Shown here piece by piece: positions 1 to 64,000 of a DNA stretch of 64,000 nucleotides. This DNA comes from a virus. Below the pieces are notes generated by a model, which saw only the letters and a list, made by a program, of their open reading frames with translations, was not told where the DNA came from and did no database searches. The number at the start of each line of letters is the position of its first letter. The stretch's first letter is position 1. The position numbers were made by a program, and so were the translations under genes. Where the stretch lies: IMG/VR virus record IMGVR_UViG_3300032325_000466, positions 62,001 to 126,000 of that record. The stretch is one strand, 5' to 3'.

Positions 1-260
1 CCAGTTGCACCAGTTGGATTTTTTCCACCACCTGCTTTACATGTAGTTCCATTAAAAGAAGAATCCTCTCCGGCGCCAGTGGCGGGACCTGGGGAGAAAC
101 AGCCTCCCCCACCAATACATAGTACTGAAACGCTTGTAACTCCATCGGGAACTGTCCAACTATATGTTCCTGGGGTAGTGTAAGCTTGAGCACCGGTTGG
201 TGGAGGTTGACCGGAAAGTGTGATACCAGAAAGAGTGATATTTTCAAATATAATTGGCAT
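1..260 (-). CDS. Glycine-rich tail/adhesin-like protein, N-terminal part (cut by window edge)
   Basis: The reading frame starts at the ATG complementary to 258-260 and runs off the left edge, so only about 86 residues are visible. It opens MPIIFENITLSG and continues through a proline/threonine stretch to YTTPGTYSWTVPDGVTSVSV, then a run of glycines. This pattern (a short beta segment followed by Gly-rich repeats) is common in phage tail-fibre tips and other glycine-rich virion proteins, so a distal fibre or adhesin role is likely but inferred. An AGGA ribosome-binding site lies about 10 bases before the ATG and a late promoter-like GATAAATA lies upstream. It is the last gene of the minus-strand head block seen here and is separated from gp23 by a homing endonuclease gene. 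Confidence 0.65.
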   Translation of the reverse strand, partial: MPIIFENITLSGITLSGQPPPTGAQAYTTPGTYSWTVPDGVTSVSVLCIGGGGCFSPGPATGAGEDSSFNGTTCKAGGGKNPTGAT

Positions 261-283
261 TTTAAAAATCCTGTATTAGTTTA

Positions 284-291
284 TATTTATC
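284..291 (-). promoter_or_regulatory. Late promoter-like element GATAAATA
   Basis: GATAAATA on the minus strand matches the T4 late -10 consensus TATAAATA at seven of eight positions. Initiation six bases downstream would give an 18-base leader that includes the AGGA of the glycine-rich protein gene. Confidence 0.5.
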
Positions 292-325
292 TCATTTTGA
301 ATATACTCTATGATATAGCTTTAAC

Positions 326-1090
326 TCAACGCTTTTTACAGTTGTCTCCGTGCCACCTTGTGTAGTTACTTGGACCTACAACTATTCCACAATGTTCACA
401 TGTCTTTTGTAAATCAGGTCTACGATTTGGATTATTTTCAGAAAATTCTTTCTTCATTCTTTCAGCCATTCTATCTCCAAATCCTTTTGGTTTTTTAACT
501 CCTTTTAATTTCACAGACCTTATTTGTTTTTGTTCTTCGCTCATTGGGCCTTTAGGTTTACCCTTCGAGGCTAGTGACATTAGTTTTTTAGTTTCATCAC
601 TTCTTTTTTGTCCTGTGACTTTATCAATTCTTTTTCTTTGTCCTTCAGCTTGTTTAACAGGATCTATTTTTCTATTACGAGTTCGTTCTCTATGCTGTTC
701 TAAATCTTCGCCTTCTAATTTTAGACCTTTGTTCCAAGCTTTGCGGCCCTTCATTTTTTTACTATGGTTCTCTGCATGTTCTATTCTATACTTTTCATAC
801 ACTCTTGCTGTTATTTTTGTATGATAACGTTCTTGATATCTATTTTCTGCTTTCATTCCATTGAGTGCATATAGCATCTTACTTCTGTCATCACCTTCAG
901 TCATCTTAATAAGTAGCCAATGACATATAAAGTGTTCTCTTGCTGTTAGATCCACTAAGTTTTCTTTGTCATTACTACCACCTAATGATTGTGGTATAAT
1001 ATGATGCGTTTCGGTGTAACCCTCTGTAATGCGTTGTTTGGCATTAGAAGTTATTCTATAATAGCGTTTGGAGTATTTGTTAGTAAGCAT
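326..1090 (-). CDS. HNH homing endonuclease with NUMOD-like repeats
   Basis: Predicted free-standing homing endonuclease of 254 residues. The HNH core is near the N-terminus: a THHIIPQSLGG segment, then N-x-x-x-L-V and a final H in AREHFICHWLL. The middle is very basic and carries NUMOD3-like DNA-binding repeats (KGRKAWNKGLKL, SKGKPKGPMSEEQ, KLKGVKKPKGFG). The C-terminus has a CEHC...H-x4-C zinc-finger-like pair. The frame could open eight codons earlier at 1114, but the ATG at 1090 is preferred because a TATAAATA late element lies exactly five bases before it and would overlap a longer coding region. It sits between the glycine-rich protein gene and gp23, a typical place for a mobile endonuclease beside an essential gene. 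Its target is unknown. Confidence 0.85.
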   Translation of the reverse strand: MLTNKYSKRYYRITSNAKQRITEGYTETHHIIPQSLGGSNDKENLVDLTAREHFICHWLLIKMTEGDDRSKMLYALNGMKAENRYQERYHTKITARVYEKYRIEHAENHSKKMKGRKAWNKGLKLEGEDLEQHRERTRNRKIDPVKQAEGQRKRIDKVTGQKRSDETKKLMSLASKGKPKGPMSEEQKQIRSVKLKGVKKPKGFGDRMAERMKKEFSENNPNRRPDLQKTCEHCGIVVGPSNYTRWHGDNCKKR

Positions 1091-1095
1091 AATTT

Positions 1096-1103
1096 TATTT
1101 ATA
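1096..1103 (-). promoter_or_regulatory. Late promoter TATAAATA, five bases before the HNH start codon
   Basis: A perfect T4 late consensus on the minus strand. With T4 geometry (element at -13 to -6) the transcript would begin at the A of the ATG at 1090, giving a leaderless message. Confidence 0.65.
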
Positions 1104-1136
1104 CATAATAACATCTTTCAGTGATTTTAGATACAG

Positions 1137-1160
1137 AAATGGGCACCAAAGTGCCCATTT
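1137..1160 (-). terminator. Hairpin terminator after gp23
   Basis: A perfect 10-bp stem (AAATGGGCAC, loop CAAA, GTGCCCATTT) lies just past the end of gp23. The uracil run is stronger when read on the plus strand (ATTTTTATT), so it may work in both directions. It most likely ends the gp23 message. Confidence 0.65.
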
Positions 1161-1202
1161 TTATTTGCTTCAAAATTCAGTTTATCACTGAAAAGTGAAA
1201 TT

Positions 1203-2399
1203 TTATTGGAATGTAAGGTTCTGAACTGCAATTTCTCCCACATAATCAGCCGCATTACCAAAACTGCTTGCGGTGTTAGTGAGTTCTATGTAGCCATATC
1301 TTGTCATAAAGCTAACTACTGGTTCGAAGGTGTTAGGATCTAGAACAACACCACTGCTCATTAGAGGAATATATGGGCAATAGAAAGCTGCCGCATCTGT
1401 CTCTGATGAACCCTTATAACCAACTAGTACTGGCTGTGTGTCAGGAGCGTAAGAGTTAACGAATACACGCATTGCACCGTTTAGTGTACCAACGAACTTG
1501 GTGTTTGTTGGAGCTTCGAATGTACCTTCTGTTGTACGAGCAAATGCTGATGTTGTAGCACTTTGTAGAACAGTTAGTGAAGCTGGTGAAACAACGGCCC
1601 AATTACCTGCACCGCGACGAGTACGCTGTGCGATTAGGTTAGCAACACGATTGATTAGAACTGCTAAAGCAGCATGTTCGTCACCAACGTATGTAGCTGT
1701 ACCTGATACAGTAGCTTGGTTGAATGTGTATTCAGTTGAAGCTAGAGTAGCTAGAGATAATAGAATCTCTTGGTCAATTTCAGCAGTAATTTCTTGAGCT
1801 AGAGCAGCCATGATTTCTGCTTCAACGTCGATGCCATGTTGTGACTGAGCATCTTGTGCAGCTTCGAATGTCCAACGAGCTTGTAGCTTGCGTGACTTAG
1901 CTTCGACAGCTTGACGTAGAATTTGTACTGAAATTTGCTTACCGCCATTGCCTTCAAGAACAGCAGTATTATTACCAGTGTAACCACTAGCAGTACTACT
2001 ATTCTGTGGTGTGCGAGAATAAGCCTGTGCAATTAAGAATGGGCTTAGAGCTTCTTGACCAGCTACTACTGATGTTTGTGCTGCTGAGTTGTCAGTTAAA
2101 TTCTGAGCATAGCGAACACGAAGAGTATGAATCTGACCAACTGGTCCTGTCATTGGCTGAACGCCTACCAATTCGTTAGCGATAACGGTTGGCATAACAC
2201 GACGGATTACTGGTAGAATAACGCGGTTTAGAGTTGCGATATTACCAGCTGTAGTTGTACCGGCTGAACTTTCAGCTAGTAGTTGTTTTTTGGTGTTTTC
2301 TAAAATAACACCCATTGTTGAACGGCGAGTTCCTTTTAAGCCTTCTAACAGGGCCTCTTTGGTCTCTCCCCAACGGCTTTCTAATAGTACTTTTGACAT
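1203..2399 (-). CDS. gp23: Major capsid protein (gp23-like)
   Basis: T4-type major head protein of 398 residues that forms the hexamers of the icosahedral shell. Recognised by the conserved stretch around residues 60-95 (VILPVIRRVMPTVIANELVG, then VQPMTGPVGQIHTLRVRY), by its size, and by its place at the end of a gp20-21-22-23 order. The N-terminal 43 residues are basic/helical and end in L-A-E (41-43), which fits the L/I-x-E cleavage consensus of the gp21 protease, so the mature protein probably begins at Ser44. A strong AGGAGA ribosome-binding site precedes the ATG. It lies 31 bases after gp22 and is followed by a strong hairpin, as expected for a highly expressed late gene. Confidence 0.95.
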   Translation of the reverse strand: MSKVLLESRWGETKEALLEGLKGTRRSTMGVILENTKKQLLAESSAGTTTAGNIATLNRVILPVIRRVMPTVIANELVGVQPMTGPVGQIHTLRVRYAQNLTDNSAAQTSVVAGQEALSPFLIAQAYSRTPQNSSTASGYTGNNTAVLEGNGGKQISVQILRQAVEAKSRKLQARWTFEAAQDAQSQHGIDVEAEIMAALAQEITAEIDQEILLSLATLASTEYTFNQATVSGTATYVGDEHAALAVLINRVANLIAQRTRRGAGNWAVVSPASLTVLQSATTSAFARTTEGTFEAPTNTKFVGTLNGAMRVFVNSYAPDTQPVLVGYKGSSETDAAAFYCPYIPLMSSGVVLDPNTFEPVVSFMTRYGYIELTNTASSFGNAADYVGEIAVQNLTFQ

Positions 2400-2429
2400 T
2401 TTATGTTTCTCCTAAATATATGTCGTAAA

Positions 2430-3524
2430 TTAAAGCCCTGCTAGGCGTTTGATATCGATAACGTTATCACGTCCTTCGACTTCAACTTCCTGTTTGGCAG
2501 CTTTATCCCCAGTTACTTCTACCACGCTCTCACTGATAATAGCTTTAGACTTCTTTTCAGCTCCTGTGTTTAGAACTGCTGGTAGATATTTGTCGAAAGT
2601 GGCTTTCAATTTTGTTGTTGGCACGCTTTCTAGTAAGTTTTGCATTACTTTTGCTTTTTCATCATTTAATGAACCTAGCAATTCTGTCAATGTCTTTTCA
2701 CGAACATTGCTTTCTTTGATAATGCGAACTTCACGTTCTTTTGTTTCAATCAGCTTTTGTGAATCTTTAGCTGACTTGATGGCTTCGGCTAGTTGATTAT
2801 CTTTATGCGCTAGCTGTTGCATTAGTTTGCGAGTTTCAGCTTTCTCACTTAAATGAGTAACACTAAATTCACCTGCAAATGCTTCAAATAGACGACGACC
2901 AAAGTTATTTTCTTTTGCCGTTTTGATATCTTCTTTCAACTGTCCTAACTCACCCTTTAGTTGACTTGTTACAGCAGCATTCAATCTTCTAGCACTTTCA
3001 GCTACAAAACGAGCTTTTAGTGATTCTAATTGTTTGCGACCTTCAGCTACTAACTTGACCTTAGCTTCAACAACTGCTTGCTTGTCTTGTGCGAATTCTT
3101 TAATTTCGCGGGCAAGAGCGTGAACAATAAATTGCTCTAGCTTTTGTTGACTTTCTTTTTGAATCTTACGATCAGAGCGTAATTCTTTAATTTCTTCAGC
3201 TAGTTTAGTAACCATGAAATCATTGAACTTTGTTGCGCTTTCGCGTAATTTTACTTGTGCTTTCACACGGTCTTCATTCATTGCTTGTCTTTCAACTTGA
3301 AATTCTTGAATCTCAGTTGTTAGGCCTTCTGTAATCATTTTGTCAAGGGCTTCTACCATAACACTACGATCATGCTCATAGCGTTGTGCGAATTCTTCTC
3401 TTAATTCTGCGCGTACCTGTTCACGAGCTTCTACCAATTTAGATTCCCATGCTTCGCTGATAGCTTGGCTAGTTTCTTCGTTGATGATTCCGCTTTCAAG
3501 TAGTGGCTTTATAGCATCAAACAT
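2430..3524 (-). CDS. gp22: Prohead core scaffolding protein (gp22-like)
   Basis: Internal scaffold of 364 residues around which the prohead shell assembles, destroyed later by the gp21 protease. Called from position between protease and capsid genes and from composition: nearly all helical and charged, with long coiled-coil stretches (about residues 15-290) rich in E, K, Q and R, and almost no Cys or aromatic residues. Several L/I-x-E sites could be protease targets. The start lies three bases after the gp21 stop, so the two are almost certainly cotranscribed and translationally coupled. Sequence similarity among gp22 proteins is low, so the call depends heavily on gene order. Confidence 0.85.
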   Translation of the reverse strand: MFDAIKPLLESGIINEETSQAISEAWESKLVEAREQVRAELREEFAQRYEHDRSVMVEALDKMITEGLTTEIQEFQVERQAMNEDRVKAQVKLRESATKFNDFMVTKLAEEIKELRSDRKIQKESQQKLEQFIVHALAREIKEFAQDKQAVVEAKVKLVAEGRKQLESLKARFVAESARRLNAAVTSQLKGELGQLKEDIKTAKENNFGRRLFEAFAGEFSVTHLSEKAETRKLMQQLAHKDNQLAEAIKSAKDSQKLIETKEREVRIIKESNVREKTLTELLGSLNDEKAKVMQNLLESVPTTKLKATFDKYLPAVLNTGAEKKSKAIISESVVEVTGDKAAKQEVEVEGRDNVIDIKRLAGL

Positions 3525-3527
3525 GCT

Positions 3528-4175
3528 TTATTCCCCTTTGTTAATCTTGAGGTCCTTAATAAGACGAACCACTTCGTCTTTTAGGTATCTCTGTACTTTT
3601 CTGTCGCCTTGAGCGCCCTTAGCTATATCCAACATCTTATGACCATGTTTCATATTCATAAGAGATTCATAAATTGCTTTCGGATAAGCATTTGGTGCGC
3701 TTGGCTGTGCGACGATATCCACAGTGACAATTTCAAAGTCACTTACTTTGCCATCCATATCGTTCACGTTTCCGCTACCTCGACTAGATACGCCAAGTTT
3801 TACACCACTCTCCAACATGGTAGCGACTAACTGCCCCATTGGAGTTGGTAAAATCTTTAGTTTTCCGAATCCATTAGCACCGTCCATCCACATTTGAGTA
3901 ATCATATGTGAAACGCGATCTAAATTGATTTTTAAATCATCTGGGTGATCTACTTCACCTAGAACTGAATAGCCTTCGCTAATTTGTTGATTTAGTGTGC
4001 TAACCGCTGACTCAATTTCAGATACGGGGTAAATGCGCTCATTGGCATTTTTAACCCCGCCCTGAATGAAAATCCCCTTCATATAAAGAGATTTTTTGTC
4101 TCCATCTTCCTTGACAGATTCGACCACCATACTAGCGCGGTCGAATGTCAAGTGTTCTTTTAGATACAAAGCCAT
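3528..4175 (-). CDS. gp21: Prohead maturation protease (gp21-like, S21 family)
   Basis: Serine protease of 215 residues that cleaves the core and capsid proteins during head maturation. The fold signature is visible: N-terminal strand with the substrate-binding segment NANERIYP (44-50), catalytic His77 in GEVDHPD, and catalytic Ser130 or 131 in GVSSRGSG, followed by the DFEIVTVDIVAQPSAP segment that supplies the acidic member. These match the herpesvirus-like protease fold of T4 gp21. It is encoded between an acidic core-type gene and gp22, spaced 15 and 3 bases, so the block is one transcription unit. Confidence 0.93.
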   Translation of the reverse strand: MALYLKEHLTFDRASMVVESVKEDGDKKSLYMKGIFIQGGVKNANERIYPVSEIESAVSTLNQQISEGYSVLGEVDHPDDLKINLDRVSHMITQMWMDGANGFGKLKILPTPMGQLVATMLESGVKLGVSSRGSGNVNDMDGKVSDFEIVTVDIVAQPSAPNAYPKAIYESLMNMKHGHKMLDIAKGAQGDRKVQRYLKDEVVRLIKDLKINKGE

Positions 4176-4190
4176 GGTCTAATAGAATTC

Positions 4191-5030
4191 TTATTTACGC
4201 TTGCGTGATTCAGCTACTGGGCTTTTGGTATTAGTACCAGCAGCTTGAGTTGTAGTTGGCTTAGGTGCTGCCATTAAATCTTGATTTCTTTGTGCTGGTG
4301 AATTTTTCCAGTTGGTAGCATCTTTAACTTGACCTTCGCCCTTTGAGTATGCATTGCTTGGGCCTTTTGGACCTGTTGGAACTGATTCAGTATTACCTGA
4401 GAATTTTACTGGACGACTTGCCATTCCAGCTTGTCCTGAGTTATCAGCATATGTACTCTTTGGTTGTGAACCATTGTCACCACCAATCTTTGAACCATAT
4501 AGACCTTTCATTTGTTGAAGTTGAATAGCTTCCATCATTGCTTCTTCTTCATCATTATCTTGTTCCATATCTTTAGTTAAATCTTCACCATCTTCTTCTG
4601 CTTCGTCATCAAACTCAGCATCGGATTCATCATCAGATTCATCTTCGGAACCCATGATTTCTTCGAACTCAGCCATTAGTTGGTCTAGTTTATCTTCTAG
4701 GTCAACTACGCGATCTTCTAGTTCTTCAGAATCTTCTTCATCATCAGAATCCATGTCGATGTCCATCATTTCATCTTCACCGTCATCCATGTCATCGAAT
4801 TCTAAATCTTCCTCTTCTTCGGACATACCTTCTTCTTCCATACCTATTTCGTCCATTAGTTGACCAACTTCACCAACGTACATAGAGTTTTCATCCATGC
4901 TGTCATCCATCATTGACTCATAGATTTCGCGTGATTTCTCAACTACGATATCATGAAATAGCGCACGAGCTTGTTCTTCATTCTCATTGATAATTAGATC
5001 AATAAGTTTTTCAAATTTTCTGTTATCCAT
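4191..5030 (-). CDS. Highly acidic prohead core-type protein
   Basis: A 279-residue protein between gp20 and gp21, where T4 has the small core genes 67 and 68. Residues 1-55 are helical; about 45-165 is extremely acidic (long runs of Asp/Glu with Met and Ser); the C-terminal third is a low-complexity Gly/Ser/Asn/Pro/Lys tail ending in SRKRK. A role as an internal head or core component, perhaps cleaved by gp21, is inferred from location and charge; T4 gp67 is also acidic but much shorter. The start has an AGGAGA ribosome-binding site. A late-type ACTAAATA lies 37 bases upstream of the ATG. Confidence 0.6.
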   Translation of the reverse strand: MDNRKFEKLIDLIINENEEQARALFHDIVVEKSREIYESMMDDSMDENSMYVGEVGQLMDEIGMEEEGMSEEEEDLEFDDMDDGEDEMMDIDMDSDDEEDSEELEDRVVDLEDKLDQLMAEFEEIMGSEDESDDESDAEFDDEAEEDGEDLTKDMEQDNDEEEAMMEAIQLQQMKGLYGSKIGGDNGSQPKSTYADNSGQAGMASRPVKFSGNTESVPTGPKGPSNAYSKGEGQVKDATNWKNSPAQRNQDLMAAPKPTTTQAAGTNTKSPVAESRKRK

Positions 5031-5067
5031 TATAAATTTCTCCTAATAGAAATGGCTTTGTATGAGA

Positions 5068-5075
5068 TATTTAGT
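5068..5075 (-). promoter_or_regulatory. Late promoter-like element ACTAAATA
   Basis: The minus-strand ACTAAATA upstream of the acidic core gene recurs before gp20 and before the tape-measure gene, so it may be a variant of the late element TATAAATA. Confidence 0.4.
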
Positions 5076-5126
5076 GTGTAGTTAAAAAAACAACGCAATA
5101 AGTGCTATTTTTTAACTTTTATTGTG

Positions 5127-5151
5127 AAAACTACATTACAACCGTAGTTTT
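5127..5151 (-). terminator. Weak hairpin downstream of the 77-residue gene
   Basis: An 8-bp inverted repeat, AAAACTAC and GTAGTTTT, around a 9-base loop lies just past the stop at 5160. On the minus strand the 3' arm ends in TTTT. A second AT-only inverted repeat lies at about 5082-5117. Both are modest. Confidence 0.35.
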
Positions 5152-5159
5152 ATTGATTT

Positions 5160-5393
5160 TTATAGAGAGGGAGCGGCGCCTTCGGCTGCGGCCGGTGCAC
5201 CGTATTGTTGATGGATTTTTTTAAGATATTTTACTTTTTCATAATTACGAACATCAGTCATCTTTCGTAATTTACGAATTTGTTTAAGAGTTAATTTAGT
5301 CTTTCGGCTTTCTTTCCATTTTGGACTACTGTGGTCAGAAGCCACATCTTGGTATCCGGGAATCGCAGCGTTGAACATTTCTAATAGTCGCAT
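5160..5393 (-). CDS. Small basic head protein between gp20 and the core genes
   Basis: A 77-residue protein located directly after gp20. The central part (about residues 24-65) is strongly basic and helical (KWKESRKTKLTLKQIRKLRK, then KYLKKIHQQYG) and the tail is Ala/Gly/Pro rich. The location matches the small T4 head-core genes 67/68, and a basic protein of this type is common beside gp20 in marine T4-like phages as I recall, but its function is unknown. A GATAAATA late element lies 17 bases before the ATG and AGGA serves as ribosome-binding site, so it can be transcribed separately from gp20. Confidence 0.7.
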   Translation of the reverse strand: MRLLEMFNAAIPGYQDVASDHSSPKWKESRKTKLTLKQIRKLRKMTDVRNYEKVKYLKKIHQQYGAPAAAEGAAPSL

Positions 5394-5410
5394 TTTTATG
5401 TCCTATATAG

Positions 5411-5418
5411 TATTTATC
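5411..5418 (-). promoter_or_regulatory. Late promoter-like element GATAAATA
   Basis: The minus-strand GATAAATA is placed to give a short leader containing AGGA for the small basic head protein gene. Confidence 0.5.
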
Positions 5419-5426
5419 AAATAAAA

Positions 5427-7226
5427 TTATATTGCGCCTGGTGGAGCTCCAACGGCGCCGGCGGCTTCAGGTGATCCAGGGGTTGGAGTATTTACAGGAG
5501 CAATAATTTCAGGTGCTTCGCCTTCAGGTTGCTCGGCTGCTTCAGCCTCTTCACCAGTATCAATATCACTTTGAATATCACCTGAACTAATACCAATACT
5601 TCGTAGATCATTGCCTTTTGGTTCAATATCAACTTCTTTGTTATTTTCTTCACGCCACATTTTTTCGTTTTTGTTGATTTCTTCTTCAGTTAATCCCAAG
5701 AATCTTTCTAGTGCAAATCGCTTGCTTATATAGGGATATTGTTCTATTGAAGAAAATGTAGATACTCTAGCAGTATCCATTTCTGCTTGACGATAACTTG
5801 CAAAGTTTTGCGGTGGATTAAATTCTAGTGCGAATAAACCAGAATCAATGTTTAGGCCGCGCCATCTTAAAAATAGTTTAAACTCATCATCTAGCTTTCT
5901 ACAAATATATCCCTGCAATCTTTCACAGTATTGGTTGAATCTAAACTCTTGAATCATGGCAGTACCAACTCTACCATCACTAAGTGGGGTAGCATTATCG
6001 TCAGGACCAGTTGGTAAGTATGAACTTGGTACTCGCAATCCACGAGCTAATCTGTTATTAAAGTAGCGCAGATCATCAATCTCACCCAAATTCTGACCAC
6101 CGGGTAACATTTCTACAGTACTTCCTCTACCATCTGCTGTAACTGGGAAGAAATAATCTTCATTCATACTCAGTGGATTATAGGTAGCATCAACTATCGC
6201 TTGACCACCCTGTATGCTTGGAATCCTACGCTGATGTATTTCATTTTTAACACGATCAACGAATGCCATGGCCATGTGTGATGGCATATTACCAACGTCA
6301 ATCTTAAACATTCTGCGCTCAGGTGCTCGCTGAACACGATAAATTAAAATTGCATCTTCTAATAATTCTTTTTGTTTATAAACTTTAAAGATGTTTTCTA
6401 GTATGGACTGACCAAATGGCCAAAATCTATCTAGACCCTCAGTTAAACTTAAATGAACCACGTGCTTAGAATCAATAGCAGATTCGTTAAATCCCAATGA
6501 AAATCTACTACCTGTAGTGTTATATGGCATAGCAGGTACTGTATAGCCACCACTTCCACCACCGCCACCTGTACCACCTAATCCAGTTGCTGGATTGGCT
6601 GCAAAGTCAGTATTTGTTTTTTGAGCTACGGTTAGATTTTCCAAGTTAATGTTAATATCTTTGATAACATACTGTTCAGGTTTTTTACCCTCACTTTCAT
6701 TAACAATTACTTTAATAACTTTGGTCATATCTACCCAGTATAGCTTAAAGTTTTCTGGATCTCTAACAAATACTTGATCACCATATTTCACAGTGTTTCT
6801 AAATATTTTGAATATTCTAGTATCCATTTCATTTAGTTTACACCATTGCTGTAGCTGAGTTTTTAATAGTTCAATCTCATGTGGAGTAGGATCTTCTTTG
6901 AATTTTAATGCAAATGGAGTTTGATTGTGTTCGTTCTTTTGGGTACTAAACTCTGAAATGATATCTAAACATGCGTTGATTTCAGCATCTACGTCCATCA
7001 TTTCATATTGATTATAGCGTTCGATACGATTTGGGTGACCTGTATAAACTTCTGGTAATCTGCTACCATAGTTTTTATAACCAAATTCGTTATTGTCCCA
7101 ACCACCAGTAGGCGATCCATTTTGTCCTGGACTACCATTCCAAGCGCCTTTATTGCTATTTCCGCCCGAAATTGGGCTCATGGTGCCTGTTGCGTTTATT
7201 CTAGTAAATCGTTTTTTGTAGGTCAT
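5427..7226 (-). CDS. gp20: Portal vertex protein (gp20-like)
   Basis: A 599-residue portal subunit; twelve copies form the DNA gate at the head vertex and the docking point for the terminase and neck. Recognised by the conserved N-terminal portal segment (LPEVYTGHPNRIERYNQYEM, DAEINACLDIISEF), the RMFKIDVGNMP region, and the long helical C-terminal half with LARGLRVPSSYLPTG. The first 40 residues are Gly/Asn/Ser rich and the last 60 are acidic and Pro/Ala rich, both probably disordered. It begins the head block that continues to gp23. ACTAAATA lies four bases before the ATG, so transcription may start at or next to the initiation codon. Confidence 0.94.
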   Translation of the reverse strand: MTYKKRFTRINATGTMSPISGGNSNKGAWNGSPGQNGSPTGGWDNNEFGYKNYGSRLPEVYTGHPNRIERYNQYEMMDVDAEINACLDIISEFSTQKNEHNQTPFALKFKEDPTPHEIELLKTQLQQWCKLNEMDTRIFKIFRNTVKYGDQVFVRDPENFKLYWVDMTKVIKVIVNESEGKKPEQYVIKDININLENLTVAQKTNTDFAANPATGLGGTGGGGGSGGYTVPAMPYNTTGSRFSLGFNESAIDSKHVVHLSLTEGLDRFWPFGQSILENIFKVYKQKELLEDAILIYRVQRAPERRMFKIDVGNMPSHMAMAFVDRVKNEIHQRRIPSIQGGQAIVDATYNPLSMNEDYFFPVTADGRGSTVEMLPGGQNLGEIDDLRYFNNRLARGLRVPSSYLPTGPDDNATPLSDGRVGTAMIQEFRFNQYCERLQGYICRKLDDEFKLFLRWRGLNIDSGLFALEFNPPQNFASYRQAEMDTARVSTFSSIEQYPYISKRFALERFLGLTEEEINKNEKMWREENNKEVDIEPKGNDLRSIGISSGDIQSDIDTGEEAEAAEQPEGEAPEIIAPVNTPTPGSPEAAGAVGAPPGAI

Positions 7227-7230
7227 AGAG

Positions 7231-7238
7231 TATTTAGT
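7231..7238 (-). promoter_or_regulatory. Late promoter-like element ACTAAATA before gp20
   Basis: ACTAAATA on the minus strand, four bases from the gp20 ATG. It is one base closer than the six N5 cases elsewhere, so it is a near match to the leaderless arrangement rather than an exact one. Confidence 0.4.
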
Positions 7239-7245
7239 ATTAAAG

Positions 7246-9864
7246 TTATGATTGTCTTAATATTTTCTGTTGTATATCCACGCCCTCAGACAAATAACTA
7301 ATCATAGTATCAAATTTGTTTATCATAGCTTCAATCATTTCGGTTGAAACCCCACTTGAACCGGTGTTAGGCATCATTGCAGCAGCTTCACTAGGAGATG
7401 CTGTAAGCATTTTAGCTAAAATAGAGTTTGGGTCAAGTGGTGCTACCAACTCATTACCATGAAGTTCTACTGGAAATCCCATATTTGATCCTGAGAATAT
7501 TCCACCTGCTCTGGCCTGCGGGATTTTTGCACTAATAGCCATTAGTTTAGCCCCGTAATCAGGATCTGTCGCATATCCTGTTTTAGCTTGTGCTGAAACA
7601 GCCTCTTCAAACGAGTTAGCCGCCAATACACCCTTGTATCTTGAATTTTTTTGTAAAAATCTAATATAATCAGCCGCAGATTCTTCCATAGAAGAATACG
7701 TCATAAATTTATCTTTAATAGTTACCATCTTACCATTAATAAATTCTTGTGTTGACAGGGCTGCTGTAGTAGAATCTTTGCGAAAATCTTTAATACCAAA
7801 ATAATTATTATTGGGAGCGTGTTTTCCGTATCCAGTTTCTAATGCAGATTGTGCTGTACCTAATTTGGCTATAGCTTCAGGGTTGGATACTCCGGCAGAT
7901 TTAGCCGCTAGCAATAAAGATTGATACATCCTGTCAGTAAAGCCTTGTGGGCGATTATTTTCCCCTGCGCCACCTGCAGCCGTATTGGCGACTGCCGCAC
8001 CACCTGCCGCGCCACCTGCCGCGCCGGTTCCTGTAGATCCTGCTACTGATGTTACCGAGGACGATGCTGCTAATCCTAATCTATTAGCTTCAGCATTAGA
8101 TTGATTAGGATCTCTTCCTTGCAATACCTCTAATCTATCTTTCTTAGTTTGTAGCTCTTTTTTTCCACCTTGAGTTAAACTAGTAGGATCGAGTCTAGAT
8201 AGGCGATCAACGTCACTTGTTAATTCTTTTATTTCTTTCTTTGTTCTTCTTCTAGTTTGGTCTTCCTTAGAACCTATATCCAATTTGAAAGTATCTGCTA
8301 TCCAATCAACCATTGATGTTAGTGCGTCTGCGAAGGCCGTTAGCGCCGTATTTACTGGGCCTTGTATTAGCTTATACAGCGAATCCATAGCCTCTTTTGT
8401 TTTTTTCTCTGCTTCTAATCTTGCGTTTTCAGCTTTTAATGTAGGATCTTTTGCTGCTGCTTCATCAGACATTTTGGCTTTATATCTAGCTTTTTCTTCT
8501 TCATATGCCTTTTTGCCTGCTTCTGTATTTCTATTTGTTTGTATGGCGGCTAATCGTCTAGCATCATTATCTATTCCAAATGTTTTTTGTAGTTCAATAG
8601 ATGCTTGTCCATATGCATATGCACTTTCTCCAAATTCATCTGTGAACTTTTTAGTTACTCTTGTAGTTTCTTCCATATAAATATCGAAGCCATCTTCTCC
8701 TCGCTCAAGGGCATCATTTAATTTTTTAAAATTAAAACCACTAGCCAGTACATAAGCACTTTGTTCTGTATATACCTCCCCATTTTTACTAGCAGCCAAT
8801 TGTAATAGACCAGTGGCTGCTTTTGCATCTCTAGTGGACATTGCTAGTTGTCCAAATGCTGTTTTTGCCTGTATTACCCGACCAACTTCATCTGCTCGGG
8901 CTTGTAATTCAGCTTTTTTTGTTTTGTCCAAAGTAGCATCTGCTTGGGCTTGTAACTTATCTCTTTCTATACCTTTAGCAAATAAATAAGCATTAAAATT
9001 TTCTTGTGCTAATGCTTTATCTCTTGCTTCTTGCTGTTGCTTTATAGTAGTTCCCGTTAGTGCAGCCAATACTGTCAATGATTCTATATACTCATCTGCA
9101 CCTTTTCTTTGTTTTTCAACGCTTCTAGCTAGGGTTAATCCAGCGTTGGTGGTTGTTCTAATATAATCGGCTTGTAATTGAGTAACTTCTTCTTGTGAAA
9201 ATCCCAATCTACGATATGCTGCTCTTTGTTCCTCGGTAGTTGCTGCCAACTGTGCAAACTTTTTTATCCCTTCACCGGTTGAACCACCTAACGCAATTAA
9301 CCCACTGCCCAACGATTTAACTGGTTTAATTAAACCCTCAAGATTACGAGTACCGTACCCTGCAGTTTCTGCAAATTTTAATAGATCAGATGTGGTTATG
9401 GAAGCCGCGGCGCCAATCTCACCTAAATCATTATATGATTTTATTAGTTTTTCATTACCTTCGGTTACTGTTTCTACTGCAAAACTAATTACCTTAATAA
9501 TTCCGCCTATAGCCTTACCAAAAACACCAATACTTCCTACAAGATCAGCTAATCCAGTTGACGCAGTTTTTAGACTAGCATTATATTTTGACATTCCTCC
9601 TTCTGTACTAAGGAGAGCTTTACCAAAGCCTGAGCTAGCGCCGAGGAATTGAGTTTTAAACTGGCCAAGGGCTTGATTTACCTCGTCCCTTCTTTTTTTC
9701 TCTTCTGCTAGTGCTTGGTTGTTTGATCTTCTTGCGTCCCTTTCTAATCCTGTTTCCCTCCTACCACTCAACATTTCGGTAGTCCAATTATCTACAGCCT
9801 CTCTAGAAGCTTGCAATGAAGCTTCAAGGTCGCGCAAATATTCGGGATCTAAATTATCAGCCAT
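7246..9864 (-). CDS. Tape-measure-like tail protein with C-terminal glucosaminidase domain
   Basis: An 872-residue protein, mostly helical up to about residue 600, with Ala/Gln/Lys-rich coiled coils and hydrophobic segments near residues 110-130 and 510-530. These are usual in tape-measure proteins that fill the tail tube and insert into the host membrane. At about 640-795 there is a GH73/FlgJ-type N-acetylglucosaminidase domain: SALETGYGK carries the likely catalytic Glu near 677, followed by NNNYFGIK and AADYIRFLQKNSRYKG. This would cut peptidoglycan during DNA entry. The C-terminus (MINKFDTMISYLSEGVDIQQ...) resembles other phage tape-measure ends. If the whole length measures the tail at about 1.5 angstrom per residue, the tail would be near 130 nm. 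The assignment is good for the enzyme domain and moderate for the ruler role. Confidence 0.75.
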   Translation of the reverse strand: MADNLDPEYLRDLEASLQASREAVDNWTTEMLSGRRETGLERDARRSNNQALAEEKKRRDEVNQALGQFKTQFLGASSGFGKALLSTEGGMSKYNASLKTASTGLADLVGSIGVFGKAIGGIIKVISFAVETVTEGNEKLIKSYNDLGEIGAAASITTSDLLKFAETAGYGTRNLEGLIKPVKSLGSGLIALGGSTGEGIKKFAQLAATTEEQRAAYRRLGFSQEEVTQLQADYIRTTTNAGLTLARSVEKQRKGADEYIESLTVLAALTGTTIKQQQEARDKALAQENFNAYLFAKGIERDKLQAQADATLDKTKKAELQARADEVGRVIQAKTAFGQLAMSTRDAKAATGLLQLAASKNGEVYTEQSAYVLASGFNFKKLNDALERGEDGFDIYMEETTRVTKKFTDEFGESAYAYGQASIELQKTFGIDNDARRLAAIQTNRNTEAGKKAYEEEKARYKAKMSDEAAAKDPTLKAENARLEAEKKTKEAMDSLYKLIQGPVNTALTAFADALTSMVDWIADTFKLDIGSKEDQTRRRTKKEIKELTSDVDRLSRLDPTSLTQGGKKELQTKKDRLEVLQGRDPNQSNAEANRLGLAASSSVTSVAGSTGTGAAGGAAGGAAVANTAAGGAGENNRPQGFTDRMYQSLLLAAKSAGVSNPEAIAKLGTAQSALETGYGKHAPNNNYFGIKDFRKDSTTAALSTQEFINGKMVTIKDKFMTYSSMEESAADYIRFLQKNSRYKGVLAANSFEEAVSAQAKTGYATDPDYGAKLMAISAKIPQARAGGIFSGSNMGFPVELHGNELVAPLDPNSILAKMLTASPSEAAAMMPNTGSSGVSTEMIEAMINKFDTMISYLSEGVDIQQKILRQS

Positions 9865-9892
9865 ATCATTTACCCACTAAATAGCAATACTG

Positions 9893-9900
9893 TATTTAGT
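9893..9900 (-). promoter_or_regulatory. Late promoter-like element ACTAAATA before the tape-measure gene
   Basis: Minus-strand ACTAAATA in the 75-base divergent gap between the tape-measure gene and gp26; it would give a leader of about 23 bases. Confidence 0.4.
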
Positions 9901-9939
9901 CTTACTAAAAATACATCTTTTTCTTAAATAGGAACAGTT

Positions 9940-10770
9940 ATGATTCAAGAAAACAACCCACTAAAACAATATTTTCGTAGACCAGCCATATATGTAAAAT
10001 TACCAAGTGAAGGTAAGTATTATAATTCCTCTACAGTATCAATGCCTGACAACAAAGAATTACCTGTTTTTCCAATGACTGCTATCGATGAAATTACTGC
10101 TAGAACTCCTGATGCGCTATTCAATGGAGAAGCAGTAGCAGACATAATTAGAAGCTGTATGCCCAATATCAAAGATCCATGGGCAATAGTAAACATGGAT
10201 CTTGATGCTATTTTAATCGCAATTAGAACTGCAACAAATGGTAATAACATGGAAATTGAATCTATGTGTACTAAATGTTCAGAAGAATCAAAGTATGATA
10301 TAAACTTAGTTGGTATACTAGCAGGACTAAAACCAGGCAATTATGACCAAGAATTATTACTAGGTGAGTTATCCATTAAGTTTAAACCATTAACCTATAA
10401 AGAAATTAATCAAATTAATACATCTCAATTTGAGATACAACGAGGATTTGCCCAATTAGACGCTATAACAGAACTAGAAGCAAAAAATGAGAAGATCAAA
10501 GAACTACTTATTTTAACCACTAGACTAACTTCACAAGCCATTACTAATAATATTGAATATATTAAAACCCCTTCAGCCTTCGTACAAGAAAAAGAATATA
10601 TATTGGATTTTTTAAACAATTGTGATAAAAATACATACGATATGATCAAAGAGTTTAATGTAAAATTAAAAGAAGGCACTGACATGAAACCCTTAAAGGT
10701 AAAGTGCATACACTGTCAACATGATTACGAACAACCATTTACATTAAACATGTCTGATTTTTTCGGCTAA
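9940..10770 (+). CDS. gp26: Baseplate hub protein (gp26-like, T4 baseplate family)
   Basis: A 276-residue protein of the T4 baseplate hub family. Matching features are the N-terminal YVKLPSEGKYYN, LPVFPMTAIDEITARTPDAL, NGEAVADIIRSCMPNIKDPW and the MDLDAILIAIRTAT helix. Two Cys pairs, CTKC near residue 108 and CIHC near 263, look like a split zinc site. T4 gp26 is about 208 residues, so this copy is longer, as in cyanophage relatives. The gene diverges from the tape-measure gene, has a GGAAC ribosome-binding site, and is followed at once by the gp51-like gene. Confidence 0.85.
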   Translation: MIQENNPLKQYFRRPAIYVKLPSEGKYYNSSTVSMPDNKELPVFPMTAIDEITARTPDALFNGEAVADIIRSCMPNIKDPWAIVNMDLDAILIAIRTATNGNNMEIESMCTKCSEESKYDINLVGILAGLKPGNYDQELLLGELSIKFKPLTYKEINQINTSQFEIQRGFAQLDAITELEAKNEKIKELLILTTRLTSQAITNNIEYIKTPSAFVQEKEYILDFLNNCDKNTYDMIKEFNVKLKEGTDMKPLKVKCIHCQHDYEQPFTLNMSDFFG

Positions 10771-10775
10771 GGCTT

Positions 10776-10994
10776 TTGAATCTTGGACACGAGGGTGTTC
10801 AAAAGCTGTTGGACGTAATGGAAAATGATGCAAACGAAATTAAAACATCAGCCCTTAAATTATCTTGGTACATGAGGGGAGGTGTCTCTTATGAAGATAT
10901 ACTTAATATGTCTACTTATGAGAGAACCCAATTAAATGAGATCGTTAAATCTAATTTAGAAACTACTAAGAAATCTAACTTACCATTCTTTTAA
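10776..10994 (+). CDS. gp51: Baseplate hub assembly protein (gp51-like)
   Basis: Small protein with the conserved SWYMRGGVSYEDILNMS core and the C-terminal KKSNLPFF tail seen in gp51-like hub assembly proteins of T4-like phages, and placed right after gp26. The start is uncertain. The frame opens with TTG at 10776, six bases past the gp26 stop (72 residues); the first ATG is at 10818 (58 residues) with only a poor ribosome-binding site. The longer form is given because the residues before Met15 are helical and in keeping with the family. A strong hairpin terminator follows the stop. Confidence 0.75.
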   Translation: MNLGHEGVQKLLDVMENDANEIKTSALKLSWYMRGGVSYEDILNMSTYERTQLNEIVKSNLETTKKSNLPFF

Positions 10995-11004
10995 TCAACT
11001 CACT

Positions 11005-11052
11005 AACATACCAGTCTTGTGGTTATTAACGAGATTGGTATGTTATTTTTAT
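11005..11052 (+). terminator. Strong hairpin terminator after gp51
   Basis: A 13-base stem, 11005-11017 against 11032-11044 with one G-U pair, is followed by ATTTTTAT. It ends the gp26-gp51 message. Confidence 0.75.
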
Positions 11053-11652
11053 CCATTATTATTCATTTATATCAAACTATCCTCATCTAAAGTTGTCTTA
11101 CAGACAACTAATCCCTTCACTTATCTTCGCTACGCTCAGATTAAGTTCGGTATTCTTTTTAAAGAGTAAATTAGTATCATTAATCTTAAAACTCTTACTG
11201 GATATTAACAACTGCATATATTACTACTCATGCTGCTCAGAAGCCATGGTAGTGCTATTTCAGCACTACCAATGGATCTAACATGCTATGCTGTCGTCGA
11301 CCAATCGCTATCTTCCCCCACATAATCAGCCACTATTAAGTGCTACTATGTGCCACCGGTTGCTCTGTAAAGTATTTACGGGACTGTAGTTGAGACTTGA
11401 ATCTACACAAGGAGATCCGCCATCTCAGCAACGCATGTTCTACAACATCAAGATAGAGTAGTTGTAGACTCATTCAGGGTTCGCTGCAACGAGAGCCCTG
11501 TCGGTGTTCCACACCATATATACTAGCTTACAATTTGCAAAAAAGAAGCTTTTGAAAAATATATATGCTGCGCTTTGCTCCAGAATCCGTCGGCAACGAG
11601 CCTTACCTCGGCTGACTCAAGGAGGGTCGAGGAACCTCGACCAAACAAATTG
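11053..11652. other. Non-coding, hairpin-rich stretch; candidate structured RNA
   Basis: About 600 bases with no convincing reading frame between two convergent genes. It looks richer in G and C than its surroundings and holds many local inverted repeats: 11091-11098 with 11102-11109; 11248-11256 with 11262-11270 (perfect 9 bp, loop ATTTC, plus four further outer pairs); 11439-11446 with 11461-11468; 11475-11479 with 11496-11500; a bulged stem within 11588-11620 (GTCGGC, CGAG, CTCG, GCTGAC); and a perfect 8-bp hairpin GGTCGAGG-AA-CCTCGACC ending near 11642. No tRNA, RNase P or group I intron signature was recognised. Which strand is transcribed is unclear. Confidence 0.45.
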
Positions 11653-12216
11653 TTAGTTGATTGCTTTGGTAGCTGTAGGGTTATCTGAAGGTTTTGACTT
11701 GGTGTCTATGGTTTGAGAATATGATTTAAGAAGGTCTTTGTTTAGTTTAAAAAATTGTTCAAATTCAATTAATACCCAATCTTGATACTTTTTTGATGTG
11801 TAATACATAAAATTATCAGTGATCCAAGTAAGTTTACTTTGCACTGCAATGAAACGACCCTTGCGGTTAAATTTCATAAAAAGAATGTTTACATCATCTA
11901 TTTCTGCAACGGCCATCAATTGCTCTATCCAGCCGTCTAATACTTTACTATCGCCTGCAAGTACTGCATGAAAAGGAAAGTCTGCGTAAGATTTACATTC
12001 AATGTTCATTTTACTAAAGCTTTGACCAGGAACAATGTCACCTTTAAAGGATCTGATCTGCCCCTCATGCAAAAACTCTGTACGACTTTGATTCTTTCCA
12101 CCAACATATGCCCCTGAACCAGGTGCCCTGATAAAGCTCTCTTCATATAGCTTGGATAGAAAAGTCGCAACTTCTCGTTCAAAACTACTTCCTTTGGCTT
12201 TTTGTGGACTAGGCAT
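11653..12216 (-). CDS. PD-(D/E)xK nuclease, Holliday-junction-resolvase-like
   Basis: A 187-residue protein with the PD-(D/E)xK nuclease layout: an N-terminal helix with FERE (Glu13 or 15), RAPGSGAYVGG, then GDIVP with Asp60 and the catalytic strand NIECKSY (Glu73, Lys75). This order resembles archaeal-type Holliday junction resolvases and related phage nucleases that trim branched DNA. It is the last gene of a minus-strand group with gp46, gp47 and gp55, 35 bases beyond gp46, so a role in recombination-dependent replication or DNA clean-up before packaging fits. The last 20 residues are a Ser/Thr/Lys tail. Confidence 0.7.
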   Translation of the reverse strand: MPSPQKAKGSSFEREVATFLSKLYEESFIRAPGSGAYVGGKNQSRTEFLHEGQIRSFKGDIVPGQSFSKMNIECKSYADFPFHAVLAGDSKVLDGWIEQLMAVAEIDDVNILFMKFNRKGRFIAVQSKLTWITDNFMYYTSKKYQDWVLIEFEQFFKLNKDLLKSYSQTIDTKSKPSDNPTATKAIN

Positions 12217-12251
12217 GTTAGTACTTATACTTTATTATCTGAGTTAAAAAA

Positions 12252-14324
12252 TTATTCTATATCTACTGAAGTAGCGTAGCTAGTAAAGCCACCCTCTTTG
12301 ATTACTTTTAGTACACTGGGAACACGACCTGCTAGCTCCTCACGATGACTAACTAACCAAATACTCTTTTGACGACGCCTAGACATATCTTTTAAGATAG
12401 CGATACTATTTTCAACACCCATAGTATCTAGACCCGAGTCTATCAGTTCATCAATGAAAAGCGTATTTATAGGAGAATATAGATTTTCCCAAACATCTCT
12501 AAACGCAAAGCTTAGACCCAATATAAGACGATTACGCTCACCCCTGGATAAATTATCAAAGTCTAATTCACGACCCAACTCAGTAATTTCTACAGTTAGA
12601 TCATTTTTAAAGATAACTTGATGTGGTAGTCCAATTTTATCTAAGTAATGGGTTAGTCTAGCATTTAAATAGCTAAGATTTTGGTCAATGATCTTTTTAC
12701 GAACAAATGAATCTTTGCTAGTTAATAAATCAAGTAGAAACTTTTCATGCTCCATTTTGCGAGTTAGCACATTAATCCTATCAAAATTGATTTCTTGTAG
12801 CGCCTGACTCTCCATTTCTGCTATTTGTTCAGCATAGGGATCAGACTCTAAATTCTTGTTAGTAATTTGGACTAGTAATGACTCTACTCTGCTGCTATGC
12901 TTTACAGCCGCACTTTCAGTATCGTAGTGAGTTTTAGGCTGTACTCCCAGTGTTAAATCAGTATGCTCTAATAATTGCTCGGCATAAGGATCAACCTCAC
13001 TCTTTTTAGCGTCAATTTTTTGCTGAATAGAATCAATTTCACTACTATGTTTGATAGCTTCAGTTTCAGTTTTATAGTGTGTAGTAGGCTTAGTGGGTAC
13101 AAATACTTCGTTTGCTTCTAATGTAGCATATTCACTAGCTAATACGTCCGCTGCTTTTCTACTTTCTGTTAAATCTTTTATTTTTTTGTCTAGAACTGTG
13201 GCATGCTCTTCATCATGAAAGTCTTGCTTACATGCATAACATTTATGATCTTTAAGAGTTTGAACCTCAGTATCTAACTTTGCCCAATTTTTGTTTTCTT
13301 TATCTAGTTCTTTTTTAATTCTGGCAAGTTGGAGTTTACGGTCATCTGACTGCTTAACACAATCATTATAAACTACCAAATTTTTGTGTGCTTGTAGCTC
13401 ATCCTCAATGTAAATAGTATTGAGTGTACTTAATTGTTTGGTTAGATTTCTTATTTCTTCTTCTTGTTTTTGTTTCCAAGCAGTTTGCCTAGCCAATAAA
13501 CTATTATGCCGATCTAGCTTTTCTTTATTTTGTAGCCAAACCGCTAATTCTTTATGTGCTTTAAGTTCGCTAATGATATCAATATGGCTTAGCTCATCGT
13601 ATTCATTTACTAGCTTAACTAAATCTTCATCGTGTTTGGTTTGCCAAAGCTTTTCTCTACGCTTTAGCGAATCAATTTGTTCTTTAACTCGCTTATTGGC
13701 TTCTTCAATTGCTTTGACTCTGAATTCTTCTTGTTGTATAGCATCTTTGCTATCTCTAAGCATGGTCTTAATAATCTCGCCCTTTTCACTTAGTAGCGTG
13801 ATCCCAAGCAACTGTTCAATGATGTTTCGTTGATCATTGCTTTTCATTGCTAGAAAAGGTTCGGAGTAAGTATTAAGTGCTATAATGTGCTTGAACATAT
13901 CGGCCGACATGTTAATGATTTTTTCAATCTGTGCTTGCGTTTCTTTATTCTCGCCCTGAGCATCATCTTGAACTTTTTGTTGAACATCATTTACATAGAA
14001 TCTAAGGATATTGGGTTTTCGACCACGTTCGATTTTATACTCGATCCCATTTACACTAAATTCCAATGTAACCAACATAGCTTTACCGTTTGTACGATTT
14101 ACTAAATTGTCTTTACGAATAGAATTGATAGGGATCCCAAACAGCGCATAGCTAAGACCCTGGATAAGAGTAGTTTTACCTGTACCATTTCTAGCACCAT
14201 CACCCCCTAAGTCTAAATTCTCACCCAAGATTAGAGTTAAATCTTGACGATCAAAATTTACAGCTTGGGTGACAGCACCAATAGATAAAAAATTACGAAG
14301 AGAAATATTTTTTAGTATAATCAT
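12252..14324 (-). CDS. gp46: Recombination endonuclease subunit (gp46-like, SbcC/Rad50 family)
   Basis: A 690-residue SMC-type ATPase that pairs with gp47 to resect double-strand ends for phage recombination and replication. Visible parts: the N-terminal Walker A (GARNGTGKTT, 43-52) in a Rad50-like context, long coiled coils on both sides of a central zinc hook CYACKQDF near residues 360-367, the ABC signature LSRGERNRL near 595, and Walker B TLFIDELIDSG near 625. The start ATG overlaps the stop of the small gene upstream (ATGA), and that gene overlaps gp47, so all three are translationally coupled. Confidence 0.95.
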   Translation of the reverse strand: MIILKNISLRNFLSIGAVTQAVNFDRQDLTLILGENLDLGGDGARNGTGKTTLIQGLSYALFGIPINSIRKDNLVNRTNGKAMLVTLEFSVNGIEYKIERGRKPNILRFYVNDVQQKVQDDAQGENKETQAQIEKIINMSADMFKHIIALNTYSEPFLAMKSNDQRNIIEQLLGITLLSEKGEIIKTMLRDSKDAIQQEEFRVKAIEEANKRVKEQIDSLKRREKLWQTKHDEDLVKLVNEYDELSHIDIISELKAHKELAVWLQNKEKLDRHNSLLARQTAWKQKQEEEIRNLTKQLSTLNTIYIEDELQAHKNLVVYNDCVKQSDDRKLQLARIKKELDKENKNWAKLDTEVQTLKDHKCYACKQDFHDEEHATVLDKKIKDLTESRKAADVLASEYATLEANEVFVPTKPTTHYKTETEAIKHSSEIDSIQQKIDAKKSEVDPYAEQLLEHTDLTLGVQPKTHYDTESAAVKHSSRVESLLVQITNKNLESDPYAEQIAEMESQALQEINFDRINVLTRKMEHEKFLLDLLTSKDSFVRKKIIDQNLSYLNARLTHYLDKIGLPHQVIFKNDLTVEITELGRELDFDNLSRGERNRLILGLSFAFRDVWENLYSPINTLFIDELIDSGLDTMGVENSIAILKDMSRRRQKSIWLVSHREELAGRVPSVLKVIKEGGFTSYATSVDIE

Positions 14325-14542
14325 TTTAATCTCGTAAAAAAGCTCCTTTTGAGTCCTCTTTCAGCCCGCAGCGTGCGTTCCATTATACCTTCAAGTTTAA
14401 GCTTAACCCCGATTAACTGTCGCTGCTCTCTTAAACAACCTATATAAGAATGAGTGTTTGTTATCTCAGCTAGCGCAATGCCCAAGCATTTATTAATTTT
14501 AATCAAAGATTCTAATTTTTTATCTGCTTGACTTGATCTCAT
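14321..14542 (-). CDS. Small protein between gp47 and gp46, function unknown
   Basis: A 73-residue basic, helical protein not recognised as any family. It overlaps gp47 by four bases at its start and gp46 by four bases at its end, so it lies inside a tightly coupled nuclease operon and is very likely expressed. The positive charge (ERTLRAERGLKRSFFTRLK at the C-terminus) would suit contact with DNA or with the nuclease complex. T4 also has small genes next to 46 and 47, but no similarity to them can be claimed from reading alone. Confidence 0.65.
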   Translation of the reverse strand: MRSSQADKKLESLIKINKCLGIALAEITNTHSYIGCLREQRQLIGVKLKLEGIMERTLRAERGLKRSFFTRLK

Positions 14543-15555
14543 AAACTGTTATAAATCTCTAATAGAATGCGTTTGTCGAACGAGTTAGATTCGATAGCAT
14601 TAATCTGATCCAAAATAATTTGATCTACACTTTCAAATTTAAGATCACCAGTAGCAGGATCTTGCCCTGCTTGTTCTATTTTCATAGGTATTAGTGCCAT
14701 TTCTCTTAGCTTATGTTCTGGGATAAGTGTTTCTCTAATAAAATTGGCTTCTTCATATGAAATATCAATATCAAGATGCACTCTAACATGCGAATCGGGC
14801 AACAGCAATCCTTTTGGGTTTTCTAACACATCACTTAGCTTGTGAACTCTGAAAAGAGGTTGATTGGGCCAAGAATGAAATTCTGGCTCTTCACCCCAAG
14901 ATAGTATCATCATACCCCTAGCATCATCTCCCGCATCTGCATAATTGTGGGGGAAAGCGTTACCAATATACCAAATATTCTTTCTGCTTTGTCGTTTATG
15001 AAAATGTCCTGAAAATACTTTATCAAATCCAGTCATGTGATTCTCATTGATTTCCCCATGATCAGGCATTTCAATCATAGCATTCATAAAAAAATGAGGT
15101 AGCTCAAGATGCCCAAACATATACTTTGCAGACATTTTTTGTAACTTTTTATAATCTTCTTGAACTAACCATGGGGCAATAACCACATCGTCTTGTTTAA
15201 AAAACTCATTAACAATGGTTACTCTGGGTAAATGCTTTGCCCATGCCACACTGTGAATATCTCTGCGATCACGATAGTAAAGATCGTGATTACCAGGAAT
15301 AAAGAATACCTGATCAAAATTATCGTTGAGTTTTTCAAGAGCCTGCAGCCCAAACTGAAGAGTATGAATATTGATACTTGCTCTGTGGTGATTGTAGTCG
15401 CCCAAAAAGAAACAAGTTTCACACCCCTCAGCTTTAGCTTTAGCTATGAACCAATCTACGAAATTGGTACAGTCTTGGTTATGTTGTAGGCTATTGCTTT
15501 TCAAACCGAAATGAATATCAGTGAATGCAGCCGCTTTTTTAAATAATGTAGTCAT
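14539..15555 (-). CDS. gp47: Recombination endonuclease subunit (gp47-like, SbcD/Mre11 family)
   Basis: A 338-residue metallophosphoesterase, the nuclease partner of gp46. All metal-binding motifs are present: D13-x-H15 (FTDIHFG), GD (Asp53 in FLGDYNHH), GNHD (His90, Asp91), H149 in MFGHLE and GHFH (184-186). The ATG at 15555 lies seven bases after a TATAAT box whose -35 is TTGTTA with a 17-base spacer, so transcription would start at or next to the start codon, giving a leaderless or nearly leaderless message from a host-type promoter. Confidence 0.94.
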   Translation of the reverse strand: MTTLFKKAAAFTDIHFGLKSNSLQHNQDCTNFVDWFIAKAKAEGCETCFFLGDYNHHRASINIHTLQFGLQALEKLNDNFDQVFFIPGNHDLYYRDRRDIHSVAWAKHLPRVTIVNEFFKQDDVVIAPWLVQEDYKKLQKMSAKYMFGHLELPHFFMNAMIEMPDHGEINENHMTGFDKVFSGHFHKRQSRKNIWYIGNAFPHNYADAGDDARGMMILSWGEEPEFHSWPNQPLFRVHKLSDVLENPKGLLLPDSHVRVHLDIDISYEEANFIRETLIPEHKLREMALIPMKIEQAGQDPATGDLKFESVDQIILDQINAIESNSFDKRILLEIYNSL

Positions 15556-15562
15556 CTACTCT

Positions 15563-15591
15563 ATTATACAGATAAGATAAGTGATTAACAA
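15563..15591 (-). promoter_or_regulatory. Sigma70-type promoter of gp47
   Basis: Minus strand: TTGTTA at 15591-15586, a 17-base spacer, and TATAAT at 15568-15563. The expected start point falls at about 15556-15555, on the gp47 ATG. Confidence 0.65.
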
Positions 15592-15605
15592 TAGCGAAGG
15601 TTACC

Positions 15606-16511
15606 TTATTCTTCATAAACGGTAGAACTAACCCCACCAGCACCACCTTGACGCGACCAACTTGGGTTAAGGCCGTTGATTTCCAAAATATCATCACGAA
15701 TATTTTGGTTACGCTTTTCAGTGTTTAGCACTCGACAAAATGAATTAGTTATAGCAGCAGTGTAATATGCAAATGGGTTAGCACTTTTCGCTTCATTAAA
15801 TCGAAGACCAACATAAGTTAGCTGTAGAATAGCACTGTTTTGCATTTCATCACGATAAGTGTATCCACGCCAGTTATACTTCATAGCATATTTTTCGCAC
15901 ATCATGATATACATTCGGGCTAGTGTATTGGTAAGCTGCCCATGATCTTTGCTAAACGAACCAGACACCAAATCACCCTGCCAATGACTTTTACCTACAC
16001 AGTAAAAGCTATTATTATCGTCAATCTTAAAATGCTGAAAGGGTGGGAAATTGACCTTAACATGAACCATATCGTCTATTTCTCTTGCAGTAACTACACC
16101 CTCTAAGTCTTCAAACAGTGAGTCGGATTCAATGATTTCAAGTTCAAAAATGTCTTTGGCTGTTTTCTTTTTAACAGTTTTTCTAGGTTGTTTGGGTGCA
16201 ACTGGAATATGATCCCAACACATTACGCGAAATACTAAGTCAGTGACAGGGATAGTAGTTGGGTCTATTTTTGTTCCCAGTTCTTGTCCTAACCTAACAG
16301 CACGATTTTCTTGTGCTTGCTGTATAATTTCTGGTTTGAAGGCATATTCTAAACTGGTATTAATGGGATCTTGGGGCATATCAACGATAAAATCATAGCG
16401 ATGATATTCAGGTTGTTCATAAAAACAGTAAGTATTTTTACTTGCGTGGATCTCTTTGAGTATATCTTTGTTGTTAAGATAATTGATTGGTTTTTTGTAT
16501 GGTATAGACAT
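15606..16511 (-). CDS. gp55: Late transcription sigma factor (gp55-like)
   Basis: Sigma-like factor of 301 residues that directs host RNA polymerase to TATAAATA late promoters. The C-terminal 110 residues carry the gp55/sigma region 2-like core: CEKYAMKYNWRGYTYRDEM, NPFAYYTAAITNSFCRVLN and KRNQNIRDDILEINGLN. The N-terminal 180 residues are an extension not seen in T4 gp55 (185 residues). The frame could open at a TTG at 16559, but a sigma70 promoter lies inside that extension and an AAGGAAG ribosome-binding site precedes the ATG at 16511, so the latter start is chosen. Its targets are visible through the window as the TATAAATA elements before virion genes. Confidence 0.85.
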   Translation of the reverse strand: MSIPYKKPINYLNNKDILKEIHASKNTYCFYEQPEYHRYDFIVDMPQDPINTSLEYAFKPEIIQQAQENRAVRLGQELGTKIDPTTIPVTDLVFRVMCWDHIPVAPKQPRKTVKKKTAKDIFELEIIESDSLFEDLEGVVTAREIDDMVHVKVNFPPFQHFKIDDNNSFYCVGKSHWQGDLVSGSFSKDHGQLTNTLARMYIMMCEKYAMKYNWRGYTYRDEMQNSAILQLTYVGLRFNEAKSANPFAYYTAAITNSFCRVLNTEKRNQNIRDDILEINGLNPSWSRQGGAGGVSSTVYEE

Positions 16512-16535
16512 AGCTTCCTTATATAGTTTTTTACT

Positions 16536-16564
16536 ATTATACAGCCTTGAGAACCGCAAATCAA
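16536..16564 (-). promoter_or_regulatory. Sigma70-type promoter of gp55
   Basis: Minus strand: TTGATT at 16564-16559, a 17-base spacer, and TATAAT at 16541-16536. It sets the start of gp55 at 16511 and implies that the late sigma factor is made from a host-type promoter. Confidence 0.7.
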
Positions 16565-16598
16565 CCTATTATAGTTAAAAAGGGCACATTTTTGAAAC

Positions 16599-16628
16599 GA
16601 TAAATATAGTGTAGAGATAGTATTTATA
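16599..16628. promoter_or_regulatory. Back-to-back late elements in the gp55 / baseplate gap
   Basis: GATAAATA on the plus strand at 16599-16606 points to the baseplate operon. A perfect TATAAATA on the minus strand at 16628-16621 points to gp55. The second could give late autoregulation of gp55. Confidence 0.5.
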
Positions 16629-16646
16629 CATAGGATATTAAGCATT

Positions 16647-18104
16647 ATGAGTCAAACTGCCGCTCAACAATTAGCCCAAGCACTAACAAAAAAACAGGCT
16701 GAGATTGCTAGTACCAAAAAAACTTTGGCTATTCAAACTCAACAACTTGCGGTTAGTCGAGCGGAGCTGGCGGCACAGGCTAAATTGGTAAATGATGCTA
16801 CGCAAAGTTTGCTTGCATATAAAGCAACATTAACCGATCCTGTACAACGAGCAGGTGTTGATCAATCTATAGCTGCGCTACAACCTAAGTTAATAGCACT
16901 GCAAAATCAAACATCTGGGCTACAGTCTGCGGTTAATTTTACTCGTTCTACTTTAAACACACAACAAACTGCTGCCGCTAATATTCAAAAACAGATTACA
17001 ACAGAAGAAAATTCTGCTAGCCAAACTGGGCCTGTCCCATCTGATACCAACAATGTAACGGATAACTCAGTAGTTAACACGACTGCTACTGAGATACCAG
17101 AACCTATAAGTCCCGTAGATCCTACACTGGGCGAGCTTGGTATTAATACAGCAATAATACCTAAGGCAGCTCCTGACCCTATAGATACTAATACATTGGG
17201 TGAACTTGGTATTAACACTGATCAACTAGTACCTGATCAAACATCCGCAGAAACAGCTAGGTTAGCCAGACAATCTAATGCTACTGGATTAGTAAAACAA
17301 ACTCGCTCGGATGCGGTCAAGGCTACAGCGATAAATCAACCTACTCAATCGGATTGGAGAGTTAGATTACATTTAGCTAAAAATGCAAATTATTTATACA
17401 ATGTGGCTAAACCGGGGGATTTATTGTTTCCTTTAAAAGATACTGAAGGAGTAATATTTCCCTATACGCCTTCAATTCAAGTTCAATATGCAGCTTCTTA
17501 TTCCCCTGCAGAAGTAGTACACTCTAACTATAAAATATTTCAATACAAAGGTAGTAGTGTGGACACAGTAACAATAACCTGTGATTTTACTGCACAGGAT
17601 AATAGTGAAGCGAATTATTTGTTAGCAGTAATACATTTCTTTAGATCCGTTACAAAAATGTTTTATGGTCAAGATCAAAATCCTAATCCTGGCGTTCCTC
17701 CCCCGTTGTGTTACCTTACTGGGTTAGGGGAATTTCAATTTAATAATCATTCATTAGTGGTAACTGGATTTACATATGATTTACCAACAGACGTTGATTA
17801 TATAAGAGCCGGTAGCCCAACTACAATTGCAGGAACACCATTAAATAATTTTAGACCAAATACCGGTATAGCAGATTCAGTAAAAATTCGCACAACAAAC
17901 AATAACGTGCCTATTGGAGGTCGACCATTTACACCTATGTTTCAACAATCATCTTATCTATCAAGTTCAAGTGTTACATATGTACCAACAAAAATGAAAA
18001 TGTCTATCGTTTGTTCACCTGTAGTTAGTCGCAATCAAGTTAGTAATGGGTTTAGTCTTAAACAATATGCTACCGGTGCATTAATTAAAGGAGGTTTTTG
18101 GTAA
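16647..18104 (+). CDS. Baseplate/tail-tube junction structural protein (gp48/gp54-like)
   Basis: A 485-residue virion protein. Residues 1-115 form an Ala/Gln-rich coiled coil. About 120-225 is a linker with two copies of TLGELGINT (17124-17150 and 17203-17229) and the segment SAETARLARQSN. The C-terminal 260 residues are the recognisable domain: GVIFPYTPSIQVQYAASYSP, VHSNYKIFQYKGSSVDTVTI, DNSEANYLLAVIHFFRSVTK and a GLGEFQFNNHSLVVTGF strand, which resembles phage baseplate proteins at the tube/baseplate junction. The exact T4 counterpart (gp48 or gp54) is inferred. It opens the plus-strand baseplate operon and overlaps gp53 by one base. Confidence 0.6.
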   Translation: MSQTAAQQLAQALTKKQAEIASTKKTLAIQTQQLAVSRAELAAQAKLVNDATQSLLAYKATLTDPVQRAGVDQSIAALQPKLIALQNQTSGLQSAVNFTRSTLNTQQTAAANIQKQITTEENSASQTGPVPSDTNNVTDNSVVNTTATEIPEPISPVDPTLGELGINTAIIPKAAPDPIDTNTLGELGINTDQLVPDQTSAETARLARQSNATGLVKQTRSDAVKATAINQPTQSDWRVRLHLAKNANYLYNVAKPGDLLFPLKDTEGVIFPYTPSIQVQYAASYSPAEVVHSNYKIFQYKGSSVDTVTITCDFTAQDNSEANYLLAVIHFFRSVTKMFYGQDQNPNPGVPPPLCYLTGLGEFQFNNHSLVVTGFTYDLPTDVDYIRAGSPTTIAGTPLNNFRPNTGIADSVKIRTTNNNVPIGGRPFTPMFQQSSYLSSSSVTYVPTKMKMSIVCSPVVSRNQVSNGFSLKQYATGALIKGGFW

Positions 18105-18412
18105 TGCAAAATTTTGTATATCCTGCATCAAGTCCATATAACATTACGGATACGGTAAATGATAACTTTTTAGATGTTATGATTAATCGTCCTATACCTA
18201 AAAATGCATCAGATATCTATTGGATCATAACTCAAACTTATAATTTAAGACCTGATTTATTAGCGTATGATACTTATGGTGATCCAAGACTATGGTGGGT
18301 ATTTGGGCAGCGTAATCCAAACACACTAAAAGATCCAATGTTTGATTTCGTTACTGGTGTTGGTATTTACTTGCCTACATCCGACACATTAATACAATCA
18401 TTAGGGGTGTAA
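18104..18412 (+). CDS. gp53: Baseplate wedge protein (gp53-like)
   Basis: A 102-residue wedge subunit with the gp53 pattern: an SSPYNITDTVNDNFLDVM N-terminus, ASDIYWIITQTYNLRPDLLA, then YGDPRLWWVFGQRNPN and a GVGIYLPTSD end, a LysM-like segment. It joins wedge units in the baseplate. The ATG at 18104 shares its A with the upstream stop (TAATG) and follows a near-perfect AAAGGAGG ribosome-binding site; an in-frame TTG two codons earlier is less likely. Confidence 0.88.
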   Translation: MQNFVYPASSPYNITDTVNDNFLDVMINRPIPKNASDIYWIITQTYNLRPDLLAYDTYGDPRLWWVFGQRNPNTLKDPMFDFVTGVGIYLPTSDTLIQSLGV

Positions 18413-18413
18413 T

Positions 18414-20879
18414 ATGGCTACGCAAAATCAAGCTAATGATGATAATCAAAGTGCAGCCGAAACAGCCAGATTGAATCGGTCTAACCCAACTACATCTACT
18501 AACTCTACTGTATCTACAAATGCTGATTTACCTGGTAGAAGATTGAAAAATCCATTAGGAGATTTTGCAAGCTACACCTATCAACTTAGTCTTTATATGG
18601 TAACACCTGATGCGTATGAATTATTTATAAGATCAGGTAGAAAAAATATAAATTCATTATTACAATCTTCGGCAGGAGTAGATCCAAATACTTTAGGTGA
18701 GTTGGGTATTAATACAAATAGAACCAATGCCACCGGTGGCGCCTTTATTGTTGCACAAAGTGGCGGAGTTAATCCTACTAATAATCTTCGCGCCCCCGGG
18801 ATGAATCTAGATTATTATATAGATGACCTAAGTATAAAGCATAGTATTACTGGAAAAGCTACAGAATCTGCAATTAATATAACAGACATGAAATTTTCAA
18901 TAATAGAACCATATGGGTTTGCTTTTAATACACAATTGATGCAAGCTTTCGAAACAATAAAAAAAAATAGTAAAATTAAAGATTATCAAGAAAGTGCTGG
19001 ACAATACAGACAATTCTTTATTTTAGGAATTAGATTTCAAGGATACACTCCAGATGGTACCCCTGCAACACCTGATAAATTTTTCTCATCAGATACCTTT
19101 AATCCTTCTGCATCAGCCAGTGGTGTATTTGAAAGATTTTTTGATATAAAAATAACATCAATTAAATTTAGAATTGATGGTACTATGACTAGATATACTG
19201 TTACAGCCTCTACGGCTCCTCCGCAATTGGCATTTGGTCAAAAATATGGTGTAGTAGATGACAAGATATCAATAACCGCAGATACTGCAGGTAAGGCATT
19301 ATCCTCATTAATGAATGCCTTAAATAAAAATCAACAGGGTAGAAATGTAAATATTCAATATGAAATTGAATATTTAGGAGAGGCGAACCCTATTAAAAAT
19401 GCTAGCATGATAAACCCCGGGGATGTAGATAAAGCAAAACGACCCGGTAGTAACGCACAAACCTCTGCCCAAGTAAATGAAGCGACTGCGAGCACCGCAA
19501 TAGCAAATAATACAAAACGAATCATTGAAATAAACAATGGCACTTCAGTAGCACAAGCAATAGAACAAATAATTAAACAGAGTAGTTATTTGCGCGATGC
19601 ATTAACAACTATATACACTACCCAAGAAACACCAAATAAAGAAACTGCATCCCCTGATGTAATAGTAAATAAAAATCCACGGGACATTCAATGGTATAAT
19701 TTAGGAGCAAGAGTAGAAACATTGGCATGGGATACAAAAGTAGGTGATTTTTCTTATAAAATAACTTATGTTATTCAACCATATAAAACCCCCTCTACTT
19801 ATACGCCGTATGGAAAAACAAATTCATATTATGGTCCTCATAAAAGATATAATTATTGGTTTACTGGTAAGAATAGCGAAATTCTAGAGTATACACAAAC
19901 ATTGGATAATCTTTATTATAACATAGTACAAACTCCCAGCAGCGATCCCAATTCACCTAGATATTTAGAAGGTCCCGACGTACCTTCAATTCCAGATAAA
20001 CTCAATGATTATGATCGAACCAATAGCTTAAATATTAGTCAAGCCGCAGAAAATCAATATCTTACTAGTTTGTATTCTCCCGGAAACTGGGCCGAAGCAA
20101 CCATTAAAATTTTAGGAGACCCTGATTTTTTAATGAATGATTCACCTGGATCATTAAATGAAGTATACCGAGCATATTATGGCAATGATGGTTTTACTAT
20201 TAACCCCAATGGCGGACAAGTTTTTGTAGAAATTAATTTTAATGAGGGTAGAGATTATAACAATAATACAGGATTATTAGATATTAATCAATCTATAATA
20301 TTTTGGGCAGAACCAAATGGAGTACCGATAAACACTAAGATTAATGGCATCTCCTATTTAGTAACGGAGGTTGAGAGCGTGTTTTCGGGTGGTAGCTTCA
20401 CTCAAAAACTGAAGTTAAACCATAGCACAGTTCCTTATACTCAAAACGAGAAAACTGCAAGCAACGCTGAAAGAGAAAATAGTAACACTCCTGAAGGAGA
20501 CAACAGGACACCATCTTCTCGGGGCGGCACAACAAAAACAACCCCCTCACCAAATGGTTCGGTGTCGCAGTCTACTGGATTTGTTCAAGATGATGCTACT
20601 GGAGTAGATGCCCAAGTTAAACGAATACAAGCACCGGCGCAAAATAAATCAAGTACTACCAATCCCCCTGCGGTTATACCTACGAATTTTGGGATTGTCG
20701 CAGATGATGATTCTACTGCATTTATTGGCACTACACAGGCAGGTAAAGCGGGTAATGGTTCTTCCAATAATAGAGAACAAGTAAAGGCCAATGCCACTTT
20801 AGTAACAACAGCAGGAACAGGTAGAACAATTAGCGTCCCTTTCAGTGGACGTGGCGGCGGCAGGACCAATCCACAATAA
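18414..20879 (+). CDS. Large baseplate hub-type structural protein
   Basis: An 821-residue virion protein between gp53 and gp5, the place expected of a hub partner of gp5 (the gp27 role in T4), though clear similarity to gp27 cannot be seen. The N-terminal 45 residues share SAAETARLNRSN with the gene two upstream, and TLGELGINT recurs at 18690-18716. The body is beta-rich (YTYQLSLYMVTPDAYELFI, SAINITDMKFSIIEPYGFA, FFDIKITSIKFRIDGTMTRY), and the last 150 residues are Ser/Thr/Asn-rich and probably flexible. It starts right after gp53 (TAATATG) with AGGGG as ribosome-binding site. Confidence 0.6.
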   Translation: MATQNQANDDNQSAAETARLNRSNPTTSTNSTVSTNADLPGRRLKNPLGDFASYTYQLSLYMVTPDAYELFIRSGRKNINSLLQSSAGVDPNTLGELGINTNRTNATGGAFIVAQSGGVNPTNNLRAPGMNLDYYIDDLSIKHSITGKATESAINITDMKFSIIEPYGFAFNTQLMQAFETIKKNSKIKDYQESAGQYRQFFILGIRFQGYTPDGTPATPDKFFSSDTFNPSASASGVFERFFDIKITSIKFRIDGTMTRYTVTASTAPPQLAFGQKYGVVDDKISITADTAGKALSSLMNALNKNQQGRNVNIQYEIEYLGEANPIKNASMINPGDVDKAKRPGSNAQTSAQVNEATASTAIANNTKRIIEINNGTSVAQAIEQIIKQSSYLRDALTTIYTTQETPNKETASPDVIVNKNPRDIQWYNLGARVETLAWDTKVGDFSYKITYVIQPYKTPSTYTPYGKTNSYYGPHKRYNYWFTGKNSEILEYTQTLDNLYYNIVQTPSSDPNSPRYLEGPDVPSIPDKLNDYDRTNSLNISQAAENQYLTSLYSPGNWAEATIKILGDPDFLMNDSPGSLNEVYRAYYGNDGFTINPNGGQVFVEINFNEGRDYNNNTGLLDINQSIIFWAEPNGVPINTKINGISYLVTEVESVFSGGSFTQKLKLNHSTVPYTQNEKTASNAERENSNTPEGDNRTPSSRGGTTKTTPSPNGSVSQSTGFVQDDATGVDAQVKRIQAPAQNKSSTTNPPAVIPTNFGIVADDDSTAFIGTTQAGKAGNGSSNNREQVKANATLVTTAGTGRTISVPFSGRGGGRTNPQ

Positions 20880-20884
20880 ATAAC

Positions 20885-20892
20885 CATAAATA
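20885..20892 (+). promoter_or_regulatory. Late promoter-like element CATAAATA
   Basis: CATAAATA 21 bases before the gp5-like ATG, followed by an AGGAAAGAG ribosome-binding site. Confidence 0.45.
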
Positions 20893-20913
20893 ACAGGAAA
20901 GAGTTAACAATAT

Positions 20914-23900
20914 ATGCCATATGATATTTTTAAACCAAAAGGACCTGCCAAAGGAACCCAATCTAATGCCGGCGGCGCTGTTACCAGACCAACTCCGATA
21001 TTTGGTGTTGTAAAAGATAACATTGATCCGATTAGATCAGGTAGATTGCGCGTTTATATAGCTGATATGGGCGGAAAAAATCCAGAAAATGAGCGATCTT
21101 GGATAACAGTAAATTATATGTCTCCTTTCTTTGGATTCACTAGTGGTAGTCCACCTAATACTGGTTGGGGAGGCTATGTAGAAAACTCAGCATCTTATGG
21201 TATGTGGACTAGTCCGCCCGACATAGGAACTACTGTTATATGTATATTTGTCAATGGTGACTTAAATTATGGGTATTGGATAGGATGTGTACCTGAACCT
21301 GAAAAACTATATATGGTGCCTGCTATTGGCGGCGCCGAAGATATTGTTGCAAATCAGGGAGAAGCAGATAGTTATGGCGGCGCAACTAGATTACCGGTAA
21401 GTAATATTAACACTAATAATAATAAAATAAATGATTCAGAGGTATTTTTTGATCAACCAAAGCCAGTGCATAGTTATGCAGCAACGGTGTTATCACAGCA
21501 AGGACTACTACGAGATCCAATTAGAGGACCTATCGGATCAAGCGCACAACGAGAAACACCTTCTAGAGTTGGATTTGGGGTAAGTACTCCAGGAAGACCA
21601 ATATATGCTGGTGGCTATACAGATGAAACCCTAGGTAGTGCAGACAGCGCAGCTAAAACACAAATAATTTCTCGTAGAGCGGGCCATAGTATTGTAATGG
21701 ATGACGGAGATATCTCTGGCAGAGATCAGCTAATAAGATTAAGAACCTCTCTAGGTCATCAGATTTTAATGAGTGATGATGGTCAAACGCTATTCATTAT
21801 TCATGCAAATGGCCAAAGTTATATTGAGTTAGGTAAAGAAGGTACAATAGATATGTACTCAACTAACTCAGTTAATATTAGAACTCAGGGTGATTTAAAT
21901 CTACACGCAGATAATAATATCAATATCAATGCAGCTAAAGATTTAACCATGAAAGCTAAAACTATTAAATTAGAATCAGAAGAAAGTACTACACACAGAG
22001 TTGGTACAGATTACAGTATGCAGGTAATGGGTCAATATACAGTAAAAGTAAATGGACAACTAAGTTTTGCAGCAGGTGCTGATGCGTCTTTTGCTAGCAG
22101 CGGCGTAGCATACATTAAAGGAAGCAAAGTAAATCTTAACACAGGACAAACTTCTGCTACCCCAAAGGAAGTCAAACCTATTCCTGTTATAGCACATACT
22201 GATACACTAAATGACGCTACTAAGGGATGGCTAGCTGCACCAGGAAAACTAACCAGTATAGTAAGTCGCGCCCCGGCACATGCACCGTGGGCTAACGCTA
22301 ATCAAGGGGTAGATGTTAAAATAGATAATAGTGCAGGTGCGTCACTACCCACAGCTCCTTCTACTACTATTGCTAATACTAATGGTGCGGTACCCGCACA
22401 ACCAACTAACCCAACATCACCTGCCCTATCCTCTACAGCACCACCTGTGCCCCCAGTTAGTAAGGCTATCGATAAGGGTACAGCAACATCAATGGTAAGT
22501 CAAACAGCAGCGTCAGCGGCTAATGGTCCAGCAAAAGAAGCCGTGGCAGCAGGTCAAGGGGTAGTGGATACGCCGCAAGGTAAGGTAGCTGCTATAGGGC
22601 CATTAGCACAAAGTCCAGAACAAATGGAAGCCGCCGGCATACTTAAACCAGGTTCAGCCGCGCTAATAAAGTCATTGATACAGAGTGGAAAAACCCTAGA
22701 AGAAGCAATGACTCCAAATTTATTTACAGGCAAAGTTGGCTCTGAATCATTGGGCGCATATGCAAATAATTTACTTGCTCAAATCGATACTCAGGTAAAA
22801 GGATTTAAAATAGCACAAAGCAATTTAATTAATAGTGGACTGATCACAGGGAAAGAATCAGGAACTCAACTGGCTGGTGTTGTTATGTCGGCAGCAACTG
22901 TTGGCATACCACAAACTATAGGGTTCATACAAAATGCAGCAACTCAAACTCTAGCTGGAGCACAGGCTAGTTTAGCAGCAGCGGCCCGAGCACCCATTAA
23001 TAGTGTATTAGGAAGCGTAGCAGACAATTTATCAGCTGGTAAATTTTCAGCAGCTTTAAATAATGGAGTCACTGGTGGACTAAGCTCATTGGGCGCATCA
23101 TTGGCGGGTATGGCTGGTGACTTAACAGGTAGATTAAGCTCACTTAGGGGAGCAGCAGCCGGCGCATTTGATGCAATAGCAAGTGCATTGCCTAAGCTTG
23201 AGGCTGGCATACCACAAAACTTGAAGAAGATTGCAGAAGGTGCAACCGCAACTGCAAATAATGAGGGGACAGACACTGCTGCTACAGTATCAAATCAACA
23301 AGCTGGTTCACAAAATGCTAGTGGAGTAGCAACAGGTACATCTAGTTCAGCATACAACCCATTTGCTGCACTTCAAAATGCAGGTAATACATTCGTAAAT
23401 ATTATACAAGCTCAACTAGATCCTGCTCTTAGAACAATTGACAGTATAGGACCAAATCTTCGTAAATTTGCAAATAACATAAGTTCAAGCAGTAGTGTAT
23501 CCGCAACCGGTATATCTTCATTGCCAGGTGGACAACAAGCTACTGTAATTGTAACTAATCTTAAAGATAATATAATTGGTACGGTAAACACGTTACCTGG
23601 CACGGATATAATTAAAGCTTTAATTGATTCTAAACTTGGTAACACAACAATTGGATTATCAACGGTAGACTCGGTGTTTACGGGTATAAATAATACCGCG
23701 ACTCAAGTTACAATTGCTGCAAAGAATGTGGGATCCGCTCTTGAAAATCTAACTACAGGTAAGGGATTATCTAGTTTAGCGCAGGCAGGATTGCCTGCAA
23801 GTGCGATAGCAAAAGTTGACGCATTGCTTAGTTCGTTTAGTTCAGGAGGTGCATCCTCAGTTAAAATGGCAACTGTAGCTACTAATACTGATGGTACTCG

Positions 23901-24051
23901 CACATCATTGGACGCACAAACTAAAGCACAATTAGATAATCCAGTGATACCTCCACCAAATTATGATAGATCGCTTACTGCACCAGAATCAAAAGAAATT
24001 ATAAATAATTTGGCTAAATTAGCGCTCGGTCCAACAGACTCAACCGTCTAA
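20914..24051 (+). CDS. gp5: Baseplate hub/needle protein (gp5-like, VgrG-type), long C-terminus
   Basis: A 1045-residue central spike protein. Residues 20-150 are the gp5 OB-fold domain (FGVVKDNIDPIRSGRLRVYI, GYWIGCVPEP). About 245-430 is a VgrG/gp5-type beta-helix: SRRAGHSIVMDDG, GHQILMSDDGQTLFIIHANG, then short strands of the IDMYS/NVNIRTQ/DLNLHADNNI type. No T4-like lysozyme domain lies between OB fold and helix; peptidoglycan cutting may instead fall to the glucosaminidase of the tape-measure protein. The remaining 600 residues are Ala/Gly/Ser/Thr-rich, partly helical, and unlike T4 gp5. Confidence 0.85.
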   Translation: MPYDIFKPKGPAKGTQSNAGGAVTRPTPIFGVVKDNIDPIRSGRLRVYIADMGGKNPENERSWITVNYMSPFFGFTSGSPPNTGWGGYVENSASYGMWTSPPDIGTTVICIFVNGDLNYGYWIGCVPEPEKLYMVPAIGGAEDIVANQGEADSYGGATRLPVSNINTNNNKINDSEVFFDQPKPVHSYAATVLSQQGLLRDPIRGPIGSSAQRETPSRVGFGVSTPGRPIYAGGYTDETLGSADSAAKTQIISRRAGHSIVMDDGDISGRDQLIRLRTSLGHQILMSDDGQTLFIIHANGQSYIELGKEGTIDMYSTNSVNIRTQGDLNLHADNNININAAKDLTMKAKTIKLESEESTTHRVGTDYSMQVMGQYTVKVNGQLSFAAGADASFASSGVAYIKGSKVNLNTGQTSATPKEVKPIPVIAHTDTLNDATKGWLAAPGKLTSIVSRAPAHAPWANANQGVDVKIDNSAGASLPTAPSTTIANTNGAVPAQPTNPTSPALSSTAPPVPPVSKAIDKGTATSMVSQTAASAANGPAKEAVAAGQGVVDTPQGKVAAIGPLAQSPEQMEAAGILKPGSAALIKSLIQSGKTLEEAMTPNLFTGKVGSESLGAYANNLLAQIDTQVKGFKIAQSNLINSGLITGKESGTQLAGVVMSAATVGIPQTIGFIQNAATQTLAGAQASLAAAARAPINSVLGSVADNLSAGKFSAALNNGVTGGLSSLGASLAGMAGDLTGRLSSLRGAAAGAFDAIASALPKLEAGIPQNLKKIAEGATATANNEGTDTAATVSNQQAGSQNASGVATGTSSSAYNPFAALQNAGNTFVNIIQAQLDPALRTIDSIGPNLRKFANNISSSSSVSATGISSLPGGQQATVIVTNLKDNIIGTVNTLPGTDIIKALIDSKLGNTTIGLSTVDSVFTGINNTATQVTIAAKNVGSALENLTTGKGLSSLAQAGLPASAIAKVDALLSSFSSGGASSVKMATVATNTDGTRTSLDAQTKAQLDNPVIPPPNYDRSLTAPESKEIINNLAKLALGPTDSTV

Positions 24052-24068
24052 ATACATAAACAACTTAG

Positions 24069-24076
24069 TATAAATA
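24069..24076 (+). promoter_or_regulatory. Late promoter TATAAATA, five bases before the gp25 start
   Basis: Perfect consensus followed by TAATC and the ATG at 24082. No ribosome-binding site can be seen between gp5 and this ATG, which agrees with a leaderless start. Confidence 0.65.
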
Positions 24077-24081
24077 TAATC

Positions 24082-24531
24082 ATGGCCACATATATCGGAT
24101 TCTCAACTATTAACGCTAATCAGCCCCGTTCTACCGATCTTGCTGCAGGAGTAGACGGAGGCACAGGCGGAACAGTAAAATCAATCAATATTGGTAAAAA
24201 ATACCGATTGCTAGACCAACCACTAGTAATACAAGACTTTATTAACGCACTTAATATACCTCAGGGACAAAAAGTAGGAAATCCTGCATATGGCACTACT
24301 CTTTGGTCGTTTATATTCGAACCCAATACCACTGACACCCAATTTCAACTTCAAGATGAAATCCAACGGGTAGCTGCTCAAGATCCTAGACTCATTGTAA
24401 ATTCGGTAAACACTTATACTCAGGAAAATGGTATATTAATTGAAATGGAGTTAGCTATAGCTCCCTTCAACAACCCACAAATGCTATCAGTGTTCTTTGA
24501 TAACGCTACAAATACCGCAACATTACAATAA
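24082..24531 (+). CDS. gp25: Baseplate wedge protein (gp25-like)
   Basis: A 149-residue baseplate wedge and sheath-initiator protein. The family core is visible: KYRLLDQPLVIQDFINALNI, the GNPAYGTTLWSFIFEP strand-turn, and LQDEIQRVAAQDPRLIVNSV. These proteins share a fold with one end of the sheath subunit and nucleate sheath polymerisation. The first 35 residues are Gly/Thr rich and variable. It lies between gp5 and gp6, as expected for a contractile-tail module, and appears to have its own late promoter overlapping the translation start region. Confidence 0.9.
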   Translation: MATYIGFSTINANQPRSTDLAAGVDGGTGGTVKSINIGKKYRLLDQPLVIQDFINALNIPQGQKVGNPAYGTTLWSFIFEPNTTDTQFQLQDEIQRVAAQDPRLIVNSVNTYTQENGILIEMELAIAPFNNPQMLSVFFDNATNTATLQ

Positions 24532-24550
24532 AAGTAGTGCTTTTAGGTAT

Positions 24551-24558
24551 GATAAATA
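24551..24558 (+). promoter_or_regulatory. Late promoter-like element GATAAATA before gp6
   Basis: GATAAATA, 17 bases before the gp6 ATG, with AAGAGAA as a weak ribosome-binding site; it gives a leader of about 12 bases. Confidence 0.5.
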
Positions 24559-24575
24559 CATAAAAGAGAATACAC

Positions 24576-27500
24576 ATGGCAACCTCCTCGCGACAATCAT
24601 CATTATTTGGCGTAAACGATTGGAAGGCAATATATCAGACCTTTCGTCAAGCTGACTTCAAAAGCTATGACTATGAGACTCTTAGAAAAAGTTTCATAGA
24701 CTATCTACGCACCTACTACCCTGAAACATTCAATGACTATATTGAGAGTAGCGAATTTATTGCGCTACTAGATGTTATGGCGTTCATGGGTCAAGGTCTT
24801 GCGTTTCGTAACGATCTTAATGCCCGCGAAAACTTTATTGATACTGCTGAACGCAGAGATAGCGTTATCAAATTAGCAAACTTAGTTAGCTACAACCCAA
24901 AAAGAAACATAGCAGGACAGGGATATATAAAAGTTAATACTATCCAAACAACAGAAAATCTTACTGATTTGAATGGGTTTAATTTGAGTAACTTACCTGT
25001 GCTTTGGAATGATCCAGTTAATGTGAATTGGTTAGAACAATTTAATACTATCATTAATGCAGCACTGATTAATGTGCAACGAGTTGGTCGTCCAGGAAAT
25101 AGTCAGACTCTACTAGGTATTAAAACAGACGAATATACACTTGCTATTCCTCCAGGTAACTTGCCCGTTATTCCATTTACATCACAAGTAGATGGTATTA
25201 ATATGAATTTTGAACTTGTAAGTGTAACCAGCGTTGATGAAGATTATGTATATGAAATACCACCTGCCCCATCAGGTAGATTTAACATGGTATATCGTAA
25301 TGATAAGTTGGGTTATGGTAGCCCCAATACAGGGTTCTTCTTTTACTTTAAACAGGGCACACTAACTAATTATGATTTTAATTTACCCCAACAGATATCA
25401 AATCAAGTAGTAGAGATTGGCAACATTCAAGGTATTAATAACACCGATACTTGGTTATATCAATTAAGCGCCGACAATGGAAATCAAACACTTTGGAAAG
25501 AAGTAGCCAGCGTATATGCAGACGCTCAACTACAAACAGAGTCTAGTTATAAGAAAATATTTTCTGTTATATCAAGATTTAATGACCAAGTTGCTTATTC
25601 ATTTGGTGACGGTGTATTTTCAGAAATCCCAGTTGGACCCTTTCGCTCATATGTTCGCGCCGGCAATGCGCTTACTTATACTATCGATCCAACTGAAATG
25701 CAAGGTATTTCAGTAACAATTAGCTATATTAGCAGAACAGGTAGAATAGAATCTCTGACGATTGGACTAGAACTACAACTTCCCGTAACCACAGCATTAG
25801 CTAGAGAATCATTGGCTGAAATCAAACTGCGAGCACCTGCCCGTTACTATACACAGAACCGTATGGTCAATGGTGAAGATTATAATAATTTTCCATATAC
25901 TCTATACAGTTCAATTATAAAAAGTAAAGCAATAAATCGTAGCTCAGTGGGAGTTTCAAAAAACTTAGACTTATTAGATCCAACTGGCAAATACAGCAGC
26001 ACAAACTCATTTGCAAATGATGGCGCTCTTTATCAAGATGGTTCAAACGGTGGTATCATAGCTACTGTTAATAATGTAAATGAAATTATTGCTGTTTTAA
26101 CAGACAAAATTTTACTCGCACTATCAGATAATCGTGCCAAACAATATTATCTTCAAAATTACCCAAGATATAATTTGAATCAGGCTTCAGGCGATGGTAT
26201 CGTATATTGGAATACTAGCACTGTAGATACCAATAGTATTACTGGTTATTTTTATAATCAAGTGTCTGGGACTGGTCAAGTGCCTATCCCTATAGGTACA
26301 TTCTCAAGTTATAATGCAAAATATATTACTAAGGGCGCACTAATCAAAGTAACCGCTCCATTAGGTTACTATTTTGATCAAAATCATAGATTGATATCTG
26401 GAATACCAACAACATCCGATATAACATACTATTGGACTACTGTTCTTAATGTTGTTGATGATGGTTATAACTTTGGTGAAGGTAACTTTGCAAATGGTAC
26501 GGGTCCTGTAACATTAAATGGATTCGTTCCAGGAGGCGCTGTCATTACAGTTGTAATACCAGTATTTACCAATGTATTACCAGATGTTGTTATCGCAGAA
26601 GCGATAACTAAAATGGAATTGAATCAAAGTTTCTCGCTACTCTTTAACAACGCACTAACAATTAATCAAATCCGATGGAGTATAGACACTTATAATACTA
26701 CTGGATGGTTCGTGAATTTCTTGAGTCAAGGTGCCGGCAGATATCAAATCTCATACCGCTCAATTAGATATTACTTTGGTAGCGTAGCGGATACTAGATT
26801 TACATTTGAAAATGGACAAGTAATTTATGATCCTTTTACTGGTAAAGTTTTAGCAGACTATGTAAAAGTACTAGAAACAAATACTCAGCCTAATTCTAAT
26901 TATCCTCTAACAACTCCTGTCCCAGTAACCGTAATTGGACAAACAGTAGAAAGTGATGGATATGTAAATGATTTTGAAGTTCAAGTTGCCAGTATTGATG
27001 TTAATGATAGAACAGTAGTTACTGATCCTGATTTCTTTACCACTGTTACAGGGTATGTAACAGGATCTAGTAATATTGGAATATACACTTTCTTTGAATT
27101 GATACAGGACCCAGTAAATTTATCTAGATATCAATTAATACCCACTGATGATGTAGCTTATCAGTATCCAACACAATCAGCGATTGAAGTAGTTAAATAT
27201 GACTACCCATTGGGACAACTATTTTATGCTTACGGTGAAACTGATTCAAATGGGCTATATAATGTATTCTATATTACTGTACAAGATCCTACAGTAACGA
27301 CCCCATATTATATATTAATAGCGCAGCCTCAATATTTAATGAGACCTGGTCGTCAAGGGTTACAATTCCAATATCGTCATAATAGTAATAATACTACTAG
27401 AATTGACCCTGCTACTACCAACATTATTGATTTATATTTGGTAACCCAAGCATATTATACTAGTTATACAAATTGGTTACAAGATACTACAGGTACTGTG

Positions 27501-27983
27501 CCTGAGCCATCAAGACCAACTATCAATGAACTACAGCAAGCATATGGTCAGCTAGACGATTATAAAATGTTGACTGATAGTCTTATATTAAATAGTGTAT
27601 ACTTTCAGCCACTATTTGGAACAAAGGCTGAGGCTCAATTGCAAGGAACAGTTAAAGTTATTAAGGCTCTGAATACTAGTGCAAGTGATAGTGAAATTCG
27701 TAGTGCGATATTATCTGCAATGAATGACTATTTCTCAATTAATAATTGGAATTTTGGGGACACATTTTATTTCTCTGAGCTAAGTGGGTACTTGCATACT
27801 ACATGCGGTGAACTAGTTAGCTCAGTAGTATTAGTGCCAAATGACCCTACAATGTCGTTTGGAGACTTATATGAGATAAAATCAGCCCCATATGAAATTT
27901 TCGTTAATGGTGCAAATGCTAACGATGTAATCGTTATTGCTGCATTGACCCCGGCTCAGCTACAGATAAGTACTAATAGATAA
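24576..27983 (+). CDS. gp6: Baseplate wedge protein (gp6-like, J family)
   Basis: A 1135-residue wedge protein that forms the inner ring of the baseplate as a dimer. The highly conserved N-terminus is clear: DFKSYDYETLRKSFIDYLRT, YPETFNDYIESSEFIALLDV, AFRNDLNARENFIDTAERRD and LVSYNPKRNIAGQG. The C-terminal section with IRSAILSAMNDYFSINNWNF and GDTFYFSELSGYL is the second family landmark. It is much longer than T4 gp6 (660 residues), with a beta-rich insertion in the middle (roughly 450-950). It precedes the giant baseplate protein by 19 bases. Confidence 0.92.
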   Translation: MATSSRQSSLFGVNDWKAIYQTFRQADFKSYDYETLRKSFIDYLRTYYPETFNDYIESSEFIALLDVMAFMGQGLAFRNDLNARENFIDTAERRDSVIKLANLVSYNPKRNIAGQGYIKVNTIQTTENLTDLNGFNLSNLPVLWNDPVNVNWLEQFNTIINAALINVQRVGRPGNSQTLLGIKTDEYTLAIPPGNLPVIPFTSQVDGINMNFELVSVTSVDEDYVYEIPPAPSGRFNMVYRNDKLGYGSPNTGFFFYFKQGTLTNYDFNLPQQISNQVVEIGNIQGINNTDTWLYQLSADNGNQTLWKEVASVYADAQLQTESSYKKIFSVISRFNDQVAYSFGDGVFSEIPVGPFRSYVRAGNALTYTIDPTEMQGISVTISYISRTGRIESLTIGLELQLPVTTALARESLAEIKLRAPARYYTQNRMVNGEDYNNFPYTLYSSIIKSKAINRSSVGVSKNLDLLDPTGKYSSTNSFANDGALYQDGSNGGIIATVNNVNEIIAVLTDKILLALSDNRAKQYYLQNYPRYNLNQASGDGIVYWNTSTVDTNSITGYFYNQVSGTGQVPIPIGTFSSYNAKYITKGALIKVTAPLGYYFDQNHRLISGIPTTSDITYYWTTVLNVVDDGYNFGEGNFANGTGPVTLNGFVPGGAVITVVIPVFTNVLPDVVIAEAITKMELNQSFSLLFNNALTINQIRWSIDTYNTTGWFVNFLSQGAGRYQISYRSIRYYFGSVADTRFTFENGQVIYDPFTGKVLADYVKVLETNTQPNSNYPLTTPVPVTVIGQTVESDGYVNDFEVQVASIDVNDRTVVTDPDFFTTVTGYVTGSSNIGIYTFFELIQDPVNLSRYQLIPTDDVAYQYPTQSAIEVVKYDYPLGQLFYAYGETDSNGLYNVFYITVQDPTVTTPYYILIAQPQYLMRPGRQGLQFQYRHNSNNTTRIDPATTNIIDLYLVTQAYYTSYTNWLQDTTGTVPEPSRPTINELQQAYGQLDDYKMLTDSLILNSVYFQPLFGTKAEAQLQGTVKVIKALNTSASDSEIRSAILSAMNDYFSINNWNFGDTFYFSELSGYLHTTCGELVSSVVLVPNDPTMSFGDLYEIKSAPYEIFVNGANANDVIVIAALTPAQLQISTNR

Positions 27984-28002
27984 TATTTTTTAGAGAGTTA
28001 AG

Positions 28003-31000
28003 ATGGCAACTAGAATCCGCACACTGAATTTTTTACCAGACATATTTAGAACCCCTACCAATTCACAATTTTTGGGAGCTACCCTAGATCAAATAGTTGA
28101 TCAGCCCAATACGATGAAGATAGAGGGTTATGTTGGTAGTAAGTTTGGTTATGGAGTGAATGCTAAAGATTATTATGTCGTTGAACCTACTAAAACAAGA
28201 ACAGATTATCAGTTAGAGCCAGGTGTAGTTTTTACTAAAAAAGATACTTCAACCGCACAAGATTTTATTAGCTATCCTGGTATAGTAGATGCACTAAAGC
28301 TAGCTGGTGGCGTTACAAACAATAACGATAGATTGTTTAACAGTCAATTTTATTCATGGGACTCATTTACTAATTTAGATCCTCTTATCAACTACACACA
28401 ATACTATTGGATAAGTGACACCGCATTTCCAGCAGTTACTGTTTCAACTAATACAGTGTATAATAGCGGTGCATATGTAGTTACTAGTTTGCCAACCGGG
28501 TATGAAATAACTAGTGACACTGATCCAGTTGGATCTATTAATCCATCTATTACTTTACTACGCGGCGGAGTGTATACTTTTCAAGTTAGCCAAGCTACTC
28601 AATTTTGGATTCAAGGTCAACCAGGAATTACCGGTTATGATCCCGCTCAACCCAATATGCAAACACGAGATGTATTTGGCGTAACAAATAATGGGGCTAA
28701 TGTTGGATTAGTAACTTTTGCAGTACCTTATAAAGATGCACAAGATCAGTATATCTTTTCAGGAAATAATTTAGTTGATGTTGTATCTGATATACCATAT
28801 GATCAGATTAATGGTAAGTTGTTAAGTGAAATTGGCAACATCGATGGATTAACTTCACTTGAAGGTAAAACCGTTATGTTTTATGGTGACGTAAGTGCAA
28901 GTACTTACTTTTATCAAATTACATATACTGCAGGTCCTACCCCAACAGATCCTATTATTATATTAGTACCAACAGTTGGTATCCCCGTTAACGAAAAGAT
29001 AACTGCAACATCAGGTACTACATATATAGGAAGAAACTTTTATCGAAGCCCTGCCGGGCTGATCACTATAATACCTTATCTAAGTTCTCTACTAGATACG
29101 CTATATTATCAAGACGGAACTAATCCACTCCAAGTAGGTGTGATTAATCTTATTGAAAGTAACTTCACTGATATATTGGATGTTGATACTATTATAGGTA
29201 AAAAAACATACACCTCTCCCAATGGTGTAGTATTTACTAATGGATTAAAAGTAAGTTTTAGCGGAAATATAACTCCCGCTAGTTATAGTAATAATGAATA
29301 CTATGTTCAGGGTGTGGGGACTGCAATTAGCTTAATTCCTGTTACAGCGTTGGCTGTACCTGAATCATTTACTAAACAAAGTGCATCATATATACCATAT
29401 GATACAACTCCATATGATACAAAAAACTACGATGCCCAACTTTATGTACCAATCGATCAAGACTACATCACTATATCTAGAGATAGTATAGATAAAAATC
29501 CATGGTCAAGAAGTAATCGTTGGTTTCATACAGATGTTATTAACGCAACTGCTCAATACAATAATGATCCTACTATTGTCGATAGATATGCTACACAAGC
29601 TAACAAAGCTAAACGACCAATCATAGAATTTTATCCTAACTTAGGACTATTCAATAGTGGTATCGTAGGAAAAGCTCCCGTAGATTTTATTGATATTAGA
29701 ACTACAGACGCATTTAATCAAGTAGCCGGTCAAATAATTTATTATCCAGATGTAGCAGTGTTCACCTCAGAAACCGCTATTATTGCCGCTGCGACTTCAG
29801 CAACTTCTACTACGATACAAATTAATTCTAGCAGTATATTACCAGGATCAGGATCATTTGCAGTAGGTCAGTATATTACTGATTCTACCAATGTATTACC
29901 ATATAACACAACAATCTCTGCAATTTCTGGTACTACTGGAGTATTGACTATTACCGTAGAATGGCCCAATCCTGATACTATTGTCCCAACTGGGCCAGCT
30001 TCCCTTGTAGCTAACCCCAGCCCTAATGATAACTACGCTATCTTTGATGGCGCTAGAATTGTTTTTACAAACGATACTAATATTAATGTTAGAAATAAAA
30101 TATATGTAGCTAGATTTTCAATCATAATTCCTAATGTACAAACGGTTATTACGCTTACTGAAGCAGACGATGGCTTAGTTTTACCCAATGAACAAACAGT
30201 TGCTTATAAAGGATACTATAATCAAGGAAAAGGTTGGTACTTTGACGGATTAAATTGGTACGAAGCGCAACAAAAAATAACTGTAAATCAGCCCCCACTG
30301 TTTGATATTTTTGACGGAGATAATATAAGCTTAGGCAATCCCGAAGTATATGCAGGTACTTCCTTTAAGGGAAATAAATTATTTGCATATGCAATTGGTT
30401 CAGGAACTAATGATCCAATCTTGGGGTTTCCACTTAAGTATGTTACAATCGGTGGCTTAGTAGGAGACATAAGTTTTGATGTGTCACTAAACTCTGATAC
30501 TTTTAATTATGTCAGAGGTTCTAAGTCAATCACACAAAAAGTTAATACAGGTTATGTATATAACTACAGTGATATTGATACATATGCAAGACAATTGGGT
30601 TGGCAAACCGCAGTTGCGCCTAGCAGACAATATCAACTATTTTCAGCAGACTATGACAAAACACTTTTAACCCAACAATCTACTGTTGATCCTCTTTACC
30701 CTGATACTACCACGACTAGAAATGTTTTTGTAGTTGAGTGTGATATCGCTGCCGATCTTACAAGTATTTGGCCTTATCTACAAGTTTCTAGAAATAATGA
30801 TATATTGGCACCCACTCAATACACTAGTATAGTTTCGGATACTACCACTACTGTAATTATTGATGTTGATGAGCCATTAATTGAAACAGTATATCAGATA
30901 GCAATTCTAAGCAATCAGGTAAGTTCTACCGCGTTTTACCAAATACCTATTAATTTAAATAATAATCCGCTAAACGAAGAAATAACTACTCTTAATGTAG

Positions 31001-34000
31001 GTGATATCAGAGGACAATACCAAAGTATTTTTTACAATAACCCTGATACAACGGGTGAAGTATTTGGGTCTAACAATTATAGAGACTTGGGTAACTTAGT
31101 GCCATGGGGCAATAAAATAATTCAAAACAGTGCATCTTTAGTATTGCCTGGCACTTTCTTAAGAAAGCCTGATCATAATTTAATCTTATCGTTACAATAT
31201 AATAGTCAACAATATATTACCTTTAAGAGTTTACTAATAGATACGGTCAATAATACTGCATACGAAACTTATACTACCCCTGCTAATGCACTAGATGATG
31301 CATTAGATCAAATGACTGCTTCAAAGTTAGAAAGCGGGCCATTCTTTTGGAGTGACATGATACCTTCAAAAGCTGCATACATAACAAATGTATACAGATT
31401 TGCCAACGCATTAGATGTAAGCATTTATCCATTAAGCCAAGTATATAATTTTGAAACTGCTAACTACAATGGTGTTTTGGTTTACTTGACTAGAAATAAT
31501 ATAATTACACAGTTAGTAACAGGAGTTGATTATACTGTTAGTACCACTGCACCAACACTAACTATTGAAACAGATTTATTACCTAACGATTTGATTACTA
31601 TCAAGCAATATAATCAAACATATGGTAGCTATGTACCAAACACTCCTACTAAGTTAGGGTTATATCCTGCGTTTATTCCTAGTGTAATATTAGACGCTAA
31701 TTACGCGCAACCTACATATTTTATTAAAGGACATGATGGTTCATATAATAAGTTATATGGTGAATATATTGACGGAGTACTAACTGATCTTAGAGATCAA
31801 GTCTTACTTGAATTTGAACTTAGAGTTTATAATAACTTAAAATTAAGCAATACTATTCCTATTAGGGATTATGATGTGTTGCCTGGCTTCTTTAGAGATT
31901 CACAATATTCATTCTCAGAAGTATTAAGTATATATGAACAATACTTTTTAAATTGGGTTGGTCAAAATAGAATTGAATATAAACCTCAGGTTTATATTAA
32001 TGGGGACCAATTCACTTATAATTACAATCAATCTGGTAATAAGATCAATCAAGAACAAATCCCAGTTGGTAACTGGCGTGGTGTATACCAATACTTTTAC
32101 GATACAGCTAGTCCAGACACTGCACCATGGGAAATGTTGGGCTTTGCTAATCAACCCACTTGGTGGACTTCTAGATATGGTCCAGCACCATACACTAGTG
32201 ACAACTTAATACTATGGGGCGATCTTGCAGCAGGTATTAATTGGAATAATGGTGATCCAGTTGTTATCCCTCAAGCTGTTAGACCTGAACTATTGCAAGT
32301 ATTACCAGTAGATAGTGCAGGCAATTTAGTATCACCTTTTGTTGCAGTAGTAGGTAATTATGATCAACGCACTTTCAACAATGATTGGCGTGCAGGTGAT
32401 GTTGGTCCTACAGAATTCTCATATCGCAGAAGCAGCAGTTGGCCCTTTGATTTAATGAAAATATTAGCACTAACTAAGCCTGCCAATTTCTTTAATCTAG
32501 GGGTAGACGTTGACAATTACAAATATAGCAAAGAGTTCAACCAATATCTAGTAAACGAAAGAAGCCACTTAGTAATATCTGACATAGAAATTTATGGTAC
32601 GGGCACACCAAAAACCAGTTATATTAACTGGATAGTAGATTATGAAAAGCAAGTGGGCATTGATGCTACTACTAACATCACTACACTACTTGACAATTTA
32701 GATGTAAGACTAGTTTATAGATTGGCCGGATTCAGTGATAAAACTCTGTTAAGATTCTTTGTAGAAAAAGGAACACCCAACAGTACCAACGCATCACTAA
32801 TGATTCCTGATGAAAGCTATGCTGTATTACTTTATGATAACCAACCCTTTGAACAGATTGTATATAGCAGTGTCGTTATACAAAAAACAGTCAATGGTTG
32901 GAAAGTATTTGGTAATTCACAATCTCGTGCGTATTTTACAATTAACCCTCCAAAAATAGATGGTAGATACGATACAATATCAGTTGAAAATTTATCAGTA
33001 CAAGCAGCTAACAACTACCAACTTGATAGAGAAGCTATAATTCCATATGGTACAGAATTTTATAACGCACAAGATGTAAGTCAATTTTTAGCTAGCTATG
33101 GAGCATATCTATCTAGTCAAGGTGTACTATTTGATCAAATTGAATCTGGGCTTCAAGTTAGTTGGAGTCAAATGATAGCCGAATTCTTGTATTGGGCACA
33201 ATCAGGTTGGCAAGTAGGCAGTATCGTTAATATAAACCCTGCTGCTAATCTTATTTCAATCAACCAAGAAAGCGCAATTGTACAGCCATTAACTTTACAG
33301 CGACAAAACTTTGTTCTGAATCAAAATCTATATCCAATTCAATCAATTGATCTATCTGTAGTTAGAGATGGTACACTGTTCACTGCTCAAACACTGAATC
33401 GAGGTGACACTGTAGCATATGGTCAGTTTAATATGAGTGCTATTGAGCATGGTATCGTGTTTGATAATGTAACACTGTTCAATGATGTCATTTACAATCT
33501 AGTTACTGGATTAAGACAAAACCGTATATTTTTACGAGGCACTAAAAGTGCTGAATGGAACGGTACATTGGATGCCCAAGGCTTTATACTCAACCAAGAC
33601 AACATCAACGAATGGAGTAAAGAAACAAAGTACACGACAGGTGAAATCGTCAAGTTTAAAAATAAGTATTGGGTAGCTCTAGCCAAGTTGCAAGCATCAG
33701 AAACTTTCCAAGAACAATTTTGGAAACGCACGGACTACAATGAAATACAAAAAGGTCTGCTACCTAATTCAAGCACTAGGTCTTATGAAAGCACACTGTA
33801 TTATGATACAAACTATGCTAATCTAGAACAAGACGCAGACTTGCTAAGTTTCTCTTTAATTGGTTACAGACCAAGAGATTACTTAGCAGTTGCCGATTTA
33901 ACTGATATTACTCAAATTAATGTTTATAAAAACCTGATAAAAGAAAAGGGTACTAGAACTGCTATCAATACCTTTAAGGGCGCGTCGTTAGCACAAGGTG

Positions 34001-37000
34001 ATATCAACTATGATGTATATGAAAATTGGGCAATTAAGAGTGGTGAATTTGGTGGTGTACTCAATAATAATTTCATAGACTTTAGACTCAACCAAAATCA
34101 ACTTACTGGTAATCCTAGCATTGTTGGTCTAACTACCGGTGTATTTACTGATGGCGTACAGCAAGAAGTTCCGCTATACTCAGTGTTCAACTATGGTAGA
34201 CCAGTTACTGATCCAAATGTATTAGCTACATTACCAACTGATACTCCTGATAAATTATTCCCAAGTGCTGGATACCCAAATTTCAATGATGTTAAAACTT
34301 ACTCATATTTTTATTCAGGACTAAACAATGCAGTAGTTCCCCTATCACGCTTATATGTGGGAGAATATTTATGGGTAGCAGACTTTAAGGGCACATGGCA
34401 AGTGTTCACACCACAGTCAATTAGTCAAGTTATTAATGTAATCAACAATTTAAATAACACAATTACTGTACAGTTTAACGCACCCCATAACCTAGTTAAA
34501 TTTCAGCCATTTGCTATCATCAACTTTAACACAAATATCGATGGCTACTATATTGTAACTTCAGTGCTAGATCCTACTAGAGTAACCGTAACACTATCGC
34601 TTAGTTCAGCTACTCTAAACATTACAGGCACAGGTATTGGAGTTGCATTTACTAGCCAGCGTGTAGGAAAACCTAGCGATATTGCATCGTTTCCTGTAAA
34701 CGATAATGAATTTATCAAAACAAAAGTTTGGGTAGATGAAAATAATGACGGCTCTTGGGCAGTATATCGTAAGAGTTTAAATTATCAATATAAATCAGAA
34801 TTGATTAAAGACGATTCATTTACATTTGGTAGTGCAGTAGCTTATACAAGTGACTTAGGTTATTTAATTAGTGACGCTAGCTTAGGTGAAGTGTATAGAT
34901 ATACATACAACTCAGTATTTGCTAGATATGATCTAACACAAACCTTAGTGGGAGCTACAACATTTGGTACTACTATTGGTTATGCTGGCTCTATATTTGC
35001 GATATCTCAGCCTACTGGTGTAACTACTAATGATAGAATAGTTAGCGTTTATAACCTAGTAACAAATACATTAACTAATGCATTACAATTAATTCAAACA
35101 ATTACTGCACCCTCTGGTATTACAAATTGGGGAAGAGCTATCACAGTGTCAGGTGATCAACAATGGTTATACATTGGTGGTTACGAACAAAATGTAGTGT
35201 ATGCATACAAGTTTAATGCTACTACCGATGAATATGATCATGTAGCTACAATCGCGCTATCTACATCGGAGACAGGTGATAACTTTGGTTATTCTCTATC
35301 AACCAACTATTATGGTAATACTTTAGTAGTGGGAGCACCTGGTGAAAACTATAACGCTACTACAGATAATTGGGGATACACTTATGTATTCAATAGATTA
35401 TCACAAACATTTGAATTTCAATTTGATCAAGCACCATCATTTACACTAGCATTTACTCCAACCACAGTGTCAGTTGCAGTTAATGGTACCGCATTGGAAG
35501 CTACTGAATACACGCTTATTGGTAATGTTGTTTCTATTACTAAATCACTAAACACTGGTGATATCATAATAGTAAGTGGAAATCAGTTTGTACTAATGCA
35601 AGAATTGACTACACAAAATCAGCCAAGAATAGGTGTTCAGTTTGGCTATAGCTTAGATACTAATAACTATGGTACAGAAATCTTAGTAGGCGCTCCCTTT
35701 GAAGTAAACGCTAGCAATCAAGAGGGTGCAGTTTATAGATATACTACTTCGGGCGGTGCATATGGTTACATAATTGGTAGCAAAGAATGTTATGTATACG
35801 ATACTACTAACATATTGATTAATGGGTATCAGGTAACAGTACCAGCAGGTGATGCAGCATCTACCGCTAGCGCAATCAACGCGGCAAAAATTACAAATGT
35901 TACTGCCTCTGCCGCGGATAATATACTAACCATTAGACTAGTAAATGTTAAACTGGCTTTAATGAATGATAAACTAAATCTACAAGTACTACAGACTAAC
36001 ATACTAGATCAATTGGGTATAACTGTTTATACACAAACACAAACAATTAATGATCCAAACCAACAGAGTAGAACCCAGTTTGGTACTGCGGTAAGATTCA
36101 ACGAGTTGGGTTCATTTGTAGTCAGCGCACCAGTTGCAGCAAGATACGCTCACACTACATTTGACATGACTGATGATGAGAATTTTGACAACGATACTCT
36201 GTTTGATAATAATACTACTCAGTGGGTAGATAGATTTATAAATGCCGGTGCTGTATACATGTATGACTACTTAAGCGTGTATAATGAGAATTTACACAAT
36301 GTAGGTAAATTCGTTTACGCTCAAAGTGTAAATGCCCTAAATGAAAATTACGGAGCACAACCATATTATGGTACTGCATTAGACTTTAATAGTAATAATG
36401 TTATCGTAGGTACTCCTGGATTTAAACCCGGCACTACTAATGGCCAAGTTGTTGTTTATGATAACAGCACTGGTGTACAGAACTGGGCAACATATCGTTA
36501 CTCTGCTCCAGTAGTAGATACCGGCGCTATACAGAATGTACAGCTATACAGCGCGATTACTAACAATACCCTTGAAAATCTTGACTACATCGACCCACTA
36601 CAGGGCAAGATATTGGGTGTAGTAAGAGAAAACTTAGATGTAGTGTCTAATGCTGACCCAGCAGTTTATAATTCATCTACTGCTAACAATCAAGGTGCTA
36701 TAGTATGGGGAGAACGTCAACTAGGTCAATTATGGTATAACACTTCTACTACTAGATTTGTCAATTATCATCAAAACGATTCGGTAACTTATAACAGCCA
36801 GTGGTGGGGTAGAGTATTCCCAGGCAGTAATGTACAGGTATTAAGTTGGATTACCAGTGATCAGCTACCAGTTAACTACAGTGGTCCAGGTACTCCTTAC
36901 GATATAACATCCTATAGTATTGAATACACTACTAACTCAACTGGTGCTCTAGTTCCTGTATATTACTATTGGGTTAGAAATACTAACATAATCTTTAGTA

Positions 37001-40000
37001 AGACAGGTAAAACACTATCCGATACCGTATGCGAATCTTATATTGGATTACCAACAGCAACCGGTATCGCTTATATGGCTCCCATACAACCAAATGTATT
37101 TGGATTGTATAACAGTGGAGATTATATAAATGCAAATGACTCAGTGCTACATATTGGCTTTGCCACAAGTAGAAATGATGATGTTTCACATAGCTCATAT
37201 AATTTAATAAAAGCCAATTATGCTAGCGACTTTTTACCAGGATTGCCAGGTGTAGGTAGTGCCATAGAACCTGAATCGCTATACCTAAAAATGATAGACA
37301 GTTTATCAGGTGTAGATACTGCAGGCGGCATAGTTCCTGATCCATTCTTACCAAAGCCAGTGCAAAGCGGTATCCTATCTCGCCCACGCCAAAGCTTCTT
37401 TTATAATAGATTTAAGGCGCTACAGAATTATCTTGAATACGCGAACACAGTACTTGCACAATTCCCTATCTTAGAGATAAGAAATGGAAATCTTTCATTC
37501 TTATATAAAGTAGGTGAAGTTAACAAGTCTACTGATCCTGTATATAATACAGACCCAACAAGCCCATATTACAGTCCCGACCCATGGACAGGTCCCATAC
37601 TACCATTCTATGATACAACTGATTACTGGACACCAATTAATTGGTGGGCAACTGGTTATAACGATAATACTAAATCGTCATTACTAGTTCCTCTATATAG
37701 TGATCTAAGTACTATTGGCAATCCTCAAAATGGATTAATAGTAACTGTGGCTGAAAACGGTGCTGGCAGTCAAGAAACATATAGATATGTAGCTCCTGTT
37801 GGCGACACTGCAGGATATTGGGTAAGAATAGGTTTACAAAATGGTACTATAAAATTTAACAGTTCTTTATGGGATTACGCTACTGCAAGAATAGGATTTG
37901 GTGATAGTTTCTTTGATACCCAGCCATATGATTATTACCCATCAGCAGAAACTAGAAATATAATTAGATCGTTGAATGAAGAAATTTACATTGGTGAACT
38001 ACTAATCTTTAGAAATAAAAGTCTAATATTACTGTTTGAATATATCCAAAGCGAAACAGTTGAATCGCAGAATTATATGCCATGGTTGAATAAAACATCA
38101 TTTATAGATGTATCCCATACTATACGCGAACTATTACCGTTAAGAGTATTTAGGTCTGATAATCAAGTATTCTTATCAGGGTATATAAACGAAGCCAAAC
38201 CATATCATGTAGTAATTAAAGACTTTATCTTTAACTATACTCGCACTGATCTTTATAACAGCGATATAACCGATTTTGATTTACCTGCAAAGTATAATAC
38301 AGACTACGATCAATTTATTACACCAATGTTAGTTTATAGTGGAGCGGATGATATCAATGAATTCTTACCAACTGATCCTATATGGCAATCACCAGACTAT
38401 ACAACATGGTATAACAATTATGGATTAAGTCTATCTACTGTTTATAAGTATCCAATGACTACGGTAGCATCATACCTTAATTTGGTAAGTGATAATTTAT
38501 ATGTAAATAATGTGTCTGGTTTCCCAGTAACTGGTACAGTATTAATAGGTACTGAATTGATTGGTTACACTGGTATTGATACTGCATACAATATACTAAC
38601 TGGATTGACACGCGGGGTTAAAGATACTCTAGTTCAAAATCATATATATGGAGAACAAATTTACATTGATTTGCCTCCTATATTAGTTTTAAATAGCGGA
38701 AGAGAATATACCGTTCCTCCTAAGGTTACTGCATACATAGATACTAGTGTCTATCCTGCACCAAGAGTTGCTGCTATACTAACACCCATAATGTCTTTTG
38801 ATAAAGTTATAGGTGTTCAGGTAGTAAATTCAGGCTCAGGTTATGCAGTTTTACCCGAAATTGTATTCGAACCAGCCCTTATAGAGAACTTTACTAGCAC
38901 AGGAGTAGACACTGATCTAAACTATATTGCGCTTACTACTACTGGATTAGTAACGGGTGATTTAGTAAGATATGATGTAGGTACTGATACTGAACCAGTT
39001 AGTGGACTTCAAGTGGGCGCATACTACTATGTAAATTTACTACAAACTACACCAACAAATGTTATTGCACTTTATACTAATTATGTTGATGCTATTCAAG
39101 ATCATAACAGAGTTAATCTGTATACTCAAGGAAGTGGCGACAATAATATATTAGCATTAACTGCGGTAGCAAGTTGCACTACAACATCACAGCCTGTTCG
39201 TGAAAATATAACTACTCTTAGATTTGATAGAACTTCTTATAACTCTTCACTGCAAACATGGCAACCAGGACAATTTTATGGTTCTAAGTATACCGGGGAT
39301 TTAAGTCTTACTAAGTTAGCTAGCTCATCTTTACTATTGCAATCTACCAACCCACCGATATCTGAGATATTGGCTAGTGCCCAAGGACAAACTTTTGAAA
39401 TACTAGAAGTTAGAAATGTAGAAACTTATACTTGGTCATCACGCACACGCTCAGTGTTTGCAACTACTAGCCCTGATCGTATTACGGTTATGTCATCTGC
39501 TGGTGGCGACTCGCTTAATCCCACTTTAGGATTTTATGTAGATATGCCCATTAAGTTTGAGGGTGAGGAATTTGGTGGACTAAGTGTTGGAGTTACTTAT
39601 TATGTTACCGATGTATACAACAACCTTGAATTCTCAGTATCTGAAACAATCGGCGGCATGCCCATTACTCTTACCACTGAGTCTGCACCATCGGCTGGTC
39701 TACTAGCAATAACAGGTACGCTTACAAATCAAGCAGTAATTAAATTGTTTTATCCAGGTATATTAAAAGCAACTGCTACAACTAAAATAACTAATATTGT
39801 TACCGTACCACTATTACCCACTGGGTTAGGCGGAACTCAAGGATTCTACACAGGGTTACCAATATACTTTACAGGAAGGAACGTACAAGCTGGTAGCTTT
39901 GTAATAGGTAAAGGGTATACCATAGTTAGTGTAGGTACTACTGATTTTACATTATGCGGGGCATCGGCTAACGAGATAGGTGTTCAATTTACTGCAACAT

Positions 40001-43000
40001 CTGTGGGTACTGGAACAGGTGTAGTATCAACTGTATTTGGCGATGTAATTGCTAATATAGAGTTTTATGTTACTACTGTTATTGACGCAGAGAATTTTAC
40101 AATGTCTTATACCAGTACTCCTACTGAGACAACTCTGTATGCAACTACTGCTGGAACAAATTATGTGACTGTAGAAAGCGTAAATGGATTTAATGTAAAT
40201 GATCCTATAATCTTTACTAATATGCAAATTGCAGGTACTAGGGTTACAGACTTTGGAAATATCCAAGCAGGCATAGTTTACTATGTACAGTCAATAATTA
40301 ATGGTACTCAAATTCAAATTTCTACTCAATTTAATGGTGCAGCGTTAACCCTTACTACAGTGGCAGTAGCAACCGACACTAATGGTACAATAACTAATCA
40401 AAGTGAGAATGTACAATTAAATAATGCAATTGGAGAAATGACTTTAGTAGCTGGTCTGCCAATTAGCCCTGGTCAAATTAATGGCCAACGATTTGCCTTT
40501 TACCCAACCTCAAACGCATTCACTGGTGTTAGTGGTATAACAAGTGACTTATTAACAAGAACTATTACAGCAGCAGTAAGTACCAATAATGGTTTATATT
40601 TAGCTATCAGTACTGGTGGAATATCGGATGTGTATATAAATATGCCGTTTATAGTTCAAACAGCAATTGGTGGATTGTTGACAGGTACTACATATTATGT
40701 TAGAAGTACAGGCACATTAACCACTACTGTAACCAATACTACTACTTCTACTAACAGGTTAACTTGTAGTACAACAGCAGGATTTTATGAAGGTATGGCA
40801 ATAAAATTCTCAGGTGCGGTATTTGGTGGAATAACTCCAAATCTTACATACTTTATATTATCAATAGTTGATGGAAACACATTTACTATTTCTAATGACA
40901 TAGGCGGTACTGAAGTTACTCTATCTACTAGTGTTGGTAGTATGCTGCTGACCGGGGAACAGTATATCACTGTAAATGATGGAGCAGGCTCCCAAGTATT
41001 CTTATCTGATGATATTGCTTTCGTCACTCTAGACCAGTACCCAACCTCACCCCCAACATTCAATGTTGGATATACTGCAGGTGGATATTTCGTACAAGTA
41101 GCAACTCCAGGTACAGGTTATGCAGTAAACAATACTATTACGGTTGATGGTGCTCAATTAGGTGGAGAATCAGGTACAAATGATTTAACAATGACAGTAT
41201 ATGAAATATCATCAATTGGTGAAGTTGTTACAGTTATTAGTACCGGTGCACCAGCTGGAATAAATGCAAATTATTACTTAAAAGTCATATCAGAATATGA
41301 ATGTGAACTTTACTACAACTCATCATTATCTATTCCAGTACCAGGATCACAATTCCCATTTAATGGTATTACTCAAACTACAGTTACTGGGGTAACTGCT
41401 GCAACCAATGAACTTACTGTAAACAGTTCAGCGAGTTTTGCTATTAATGACCCTGTTGTATTCACTGGAGATGTATTTGGTGGAATGATATTGGGAGAAA
41501 CTTATTATATTAAAACAAAACCATCACCAACAACAGTAACTATTTCAACATTCCCAAATGGTACAGTATTTGATATTACCGCAGATGAGACAGGCGATTG
41601 TATAATGGCTACTGTAGGCGATGTTAGCTTATTGCCTGACCCATTCTATGCTACTCAAAGTATAGTTATTTACAATAACAAAGTATATCAGTGTGCAGTA
41701 AGTAACAACGATGATGATTTTGTTTTCCGTAAATGGCAATTAATGGACAGTGGGGATAGACAATTAAACGCACTTGACAGAATAGTGGGCTACTATCAAC
41801 CTACTATTAATATGCCTGGTCTAGATCTTACACAGTTAGTAGCTAATATTGTTTACCCAAATAATACTTACTTAGATAACGCATTTGCTCCAGCAGATGA
41901 GTACCCCTATGATACACTACTATTAGATAACACCTTTACTCAAGTCAATGACAATATATACACAGTACAGGGTGATGAATTTACGGCTGGTTATGGTCCT
42001 GAAGAATTAGTACCAGGCATAGTAACTGACAATCTAACAATGATTGTAAAAACACGCCCAGGTAGTAATTGGGAATCTACTGTTTATCAGAATGTGGGAT
42101 ATAATTCAGTTTCTACCGAGATTACTCCAGCACAACCTGATCAAGTACTATACTCATTTGTAAATGTTGTAATAAACCCAATACAAATATCAGTGTTTGA
42201 TATTGATACTACCACAAAACTAAGCACAAGATTGTATGATTACACTATAGATTGGATTAATAAAGTAGTTACACTATCTACTCCGCTAGCAGAGAACCAC
42301 ATACTTAGAATTGATGTATATGAAGTAGGTAATGGTGACCAGCTAGTTCGTTCAAATTCACAAACTACCCCATTCTTCTTAAATGAAGATACTCAATTTA
42401 GTGAAATTTATTTAGACTGCCTCTACTCTGCTTCTATCACTAATGGATCAGGATTAATCATACCTGGTAGTGCACCAAGTTCAATTGAAGCAATTGAAAC
42501 CAGCGCAACAGATAACACTATTTTATGCTTATCAGTATCTTCATTTACTCTTAATGCTCCAATTACTTTCCAAGGCGCAGTTTTTGGCGGTGTCGCACTA
42601 GACACTACATACTATGTTAAAACAGCAAGCGCAATTACAGACAGAATAACAATATCTGATACACTAGTTGCTGGTATAGCAGGTCCTACCCTAACGCTAA
42701 CATCAGCTACAGGTAGTATGCAAGCGATTATTCAAGCTGATAACGGTTTAGTTTGGACAGATCCAATCATTGTTCATAATGGTACAAGATTAACATTGGG
42801 TGAGCAAAGCTTTGTCACACAAACTAAGAGTAGCACAAATTCAATAGTTTGTAACTCTACGGCTCACTTTGACTTAAATGATACCGTTACTTTTAGTGCA
42901 ACAATGTTTGGTGGCATTATACAACCTAACACGGTATACTATATCGCTACCATCGTAGATGATAACGATTTTACTATTTCAGAAACTCTAGGTGGACCTA

Positions 43001-45111
43001 TACTCGCACTAACAGATGCTACTGGTGCTGCATTCTGTATAACAGCAGACTATGCGATTGCAGTAGCTGGTGATGAAGTTGGTGTCGCTCGCCCAGGAAT
43101 ATCAGCTAAAATAGTATTCCCAGTTATCTATACCACATCAGATGATTATGTATCATTTGCAGTATTTGGTCAAACAATACCTGAACAATATGGATACACT
43201 CTACCTGAAACACAAACTTATACAGGTACAGGTGCTCTACAAACATTCTCATTATTCAACTATGCTAGCGGAGATAATCCAAATAATGCTATTGTTGAGA
43301 TTGATGGATTGCGCTTATCAAATACTGATTATACAATTGATGCTGAATTATCTACGATAACCTTTACAACTGCCCCTGCACTTGACGCTAAGATAGCAGT
43401 TACTACATACAATCTAACTGATCGTCAGTATTTTAACACACAGTATGACATTACTGGCAATATCATTTCTTCAATCATTGGTATCAGTAATGCTATCACC
43501 GTGCCCCTAGCTAATACACCAGTTTATTCTTCTACTTCAGTGGGTAACTTAATTACTTGCGCTTCAACTAGTAATTTTATAGTTAATCAACCTATACAAT
43601 TCTTTGGCGTTGCCTTTGGAAATATACTAACTGATGGTACAGTGTATTTTGTTCTTACCGTTAATAGCCCAACCGAGTTTACTATATCCCAAACACAGGG
43701 AGGTAGTGCTTTCAATCCAGGTACAGCATCAGGTATTATGCTAGGTTCAGTTGGTGGACAACCTGCTATTCGCGTAACTACACAATTGGATAATGAATTT
43801 GTTACTAATGATTTAGTTGTTATTGATGCAACTGATGGTTCAGTACAGCTAAACAATAACGCATATTATGTTCATGTAATCAGTCCTACTCAGTTTGACT
43901 TATACACTGAACCATATGATCCTGCTATTGACGCTACTAATTACCCAGTAACTCAATCAGGTACATATACCGGTGGAGGATTTACTTGGTTAGACGGTAT
44001 GTTTACTCTGACTGATGTTGTCGCTACTGGAACTTCAAGTGTAGATAATACTATTATTGTTCCTGACACTGTTGGTCTAATAGTTGATACTCCAGTACTG
44101 TTCACTGAGCAGGGTAAGAAAGATGGTGAAACTACGCTAGGTGGATTAATAATAGGCCAAGAATATTACATAAGGTCAATTCCCAATACTACTAAGTTTA
44201 AAGTTTCTACTATTAGAGCAGGCGCCGAAGTTATTTTAACAACTGATGCAGGTAGTATGAATGTTACTCAGTGGGAACAACTAAATGTAGATAGATTATG
44301 GGTAACAGTTAACGGTTATCGTGTACCTTCATCGTCACTGCGCTTGAACCCAAATAATAATTTAAGCATTTTAGTTCAAATGGCTGCTACTGATGCGGTG
44401 ACTATCACTAATATGATTCCCACAGCTACACCAAATGAATTAGTGTATCTACAAAATGTTAATAAAGATAGTGTACCCGCAGTGTTCCGTGCAAACTCAA
44501 ATACACGCACTTGGCTAACTCAACCATTGATTAAAACTGATACCTATATATTCATGAGTGATGTAAGCAGAGTTACCGACACTGTTATACAAAATGCGGT
44601 AGCTCCCGCCCCAATTGACGATGCAATGTATATCCCATTACAAGCTGATAGAAATACCATTTGTCAAGTAATACTATACAATGAAACTTCGGGAGAATAT
44701 CTATTTGGAGTCTATGAAGTGGTAATCATAGCAACTGCTCCTGTACTTAAGATTATACCTACTGAACCTATTTCGGGCACTATATTCGTCAGCGAAGGTA
44801 ACAACTTAGTTATTACTATAACAATGGGTAAACTACTCTTTATCAACGGTGAATATATTTCATTTAGCGAAGTTAATTATGGAGCTAACTCGGTTGGTAA
44901 ATTACAACGAGGAATCAATGGTACTGGCATACAACCAATAACTCCTACATATTCTGAAGTCTATGGATTACTGACTGCCAACTTATTACCCGAAGCAGAG
45001 TATACTGTAACTTGGAATCCTATACCCGGTGTTTATAATGCTGTTAAGGGTGATCCATTACAATTAGCAGACACAACGGCAGCAAATTTCTTAAAAGGTG
45101 ACATCCCTTAA
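28003..45111 (+). CDS. Giant baseplate/tail protein of 5702 residues
   Basis: One uninterrupted frame covering 17.1 kb. It follows gp6 where T4 has gp7 and gp8, and opens with RIRTLNFLPDIFRTPTNSQF, so an oversized wedge or peripheral baseplate protein is likely. Regions seen: an N-terminal 1-2250 beta-rich body; seven FG-GAP-type repeats at about 2275-2810 forming an integrin-like propeller; a conserved ELLPLRVFRSDNQVFLSGYI and NEAKPYHVVIKDF section near 3370-3410; a VSGFPVTGTVLIGTELIGYT module near 3500; then about ten copies of a 70-90-residue repeat at about 3820-5425, one with a GTTDFTLCGASANEIG insertion near 3975. The last 200 residues form a further beta domain. Function in host contact or baseplate shape is inferred from context only. 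Confidence 0.75.
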   Translation: MATRIRTLNFLPDIFRTPTNSQFLGATLDQIVDQPNTMKIEGYVGSKFGYGVNAKDYYVVEPTKTRTDYQLEPGVVFTKKDTSTAQDFISYPGIVDALKLAGGVTNNNDRLFNSQFYSWDSFTNLDPLINYTQYYWISDTAFPAVTVSTNTVYNSGAYVVTSLPTGYEITSDTDPVGSINPSITLLRGGVYTFQVSQATQFWIQGQPGITGYDPAQPNMQTRDVFGVTNNGANVGLVTFAVPYKDAQDQYIFSGNNLVDVVSDIPYDQINGKLLSEIGNIDGLTSLEGKTVMFYGDVSASTYFYQITYTAGPTPTDPIIILVPTVGIPVNEKITATSGTTYIGRNFYRSPAGLITIIPYLSSLLDTLYYQDGTNPLQVGVINLIESNFTDILDVDTIIGKKTYTSPNGVVFTNGLKVSFSGNITPASYSNNEYYVQGVGTAISLIPVTALAVPESFTKQSASYIPYDTTPYDTKNYDAQLYVPIDQDYITISRDSIDKNPWSRSNRWFHTDVINATAQYNNDPTIVDRYATQANKAKRPIIEFYPNLGLFNSGIVGKAPVDFIDIRTTDAFNQVAGQIIYYPDVAVFTSETAIIAAATSATSTTIQINSSSILPGSGSFAVGQYITDSTNVLPYNTTISAISGTTGVLTITVEWPNPDTIVPTGPASLVANPSPNDNYAIFDGARIVFTNDTNINVRNKIYVARFSIIIPNVQTVITLTEADDGLVLPNEQTVAYKGYYNQGKGWYFDGLNWYEAQQKITVNQPPLFDIFDGDNISLGNPEVYAGTSFKGNKLFAYAIGSGTNDPILGFPLKYVTIGGLVGDISFDVSLNSDTFNYVRGSKSITQKVNTGYVYNYSDIDTYARQLGWQTAVAPSRQYQLFSADYDKTLLTQQSTVDPLYPDTTTTRNVFVVECDIAADLTSIWPYLQVSRNNDILAPTQYTSIVSDTTTTVIIDVDEPLIETVYQIAILSNQVSSTAFYQIPINLNNNPLNEEITTLNVGDIRGQYQSIFYNNPDTTGEVFGSNNYRDLGNLVPWGNKIIQNSASLVLPGTFLRKPDHNLILSLQYNSQQYITFKSLLIDTVNNTAYETYTTPANALDDALDQMTASKLESGPFFWSDMIPSKAAYITNVYRFANALDVSIYPLSQVYNFETANYNGVLVYLTRNNIITQLVTGVDYTVSTTAPTLTIETDLLPNDLITIKQYNQTYGSYVPNTPTKLGLYPAFIPSVILDANYAQPTYFIKGHDGSYNKLYGEYIDGVLTDLRDQVLLEFELRVYNNLKLSNTIPIRDYDVLPGFFRDSQYSFSEVLSIYEQYFLNWVGQNRIEYKPQVYINGDQFTYNYNQSGNKINQEQIPVGNWRGVYQYFYDTASPDTAPWEMLGFANQPTWWTSRYGPAPYTSDNLILWGDLAAGINWNNGDPVVIPQAVRPELLQVLPVDSAGNLVSPFVAVVGNYDQRTFNNDWRAGDVGPTEFSYRRSSSWPFDLMKILALTKPANFFNLGVDVDNYKYSKEFNQYLVNERSHLVISDIEIYGTGTPKTSYINWIVDYEKQVGIDATTNITTLLDNLDVRLVYRLAGFSDKTLLRFFVEKGTPNSTNASLMIPDESYAVLLYDNQPFEQIVYSSVVIQKTVNGWKVFGNSQSRAYFTINPPKIDGRYDTISVENLSVQAANNYQLDREAIIPYGTEFYNAQDVSQFLASYGAYLSSQGVLFDQIESGLQVSWSQMIAEFLYWAQSGWQVGSIVNINPAANLISINQESAIVQPLTLQRQNFVLNQNLYPIQSIDLSVVRDGTLFTAQTLNRGDTVAYGQFNMSAIEHGIVFDNVTLFNDVIYNLVTGLRQNRIFLRGTKSAEWNGTLDAQGFILNQDNINEWSKETKYTTGEIVKFKNKYWVALAKLQASETFQEQFWKRTDYNEIQKGLLPNSSTRSYESTLYYDTNYANLEQDADLLSFSLIGYRPRDYLAVADLTDITQINVYKNLIKEKGTRTAINTFKGASLAQGDINYDVYENWAIKSGEFGGVLNNNFIDFRLNQNQLTGNPSIVGLTTGVFTDGVQQEVPLYSVFNYGRPVTDPNVLATLPTDTPDKLFPSAGYPNFNDVKTYSYFYSGLNNAVVPLSRLYVGEYLWVADFKGTWQVFTPQSISQVINVINNLNNTITVQFNAPHNLVKFQPFAIINFNTNIDGYYIVTSVLDPTRVTVTLSLSSATLNITGTGIGVAFTSQRVGKPSDIASFPVNDNEFIKTKVWVDENNDGSWAVYRKSLNYQYKSELIKDDSFTFGSAVAYTSDLGYLISDASLGEVYRYTYNSVFARYDLTQTLVGATTFGTTIGYAGSIFAISQPTGVTTNDRIVSVYNLVTNTLTNALQLIQTITAPSGITNWGRAITVSGDQQWLYIGGYEQNVVYAYKFNATTDEYDHVATIALSTSETGDNFGYSLSTNYYGNTLVVGAPGENYNATTDNWGYTYVFNRLSQTFEFQFDQAPSFTLAFTPTTVSVAVNGTALEATEYTLIGNVVSITKSLNTGDIIIVSGNQFVLMQELTTQNQPRIGVQFGYSLDTNNYGTEILVGAPFEVNASNQEGAVYRYTTSGGAYGYIIGSKECYVYDTTNILINGYQVTVPAGDAASTASAINAAKITNVTASAADNILTIRLVNVKLALMNDKLNLQVLQTNILDQLGITVYTQTQTINDPNQQSRTQFGTAVRFNELGSFVVSAPVAARYAHTTFDMTDDENFDNDTLFDNNTTQWVDRFINAGAVYMYDYLSVYNENLHNVGKFVYAQSVNALNENYGAQPYYGTALDFNSNNVIVGTPGFKPGTTNGQVVVYDNSTGVQNWATYRYSAPVVDTGAIQNVQLYSAITNNTLENLDYIDPLQGKILGVVRENLDVVSNADPAVYNSSTANNQGAIVWGERQLGQLWYNTSTTRFVNYHQNDSVTYNSQWWGRVFPGSNVQVLSWITSDQLPVNYSGPGTPYDITSYSIEYTTNSTGALVPVYYYWVRNTNIIFSKTGKTLSDTVCESYIGLPTATGIAYMAPIQPNVFGLYNSGDYINANDSVLHIGFATSRNDDVSHSSYNLIKANYASDFLPGLPGVGSAIEPESLYLKMIDSLSGVDTAGGIVPDPFLPKPVQSGILSRPRQSFFYNRFKALQNYLEYANTVLAQFPILEIRNGNLSFLYKVGEVNKSTDPVYNTDPTSPYYSPDPWTGPILPFYDTTDYWTPINWWATGYNDNTKSSLLVPLYSDLSTIGNPQNGLIVTVAENGAGSQETYRYVAPVGDTAGYWVRIGLQNGTIKFNSSLWDYATARIGFGDSFFDTQPYDYYPSAETRNIIRSLNEEIYIGELLIFRNKSLILLFEYIQSETVESQNYMPWLNKTSFIDVSHTIRELLPLRVFRSDNQVFLSGYINEAKPYHVVIKDFIFNYTRTDLYNSDITDFDLPAKYNTDYDQFITPMLVYSGADDINEFLPTDPIWQSPDYTTWYNNYGLSLSTVYKYPMTTVASYLNLVSDNLYVNNVSGFPVTGTVLIGTELIGYTGIDTAYNILTGLTRGVKDTLVQNHIYGEQIYIDLPPILVLNSGREYTVPPKVTAYIDTSVYPAPRVAAILTPIMSFDKVIGVQVVNSGSGYAVLPEIVFEPALIENFTSTGVDTDLNYIALTTTGLVTGDLVRYDVGTDTEPVSGLQVGAYYYVNLLQTTPTNVIALYTNYVDAIQDHNRVNLYTQGSGDNNILALTAVASCTTTSQPVRENITTLRFDRTSYNSSLQTWQPGQFYGSKYTGDLSLTKLASSSLLLQSTNPPISEILASAQGQTFEILEVRNVETYTWSSRTRSVFATTSPDRITVMSSAGGDSLNPTLGFYVDMPIKFEGEEFGGLSVGVTYYVTDVYNNLEFSVSETIGGMPITLTTESAPSAGLLAITGTLTNQAVIKLFYPGILKATATTKITNIVTVPLLPTGLGGTQGFYTGLPIYFTGRNVQAGSFVIGKGYTIVSVGTTDFTLCGASANEIGVQFTATSVGTGTGVVSTVFGDVIANIEFYVTTVIDAENFTMSYTSTPTETTLYATTAGTNYVTVESVNGFNVNDPIIFTNMQIAGTRVTDFGNIQAGIVYYVQSIINGTQIQISTQFNGAALTLTTVAVATDTNGTITNQSENVQLNNAIGEMTLVAGLPISPGQINGQRFAFYPTSNAFTGVSGITSDLLTRTITAAVSTNNGLYLAISTGGISDVYINMPFIVQTAIGGLLTGTTYYVRSTGTLTTTVTNTTTSTNRLTCSTTAGFYEGMAIKFSGAVFGGITPNLTYFILSIVDGNTFTISNDIGGTEVTLSTSVGSMLLTGEQYITVNDGAGSQVFLSDDIAFVTLDQYPTSPPTFNVGYTAGGYFVQVATPGTGYAVNNTITVDGAQLGGESGTNDLTMTVYEISSIGEVVTVISTGAPAGINANYYLKVISEYECELYYNSSLSIPVPGSQFPFNGITQTTVTGVTAATNELTVNSSASFAINDPVVFTGDVFGGMILGETYYIKTKPSPTTVTISTFPNGTVFDITADETGDCIMATVGDVSLLPDPFYATQSIVIYNNKVYQCAVSNNDDDFVFRKWQLMDSGDRQLNALDRIVGYYQPTINMPGLDLTQLVANIVYPNNTYLDNAFAPADEYPYDTLLLDNTFTQVNDNIYTVQGDEFTAGYGPEELVPGIVTDNLTMIVKTRPGSNWESTVYQNVGYNSVSTEITPAQPDQVLYSFVNVVINPIQISVFDIDTTTKLSTRLYDYTIDWINKVVTLSTPLAENHILRIDVYEVGNGDQLVRSNSQTTPFFLNEDTQFSEIYLDCLYSASITNGSGLIIPGSAPSSIEAIETSATDNTILCLSVSSFTLNAPITFQGAVFGGVALDTTYYVKTASAITDRITISDTLVAGIAGPTLTLTSATGSMQAIIQADNGLVWTDPIIVHNGTRLTLGEQSFVTQTKSSTNSIVCNSTAHFDLNDTVTFSATMFGGIIQPNTVYYIATIVDDNDFTISETLGGPILALTDATGAAFCITADYAIAVAGDEVGVARPGISAKIVFPVIYTTSDDYVSFAVFGQTIPEQYGYTLPETQTYTGTGALQTFSLFNYASGDNPNNAIVEIDGLRLSNTDYTIDAELSTITFTTAPALDAKIAVTTYNLTDRQYFNTQYDITGNIISSIIGISNAITVPLANTPVYSSTSVGNLITCASTSNFIVNQPIQFFGVAFGNILTDGTVYFVLTVNSPTEFTISQTQGGSAFNPGTASGIMLGSVGGQPAIRVTTQLDNEFVTNDLVVIDATDGSVQLNNNAYYVHVISPTQFDLYTEPYDPAIDATNYPVTQSGTYTGGGFTWLDGMFTLTDVVATGTSSVDNTIIVPDTVGLIVDTPVLFTEQGKKDGETTLGGLIIGQEYYIRSIPNTTKFKVSTIRAGAEVILTTDAGSMNVTQWEQLNVDRLWVTVNGYRVPSSSLRLNPNNNLSILVQMAATDAVTITNMIPTATPNELVYLQNVNKDSVPAVFRANSNTRTWLTQPLIKTDTYIFMSDVSRVTDTVIQNAVAPAPIDDAMYIPLQADRNTICQVILYNETSGEYLFGVYEVVIIATAPVLKIIPTEPISGTIFVSEGNNLVITITMGKLLFINGEYISFSEVNYGANSVGKLQRGINGTGIQPITPTYSEVYGLLTANLLPEAEYTVTWNPIPGVYNAVKGDPLQLADTTAANFLKGDIP
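34825..36423 (+). other. Seven FG-GAP-like propeller repeats inside the giant protein
   Basis: Within the 5702-residue frame, seven blades begin at about residues 2275, 2320, 2375, 2427, 2547, 2693 and 2789. Each has F/W/Y-G-x-[AST] followed by a G-x-[LV]-x-[VI]-[GS]-[AT]-P type strand, for example FGYSLSTNYYGNTLVVGAPG and FGYSLDTNNYGTEILVGAPF. Several are followed by a GxVYxY strand. Seven such repeats are the number needed for an integrin-alpha-type beta-propeller. Confidence 0.7.
39460..44275 (+). repeat. About ten copies of a 70-90-residue beta repeat in the giant protein
   Basis: The consensus runs N-x-[IL]-T-V-x-S-T-x-x-F, then P-I-x-F-x-G-x-x-F-G-G, then G-x-T-Y-Y-V, then F-T-I-S-x-T-x-G-G and a closing L-T-x-x-x-G-S-M. 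Clear copies include VFTGDVFGGMILGETYYIKT, IKFSGAVFGGITPNLTYFIL, ITFQGAVFGGVALDTTYYVK and VTFSATMFGGIIQPNTVYYI. Copies differ greatly in sequence, so they are old duplications. Confidence 0.7.
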
Positions 45112-45113
45112 AA

Positions 45114-45121
45114 GATAAATA
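45114..45121 (+). promoter_or_regulatory. Late promoter-like GATAAATA, five bases before a small gene
   Basis: GATAAATA then AATAT then the ATG at 45127; it matches the leaderless N5 arrangement. Confidence 0.6.
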
Positions 45122-45126
45122 AATAT

Positions 45127-45285
45127 ATGAATACTAATCAGAACAATGGTGACCAAGCGAAAGAAAAGCAAGAAGAACCAAATACTCGTCCAAATGAGAT
45201 TGGTGGTTTTTACTTTTCTTCGTCTGTAAAAATTACAGATCCAAACACAAAAGAAATATTGGTTCAAATCAGGGGCGATAACTAA
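45127..45285 (+). CDS. Small virion-module protein of 52 residues, function unknown
   Basis: A short frame between the giant protein and the next baseplate gene. Residues 1-24 are polar and charged (MNTNQNNGDQAKEKQEEPNT) and 25-52 look folded (EIGGFYFSSSVKITDPNTKE then ILVQIRGDN). Its stop shares a base with the following ATG (TAATG), which argues for translational coupling and a real gene. A GATAAATA element sits exactly five bases before the start and no ribosome-binding site is visible. No family is recognised. Confidence 0.65.
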   Translation: MNTNQNNGDQAKEKQEEPNTRPNEIGGFYFSSSVKITDPNTKEILVQIRGDN

Positions 45286-45923
45286 TGTCAGTAATAACTT
45301 TATCATACAAAATTGAAGGTTTTCTCAAAATATACGATCCTAATAATGGTGAAATTTTTGTAGATAAAAAGAATGCCATAAATTATGAAACTATGTCGAT
45401 AGCCATAGCCGATACTCTAAGTAGTAGGGGTTATGGCGAAATATATCAAATGGCATTTGGTAATGGTGGCGCGTCAGTTTCAGACACTGGTGTTATTACC
45501 TATCTACCTCCTAATGTAACAGGACTAAATGCGGCTCTGTACAATCAAACCTACGCTAAAGTAGTAGATGATACCAGTGCATTTAATCTAGACCCAACTA
45601 GAAACAAAATGTCTGTTCTACATACATCAGGTAAAGTATATACTGATATTTTAGTTCAATGCTTATTAGATTACGGTGAACCTGCAGGACAGGCAGCGTT
45701 TGATAATAGCACCCAAACAGATTCAAGCTATATTTTTGATGAATTGGGATTACTAGCCAACTATAGTCCTATTAATCCAGGCGAAGCTACAAGATTACTA
45801 ACACATGTAATATTTCACCCAGTACAAAAAAGCTTAAACCGACAGATTCAAATAGATTACACAGTTAGGATTCAGGCGCTAACTAGTAGTACAAGTATTA
45901 GTACAAGTATAAATTTAATGTAA
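45285..45923 (+). CDS. Baseplate/tail structural protein, unassigned
   Basis: A 212-residue, mainly beta protein in the baseplate module, coupled to the small gene before it by a one-base overlap. Seen: an N-terminal LSYKIEGFLKIYDPNNGEIF strand pair, a central NVTGLNAALYNQTYAKVVDD segment, and a C-terminal LLTHVIFHPVQKSLNRQIQI then DYTVRIQA strand that looks like a virion assembly domain. It is located where T4 has gp8 to gp10 but no similarity to those can be claimed. Probably a wedge or fibre-attachment component. Confidence 0.6.
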   Translation: MSVITLSYKIEGFLKIYDPNNGEIFVDKKNAINYETMSIAIADTLSSRGYGEIYQMAFGNGGASVSDTGVITYLPPNVTGLNAALYNQTYAKVVDDTSAFNLDPTRNKMSVLHTSGKVYTDILVQCLLDYGEPAGQAAFDNSTQTDSSYIFDELGLLANYSPINPGEATRLLTHVIFHPVQKSLNRQIQIDYTVRIQALTSSTSISTSINLM

Positions 45924-45945
45924 ATACAATATCGGAGTTATTTAA

Positions 45946-47916
45946 ATGGCATACAGAATTTTAAAAAGTAACGGGCAATTATTAGCAACTATTCCCGACG
46001 GGACTATCAATACTAGCAATTCTAGTTTAGGTTTGCCCGGTAGAAACTATGCAGGTTATGGACAAACACTAGATACTAACTTTGTTCACATAACTGAAAA
46101 TTTTGCCAAAGCTACTCCTCCCGCTAATCCACTACAGGGTCAATTATGGTATAACACTAATGCCAATCTATTATATGTATGCCCCGCAGATGGAACAACT
46201 AATGCTGCTGATTGGGTGCCTATAGCAGTAGCAGGTGGAAACACTACTACAACATTTGGTACGGTTAATGTTAATGGAAACCTAAACGCTAATAATGTAA
46301 TAGCGGTTAATTCTGTTCAGGCAGCAAATGGCGCATTTACTAACATTAGCGTTACAGCTAATGCAAATATCGCAAGTTCAAGCACAATAACAGCTAATAT
46401 TGGTACACTAACTACTCAAGCAATTACCACTGGAGCAAATACTACTACAGGAACAATGAATGGTACTTGGACAATAACTGGTGGCCTGTCAGGTAATTCA
46501 CTAGTAGTAGCTAATGGTAATGTATATACTACTGGTATTAGAACTGACGGCTATTATTACTCTAATGGTGCACCATTCAATGGAACATATACTAATGGTA
46601 ATGTGTTTGATTATTTGACTGGCGCAAACAGTACACCAAGATTTACTGGTAATATTGCACCAAATTTAATCGCTGCGACTGGTAACATAAACACTACTGG
46701 TAACATAAGTGCGACTGGTAACATAACTGGTAATTATATTATAGGTAACGGTAGTTTGTTGACCGGCGTGTCAGTAAGTGGAGGAACTACTATTGTCAAT
46801 GGTAATAGTAATGTAAATATTCCAGCTGCCAATGGCAATGTTACCATCAGTTCAGCCGGTAACGCAAATATCATAATAGTTACTGGAACCGGTGCTAATA
46901 TCGCTGGTACACTAAGCTCAACCGGTAACGCTAACGTAGGTAACTTAGGTACTACTGGTGTATTTGCTACTACACTAAGCTCAACCGGTAACGCTAACGT
47001 AGGTAACTTAGGTACTACTGGTGTATTTGCTACTACACTAAGCTCAACCGGTAACGCTAACGTAGGCGGTACGCTAAATGTAACTGGTAATACTACTTTC
47101 TCAGGTGTTGGACAGAGAATTTTAGGTGACTTTAGCAACACGACTTTGGGAAGTAGAACCGCGCTTCAAGATAAAGCTACGAACAGTCTTACTTTTGTTC
47201 CAATACTTCCCAACGGCACAAACTCAAATTCCGGATTAGGTGTATTTAACTCATCCGATGGAAACAACGCAGCATATGGTTATCTTCAAACAAATACCTC
47301 GCAAGTTCAAGTAGGTGCGGACAAAATTGGGACGGGCACTTATCTGCCAATTACATTTGCAACTAGTGGGGCAGAAGCAGCTAGAATTGATACGACAGGA
47401 AGATTTCTTGTTGGAACCCCATTGAATAATTGGGGAGGATCTCCAACTGGAATAGCAACATTTGCCCCAACTTCATCAGTAGTATCTGGCATATATACCG
47501 GATGTTGGAATGCAGCCGGCACTGCCGTATCGTTTTACTCTGGAACTAATTCACCATTTTATTTTGCAGGCTCGATTAGTTTAAGTACATTCACCACTGC
47601 ATACAATACATCGTCTGATTATAGATTAAAAGACAACATACAGCCACTAACCGGCAGTGGTTCGTTCATTGATGCATTGCAGCCAAGAAAGTGGTCATGG
47701 GTGCAAGGTGGAGGTAATGGAGTAGGCTTCGTCGCACATGAGGTTGCGGCAGTATCACCTTCATCAGTTTCTGGGGAAAAAGACGCCGTTAAAGAAGATG
47801 GCTCACCAGACTATCAGGTTATGGAATACGGTAGTGCAGAATTTATTGCTAATATGATTGCTGAATTGCAAGAATTACGCCGTCGAGTAGCCCAATTAGA
47901 AGCTAATAATCCTTAA
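45946..47916 (+). CDS. Tail fibre with C-terminal S74 intramolecular chaperone
   Basis: A 656-residue fibre. Residues 1-100 hold the baseplate-attachment type N-terminus (SLGLPGRNYAGYGQTLDTNF, NPLQGQLWYNTNANLLYVCP). The middle is a Gly/Asn/Thr-rich fibrous shaft with many GN dipeptides, including a 21-residue unit repeated in tandem. The C-terminal 110 residues are a peptidase S74 trimerisation chaperone: SSDYRLKDNI carries the Ser-Lys pair used for self-cleavage, followed by GVGFVAHEVAAVSP, and the chain ends in a heptad coil (MIAELQELRRRVAQLEAN). The chaperone folds the trimer and is then released. Receptor specificity should lie just before it (about 400-540). Confidence 0.88.
   Translation: MAYRILKSNGQLLATIPDGTINTSNSSLGLPGRNYAGYGQTLDTNFVHITENFAKATPPANPLQGQLWYNTNANLLYVCPADGTTNAADWVPIAVAGGNTTTTFGTVNVNGNLNANNVIAVNSVQAANGAFTNISVTANANIASSSTITANIGTLTTQAITTGANTTTGTMNGTWTITGGLSGNSLVVANGNVYTTGIRTDGYYYSNGAPFNGTYTNGNVFDYLTGANSTPRFTGNIAPNLIAATGNINTTGNISATGNITGNYIIGNGSLLTGVSVSGGTTIVNGNSNVNIPAANGNVTISSAGNANIIIVTGTGANIAGTLSSTGNANVGNLGTTGVFATTLSSTGNANVGNLGTTGVFATTLSSTGNANVGGTLNVTGNTTFSGVGQRILGDFSNTTLGSRTALQDKATNSLTFVPILPNGTNSNSGLGVFNSSDGNNAAYGYLQTNTSQVQVGADKIGTGTYLPITFATSGAEAARIDTTGRFLVGTPLNNWGGSPTGIATFAPTSSVVSGIYTGCWNAAGTAVSFYSGTNSPFYFAGSISLSTFTTAYNTSSDYRLKDNIQPLTGSGSFIDALQPRKWSWVQGGGNGVGFVAHEVAAVSPSSVSGEKDAVKEDGSPDYQVMEYGSAEFIANMIAELQELRRRVAQLEANNP
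46909..47066 (+). repeat. Tandem 63-base repeat in the tail fibre shaft
   Basis: Two identical 63-base units start at 46909 and 46972 and a third partial unit (32 bases) starts at 47035. Each unit encodes 21 residues beginning TLSSTGNANVGN. Identity at DNA level points to recent slippage or unequal recombination. Confidence 0.9.
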
Positions 47917-47938
47917 AGTATTTGTGATATAATTGTCA

Positions 47939-48439
47939 ATGCACGATGACACGAAAAATCCTAGCAATTTAGCTAAGGGTAGAACTAGCTTTGATATTAA
48001 TGTAGGTGGTACGCTTGTACCCTTCTTTAATAAAAACATCACTCCCTACCCTACAGATGTAAGTGCTCCCAAATTTGAGCTAGTACCTGTACGCGAGAAA
48101 AAAGACTTGATGATAAATTCTGCCCGCATGTATGCCGAGCAAGAATACAACCGTATCATGGAGTTAGTAAATGTGTTACAATCACAAGCTAATCAAATAA
48201 AACGCAGATTAGATATTACAGATTGGGTACATAGTGCTGATTATAACTTTAATACTACACATGGTGGGTATTATTGGATAGCACAGGATACAAATAGAAA
48301 TCGCACAGTTCTATTGATAATGGGCCCCAGTGACTGGTCAACAGGCGCTCCCGAACACTTTGAATATATCGCTAGAGTAAAGTATATGGGCGATCATACT
48401 TGGGTAGAAGTAGATGATCAAAACAATATAAAATGGTGA
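47939..48439 (+). CDS. DUF2452-like phage protein
   Basis: A 166-residue protein with a likely DUF2452 pattern: a helical middle (ARMYAEQEYNRIMELVNVLQ), then WVHSADYNFNTTHGGYYWIA, LLIMGPSDWS and a closing FEYIARVKYMGDHTWVEVDD. Function is unknown. An in-frame TTG lies two codons earlier, but the ATG at 47939 is preferred because an extended -10 box (TGATATAAT, ending 47933) lies directly before it. It is the last protein gene before the tmRNA locus. Confidence 0.7.
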   Translation: MHDDTKNPSNLAKGRTSFDINVGGTLVPFFNKNITPYPTDVSAPKFELVPVREKKDLMINSARMYAEQEYNRIMELVNVLQSQANQIKRRLDITDWVHSADYNFNTTHGGYYWIAQDTNRNRTVLLIMGPSDWSTGAPEHFEYIARVKYMGDHTWVEVDDQNNIKW

Positions 48440-48492
48440 ATAAATGATACACTTTACAATAACTGATCACGATATGAAGGGCAAATTCGGTA

Positions 48493-48523
48493 TTGACTTT
48501 TACCATCGAACAGTGTATAAATA
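48493..48523 (+). promoter_or_regulatory. Promoter of the tmRNA: sigma70 box overlapping a late TATAAATA
   Basis: TTGACT at 48493-48498, a 17-base spacer, and TATAAA at 48516-48521. The same bases extended to 48523 read TATAAATA, the full late consensus, so the RNA could be made both early and late. The start would be near 48528. Confidence 0.7.
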
Positions 48524-48528
48524 GTATT

Positions 48529-48978
48529 GTTCGTTGAAAGGTTCATCATAAGCACATACGCTGATAGCAAGCGACTAAGGCAGCTATGCGAAATCTTAGT
48601 TTAATGTGTGCTTTTGATGAATCAGTAGAGGAATTCGTTGAGGGTAACCTCTAGAAGTCGTTATTGGACTAGCTGTGGACGTGGGTTCGATTCCCACCGG
48701 GTCCACCAAAAGTATACTACTTGATTGGTTGACTACCCAAGGTTATCGTTGATAGAGAATTAGTCGCTCAGTAGATAACAAGTGTACTTCTGATGGGCCT
48801 GACCTGGTTTCGACATGGTTAGAAAGGAACGATTAGAATCGGCAATGTTAAAGCCGTTAGGGTTGGGATTTCTCGGCCGTAGAGACAAAAAACTATAAAT
48901 GCTAACGCATCTAACGATGAGGTTTTCGCTCTAGCAGCGTGATCTCCGGGGTTGACAACCTTGTAACCAAATAGTCAG
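48529..48978 (+). ncRNA. ssrA: Circularly permuted (two-piece) tmRNA
   Basis: Transfer-messenger RNA, which rescues stalled ribosomes and tags the nascent peptide. The acceptor piece comes first: a T-arm (GTGGG-TTCGATT-CCCAC) and CCA at 48706-48708. The coding piece starts at 48795 with GGGCCTG, followed by the tmRNA-typical GGTTTCGACATGG. The two ends pair into a 7-bp acceptor stem (GGGCCTG with CGGGTCC), and helix P2 forms between 48828-48834 (AACGATT) and 48656-48662 (AGTCGTT). The tag frame at 48901-48942 reads ANASNDEVFALAA then TGA, with the usual ALAA-type degradation end. The 86-base spacer at 48709-48794 has complementary ends (AAGTATACT with AGTGTACTT) and would be removed. An upstream stem (48542-48556 with 48607-48621) probably belongs to the acceptor-piece precursor; the exact mature ends are not certain. 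Confidence 0.92.
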
Positions 48979-48979
48979 G

Positions 48980-49005
48980 AAAGGCTCGCAAGGGCCTTTT
49001 CTTTT
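48980..49005 (+). terminator. Terminator of the tmRNA gene
   Basis: Stem AAAGGCTC, loop GCAA, GGGCCTTT, then TCTTTT. Nearly the same 26 bases occur again at 49585-49610. Confidence 0.75.
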
Positions 49006-49010
49006 GGCAG

Positions 49011-49018
49011 CATAAATA
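49011..49018 (+). promoter_or_regulatory. Late promoter-like CATAAATA, five bases before the GNAT gene
   Basis: CATAAATA, then CTAGC, then the ATG at 49024; it matches the leaderless N5 arrangement and lies just past the tmRNA terminator. Confidence 0.6.
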
Positions 49019-49023
49019 CTAGC

Positions 49024-49569
49024 ATGAACATCAAAGAAATAATCACCGAAGAAGTAGTTGCCGAATACTGGACCACTGGAAGGGGTACTACAAAACAAGG
49101 TATTGATATGGGTGACATGATAAAATCTCAAGTTGAGCTGGTCAACACCCCATTAACTCAACTTAATGTTAGATATTCCCCTTTTAGTAATTCTGCAAAA
49201 ATACATGAATATTATCTATACGATAAAGAAACTGATAAGTGCGTTGGGTATTTTTTCGTAGAAATGCAAAATAAAAAATTTGATAAAGTATTGAAACCTG
49301 GTATTAGCGCAGTAATTCCCCATATAGGACTAGCACTCCGCGTTCAAGGTAAGGGTATAGCTAGTCAAATTTATACAACATTTTTACGAGGTGGTCCATG
49401 GGTGTTCGTAACTGAATCGCATAGTAATGCAGCCGCAGCACTTTGGGACAGGATAGCAACTGGTGATATCATTGAAGTTTATGTTGATGCAAAAACCGAA
49501 AAACGAATTGAAAATTCAAAGAGTGTGATCGATTATAGAATGATTGGTCCAAAAGATAGGTTCCTCTAA
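49024..49569 (+). CDS. GNAT-fold acetyltransferase-like protein
   Basis: A 181-residue protein with an N-terminal MNIKEIITEEVVAEYW helix common in phage virion-associated proteins, then a GNAT-like domain: EYYLYDKETDKCVGYFFVEM strands, the acetyl-CoA loop RVQGKGIASQIYTTFL (R/Q-x-x-G-x-G/A type, near residues 110-125) and the FVTESHSNAAAALWDRIATG closing helix. The substrate is unknown; it could modify a host or virion protein, or be a structural GNAT relative. The gene stands alone with its own late promoter and terminator, between two nearly identical terminator copies. Confidence 0.7.
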   Translation: MNIKEIITEEVVAEYWTTGRGTTKQGIDMGDMIKSQVELVNTPLTQLNVRYSPFSNSAKIHEYYLYDKETDKCVGYFFVEMQNKKFDKVLKPGISAVIPHIGLALRVQGKGIASQIYTTFLRGGPWVFVTESHSNAAAALWDRIATGDIIEVYVDAKTEKRIENSKSVIDYRMIGPKDRFL

Positions 49570-49584
49570 ACAAATATTCACCAT

Positions 49585-49610
49585 AGGCTCGCAAGAGCCT
49601 TTTCTTTTGG
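49585..49610 (+). terminator. Terminator after the GNAT gene, near-copy of the tmRNA terminator
   Basis: Stem AGGCTC, loop GCAA, GAGCCT, then TTTCTTTT. It differs from the tmRNA terminator at one base in about 26. Confidence 0.8.
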
Positions 49611-49623
49611 GTATATAAACAGG

Positions 49624-49652
49624 TTGACAATAGCTAATATTATCTGTATGAT
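49624..49652 (+). promoter_or_regulatory. Sigma70-type promoter of the DDAH-family gene
   Basis: TTGACA at 49624-49629, a 17-base spacer, and TATGAT at 49647-49652. The bases after the -35 begin AATA, as in the early promoters near 58-62 kb. Confidence 0.7.
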
Positions 49653-49677
49653 GTAGTTTTAGTAATGTAAATAAACT

Positions 49678-50460
49678 ATGAAAAAAATTCTAATGTGCGA
49701 TCCCCGATTCTTTGGGGTTACTTATGATATCAACCCATGGATGTCTAGTAATATTGGGTGTGTAAATCAATCACTTGCTCGTGAACAATGGACTCTATTG
49801 CGAGATGCTATCTCAAGTGTAACTGAAGTAGAAGTATTGCCGGGAGTAGAAAATTTACCCGATTTAGTTTTTACTGCCAATGCTGGCATTGTTAGAAAAA
49901 ATCAAGCAATCGTAGCTAAGTTTAGCAAATCTGAACGGCGTGCAGAAGAAGAGCATTTTAAAAAATGGTTTAGTGAGCATAAGCTAATCACTGTTCAAAC
50001 TGTTCATTCATATGAGGGTGAAGGTGATCACCTAGTAGATAAATTAGGCCGTCATTGGCTGGGTACTGGCTTTAGAACAGATGGTAAAGTAGCTGAAGAA
50101 TTGACTAGAATTCTATGGGTTCGTATGAATACATTAGAGTTAGTTGATCCTCGCTGGTATCATTTAGATACTTGTTTTGCACCTTTACCATATGGTGAAG
50201 TAATTTGGTATCCTGGTGCATTTTCAGAGAGTAGCCAACAACTTATTCGCAGCGCATTTAGAACTAGGATAGAAATAAGTGAAGAAGATGCTAGTGCATT
50301 TGCTTGCAATTTGGTAGCACTGGGTAATAATATCTTTCTTCCCAAGAACTTTGGTGCATCAGACCGATTACAGGGTCTTGGTTACAAAGTCCAAGAATTT
50401 GATTTAAGCGAATTTATGCGAGCAGGTGGCGCAGCCAAATGCTTGACGCTATACTATTAA
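49678..50460 (+). CDS. DDAH/amidinotransferase-family enzyme (arginine-modifying hydrolase)
   Basis: A 260-residue member of the guanidine-modifying superfamily (dimethylarginine dimethylaminohydrolase, arginine deiminase, amidinotransferase). Active-site elements are all in place: DLVFTANAG (62-70), EGEGDHL (113-119), His162 in WYHLDTCF and the nucleophile Cys255 in GGAAKCLTL. The start MCDPRFFGVTYDINPWM is typical of DDAH-like proteins. The size fits a free hydrolase. A phage could use it to release citrulline/ornithine and amines or to alter host arginine pools; the exact substrate cannot be told by eye. It has its own promoter and terminator and so behaves as an independent accessory gene. 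Confidence 0.8.
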   Translation: MKKILMCDPRFFGVTYDINPWMSSNIGCVNQSLAREQWTLLRDAISSVTEVEVLPGVENLPDLVFTANAGIVRKNQAIVAKFSKSERRAEEEHFKKWFSEHKLITVQTVHSYEGEGDHLVDKLGRHWLGTGFRTDGKVAEELTRILWVRMNTLELVDPRWYHLDTCFAPLPYGEVIWYPGAFSESSQQLIRSAFRTRIEISEEDASAFACNLVALGNNIFLPKNFGASDRLQGLGYKVQEFDLSEFMRAGGAAKCLTLYY

Positions 50461-50481
50461 ATCTTATTTGGGATAATTAAC

Positions 50482-50506
50482 GGGGGCAATAGCCCCTATT
50501 TTTTTA
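50482..50506 (+). terminator. Terminator after the DDAH-family gene
   Basis: GGGGC, loop AATA, GCCCC, followed by TATTTTTTTA. Confidence 0.8.
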
Positions 50507-50577
50507 TCCAATGCGGATGCTGAGATTAAATAGAGTTACTAATCTTTGCATACGATAACTATATAAGGGAGATAGAA

Positions 50578-50877
50578 ATGACAAAAGTGTATATGGTTGA
50601 TATAGATAACACTATCTGCATAAGCAAAGGTAATGACTATGCTAACAGCGAACCATTAATAGATCGTATTGCAAAAATAAATGAGTTGGTAAAACAAGGT
50701 CACAAAGTCATTTATTGGACAGCGCGAGGCAGTAGCAGTGGAATAGATTGGACAAACGAAACACACAGTCAACTAACAGCCTGGAACTGTGAATACCATG
50801 AAATTCATATGGGAAAACCATCATATGATATATGGATAGACGACAAGGCTATTAATTCAGAGGATTTTTTCAAGTGA
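50578..50877 (+). CDS. Small HAD-family phosphatase
   Basis: A 99-residue haloacid-dehalogenase-type protein with the catalytic DIDNT (Asp8, Asp10, Thr12), motif II in VIYWTARG, and the IWIDDKAIN acidic motif near the C-terminus. It lacks a cap domain, as in small capsule/LPS-linked phosphatases. Because the next genes encode heptose-pathway enzymes, it may take the GmhB role (removing a phosphate from a heptose bisphosphate), but this is inference. It has a GGGAGAT ribosome-binding site and overlaps the following gene by four bases (GTGA). Confidence 0.75.
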   Translation: MTKVYMVDIDNTICISKGNDYANSEPLIDRIAKINELVKQGHKVIYWTARGSSSGIDWTNETHSQLTAWNCEYHEIHMGKPSYDIWIDDKAINSEDFFK

Positions 50878-52865
50878 ATATTTTAATTTTCTCCCACAGT
50901 TGTAATCTCGGCGGAGCAGAGAATGCACTAATTTGTTTGGTATCAGAATTAAGTGCTAAACATACAGTAACAATATCTTTCCCTAATGCACAAGGTCCAC
51001 TAATAGATTATTTTACTAGAAAGAATATTAGATGCGTGTCGTTACCTCTAGGATTCTCCCTCCCCAATCCACATGACGCCTTGGTTAAGTTTTCACAAGT
51101 ATGTAATGATAATGTAATCGAACAAATACGAGAATTAAATTTCGACATGATCATATGCAATACTATAGTTACTTTGCATGGATTACTATTAGCAAAAATT
51201 TTAAAAATTCCAAGTATATTGTATGCACATGAAAAATTAGAGTTTGATACTGATTTAGCACCTCACGGATGTTCCTCTAGGTTTTATTTAGATTTGGTGG
51301 GAATGGCGTCCAATCATATTATGTGTACCTCCGAGTATGTTAAAAAATCATTTACTCAATTTAATAATAAAGCTAGTGTATTGTATATGTTTGATCAACA
51401 TATACAGTCGATAGAAACACCAGTTATGAATGATGACTTGGTTTCTATTTCGGTGATAGGTATAAAATCGATTAGAAAAAACACGCATTTCGCAATAACG
51501 GTATTAAAAGCCTTGCGTCTAAGGGGAATGAACGCTGAATTACATTTAATTGGTCAAAATGGTTCTGGAATGCATTTATTAGAGCAGAAGTTAAAAATTC
51601 GCGGAGAACCAAATATCCATGTATACCCTAATCAACCCGATCCGTATGCAATTGGAAAAGGTAAAAAGATAACATTAATAACAGCTATTTGTGAACCGTT
51701 TGGATTAACCATGATGGAATCATTGTTCAGGGGTATCCCTGTTGTTGCATCGAAATGCGGTGGCCCGGAAGAGGTATTACCAAAATCATATCTATATGCA
51801 GTAAATGATTTGGAGTCATGTGTTCGAAATATAGAAGAAGTGGTGTCAAACTATAAAACTCACGCTAATACGGCTAAGAAAACTTATAACAATTTTATAA
51901 AAAAACATCCTAAAAAAGAAATATCTGATGTTATCTCATCGGCAATTGACAGCGCAAAACAGGATTTTAGTAAAAATGGTAACGGATCTACTTCAATTAA
52001 GTGGGAAGATTTTAAATTCTTGGTAGAAAGTCCATTGTCCAATGAGGATATTGTAAAAAATATAGCAGAAGTTACAAAGACCACTACTGATGTCATAGAA
52101 ATTCAATTGACAAAAGAACGTGTAACACCCGGGATATCCGTGCTGAATGATATTCGTAAGTTTGATGTTGTCCCCTATACCATATCCGACAACTTGACAA
52201 ATCTTTACAAAGAAGGCACCGGACTAGCAATTGAATTATTATCTTCTATAGGTGATAGTGGAAAAATTTCCATGCTAAGTTATATATTGTTAGCTCTAAA
52301 AGAAAAACAACAGATTAACCCAATAAAAAAAGTACTGTGTTTAGGCGATGGTATAGGAATAGATGCGATTAGGTTTGCACAATGCGGATATGAGGTTGAT
52401 TATCTTGATTTTGATTCTTCAAAAATGGCAAAAATTGCAGAATTAAACTTTAAAAAAATTAAAGAAAATAATCCCACACTAAAATTAAACATTGTAAAAA
52501 CGCCCACACAAAAATATGATGTAATTATATCACTTGAAGTTATCGAGCATGTAGACGATCCTGTTGATTTTTTAAAGTTTATTCATAGTATGATGAACGA
52601 TGATGGATTTTTGTTTATTTCCGAATGTTTTGATGGTATATATGATGTTTGGCCTACACATATACTAAAACATGAAGAATTTTCTAATTTACTACCTTTA
52701 TTGGCAAGTCCTTACTTTAAATTAGTAGATATAAATAACACCTACTTTGGAAAACCATATATGTTTCAAAAAATAGACGCAGTGTCATCTGATGTATTGG
52801 ATTTTCTAAAAAATAGAGAATGGGTGATAAATTTTATAAATACAAAACTTAAAATTGGAATTTAA
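50874..52865 (+). CDS. Fusion of GT4 glycosyltransferase and SAM methyltransferase
   Basis: A 663-residue two-enzyme protein starting at GTG. Residues 1-345 are a GT-B family 4 glycosyltransferase: HSCNLGGAENALICLV at the N-terminus, a YAHEKLEF segment, and the nucleotide-sugar site EPFGLTMMESLFRGIPVVAS with CGGPEEVLP. After a linker, residues about 480-640 are a class I methyltransferase: VLCLGDGIGIDAIRFAQCGY (SAM loop), DYLDFDSS, IISLEVIEHVDDP and FISECFDG. One protein could thus add and then methylate a sugar on a surface glycan or on a virion protein. It is coupled to the HAD gene and followed by the heptose kinase. Confidence 0.85.
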   Translation: MNILIFSHSCNLGGAENALICLVSELSAKHTVTISFPNAQGPLIDYFTRKNIRCVSLPLGFSLPNPHDALVKFSQVCNDNVIEQIRELNFDMIICNTIVTLHGLLLAKILKIPSILYAHEKLEFDTDLAPHGCSSRFYLDLVGMASNHIMCTSEYVKKSFTQFNNKASVLYMFDQHIQSIETPVMNDDLVSISVIGIKSIRKNTHFAITVLKALRLRGMNAELHLIGQNGSGMHLLEQKLKIRGEPNIHVYPNQPDPYAIGKGKKITLITAICEPFGLTMMESLFRGIPVVASKCGGPEEVLPKSYLYAVNDLESCVRNIEEVVSNYKTHANTAKKTYNNFIKKHPKKEISDVISSAIDSAKQDFSKNGNGSTSIKWEDFKFLVESPLSNEDIVKNIAEVTKTTTDVIEIQLTKERVTPGISVLNDIRKFDVVPYTISDNLTNLYKEGTGLAIELLSSIGDSGKISMLSYILLALKEKQQINPIKKVLCLGDGIGIDAIRFAQCGYEVDYLDFDSSKMAKIAELNFKKIKENNPTLKLNIVKTPTQKYDVIISLEVIEHVDDPVDFLKFIHSMMNDDGFLFISECFDGIYDVWPTHILKHEEFSNLLPLLASPYFKLVDINNTYFGKPYMFQKIDAVSSDVLDFLKNREWVINFINTKLKIGI

Positions 52866-52885
52866 ATTTATGAAGGCATATTAAA

Positions 52886-53854
52886 GTGATAGTAACATCA
52901 TGTCCTTTAAGGATATCATTAGTAGGAGGATCAACTGATCATCCACATTTTATTAATAAGTACGGACAAGGATCTGTCATCAGTTTCCCTTCAACTCTTC
53001 GGACTTATATAACTATTCACCAAGATATTTTTGGTAGTAATTCTATAGGTAATAATTATCATATTAACTATAGCAAACGAGAAACGGTAAAAAAAGTATC
53101 CGAAATTCAAAATGAATTAATACGATATTGTTTTGAATATCTCAACGTAGATAAAATGAATTGCAGTTTAACCTCTGATATTTACAGTGCCGGTTCAGGT
53201 TTAGCAGCAAGTTCTTCTTATTTACAAGCATTAATAAAAGCCATATATGTATTGCGTGAAGAACATATAACTGAATTCGAAGTATGTAAAATGGCAGAAA
53301 TTATAGAAAGAAATTTTAATCCATTGGTAGGCCAACAAGATTTCTATGGTAGTATTGGTGGATTGAAACGAATTGATTTCTTTAAAAACAGTGACCCTAG
53401 CATCCGTTATTTAAGTACAAACATATTCAAACAATTGAACATATATTTACTATATACAGGAGTGTTACGCAGTAGTACCAATATATTAGAAAGTATAAAT
53501 ATAGACAAATCAGTGCCTTTATTGCAAGATGTTGAAGATTTAGAGATAGCTATAAAAAATTGTGATATTGAAATGTTTAGTAATGTTATCAATCGCGGCT
53601 GGGAAAATAAAAAAGCTACTAGCAATTTAATATGCGAATCTTCTACACTTGAAGAATTAGATAGTAAACTCAAAAATGATCCTGATATACTAGCACACAA
53701 ATTATGCGGTGCTGGTAATGGTGGATATTTTTTAATTTTTACTAATTTGAATAGTGGATTTGATTCAGCTAAATATGATATGATGAAAGCTATCAGCTTA
53801 TCAGAAACCGGACTAAAATATATTAATTTAAAAAATGAATTTACAAAACTTTAA
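52886..53854 (+). CDS. hddA: GHMP-family sugar kinase, HddA-like (D-glycero-D-manno-heptose 7-phosphate kinase)
   Basis: A 322-residue GHMP kinase starting at GTG. Seen: the N-terminal PLRISLVGGSTDHPHF, the phosphate-binding SAGSGLAASSSYLQALIKAI, GQQDFYGSIGGLKRIDF and the C-terminal CGAGNGGYFLIF. This combination is typical of HddA, which phosphorylates heptose 7-phosphate at C1 on the way to GDP-heptose. It is followed with a 20-base overlap by a GmhA-like isomerase that makes the substrate, which strengthens the call. The final nucleotidyltransferase (HddC) is not in the window. Confidence 0.83.
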   Translation: MIVTSCPLRISLVGGSTDHPHFINKYGQGSVISFPSTLRTYITIHQDIFGSNSIGNNYHINYSKRETVKKVSEIQNELIRYCFEYLNVDKMNCSLTSDIYSAGSGLAASSSYLQALIKAIYVLREEHITEFEVCKMAEIIERNFNPLVGQQDFYGSIGGLKRIDFFKNSDPSIRYLSTNIFKQLNIYLLYTGVLRSSTNILESINIDKSVPLLQDVEDLEIAIKNCDIEMFSNVINRGWENKKATSNLICESSTLEELDSKLKNDPDILAHKLCGAGNGGYFLIFTNLNSGFDSAKYDMMKAISLSETGLKYINLKNEFTKL

Positions 53855-54332
53855 ACATTGTCTTGACAATATAAATCAAGATGACCTATATAAATTAAAA
53901 CAATACATTCTTGGTGCAAAAAACGTAATTATTTTGGGTAATGGTGGCAGCAATGCTGTTAGTTGTCATATTGCACAAGATTATACAAAGGCGTTAGGAA
54001 TCAGAGCTACAGCATTTGGAGACAGTTCCAGAATGAGTTGTTATGCTAATGATTATGGTTGGGAGAATGCGTATACTAAATATTTAGAACATTTCGCAGA
54101 TTCGGATACCATAGTGATACTAATATCATCTTCTGGTAACTCACAAAATATACTTAATGCTGCTGGATACTGTGCGGGTAAACATGATATGATTACTCTA
54201 TCCGGATTTAATCATGCCAATAAATTAAGAACAGTGTATGGTCCATTATCTTTGTTACATTTTTACATCCCCAATACTGATTATGGAATTGTAGAATTAC
54301 TTCACGAACTTATTTTACATTCTGTTATATGA
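53835..54332 (+). CDS. gmhA: Sedoheptulose-7-phosphate isomerase-like SIS protein (GmhA-like)
   Basis: A 165-residue SIS-domain protein. GmhA landmarks are ILGNGGSNAVSCHIAQDYTK, SSRMSCYANDYGWENAYTKY and ILISSSGNSQNILNA, with the C-terminal IVELLHELILHSV carrying the acidic/His residues. GmhA turns sedoheptulose 7-phosphate into D-glycero-D-manno-heptose 7-phosphate, the substrate of the kinase encoded just before it. It is slightly shorter than bacterial GmhA (about 190), with the N-terminal helix reduced. The start lies within the end of the kinase gene. Confidence 0.85.
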   Translation: MNLQNFKHCLDNINQDDLYKLKQYILGAKNVIILGNGGSNAVSCHIAQDYTKALGIRATAFGDSSRMSCYANDYGWENAYTKYLEHFADSDTIVILISSSGNSQNILNAAGYCAGKHDMITLSGFNHANKLRTVYGPLSLLHFYIPNTDYGIVELLHELILHSVI

Positions 54333-54397
54333 AAATGTTTGTAACAAAAGTGAATTGAACACTTCGTCATCAGGCACCCAAATAACTAAACTTTTTA

Positions 54398-54426
54398 TTG
54401 ACACCAGCATACAAACGATGCATAAT
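54398..54426 (+). promoter_or_regulatory. Sigma70-type promoter of the porin gene
   Basis: TTGACA at 54398-54403, a 17-base spacer and CATAAT at 54421-54426. The leader of about 36 bases ends in an AAAAGGAATAT ribosome-binding site. Confidence 0.65.
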
Positions 54427-54468
54427 CAGTATGCAAAATACATTTTCACAACTTTAAAAGGAATATAA

Positions 54469-55176
54469 ATGAAAAAAATCTTACTAGCATCACTAATCAT
54501 GGCTGCATTTGGTAGCGCACACGCTCAAGTAGCAGGTCTATCAGGAAACCTAGGTCTAACTACTGACTATCGTTTTCGTGGTATTTCTCAAACTCAAAAT
54601 GGTGCAGCCGTTCAAGGTGGCATAGACTACGCTCATAAGAGCGGCTTTTATGTTGGCAACTGGAACAGTTCAGTTAGTAGCGCACTATTTCCCGCTAGCG
54701 CCGGCATCGAAAGCGATCTATATCTAGGCTTTAAGAAAGAAGTTTTCAAAGGCGTAACAATCGATGTTGGTACAATGAGCTATGTTTATTCACGCGCATC
54801 AAGCTTTGGTACTAGCGAAGTTTATGCTGGTGTAGGTTATGGTCCAGTTACTGTAAAAGTTAGCCAATCACTAAGCAACTATTTTGGTGTAGCAGATAGC
54901 GTAGGTTCACGCTACTACCAAGCTGACCTAGCACAGCCAATCACTAGCAAGATCACTCTAGGTGCTCATGTTGGTCGTACATTTGTCAATAACAACACTT
55001 CACTAGACTATACTGACTATCGTGTTGGTGCATCTTATAACGCAGCTGGTTGGGTATTTGGTGCAAATTTCCACACTAACAACAACTATGGTAGCAGTGC
55101 TAAAGCTGCTATGACAGTTGCAGGTCAGTCACTATACAAAAACACCGTTGTACTATCAGTAGCAAAATCATTCTAA
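54469..55176 (+). CDS. TorF-family putative outer-membrane porin
   Basis: A 235-residue secreted beta-barrel protein. It has a clear signal peptide, MKKILLASLIMAAFGSAHA, with cleavage likely before QVAG. The mature part matches the proteobacterial TorF/gcw_chp family: LGLTTDYRFRGISQTQNGAA, VQGGIDYAHKSGFYVGNWNS, SDLYLGFKKEVFKGVTIDVG, SEVYAGVGYGPVTVKV, and it ends in an aromatic residue (AKSF) as outer-membrane barrels do. Codons look different from neighbours (many AGC and CTA), suggesting capture from a host. With its own sigma70 promoter and terminator it is a self-contained gene. It is not an obvious virion protein and probably goes into the host outer membrane. Confidence 0.85.
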   Translation: MKKILLASLIMAAFGSAHAQVAGLSGNLGLTTDYRFRGISQTQNGAAVQGGIDYAHKSGFYVGNWNSSVSSALFPASAGIESDLYLGFKKEVFKGVTIDVGTMSYVYSRASSFGTSEVYAGVGYGPVTVKVSQSLSNYFGVADSVGSRYYQADLAQPITSKITLGAHVGRTFVNNNTSLDYTDYRVGASYNAAGWVFGANFHTNNNYGSSAKAAMTVAGQSLYKNTVVLSVAKSF

Positions 55177-55190
55177 TACTTTACTAATCA

Positions 55191-55219
55191 AAATAAGGGC
55201 TTTGTAGCCCTTATTTTAC
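55191..55219 (+). terminator. Terminator of the porin gene
   Basis: An 11-bp stem, AAATAAGGGCT, loop TTGT, AGCCCTTATTT, followed by TTA. Confidence 0.8.
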
Positions 55220-55242
55220 CCTTTACTTAGGAGAACACACAC

Positions 55243-55692
55243 ATGTCAGTCACACTAAAAAATTTAGAATCGGCTTTAGCCGGTGAATCTATGGCACATA
55301 TCAAGTACCGATATTTTGCCAAACTAGCCCGAGCAGAAGGCTATGAAGAAGTAGCCAAACACTTTGAACACACTGCTGACCAAGAGCTACTACATGCTTG
55401 GGGTCATCTTGAACTGCTAATTGGTAAACCATCTACTAAAGAATGTTTGGAAAAAGCAATCGAAGGAGAGACCTACGAGTTCACCGTGATGTATCCAGAG
55501 TTCGAAGCAGTTGCTAGGAACGAAGGAAATGAAGAAGCAGTTCGTGAAGCCGTGGAACAAATCGCTGAATCCATGGAACATGCCGCACAATTCGCAGCAG
55601 TTTTGGCTAAAGCAGAAAAGCGTTTTTCAGCACTCAAGCGTGTAGAAGAGCGTCATGCAAATGCTTATAAACAAACTTTAGGGAGTCTATAA
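55243..55692 (+). CDS. Rubrerythrin-type diiron protein without rubredoxin domain
   Basis: A 149-residue ferritin-like four-helix protein. Diiron ligands are spread as in rubrerythrin: ESMAHIKYRYFAKLA with Glu15 and the His/Tyr that follow, the E-x-x-H in DQELLHAWGHLE, a third Glu in YPEFEAVARNEGNEEA, and the last helix EQIAESMEHAAQF. Rubrerythrins reduce hydrogen peroxide. The usual C-terminal rubredoxin domain is missing here but is encoded by the next frame, which overlaps the stop by one base. The GGAG ribosome-binding site is good. The pair would protect infected cells from peroxide or shuttle electrons at low oxygen. Confidence 0.85.
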   Translation: MSVTLKNLESALAGESMAHIKYRYFAKLARAEGYEEVAKHFEHTADQELLHAWGHLELLIGKPSTKECLEKAIEGETYEFTVMYPEFEAVARNEGNEEAVREAVEQIAESMEHAAQFAAVLAKAEKRFSALKRVEERHANAYKQTLGSL

Positions 55693-55826
55693 TGAGAGAA
55701 CAATACGCATGTGTCATTTGTGGCCATCAACATGATGAAGAAACAGAAGGTAAATGGGAAGACTTACCTGAAGATTTTATGTGCCCTGAATGCGGCGGAC
55801 TAAAACAAGACTACGAAGCTATTTAA
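55692..55826 (+). CDS. Rubredoxin (separate 44-residue electron carrier)
   Basis: A 44-residue protein with the rubredoxin iron site: C-V-I-C (7-10) near the start and C-P-E-C (31-34) near the end, plus the family's EDLPEDFMCPECG and a terminal DYEAI. It is shorter than a typical 52-residue rubredoxin because the loop between the Cys pairs is trimmed. The ATG overlaps the rubrerythrin stop (TAATG), so the two products should be made together and act as donor and enzyme. A terminator follows directly. Confidence 0.88.
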   Translation: MREQYACVICGHQHDEETEGKWEDLPEDFMCPECGGLKQDYEAI

Positions 55827-55832
55827 TTACGG

Positions 55833-55865
55833 GCCCGCAAGGTAAAATTTGCCTTTGCGGGCTTT
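55833..55865 (+). terminator. Terminator after the rubrerythrin-rubredoxin pair
   Basis: GCCCGCAAGG and CCTTTGCGGGC form a GC-rich stem with one bulge, followed by a short TTT. Confidence 0.7.
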
Positions 55866-55908
55866 CCTATATGTAATTTGCATGTAATACTTAGTATTGT
55901 TAAAATAC

Positions 55909-55916
55909 GATAAATA
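55909..55916 (+). promoter_or_regulatory. Late promoter-like GATAAATA, five bases before the PlcP-like gene
   Basis: GATAAATA, then TTAGT, then the ATG at 55922; it matches the leaderless N5 arrangement. No ribosome-binding site is visible. Confidence 0.6.
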
Positions 55917-55921
55917 TTAGT

Positions 55922-56701
55922 ATGACAAAAAAATATAGAACAATAACAGTCAGTGATGTGCATCTGGGCACCAAAAATTGTAAAGCCGAACTACTTGTAG
56001 ATTTTCTAAGTGAAAACACTTGTGAAACACTGTATTTGGTTGGTGATATAATCGATGCATGGAAAATCCAACAGAATAGGCTAAAGTGGCGCCAAAGCCA
56101 TACCGATGTTGTTCGTAAAATTCTAAAACATGCTAGAAATGGTACTAAAGTAATTTATGTAGCAGGCAATCACGACGAGTTTTTAAGACCAATGATACCA
56201 TATGGTGTTAGCTTTGGTACCATTGTAATATGCAATCAAGCTACTCATATCGGCGCAGATGGTAAAAAGTATTTAGTAGTACATGGCGATTTGTTTGATG
56301 GTATCACTAGATTAGCGCCATGGTTAAGTTTCTTAGGCGACAGAGCATATGATGTTATTTTGGATCTAAATAGCAGGTTCAATTGGATTAGACATCGTAT
56401 GGGTTTTGGTTATTGGAGCTTAAGCCAATTCTTAAAACACCGAGTAAAAAAAGCTATTGATTTTATGTTTCAGTTTGAAAGAACTATTACCGCTTATGCC
56501 AAGAAGCGTGGTTTTCAGGGCGTAATATGTGGGCATATACATAAAGCTGAAATTAAAGAAGTAAATGGTATTACATACATGAATGATGGTGACTGGGTAG
56601 AAAGTTGTACCGCCCTAGTAGAACATCATGATGGCAGTTGGGAAATAATACGTTGGGCACAGGACAAAAAAGATGTGGCTGATGATTCTTCTAGCAGTTA
56701 A
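55922..56701 (+). CDS. plcP: PlcP-like metallophosphoesterase (LpxH-related, COG2908 type)
   Basis: A 259-residue calcineurin-type phosphoesterase with all metal motifs: SDVHLG (Asp12, His14), GDIIDAW (Asp42), GNHDEF (Asn83, His84), VVHGDLFDG (His121) and CGHIHKA (205-207). It resembles LpxH but follows the PlcP pattern instead: YWSLSQFLKHRVKKAI, FERTITAYAKKRGFQGVICG and NDGDWVESCTALVEHHDG. PlcP cuts phospholipid head groups to yield diacylglycerol during phosphate starvation in Sinorhizobium and marine bacteria. The adjacent glycosyltransferase (Agt-like) would then glycosylate the diacylglycerol. The substrate is inferred; a UDP-diacylglucosamine hydrolase remains possible. Confidence 0.75.
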   Translation: MTKKYRTITVSDVHLGTKNCKAELLVDFLSENTCETLYLVGDIIDAWKIQQNRLKWRQSHTDVVRKILKHARNGTKVIYVAGNHDEFLRPMIPYGVSFGTIVICNQATHIGADGKKYLVVHGDLFDGITRLAPWLSFLGDRAYDVILDLNSRFNWIRHRMGFGYWSLSQFLKHRVKKAIDFMFQFERTITAYAKKRGFQGVICGHIHKAEIKEVNGITYMNDGDWVESCTALVEHHDGSWEIIRWAQDKKDVADDSSSS

Positions 56702-56852
56702 TATTACAAACCCGCAAGATATACCGGGTAAAATAACACTAGAATTTCCTACCCAACAAGCGTGTGAGCAAAGCTTACAAACTATGCGATACCAATTAAA
56801 ATTCAATGGTTTTAAAGTCGAGGGAAAATGCATAAAACAATACTCATCGTAA
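56673..56852 (+). CDS. Small protein overlapping both PlcP-like and Agt-like genes
   Basis: A 59-residue frame that begins 29 bases before the end of the PlcP-like gene and ends 25 bases inside the next gene. It starts with a hydrophobic MWLMILLAVN, then GKITLEFPTQQACEQSLQTM and LKFNGFKVEGKCIKQ. The two Cys and the amphipathic layout look like a small folded secreted or membrane-anchored domain rather than random translation. It fills exactly the otherwise unused gap between the two genes. No family is named with confidence; another start at Met4 (56682) is possible. Confidence 0.55.
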   Translation: MWLMILLAVNITNPQDIPGKITLEFPTQQACEQSLQTMRYQLKFNGFKVEGKCIKQYSS

Positions 56853-57844
56853 CAGATAACTTACCAACTCAAATCAATGGCGTGGTCACAACTTTCAAGA
56901 ACATTCAAACTCACGCTGATCGTGATGGGTACGATCTTGTTTATCTTGACCCCGGGCAGTTTTACCATATTGATTGTCCTGGCTACCCTGAGGTTAAACT
57001 CTCCTTACCTTGGAAAATTGGCAAAAAGATCAAGGCGTTATCTCCCGATTATATTCACATTGCTACGGAAGGGCCGGTAGGCTTAGCCGCTAGAATTTGG
57101 TGCGATATGAATGGGTATTCATATAATACTTCATATCATACTAAATTCCCAGAATTTCTTAAAAAGATATATGGTATCCCCGAGGGCTTTACTTATAGAT
57201 ATGTTCGTTGGTTTCATAAACATAGTGGTAGAGTATTAACAACTACACAGTCTATGGTCGATCAGTTATATGATCATAAATTTAAAACTAACATAGTAGC
57301 TTGGACTAGGGGAGTAGATCGTGAATACCTACAGCCAAGTCGAGTATGGAATCACGATCATTATATAGGTCTAAAGCCACTAGTATTATATGTAGGTCGT
57401 GTAAGTAAAGAAAAGAATTTAGATGCACTATGTAAACTACAACATAAATATAAAATTCATATCGTAGGAGACGGTCCTGATCGTGCGAGATTAGAACGGG
57501 AATATACTGATGTAGAGTTTTTAGGATACAAAACAGGTCAAGCGTTGGCAGATTGTTATGCTTGGGCTGATGTATTTGCTTTTCCCAGTTTAGTTGACAC
57601 ATTTGGCATAGTTATTATAGAATCTCTAAGCTTAGGAACACCTGTAGCAGCATATCGTGTACAGGGCCCACTTGATATCTTAGAAGAGGGCGTAACAGGG
57701 TACATGTGTGATGATCTAGCTACTAGTATAGATCAGTGTTTATTACTAGACCGAGATCAAGTCAAACAATCTAGTGAACGATGGACTTGGGAAAATTGCT
57801 GGGAAGTCTTTAAAGAAAATTTAACGGAACTAGAAAATAAATAA
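56828..57844 (+). CDS. GT4 glycosyltransferase, Agt-like (glycolipid synthesis)
   Basis: A 338-residue GT-B enzyme of family 4. N-terminal half: ILIVTDNLPTQINGVVTTFK and SYNTSYHTKFPEFLKKIYG, as in glycosyltransferases acting on lipid acceptors (mannosyl and sulfoquinovosyl/diacylglycerol types). C-terminal half: LYVGRVSKEKNLDALCKL, VGDGPDRARLEREY and the nucleotide-sugar site FPSLVDTFGIVIIESLSLGT. Next to a PlcP-like phosphoesterase it matches the plcP-agt pair that makes glycolipids from diacylglycerol when phosphate is scarce. The sugar donor cannot be read from sequence. A membrane-surface location is expected though no transmembrane segment is present, as is usual for the family. Confidence 0.78.
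   Translation: MHKTILIVTDNLPTQINGVVTTFKNIQTHADRDGYDLVYLDPGQFYHIDCPGYPEVKLSLPWKIGKKIKALSPDYIHIATEGPVGLAARIWCDMNGYSYNTSYHTKFPEFLKKIYGIPEGFTYRYVRWFHKHSGRVLTTTQSMVDQLYDHKFKTNIVAWTRGVDREYLQPSRVWNHDHYIGLKPLVLYVGRVSKEKNLDALCKLQHKYKIHIVGDGPDRARLEREYTDVEFLGYKTGQALADCYAWADVFAFPSLVDTFGIVIIESLSLGTPVAAYRVQGPLDILEEGVTGYMCDDLATSIDQCLLLDRDQVKQSSERWTWENCWEVFKENLTELENK
57836..57843 (+). promoter_or_regulatory. Late promoter-like AATAAATA, five bases before a small gene
   Basis: AATAAATA, then ACATC, then the ATG at 57849; it matches the leaderless N5 arrangement. It lies at the very end of the glycosyltransferase gene. Confidence 0.5.
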
Positions 57845-57848
57845 CATC

Positions 57849-58103
57849 ATGGAAATAAAGCAAGCAACTGATTGGCAAACAGTATCAACTAAAATCAGGC
57901 GAGAGTTAAACGACATAAAGTATAACCCAGACCTATACAAAATGCTAAAAAACATTGACGCAATGGTAACTGAGATTTCTAAGCTAGAAGTTATCTATCG
58001 CAGGGCTATCTCTAGGCCCGCACTAGACGCTAAGTTAGCAGACGCTAACAAAGCTATCACACATTTAGAAAAATTGATCCTCATGGCCAAGCTTATGAAC
58101 TGA
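57849..58103 (+). CDS. Small helical protein, function unknown
   Basis: An 84-residue protein predicted to be nearly all helix: WQTVSTKIRRELNDIKYNPD, LYKMLKNIDAMVTEISKLEV, then ALDAKLADANKAITHLEKLI. Its heptad-like pattern suggests a coiled coil. No family is recognised. It starts four bases after the glycosyltransferase stop but carries its own late-type element. A perfect palindrome follows its stop. Confidence 0.65.
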   Translation: MEIKQATDWQTVSTKIRRELNDIKYNPDLYKMLKNIDAMVTEISKLEVIYRRAISRPALDAKLADANKAITHLEKLILMAKLMN

Positions 58104-58154
58104 TGTAAACTTGAGTTTACATGTCAACCTAGGCTTACATTATGACAAATGTCA
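58104..58154. promoter_or_regulatory. Two palindromes upstream of a sigma70 promoter, possible operator
   Basis: A perfect 18-base palindrome, TGTAAACT-TG-AGTTTACA (58104-58121), and a 12-base one, TGACA-AA-TGTCA (58143-58154), lie 57 and 24 bases before the -35 of the GIY-YIG gene. They could bind a repressor; the first could also act as a weak hairpin after the preceding gene. Confidence 0.4.
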
Positions 58155-58177
58155 CAAAACTGTGTCTAACCCTAGAT

Positions 58178-58206
58178 TTGACATTAAATGGGCATCAGTG
58201 TATAAT
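58178..58206 (+). promoter_or_regulatory. Sigma70-type promoter of the GIY-YIG gene
   Basis: TTGACA at 58178-58183, a 17-base spacer and a perfect TATAAT at 58201-58206. Six bases later comes the ATG at 58213, so the message would be leaderless. Confidence 0.75.
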
Positions 58207-58212
58207 AGCTTT

Positions 58213-58554
58213 ATGAACTCGACAAACACCCGTAAGCGCAGAACCGATCGCAATCAAGTGATTTACTTTATCCAAGATAAAGTCACTGGTGAGCAGTATA
58301 TTGGTCTGACTGCACTGTCATTCAACGGCAGCGTCTTTAAGACTCTTCGTCGCCGCATGCAAAAGCATATGCAACGGGCCCTTGCTGAAAACAAAGATTG
58401 GGGTCTTTCGCGGGCTTTACGAGAGCATGGCGCCCAGCGTTTTGTTTTTGGCAAGTTGGAAATCGTTCGAGGCAAAGGCCCCGCTCATGCCCGCGAGACT
58501 GAACTGATCAATTCGCTTCAACCCAAACTGAACACATTTGGCGTCAAAGTTTGA
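58213..58554 (+). CDS. GIY-YIG nuclease-like protein
   Basis: A 113-residue protein. The domain pattern is NQVIYFIQDKVTGEQYIGLT (the GIY and YIG strands), then the basic KTLRRRMQKHMQRALAE helix, ALREHGAQRFVFGKLEIV, and the catalytic-type Glu in AHARETELINSLQPKLN. It is small, with no DNA-binding extension, so it may be an early nuclease acting on host DNA or a degenerate homing enzyme. The frame is open upstream from a TTG at 58111, but the promoter lies inside that stretch, so the ATG at 58213 is used. Confidence 0.75.
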   Translation: MNSTNTRKRRTDRNQVIYFIQDKVTGEQYIGLTALSFNGSVFKTLRRRMQKHMQRALAENKDWGLSRALREHGAQRFVFGKLEIVRGKGPAHARETELINSLQPKLNTFGVKV

Positions 58555-58579
58555 CAATAAATGAGTTTGGGTATAGAAT
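58551..58579 (+). promoter_or_regulatory. Early sigma70 promoter (shared 12-base -35 block)
   Basis: TTGACAATAAAT beginning at 58551, with TAGAAT at 58574-58579 after a 17-base spacer. It overlaps the end of the GIY-YIG gene and drives the 89-residue gene. Confidence 0.75.
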
Positions 58580-58609
58580 ATTCACTCATACTTAGAAAAC
58601 GGAAAGAAT

Positions 58610-58879
58610 ATGAAAATCGAAACTCGTGTTGCCCGCACCAATCTGCGCCGCGAAACTACTGCTAAAAACCTTCGCCTTCTGCGCGAAGTTTTGATCGATG
58701 TTCAAGTTGCCAAAGGATGGGACGAAGAGTCCGGTCAAGCCTACGCTAACGGATACACTGAGAGTATGCTTCTCGATGTTATTTTGGAGCTTGCCTCCAA
58801 GTCTCGCTATGAAGACCTCAACGGGCTGCTTACTGCCCGTCGCATGGAAAAGCTTAACCAATTGCGTGGACAAAAATAG
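58610..58879 (+). CDS. Small early protein, function unknown
   Basis: An 89-residue basic, helical protein: TRVARTNLRRETTAKNLRLL, then WDEESGQAYANGYTESMLLD and LLTARRMEKLNQLRGQK. No family is recognised. GC-richer codon use than the structural genes is apparent. It has its own strong host-type promoter and a GGAAAGA ribosome-binding site, as expected of an early gene that acts on the host. Confidence 0.7.
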   Translation: MKIETRVARTNLRRETTAKNLRLLREVLIDVQVAKGWDEESGQAYANGYTESMLLDVILELASKSRYEDLNGLLTARRMEKLNQLRGQK

Positions 58880-58886
58880 GTCAAAG

Positions 58887-58915
58887 TTGAGTGATAACTA
58901 TTAAATAGTTATTTA
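58887..58915 (+). promoter_or_regulatory. Possible promoter with inverted repeat in its spacer
   Basis: TTGAGT at 58887-58892, 17 bases, and TATTTA at 58910-58915, both imperfect. The spacer holds the inverted repeat TAACTAT-TAA-ATAGTTA (58895-58911), which could be an operator. Confidence 0.35.
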
Positions 58916-58930
58916 GAAAAGGAAAAACTC

Positions 58931-59440
58931 ATGAGTATTGTATTAGAAGCAAGCTTATCCAGAGTTTGGCAACATTTTAATAGTGACCGCCCAGTTGCAT
59001 TGCTAACTGGTTTTAGGGGTGAGTACACTAGAGAAGAGAATCTGCGTAGAAACGCGGCTTTAGCGGCCGACATTAGAAATCTTGGCCTTGGGTTCTTTTA
59101 TGTAGATGGATACTGGATAGAAAATCAGGGCACTCCCGAAGAACGCAAAGTCAGTGAAGATAGTATTTTTGTAATAGGTGAACCTAGTACTGATGAAAAA
59201 TTTTTGGACACTATTGTAAAATTTGGCCGTCAGTATGATCAAGATGGCGTCTTGGTAAAAACAGAAGATACTGTAGCTATCTATGATAAGAATGGTGAAG
59301 TGCTGTACCCGCTCAATAAATTGAATCCTGGAAAACTGGGAACAATGTATACTAAACTAAGAAATAACAAACATACCAATACCTTTGTCTTTACTGAAGA
59401 ACGGGTTGATCGTGGTTGGGCCGGCCGTTTTACCGCTTGA
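58931..59440 (+). CDS. Early phage protein, DUF3293-like pattern
   Basis: A 169-residue protein. Its N-terminal half, PVALLTGFRGEYTREENLRR, NAALAADIRNLGLGFFYVDG and the following SEDSIFVIGEP, resembles the DUF3293 layout (a TxxxP/R strand, conserved Asn/Asn-rich helix, a G-x-W-x-E turn, then a strand ending in V-x-G), but this is a by-eye resemblance. The second half is more variable (TKLRNNKHTNTFVFTEERVD). Function is unknown. An AAGGAAAAA ribosome-binding site precedes the ATG. Confidence 0.6.
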   Translation: MSIVLEASLSRVWQHFNSDRPVALLTGFRGEYTREENLRRNAALAADIRNLGLGFFYVDGYWIENQGTPEERKVSEDSIFVIGEPSTDEKFLDTIVKFGRQYDQDGVLVKTEDTVAIYDKNGEVLYPLNKLNPGKLGTMYTKLRNNKHTNTFVFTEERVDRGWAGRFTA

Positions 59441-59459
59441 ATAAAGAAACGAACCTAAA

Positions 59460-59855
59460 ATGAATGCTTGGAGTCATCTACCCAACGCGACACATATAGA
59501 CCGCATATTGGCTTCAGTACACGCAAATCCCAAATTATGGGAGCAGGCATGGGTGCAGGTATGGCTGCCGGCATGGAATAAGGCAAGGGTGCAGGTATGG
59601 AAGCAGGCAAGGGATCAGGCATGGGATCAGGCAGGGTATCAGGCAAGGGATCAGGCAAGGGATCAGGCAAGGGATCAGGCAAGGGGTACCATACTTGCAC
59701 TGATTGCATATGATGATTCAGCCAAGTACCTAAATCTTCCCATTGACCAACTACAAATGCTTTACCATTTGACTGAACACCCAGCTTGTATTTTACTACA
59801 ACCAGCCGTTGTTGCATTTGCGATGGAAAAGGAACGAGAACTGGCCCAAGGTTGA
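59460..59855 (+). CDS. Protein with a 12-unit tetrapeptide repeat
   Basis: A 131-residue protein. Residues about 28-76 consist of twelve four-residue units of the x-Q-A-W/R kind (VQVW, KQAR, DQAW, DQAR), encoded by a 12-base DNA repeat. The flanks look like a normal folded domain: MNAWSHLPNATHIDRILASV before, and LALIAYDDSAKYLNLPIDQL with CILLQPAVVAFAMEKE after. Proteins with such WDQAR-type runs recur in phage genomes, function unknown. The antisense frame here gives only a Pro-rich shadow. No promoter of its own is seen; it follows the preceding gene by 19 bases. Confidence 0.7.
   Translation: MNAWSHLPNATHIDRILASVHANPKLWEQAWVQVWLPAWNKARVQVWKQARDQAWDQAGYQARDQARDQARDQARGTILALIAYDDSAKYLNLPIDQLQMLYHLTEHPACILLQPAVVAFAMEKERELAQG
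59543..59688 (+). repeat. 12-base tandem repeat, about twelve units
   Basis: Units of the form AGGCAAGGGATC. The last 3.8 units (59641-59686) are perfect and the earlier ones degenerate. The period keeps the reading frame, so copy number can change without frameshift. Confidence 0.9.
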
Positions 59856-59880
59856 CAATAAATGGATTAGGGCGTATAAT
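59852..59880 (+). promoter_or_regulatory. Early sigma70 promoter (shared 12-base -35 block)
   Basis: TTGACAATAAAT beginning at 59852, with TATAAT at 59875-59880, spacer 17. Confidence 0.8.
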
Positions 59881-59910
59881 ACTCTTATACACTGAAACAT
59901 TGGAGTTTTA

Positions 59911-60258
59911 ATGAAAATCGAAATCGAAAACTACTTGGCAGCTATCGCTAATGACTATGCGCGATGGAACACTCTTAAAGATGATGCTACTGAAAGCGCC
60001 AAGCGTATTCGCGTCGAATTGGTTTCGGAATTCTGTGCCGGACTTACCATCGAAGAAGGTAACAAGTATATCAAGGTCATCTCTGGCGCTAGGGGTCAAC
60101 GGAGTGTGCATTCGTTTATCGTCAAAAAAGACGATGGCAAGTTCAAGGCCGGCGACATTTTGAAGGCAGCATCTTGGGCAGCACCTGCCAAGAATTTTAG
60201 CCGTGGCAATGTACTGACTGGAAATTTTGGGTCAGTTCATTGGACTGGCGCGCAATAA
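59911..60258 (+). CDS. Early phage protein, function unknown
   Basis: A 115-residue protein, helical at the start (ENYLAAIANDYARWNTLKDD, SAKRIRVELVSEFCAGLTIE) and compact at the end (GDILKAASWAAPAKNFSRGN, then GSVHWTGAQ). The C-terminal half resembles a small conserved protein found in several phage genomes, as I recall, but no function is known. It has its own strong promoter and a GGAG ribosome-binding site. Confidence 0.7.
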   Translation: MKIEIENYLAAIANDYARWNTLKDDATESAKRIRVELVSEFCAGLTIEEGNKYIKVISGARGQRSVHSFIVKKDDGKFKAGDILKAASWAAPAKNFSRGNVLTGNFGSVHWTGAQ

Positions 60259-60263
60259 TTTGT

Positions 60264-60292
60264 TTGACAATAAATCCCTGATTCTATATAAT
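60264..60292 (+). promoter_or_regulatory. Early sigma70 promoter of the MoxR gene (shared 12-base -35 block)
   Basis: TTGACAATAAAT beginning at 60264, with TATAAT at 60287-60292, spacer 17, and an AGGAG ribosome-binding site before the ATG. Confidence 0.8.
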
Positions 60293-60324
60293 CACTTCAC
60301 ACTTAAACAACAGGAGTAGCAAAA

Positions 60325-61428
60325 ATGGCTTCATCAGTTTCAGACAATCTTACGCTTACCTCAGTTCAGGTCCGCAAAGCATTGCTCAAGTCTTTCAAGG
60401 TTCAGCGTCCCATCTTTCTTTGGGGTCCTCCCGGTATCGGCAAGAGTGAGGTTGTTGCTGAGATTGCCCAAGAACTGGGCGGTCATATGATCGACCTGCG
60501 TATGTCGCAAATGGAACCCACTGACATTCGTGGTATCCCTTTCTATAACAAAGAACTGGGCAAGATGGATTGGGCTCCCCCAATCGAACTTCCTGATCAG
60601 GAACTGGCTGACCAGTTCCCCATTATCGTACTCTTCCTCGATGAGATGAATGCAGCCCCGCCAAGTGTGCAGGCCGCAGCGTATCAGCTTATTCTCAACC
60701 GTGGTGTTGGTAAGTATCGTCTGCCCAAGAATGTTGTGCTGGTTGCTGCAGGTAATCGTGAGTCAGACAAGGGCGTAACTTATCGTATGCCCAAGCCCCT
60801 TGCTAATCGTTTCTTGCATTTGGAAATGCGTAGTGACTTTGCTTCATGGCAGACATGGGCAGTGGATAAAAAGATTCACAAGGACGTGGTTGGTTACTTG
60901 AGTTTTGCTAAACAGGATCTAAACGACGATTCTAATAGCAACTCCAGCAGCCGAGCTTTCCCAACTCCCCGTTCGTGGTGCTTTGTCAGCGACCTACTTG
61001 ATGACGACGACACTGATACCGATACTCTGTTCAATCTGGTTGCAGGTGCAGTTGGTGACGGTCTGGCAGTCAAGTTTATGGCTCATCGCAAAGTGTCCGG
61101 CAAAATGCCCTCGCCCACTGACATTCTGTCTGGCAAGGTCATGGACCTGCAAGTCAAGGAAATCTCGGCAATGTACTCGCTGACCATTTCTATGTGCTAC
61201 GAACTGAAAGATGCACTGGATAACAAGCGGGTCAGCAACAAAGAGTTCCATGTGATGGCTGATAACTTCTTCAACTATATCATGGCTAACTTCGAAACGG
61301 AGCTGGTTGTTATGGGTGCAAAGATTGCCCTCAAAACTTACAAGCTGCCCATCGATCCCGTTCAACTCAAGAATTTCGACACTTTCCATAAGAAATATGG
61401 CAAGTACATTGTCGAAGCAGGCAACTGA
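60325..61428 (+). CDS. MoxR-type AAA+ ATPase
   Basis: A 367-residue AAA+ chaperone ATPase. Walker A is GPPGIGKS (34-41), Walker B VLFLDEMNAAPPSVQ (Asp107, Glu108), sensor 1 AAGNRESD (Asn144), followed by the arginine-finger region RMPKPLANRFLHLEM. The order and the DEMN-type Walker B fit the MoxR group, which works with a VWA-domain partner to insert cofactors or remodel target complexes. The partner is encoded two genes downstream (61777). It uses its own early promoter. Codon use is GC-richer than the virion genes. The target is unknown; in a phage it may remodel a host complex. Confidence 0.88.
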   Translation: MASSVSDNLTLTSVQVRKALLKSFKVQRPIFLWGPPGIGKSEVVAEIAQELGGHMIDLRMSQMEPTDIRGIPFYNKELGKMDWAPPIELPDQELADQFPIIVLFLDEMNAAPPSVQAAAYQLILNRGVGKYRLPKNVVLVAAGNRESDKGVTYRMPKPLANRFLHLEMRSDFASWQTWAVDKKIHKDVVGYLSFAKQDLNDDSNSNSSSRAFPTPRSWCFVSDLLDDDDTDTDTLFNLVAGAVGDGLAVKFMAHRKVSGKMPSPTDILSGKVMDLQVKEISAMYSLTISMCYELKDALDNKRVSNKEFHVMADNFFNYIMANFETELVVMGAKIALKTYKLPIDPVQLKNFDTFHKKYGKYIVEAGN

Positions 61429-61449
61429 TTGGTGTCAGTTGTCTACTCA

Positions 61450-61502
61450 GGTAAGAGGTAATACTCTTACCCCTAGGGTGAGAATATTCTCACCCTTTTT
61501 TT
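61450..61502 (+). terminator. Tandem hairpins with T-run after the MoxR gene
   Basis: The first hairpin is GGTAAGAG-GTAATA-CTCTTACC (61450-61471). The second is a 20-base perfect palindrome from GGGTGAGAAT to ATTCTCACCC (61476-61495), followed by seven T. This is a very strong terminator. Confidence 0.85.
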
Positions 61503-61515
61503 AAGGATAGTAAAA

Positions 61516-61719
61516 ATGATCGATACAAAAAAATTCAAAGTGATTTTTGATACCAATATTCTTGACCGAGAGCTTGGTACGGAACAGGAAATGGAAAATC
61601 TTACTACAGAAATCCAACTGTATATCGATGAACTGGATATTGGTCCTGAAACCGATATGGATTTGGTCCTAATGGATGCACTGGACAGCATTTTGGGCGA
61701 ACATAGGGTTCTTCATTGA
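61516..61719 (+). CDS. Small acidic protein, function unknown
   Basis: A 67-residue acidic protein (FKVIFDTNILDRELGTEQEM, LYIDELDIGPETDMDLVLMD). No family is recognised. It has an AAGGATAG ribosome-binding site. It lies 13 bases after a strong terminator and no promoter box is visible in between, so its expression would depend on read-through of the hairpins. It sits between the MoxR gene and its VWA partner, so it may belong to that system. Confidence 0.6.
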   Translation: MIDTKKFKVIFDTNILDRELGTEQEMENLTTEIQLYIDELDIGPETDMDLVLMDALDSILGEHRVLH

Positions 61720-61722
61720 AGG

Positions 61723-61751
61723 TTGACAATAAATACGGACACTGCTATAAT
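61723..61751 (+). promoter_or_regulatory. Early sigma70 promoter of the VWA gene (shared 12-base -35 block)
   Basis: TTGACAATAAAT beginning at 61723, with TATAAT at 61746-61751, spacer 17; AAAAGGATC precedes the ATG. Confidence 0.8.
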
Positions 61752-61776
61752 AGCAGTATCATAGAAAAGGATCGAC

Positions 61777-63123
61777 ATGACTATTAGCGCACTTTCAGAT
61801 TTTCGCAGTTACCCCATCTCTACTCTGCCCATTCGCATGAGTGAGGTAATCAATCCAACCAAAAAGCGTAAGCGTAGCAAAAAGTTTGAAAAATTGGTTG
61901 GCCCAACCGATCCCAAGATCGATGCACAAGCCCGCGAGCGTTTGGTTACTGCCCGTATTGGTCTGCTTCTACGCCATGCTTTCTTTGGCAATTTGGCTAC
62001 TAGGTTGACTCTCATCAATGCCGATGAGTGGTGCTCTACTGCTGCCACAGACGGTCAAAAATTCTACTACAATAGCCGCTTCATTATGATGCTGAAGGTC
62101 AAGGAAGTAGAATTCCTTGTAGGTCATGAAGTGCTGCATGTGGTCTATGATCATATGGATCGTAGAGTTGACCGTGATCCGCAGATTTGGAATATCGCAG
62201 TAGACTATGCGGTTAACGCGGACCTTAAACGGCATAGCGTTGGTCAGATGATTACCACGGTGCCCTGTTTGTATGAACTAAAATACGACGGCAAGCCTGC
62301 TGAGGAAATCTATGACGACCTCATGAAGAATGTTCAGAAAATCTCTATCGATGACCTTATCGATCAAATGGTCGACGACCATATGGAATCTGATGAAGAT
62401 GGCACCGGTGACGGCGAAGGTGATGAAGAAGGCAAAGGCAAGCGTCCCAAGATGTCTGCTGAAGAGCGCGAGCGGGTACGTCAGGAAGTAAAACAGGCTA
62501 TTATCAATGCTGCCAGCAGTGCTGAAGCAGGCACTATGCCCAAGGGTGTAGAGCGCATGATCAAGCAAATTACCAACCCAGTTATGCCCTGGCCCGAACT
62601 GATCCAAACTAATCTGACCAGTGCAATCAGGTCTGACTATTCATTTATGCGTCCCTCACGCCGCAGTTGGCACATGGATGCAATCATGCCCGGTACTAAT
62701 CCCGGTGAGGAAATTGATGTTCATATCGCTATCGATATGTCAGGCTCGATTGGTGCTGCACAGGCTCAAGTGTTTCTGGGTGAGATTGCTGGCATGATGG
62801 ACTCATTCGACGGTTACAAACTGCATGTATTTTGTTTCGATACCGAAATCTACAATCCTCAGAATTTTACTTCTGAGAATATGGATACGATTGATTCTTA
62901 TGTTCCGCAAGGTGGTGGCGGTACTGACTTTGATGTTATCTTTAGTTACCTAAAAGAAAACGCTATGGATCCCAAGCGACTGATTGTATTCACTGACGGG
63001 TATCCTTGCGGTAGCTGGGGAGATGCGAACTATTGCGACACTACTTGGATCATTCACGGCGACCCCGATCCTAGTCCCCCGTTTGGTCAGTATGCAATTT
63101 ACTCGGACCATAAGAAAGGTTGA
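61777..63123 (+). CDS. Metallopeptidase-like and VWA-domain protein (MoxR partner)
   Basis: A 448-residue protein of the DUF2201-type layout. The N-terminal half has a zinc-peptidase-like HEVLH motif (His117, Glu118, His121 in EFLVGHEVLHVVYDHMDRRV) followed by IWNIAVDYAVNADL. About 205-245 is an acidic then charged linker (MESDEDGTGDGEGDEEGKGK). The C-terminal half is a von Willebrand A domain with the MIDAS motif DMSGS near residue 319 and GGGGTDFDVIF near 385. Such proteins act with MoxR ATPases. Whether the HExxH site cuts protein or only binds metal is unknown. It has its own early promoter matching that of the MoxR gene. Confidence 0.85.
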   Translation: MTISALSDFRSYPISTLPIRMSEVINPTKKRKRSKKFEKLVGPTDPKIDAQARERLVTARIGLLLRHAFFGNLATRLTLINADEWCSTAATDGQKFYYNSRFIMMLKVKEVEFLVGHEVLHVVYDHMDRRVDRDPQIWNIAVDYAVNADLKRHSVGQMITTVPCLYELKYDGKPAEEIYDDLMKNVQKISIDDLIDQMVDDHMESDEDGTGDGEGDEEGKGKRPKMSAEERERVRQEVKQAIINAASSAEAGTMPKGVERMIKQITNPVMPWPELIQTNLTSAIRSDYSFMRPSRRSWHMDAIMPGTNPGEEIDVHIAIDMSGSIGAAQAQVFLGEIAGMMDSFDGYKLHVFCFDTEIYNPQNFTSENMDTIDSYVPQGGGGTDFDVIFSYLKENAMDPKRLIVFTDGYPCGSWGDANYCDTTWIIHGDPDPSPPFGQYAIYSDHKKG

Positions 63124-63130
63124 GTAGTAA

Positions 63131-63304
63131 ATGAGTGCTTATCGTACTATAAAGCTTCCAATAGTAACACCTGAAGATTCGATTATACCTAAATGGTATG
63201 ACTGGCTTGATATACTTAAAGCTGCCAATGATTCGCCTGCTCTTGCCAATACTATAAAACAAGCTGAGACAATTTATGCCCTCATCAAAGAAGAAAAAAC
63301 TTAA
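63131..63304 (+). CDS. Small protein downstream of the VWA gene
   Basis: A 57-residue frame starting seven bases after the VWA stop: MSAYRTIKLPIVTPEDSIIP, then KWYDWLDILKAANDSPALAN. It is helical in the second half. No family is recognised. It overlaps the next frame by 29 bases. The Trp/Tyr-rich middle and normal codon choice suggest it is real. Confidence 0.55.
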   Translation: MSAYRTIKLPIVTPEDSIIPKWYDWLDILKAANDSPALANTIKQAETIYALIKEEKT

Positions 63305-63659
63305 CCATTTTTTAGCAGTGTGGGATATGTATGGCTTAGAAAGCCTACATGATGTCCTTCATGCTAAAAAACTACACGATGAATGGGAAAAGGCCAAAGT
63401 TTTAGCTATTCTTAAAGAAGAAAAAATTCCTCCTGCCCCTAGGATTATTCCACTTAACGCATTGCTATTGCGAGCAAGGTATAATAGTCATCGCCACTAT
63501 GAAATTTATGAATTTGCTACTCCCTTTAGTTTTCAAGAAATAAAAAAAATGTTCGAAGAAGACCCGCAAACAATGGCCAATACTGTTAGAGAAGTTGGTT
63601 ACAAAATTCATTCTAATCGGCTAGATGCAGAGTATCTACATCTAACCGGCTATATGTAG
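63276..63659 (+). CDS. Hypothetical phage protein
   Basis: A 127-residue protein with a basic start (MPSSKKKKLNHFLAVWDMYG), a helical LESLHDVLHAKKLHDEWEKA, and a C-terminal FSFQEIKKMFEEDPQTMANT and YLHLTGYM. No family is recognised. Its start lies inside the end of the previous small gene, so the two are probably cotranscribed with the VWA gene. Confidence 0.6.
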   Translation: MPSSKKKKLNHFLAVWDMYGLESLHDVLHAKKLHDEWEKAKVLAILKEEKIPPAPRIIPLNALLLRARYNSHRHYEIYEFATPFSFQEIKKMFEEDPQTMANTVREVGYKIHSNRLDAEYLHLTGYM

Positions 63660-63675
63660 ATAAAAGGGTAATCGT

Positions 63676-64000
63676 ATGATACTGATTGGAACAAGTTTTG
63701 GTCGATGTATGGTGTCGATCCTTAAAGGTGAGGTGAGTGAACAAGATGTACTATTCATTGTTACAGGTACAATGTGCCCAGATAAAAAAGAATTCTTAGC
63801 TGTGGCTGAAACCTATTACCATAATGGTAATGGTAGTGTGTTTCAACCTGAACAATATAATGTCAATGGAATTGCAAGAGAAGCATACATGAGCTTGGCC
63901 AGTCATTTATATGATGCAGGCAAAATTCATCAGCCTAGAAACTTTGCATATGGTCATGGATTGGGAGGCAGCTACCATGAGGCTTGGCTACAAGTAGTTC
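63676..64000 (+). CDS. Hypothetical protein, C-terminus beyond the window
   Basis: An open frame of 108 codons running off the right edge. It starts MILIGTSFGRCMVSILKGEV and continues with VLFIVTGTMCPDKKEFLAVA and AYMSLASHLYDAGKIHQPRN. A beta strand followed by helices can be guessed. No family is recognised. It follows the previous gene by 16 bases with a weak AAGGGT ribosome-binding site. Confidence 0.55.
   Translation, partial: MILIGTSFGRCMVSILKGEVSEQDVLFIVTGTMCPDKKEFLAVAETYYHNGNGSVFQPEQYNVNGIAREAYMSLASHLYDAGKIHQPRNFAYGHGLGGSYHEAWLQVV

What the first reader, a model, noticed from the sequence alone, without database searches (positions are those of the whole stretch)
48529..48978. Phage-encoded circularly permuted (two-piece) tmRNA
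The acceptor end with CCA (48706-48708) lies upstream of the 5' coding end (48795), joined by an 86-base spacer. A 7-bp acceptor stem and a 7-bp P2 helix form between the two parts, and the tag frame reads ANASNDEVFALAA with stop. Permuted tmRNA genes are known from alphaproteobacteria, some cyanobacteria and some betaproteobacteria; I do not know of one described in a T4-like phage. A phage copy could keep ribosomes free, or tag host or phage proteins with a changed degradation signal.
Basis: partly seen in the sequence, partly recalled or inferred. Interest (0 to 1): 0.92.

Follow-up and report, generated by a model that had tools for sequence, protein, structure and literature searches.

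The report
Phage-encoded permuted two-piece tmRNA
A large virus of bacteria carries its own ribosome-rescue RNA (tmRNA), made from a gene whose two halves are in swapped order; this kind was already known in phages, but this copy belongs to an apparently phage-only lineage, and in relatives the spacer between the two halves has become a slot for small protein genes, which looks new.

Summary
ARAGORN calls a permuted tmRNA. Rfam RF04321 (95 bits, E 4e-17) and RF01850 beta_tmRNA (92.9 bits) both pass their cut-offs. The claim that none is described in a T4-like phage is wrong: the T4-like methylophage Melnitz has one, and 53 phage two-piece tmRNAs were counted in 2022 (PMC9004378).

What I add: (1) the gene looks like its own late transcription unit, with TATAAATA at 48516-48523, a gp55-like late sigma factor in the window and a candidate terminator; (2) an unusual ~95-nt leader with an 18-bp three-way-junction hairpin; (3) a tag found in 31 viral stretches and none of 84,980 prokaryote genomes; (4) a spacer whose ends pair, extending the acceptor stem.

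In related viral contigs the spacer grows to 150-242 nt, and 57 of 78 hold a small ORF (24 unrelated families, mostly under purifying selection). In 42 of 57 the stop codon ends 1 nt before the second piece. The window itself lacks such an ORF. Most likely function: late ribosome rescue using host SmpB and alanyl-tRNA synthetase.

The parts
48516..48523 (+). T4-type late promoter motif TATAAATA; transcription start expected near 48529
   Evidence: Sequence; ATAAATA enriched upstream of ORFs of this phage, 39 against 8.6 in shuffles; late sigma gene present. Use as a promoter is inferred.
48540..48623 (+). Leader hairpin: 18-bp stem with one mismatch closing a three-way junction; candidate loop-loop pairing ATAGC 48564-48568 with GCTAT 48583-48587
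   Evidence: Fold -33 kcal/mol, z -3.5, 1 of 200 shuffles as good; no Rfam match; no sequence relative in the loci held
48624..48708 (+). Acceptor piece (5' end uncertain): P2 3' strand, T-arm 48681-48697, acceptor strand 48698-48704, discriminator A48705, encoded CCA 48706-48708
48709..48794 (+). Intervening spacer, 86 nt; ends pair (48710-48718 with 48781-48789) and extend the acceptor stem; no ORF
48795..48976 (+). Coding piece: acceptor 5' strand 48795-48801 with G3.U70, D-like loop, P2 5' strand 48814-48822, tag, 3' structured part (3' end uncertain)
48901..48942 (+). Tag reading frame ANASNDEVFALAA and stop TGA
   Evidence: tag pattern in 31 viral stretches, 0 of 84,980 genomes
48977..49002 (+). 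Terminator-like hairpin followed by T-rich sequence
   Evidence: 11-bp stem in the fold; not reported by the strict terminator scan
15606..16559 (-). gp55-like sigma factor for late transcription
   Evidence: phrog_12791 E 4e-72, phrog_234 E 2e-22; T4 gp55 matches at E 7e-6

Best explanation
This is a working two-piece tmRNA gene of a large T4-superfamily phage. Late in infection the phage's gp55-like sigma factor directs transcription from TATAAATA at 48516. The precursor folds so that the acceptor stem continues into a helix formed by the two spacer ends. RNase P cuts before G48795, and a 3' processing activity (host RNase Z, RNase E or exonucleases) exposes CCA at 48708. The two pieces stay paired through the acceptor stem and P2. 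Host alanyl-tRNA synthetase charges the RNA (G3.U70 present), and host SmpB carries it to ribosomes stalled on broken messages. The nascent chains receive ANASNDEVFALAA, a ClpXP-type degradation tag, and the ribosomes are freed for late virion synthesis. Shown here: gene identity, permutation, tag, identity base pair, promoter-motif enrichment and late sigma gene. Inferred: timing, processing enzymes, charging, use of host SmpB, and the benefit to the phage.
For: Gene finder and two Rfam models; encoded CCA, 7-bp acceptor stem with G3.U70, P2 of 9+6+4 bp; intact tag ending in ALAA; late-promoter motif and its enrichment; gp55-like gene; ATAAATA at a preferred distance before CCA in relatives, 39 of 145 against 4.6 in shuffles; conserved as a lineage in many viral contigs, with shared synteny in L123/L152.
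Against: No transcript or processing data exist for this phage. The record holds no SmpB, so function depends on the host's. The outer helix of the Rfam models is lost. The promoter lies at -192 from the CCA end, whereas in relatives it sits at about -70 to -100. The terminator is not reported by the strict scan.
Confidence: 0.78

Rival explanations
1. It is a decoy or re-tagging device: the phage RNA competes with host tmRNA for SmpB, or its altered tag start avoids the host adaptor SspB, so that tagged phage or host products are degraded differently.
For: The N-terminal half of the tag differs from all bacterial beta tags seen here, which are of the ANDE.FA.AA type, and the tag pattern was not found in prokaryote genomes. 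A tRNA-like-domain-only phage tmRNA of DS6A is known to inhibit tmRNA (PMC4131195).
Against: The mRNA-like part and the ALAA end are intact, which a pure decoy would not need; no phage SspB found.
Confidence: 0.12
2. It is a recently captured copy of the host's own tmRNA, carried as a passenger without use.
For: Its best older Rfam model is the betaproteobacterial one, and permuted tmRNAs exist in Rhodocyclaceae.
Against: Its nearest relatives are viral. 399 genomes of the order of Dechloromonas gave only short matches, almost all of them to about 37 nt of the T-arm; none has a 65-95-nt spacer form, and the bacterial permuted genes found have short spacers. Shared synteny and a phage-type promoter motif also argue against a recent capture.
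Confidence: 0.06
3. It is a decaying gene: the tRNA-like domain persists by chance and the RNA is no longer processed or charged.
For: Outer helix lost, divergent 5' part of the acceptor piece, unusual leader.
Against: Acceptor stem, T-arm, CCA, tag frame and stop are all intact.
Confidence: 0.04

Closest known systems
Two-piece tmRNA of Methylophilales phage Melnitz (PMC9004378; MZ577097)
   Same: T4-like phage; permuted gene; encoded CCA; long spacer ending ..TGAT before GGG; TATAAAT just upstream of the acceptor piece
   Different: Tag ANDNYVPVDYALAA; longer spacer; a glutamine riboswitch, absent here; non-canonical T-loop; published affinity to alphaproteobacterial tmRNA, whereas this one passes the betaproteobacterial model
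Betaproteobacterial permuted tmRNA (Rfam RF01850; Rhodocyclaceae such as Dechloromonas, Thauera, Azonexus)
   Same: Gene order, tRNA-like domain, 3' end of the coding piece, tag ending FA.AA
   Different: Bacterial spacers are about 20-35 nt and tags are ANDE.FA.AA; the phage gene has an 86-nt self-pairing spacer, complete CCA, ANAS extension in the tag, and a T4-type promoter motif in place of the sigma-70-like boxes of the beta model
Other viral permuted tmRNAs with tag ANASNDEV[FY]ALAA (e.g. L051, L123, L134, L145, L149)
   Same: Same tag, spacer ends that pair, shared synteny in L123/L152
   Different: They lack the leader hairpin and have the promoter motif, where seen, nearer the acceptor piece; some relatives, such as L124, carry an ORF in the spacer
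Permuted tmRNAs of Xanthomonas phage X1 and Stenotrophomonas phage QDWS359
   Same: Phage permuted tmRNA with a long spacer, encoded CCA and TGAT before GGGCCTG
   Different: Tags VAANDADYSVARYA and ANDSVYAQAIAA; not annotated in either record

Membership tests
Permuted (two-piece) tmRNA | Acceptor piece with CCA lies upstream of the coding piece | tested here: met
   CCA 48706-48708, coding piece from 48795
Permuted (two-piece) tmRNA | Score above the curated cut-off of the permuted tmRNA covariance model | tested here: met
   RF04321 95 bits, cut-off 47
Permuted (two-piece) tmRNA | Acceptor stem with alanine identity pair G3.U70 and T-arm | tested here: met
   48795-48801 with 48698-48704; T-arm 48681-48697
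Permuted (two-piece) tmRNA | Tag reading frame with resume codon and stop | tested here: met
   48901-48942
Permuted (two-piece) tmRNA | Precursor cut into two RNAs that stay paired | not testable with these tools
   Needs RNA end mapping
Permuted (two-piece) tmRNA | Works with SmpB on stalled ribosomes | not testable with these tools
   No SmpB in the phage record; host SmpB presumed
Betaproteobacterial-type permuted tmRNA (RF01850) | Score above the family cut-off | tested here: met
   92.9 bits, cut-off 84
Betaproteobacterial-type permuted tmRNA (RF01850) | Outermost helix GGUUG/CAACC of the model | tested here: not met
   Most of its pairs are non-standard in the alignment, so it is called beta-like and not a beta tmRNA
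Melnitz-type riboswitch-controlled phage tmRNA | glnA glutamine riboswitch next to ssrA | tested here: not met
   No glnA match in 48400-49100 at E up to 10

The most novel reading that the evidence does not exclude
Phage permuted tmRNAs form their own lineages in which the excised spacer is a gene slot. In relatives of the window's gene a small protein gene fills the spacer, with a Shine-Dalgarno-like sequence right after CCA and a stop codon 1 nt before the cut that starts the second piece, so that tmRNA maturation would release a mini-mRNA ending at its stop codon. The window's 86-nt hairpin spacer would be the empty state of this slot.
Probability: 0.5. Interest if true: 0.78.

Novelty: new variant of a known kind. 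Interest (0 to 1): 0.52.

Why it matters
It suggests that large aquatic phages keep their own ribosome-rescue RNA, probably for late infection, with a tag not found in the prokaryote genomes scanned. The lineage offers a direct test of why phages carry tmRNA, and of a gene layout (protein genes nested between the two pieces of one RNA) that I found in no paper. Similar tmRNAs sit unannotated in sequenced isolates (X1, QDWS359), and Melnitz carries an annotated one, so the tests can be done in culture.

Tried and rejected
A glutamine riboswitch or any other Rfam element in the leader: none. A hammerhead-like or purine-riboswitch-like reading of the three-way junction: core motifs do not fit by eye, and no Rfam match. 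The leader repeated elsewhere in the phage or in relatives: no. Host identification by the tag pattern: no prokaryote hit. A nucleotide match of the gene to phage isolates: none at E 1e-5; only short pieces at relaxed E. SmpB and SspB in the phage: none found. Judging the tRNA-like domain by folding energy: uninformative. An earlier count gave the promoter as 48513-48520; the correct position is 48516-48523.

Full report
OBSERVATION. The gene is real. ARAGORN reports a permuted tmRNA at 48616-49033 with tag ANASNDEVFALAA. Rfam gives RF04321 tmRNA_permuted with 95 bits (cut-off 47, E 4e-17) and RF01850 beta_tmRNA with 92.9 bits (cut-off 84). The acceptor stem has 7 pairs and includes G3.U70, the alanine identity pair (established knowledge). 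P2 is 9 bp plus 6+4 pairs, longer than reported. The outer helix of the models is not kept.

ANATOMY. The gene looks like its own transcription unit. TATAAATA lies at 48516-48523. In this phage ATAAATA occurs 39 times in the 80-nt upstream regions of 201 ORFs, against 8.6 in shuffles and 2.6 expected from its rate inside genes. The window also encodes a gp55-like late sigma factor (phrog_12791, E 4e-72; T4 gp55 itself matches at E 7e-6). From the expected start near 48529, a leader of about 95 nt holds an 18-bp stem closing a three-way junction (48540-48623, z -3.5). This leader has no Rfam relative and no sequence relative among the loci held. Then follow the acceptor piece, a spacer whose ends pair and extend the acceptor stem, the coding piece, and a terminator-like hairpin (fold; not reported by the strict scan).

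THE PHAGE. The record is 191,027 bp and may be a fragment. Its portal protein is 51-56% identical to those of jumbo T4-superfamily phages (Phosso, PA5oct, Atu_ph07, XaC1), and gp46/47-like genes are present. It has 26 predicted tRNA genes about 75 kb away from the tmRNA. No SmpB or SspB was found, so those factors would have to come from the host. The host is not identified.

KNOWN OR NEW. Phage two-piece tmRNAs are published: Melnitz, and 53 of 133 unique phage tmRNA structures (PMC9004378). The window's copy differs in its tag: the tag pattern ANA[AST]NDEV[FY]A is in 31 viral stretches and in none of 84,980 prokaryote species genomes. In 399 genomes of the order of Dechloromonas only short matches were found, almost all of them to about 37 nt of the T-arm. 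None of these genomes has a 65-95-nt spacer form, and the bacterial permuted genes found have short spacers and ANDE.FA.AA-type tags. In a tree the window groups with viral ANASNDEV tmRNAs, and the bacterial beta sequences form a separate clade (the tag is part of the alignment and the viral set was chosen partly by tag, so this is partly circular). Synteny (DUF2452, tmRNA, Gcw_chp, rubrerythrin) is shared with L123/L152.

PROMOTER POSITION IN RELATIVES. In 145 non-redundant viral permuted tmRNAs, ATAAATA peaks 70-100 nt before the CCA end: 39 of 145 have one between -110 and -50, against a shuffle mean of 4.6 and a maximum of 11. TATAAT peaks at the same place, where the beta model also has a sigma-70-like box. 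Melnitz itself has TATAAAT there, although its authors placed the gene behind an early promoter. The window is an outlier at -192 because of the leader.

NESTED GENES IN RELATIVES. L124, which carries exactly the window's tag, has a DUF6356 ORF inside the spacer. Three patterns with spacers of 150-242 nt, written without any ORF requirement, found 78 loci. Of these, 57 hold an ORF of at least 40 aa inside the spacer, and 54 loci have shuffle p below 0.02. The ORFs fall into 24 families without detectable similarity to each other. Most begin 9-13 nt after CCA, often behind TAAGGA or AAGGAAG-like sequences, and in 42 of 57 the stop codon ends 1 nt before GGGCC. Within families dN is well below dS in most comparisons (0.144/1.383, 0.139/1.396, 0.113/1.524), with one close pair as an exception (L341/L343, 0.037/0.026). 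DUF2061 is recognised in one (E 3.5e-20). The tmRNAs around six of them pass RF04321 with 81-118 bits. A homologue of the largest family lies directly upstream of ssrA in Melnitz (59% identity). A paper search found no description of this, which is a limited search. It is not a property of the window's own spacer, which has no ORF.

MECHANISM. Most likely the RNA rescues ribosomes late in infection, using host alanyl-tRNA synthetase, SmpB and RNase P, and marks the products with a tag whose ALAA end fits ClpXP. Identity, structure and promoter motif are shown; timing, processing, charging and benefit are inferred. The leader hairpin is unexplained; it may protect the 5' end or help its processing. 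Decoy or re-tagging roles remain possible.

VERDICT. The window's gene is a genuine but not unprecedented phage permuted tmRNA, and a variant through its viral-only tag, long self-pairing spacer, late-promoter motif and structured leader. The more surprising result is the nested-gene slot in its relatives, which deserves its own study.

Noticed in passing
L124, L282, L313, L328, L333, L334, L339 and others: Small protein ORFs (24 families, 57 of 78 loci) fill the intervening spacer of viral permuted tmRNA genes, with the stop codon usually 1 nt before the coding piece; DUF6356 and DUF2061 are among them.
   Followed up: yes
L357 (Melnitz MZ577097.1, 44592-47174): Melnitz has TATAAAT directly upstream of its tmRNA, and its spacer has a start codon behind GGAGAAG whose frame has no stop before the second piece; the excised spacer would be a non-stop message. 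Its gene 85, just upstream of ssrA, is homologous to a spacer ORF of other phages.
   Followed up: partly
L124, L127, L334, L328 and others: Many viral permuted tmRNAs have a T-loop of the type GGCAGTG or GGCAGTA in place of TTCGA-like loops, yet pass the tmRNA models.
   Followed up: no
L046, L060, L073, L030, L098, L118: Predicted viral tags are sometimes long or end without ALAA, e.g. ANADTFDFSAMSFTGNTVSGKSKVALAA, AKASKFEYMTVDFSLEAADMVA, ATASTGEVTVKANKGIRFSARSTAKAEAFAV.
   Followed up: no
L216 (OQ427096), L217 (ON331942), L261/L265 (PV764938): Permuted tmRNA genes not annotated in Xanthomonas phage X1, Stenotrophomonas phage QDWS359 (where a CDS is annotated over it on the other strand) and Sinorhizobium phage Phosso.
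   Followed up: partly
window 28003-45111: A single ORF of 5702 codons in the tail region.
   Followed up: no
window 49678-50460, 50874-52865, 54469-55692: Host-like genes near the tmRNA: a DDAH/arginine-deiminase-like protein, a long protein that by eye joins a glycosyltransferase-like and a methyltransferase-like part, a Gcw_chp protein and a rubrerythrin.
   Followed up: no
L249-L256 (record 25-36 kb): A cluster of 26 predicted tRNA genes in the same phage record, one without an assigned amino acid.
   Followed up: no

What the first reader, a model, noticed from the sequence alone, without database searches (positions are those of the whole stretch)
60264..63123. MoxR ATPase with a metallopeptidase/VWA partner under matching early promoters
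The two proteins have near-identical early promoters although separated by a strong terminator and a small acidic gene. MoxR-VWA pairs remodel or activate target complexes in bacteria and occur in some conflict systems. An early phage version with an HExxH site could dismantle or inactivate a host complex.
Basis: partly seen in the sequence, partly recalled or inferred. Interest (0 to 1): 0.7.

Follow-up and report, generated by a model that had tools for sequence, protein, structure and literature searches.

The report
Phage MoxR–VWA/zincin gene pair
A large phage carries a motor protein (MoxR ATPase) and its metal-binding partner (a zincin fused to a VWA domain), a pair found side by side in hundreds of very different phages; it probably remodels a protein complex early in infection, but its target is unknown and the pair itself was already described.

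Summary
60325-61428 encodes a complete MoxR-type AAA+ ATPase; 61777-63123 encodes a DUF2201_N zincin fused to a MIDAS-intact VWA domain. Each has its own exact TTGACAATAAAT-N11-TATAAT promoter, with a hairpin terminator and a phage-specific small ORF between. The pair is not new: it is homologous to the MoxR–metallopeptidase-vWA pair described by Iyer et al. 2021 in jumbo phages and to N4 gp24/gp25, core genes of unknown function. Added here: (1) linkage in 76/76 close and 59/59 more diverse viral loci with room to see it; (2) both promoters are conserved across the clade and shared with about 20 other sites, none directly before a recognised virion gene; (3) recurrent placement beside thymidylate synthase/DHFR/dCTP deaminase in three phage lineages; (4) the label 'HNH endonuclease' (PHROG 1314, many RefSeq records) is unsupported. 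Timing and neighbourhood favour an early/middle remodelling role over the published virion-assembly proposal, although the ATPase was detected in PA5oct and, inferred from gene order, phAPEC6 particles. Verdict: new member of a known kind.

The parts
60264..60292 (+). promoter of the MoxR gene, TTGACAATAAAT-N11-TATAAT, exact consensus
   Evidence: conserved upstream of MoxR in 46/50 distinct relatives at >=10/12 against 8% background
60325..61428 (+). MoxR-family AAA+ ATPase, 367 aa
   Evidence: Pfam/PHROGs; AF2 model pLDDT 88.9, best Foldseek matches NorQ/NorQD and CbbQ2 MoxR ATPases
60424..60447 (+). Walker A (GPPGIGKS, residues 34-41)
   Evidence: P36, G37, K40 and S41 invariant in 44 viral homologues
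60631..60648 (+). Walker B (LFLDEM, residues 103-108)
   Evidence: E107 invariant in 44 homologues
61475..61502 (+). intrinsic terminator between the two genes (9-bp stem, T-run)
61516..61719 (+). small ORF (67 aa) in the gap; phage-specific insert, probably not part of the system
   Evidence: homologue only in near-identical locus L003; no family match
61723..61751 (+). promoter of the zincin-VWA gene, exact consensus
   Evidence: 48/61 distinct relatives at >=10/12 against 9% background
61777..63123 (+). DUF2201_N zincin fused to C-terminal VWA domain, 448 aa
   Evidence: Pfam; AF2 model pLDDT 78.1, pTM 0.53; VWA part matches solved VWA domains, Z about 13 over about 135 residues, rmsd about 2.7
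62125..62163 (+). zinc site HEVLHVVYDHMDR (residues 117-129)
   Evidence: H117, E118, H121, H126 invariant in 46 homologues
62734..62748 (+). MIDAS DxSxS (residues 320-324); T383 and D407 complete the site
   Evidence: D320, S322, S324, T383, D407 invariant in 46 homologues

Best explanation
The two genes encode one remodelling machine of the MoxR-VWA type. The MoxR protein forms an ATP-driven AAA+ ring; the partner docks on it, its VWA/MIDAS domain recognises a client, and its zincin domain binds zinc and may cleave or hold the client. It is made early or in mid-infection, before virion production, and acts on a protein complex of the pre-replicative phase (host or phage; not identified). Shown: intact motifs, VWA and AAA+ folds in predicted models, linkage, co-divergence, promoter conservation, neighbourhood. 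Inferred: ring formation, complex formation, zinc binding, timing in this phage, client.
For: Pair linkage 76/76 and 59/59 loci; distance matrices of the two proteins correlate at r = 0.97 over 36 phage pairs against a permutation maximum of 0.35; catalytic and MIDAS residues invariant; closest folds for the ATPase include MoxR NorQ solved with its VWA partner NorD. Timing: sigma-70-type promoters of the class used by a methyltransferase, a helicase, an RNA ligase and small genes; in the strict scan none sits immediately upstream of a recognised virion gene and none lies in 33.4-120.5 kb of the contig, where head, portal and several tail genes are; AR9 homologues g028-g029 sit behind an annotated early promoter; N4 gp24/gp25 are stated to be middle transcripts (PMC4193335). 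Neighbourhood: thymidylate synthase 2-4.6 kb downstream in 77/81 clade loci and in both RaK2-type loci; dCTP deaminase directly downstream in 17/17 and thymidylate synthase near in 16/17 N4-like loci.
Against: The ATPase was seen by mass spectrometry in PA5oct (EST35_0335 note 'ESI-MS/MS') and in phAPEC6 virions if gp265c is the MoxR homologue, as gene order suggests. No expression data exist for this phage. PA5oct- and Phosso-type phages lack the thymidylate-synthase neighbour. Chromosomal homologues are linked too, but their neighbours were uninformative about the client.
Confidence: 0.58

Rival explanations
1. Virion-assembly chaperone plus processing protease, as proposed by Iyer et al. 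2021 by analogy with the Acidianus two-tailed virus MoxR-VWA tail-assembly system: the pair remodels and clips structural proteins.
For: ATPase detected in PA5oct and, by gene-order inference, phAPEC6 particle preparations; published proposal (PMC7824862); four RPP1 virion proteins lie near the gp24/25 homologues (PMC4193335).
Against: Early-type promoters in this clade and AR9, middle transcripts in N4; nucleotide-metabolism neighbours; the phAPEC6 list also holds soluble enzymes such as thymidylate synthase, RecA-like protein and SSB, so presence there is weak evidence; the VWA partner is not in that list by inferred gene number, nor flagged in PA5oct.
Confidence: 0.25
2. One reading: an early host-takeover device that dismantles or cleaves a specific host complex. 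It is a sub-case of the best explanation, with a host client and active proteolysis.
For: Early-type promoter class; invariant HExxH; lies near an S-adenosylmethionine lyase-like gene.
Against: No host client known; a pair this conserved across phages of very different hosts is unlike typical host-specific takeover genes; adjacency to phage nucleotide enzymes makes a phage-side client equally possible.
Confidence: 0.22
3. Enzyme-maturation factor: like NorQ-NorD, CoxD-CoxE or chelatase AAA+/VWA pairs, it loads a metal or activates a phage enzyme of DNA-precursor synthesis.
For: Fold match to NorQ; placement beside thymidylate synthase/DHFR/dCTP deaminase; the phage encodes ribonucleotide reductase.
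Against: Recognised neighbours are not metal-cluster enzymes; no such neighbour in PA5oct- or Phosso-type loci; mechanism only by analogy.
Confidence: 0.12
4. The downstream gene is an HNH homing endonuclease, as PHROG 1314 and many RefSeq entries call it.
For: PHROG 1314 label; labels in many records.
Against: Pfam finds only DUF2201_N and VWA in the protein, while the same library finds HNH at once in a true HNH gene of this phage; no HNH-like or CxxC pattern.
Confidence: 0.01

Closest known systems
MoxR-vWA(metallopeptidase) pair of group 2.2 jumbo phages (Atu_ph07 ASV44729.1/ASV44728.2; Iyer et al. 2021)
   Same: Same two-gene order and domain make-up; homologous along nearly the whole length (38.7% and 35.9% identity).
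   Different: Here each gene has its own early-type promoter and a terminator lies between; the published functional guess (virion assembly) fits the promoter class poorly.
N4 gp24/gp25 (Schitoviridae core genes)
   Same: Homologous pair in the same order, same motifs; core and of unknown function.
   Different: N4-like members are 24-30% identical to this pair; genes often nearly touching; embedded in the RNAPII-transcribed middle region beside dCTP deaminase.
Bacillus phage AR9 g028/g029
   Same: AAA ATPase plus 'zincin-like protease fused to vWA domain' behind one annotated early promoter.
   Different: Phage with two multisubunit RNA polymerases; its early promoter is read by the virion RNAP (PMC5312081); sequences very divergent.
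Chromosomal MoxR-DUF2201 pair of bacteria
   Same: Same domain make-up and adjacency (28 of 30 fetched loci).
   Different: About 36%/30% identity to the phage proteins and mostly a separate branch in the trees; function also unknown.
NorQ-NorD and RavA-ViaA
   Same: MoxR ATPase with VWA partner; fold match for the ATPase to NorQ.
   Different: Their VWA partners carry no DUF2201_N zincin (own knowledge); clients are respiratory enzymes.

Membership tests
MoxR AAA+ ATPases | AAA+ core with Walker A/B, sensor 1 and arginine finger | tested here: met
   fold
MoxR AAA+ ATPases | gene linked to a VWA-domain gene | tested here: met
MoxR AAA+ ATPases | hexameric ring and ATPase activity directed by the VWA partner | not testable with these tools
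   needs purified proteins
VWA domain | VWA fold with complete MIDAS (DxSxS, T, D) | tested here: met
   invariant residues; Z about 13
DUF2201_N putative metallopeptidases | profile match above curated cut-off and HExxH site | tested here: met
   139.2 bits against cut-off 23.2; HExxH and H126 invariant in 46 aligned homologues; pattern check on 135 homologues
DUF2201_N putative metallopeptidases | zincin fold of the N-terminal domain | tested here: inconclusive
   model confident there but VWA matches fill the fold lists; only a weak sequence match to MJ1213
DUF2201_N putative metallopeptidases | peptidase activity | not testable with these tools
   needs an assay
HNH endonucleases (current label of PHROG 1314) | HNH profile or motif | tested here: not met
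   positive control
MoxR-vWA ternary conflict systems (bpMoxR) | bpMoxR profile above cut-off | tested here: not met
   21.4 bits against cut-off 27
Known anti-phage defence systems (PADLOC) | convincing match to a system protein | tested here: not met
   only partial, weak generic ATPase matches (best DolB, 26 bits), none for the partner
Jumbo-phage MoxR-metallopeptidase-vWA pair (Iyer et al. 2021) | homology of both genes, order MoxR then vWA, metallopeptidase fused to vWA | tested here: met

The most novel reading that the evidence does not exclude
A deeply conserved, early-expressed AAA+/zinc-protease machine that phages of several unrelated lineages use to unfold and cleave one widely conserved host complex at take-over, which would explain why N4 gp24/gp25 are core genes.
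Probability: 0.18. Interest if true: 0.82.

Novelty: new member of a known kind. Interest (0 to 1): 0.42.

Why it matters
The pair is very widespread among phages (either gene in about 720-800 phage records), has no known function and is often misnamed 'HNH endonuclease'. Placing it in the early/middle phase beside nucleotide-metabolism genes gives a concrete alternative to the published proposal (virion assembly), and the question can be decided in coliphage N4, a laboratory model.

Tried and rejected
HNH label: rejected. Small ORF in the gap as a third component: rejected, only in one near-identical relative. A T4-like late promoter (TATAAATA) near the pair or the structural genes: no enrichment. 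Depletion of early-type motifs per ORF in the structural block by a loose scan: not significant (Fisher p = 0.33), so I rely only on the strict promoter list. Inverted repeat over the -10 of the VWA promoter as an operator: present here but not conserved (6/40 against 0/41). Cellular neighbours as functional clue: HDOD, S4, adenylate kinase and others, not consistent. My strict Walker A pattern missed many homologues; the alignment shows K40/S41 invariant, so this is a pattern artefact. The genome-contig scan mostly returned what look like viral contigs in MAGs. No fold match for the zincin domain appeared in the lists, which VWA matches fill. CRISPRi-ART paper: no N4 gp24/gp25 data found in its main text. 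PA5oct transcriptome paper not held.

Full report
What is there. The window is 62001-126000 of a 191 kb virus record, a T4-related myovirus by its major head protein, portal, SbcCD (gp46/47)-like nuclease, UvsX-like recombinase and tail sheath. At 60325-61428 it encodes a 367-aa MoxR-type ATPase and at 61777-63123 a 448-aa protein with an N-terminal DUF2201_N putative metallopeptidase and a C-terminal VWA-like domain. All expected motifs are intact. The AF2 model of the ATPase is good (pLDDT 88.9) and its best solved matches include NorQ, alone and with its VWA partner NorD, and CbbQ2. The VWA half of the partner matches solved VWA domains at Z about 13; the Midasin MIDAS domain is in the Foldseek list. 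The zincin half is supported by the Pfam profile and the invariant HExxHxxxxH, not by a fold match.

The promoters. Exact copies of TTGACAATAAAT-N11-TATAAT lie at 59852, 60264 and 61723. The consensus is not peculiar to the pair: the contig carries about 20 copies, most on the left-arm minus strand in front of small genes, a DNA methyltransferase, a helicase and an RNA ligase. None of the strict copies lies in 33.4-120.5 kb, where head, portal and several tail genes are, and none sits directly before a recognised virion gene. Across 80 close relatives from IMG/VR both genes keep their own such promoter (46/50 and 48/61 distinct upstream regions at >=10/12, background 8-9%); in several loci with the shortest gaps the second gene has no such promoter. 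So the 'matching early promoters' are real and conserved, but they are one promoter class of the phage. That this class is early is inferred from its sigma-70 form.

Co-occurrence. In every IMG/VR locus with room upstream the MoxR gene precedes the VWA gene on the same strand: 76/76 close relatives and 59/59 in Phosso-like, PA5oct-like, RaK2-like, phage G and N4-like contigs; some loci are near-duplicates. In annotated phages tblastn finds the ATPase in 798 and the partner in 720 records. In a Vequintavirus (Ro1) the two lie about 4.6 kb apart on opposite strands, the one exception seen. The two proteins' tree distances correlate at 0.97 over 36 phage pairs (permutation maximum 0.35); much of this is expected from joint descent, but it excludes frequent partner swapping.

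Neighbourhood. Thymidylate synthase lies 2-4.6 kb downstream in 77/81 clade loci, often with DHFR, and also near in the two RaK2-type loci; in N4-like phages a dCTP deaminase directly follows the VWA gene (17/17) and a thymidylate synthase of either type is close in 16/17. PA5oct- and Phosso-type phages have RNase H or DNA polymerase I nearby instead. These are pre-replicative modules.

Literature and membership. Iyer et al. 2021 (PMC7824862) described this pair in group 2.2 jumbo phages and proposed virion assembly with peptidolytic processing, citing the archaeal ATV precedent. Their example proteins ASV44729.1/ASV44728.2 are the Atu_ph07 pair, which is homologous to the window pair. N4 gp24/gp25 are two of 14 core genes of N4-like phages, counted among those without known function, and are said to be middle transcripts (PMC4193335). 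AR9 g028/g029 sit behind an annotated early promoter. Phage 0305phi8-36 has a MoxR pair too (PMC2147016). A homologous pair is chromosomal in bacteria: DUF2201_N above cut-off in 61/185 genomes of one class, with MoxR adjacent in 28/30 fetched loci.

Virion or early? Against an early-only role, the PA5oct ATPase carries an 'ESI-MS/MS' note, and phAPEC6 gp265c 'ATPase' was found in virions. Its position six genes from thymidylate synthase (gp259c) is the same as in RaK2 (053 to 059), so I infer it is the MoxR homologue. But the phAPEC6 list also has thymidylate synthase, RecA-like protein and SSB, so soluble early/middle proteins reach such preparations, and the VWA partner (expected gp264c) is not listed. 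On balance promoter class, N4 and AR9 timing and neighbourhood favour an early/middle client; I give this 0.58, virion assembly 0.25.

Misannotation. PHROG 1314 and many RefSeq entries call the partner 'HNH endonuclease'. Pfam finds no HNH in it, while it finds HNH at once in a real HNH gene of this phage. The label appears to trace to an early annotation of a roseophage-like ORF (RaK2 note) and should go.

Verdict. Real, conserved, already described; the value is in the evidence on timing, the breadth of distribution, the correction of the label and a decisive experiment in N4.

Noticed in passing
window 48600-49033 (+): A transfer-messenger RNA gene in a phage: ARAGORN tmRNA with tag ANASNDEVFALAA; Rfam matches both the permuted tmRNA and the betaproteobacterial tmRNA models above gathering score. 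Suggests a betaproteobacterial host or origin.
   Followed up: partly
window 58931-59440 (+): S-adenosylmethionine lyase-like protein (PF23780, 37.6 bits over cut-off 28), a candidate anti-restriction gene close to the pair and downstream of the same promoter class.
   Followed up: no
window 54469-55176 (+): TorF-family putative outer-membrane porin encoded by the phage (NCBIfam TIGR02001).
   Followed up: no
window 49678-56701 (+): Cluster of host-like metabolic genes: arginine dihydrolase/dimethylargininase-like, heptose kinase- and GmhA-like, rubrerythrin-like and LpxH-like proteins; may modify host surface or metabolism.
   Followed up: no
window 28003-45111 (+): A single 5702-aa ORF of 17 kb in the tail gene region.
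   Followed up: no
window 61733-61760: The -10 box of the VWA promoter lies in a perfect inverted repeat ACTGCTA-TAA-TAGCAGT; not conserved in relatives.
   Followed up: yes
window 59460-59855 (+): ORF with a run of ARDQARDQ-type repeat units directly upstream of the pair's promoter cluster.
   Followed up: no
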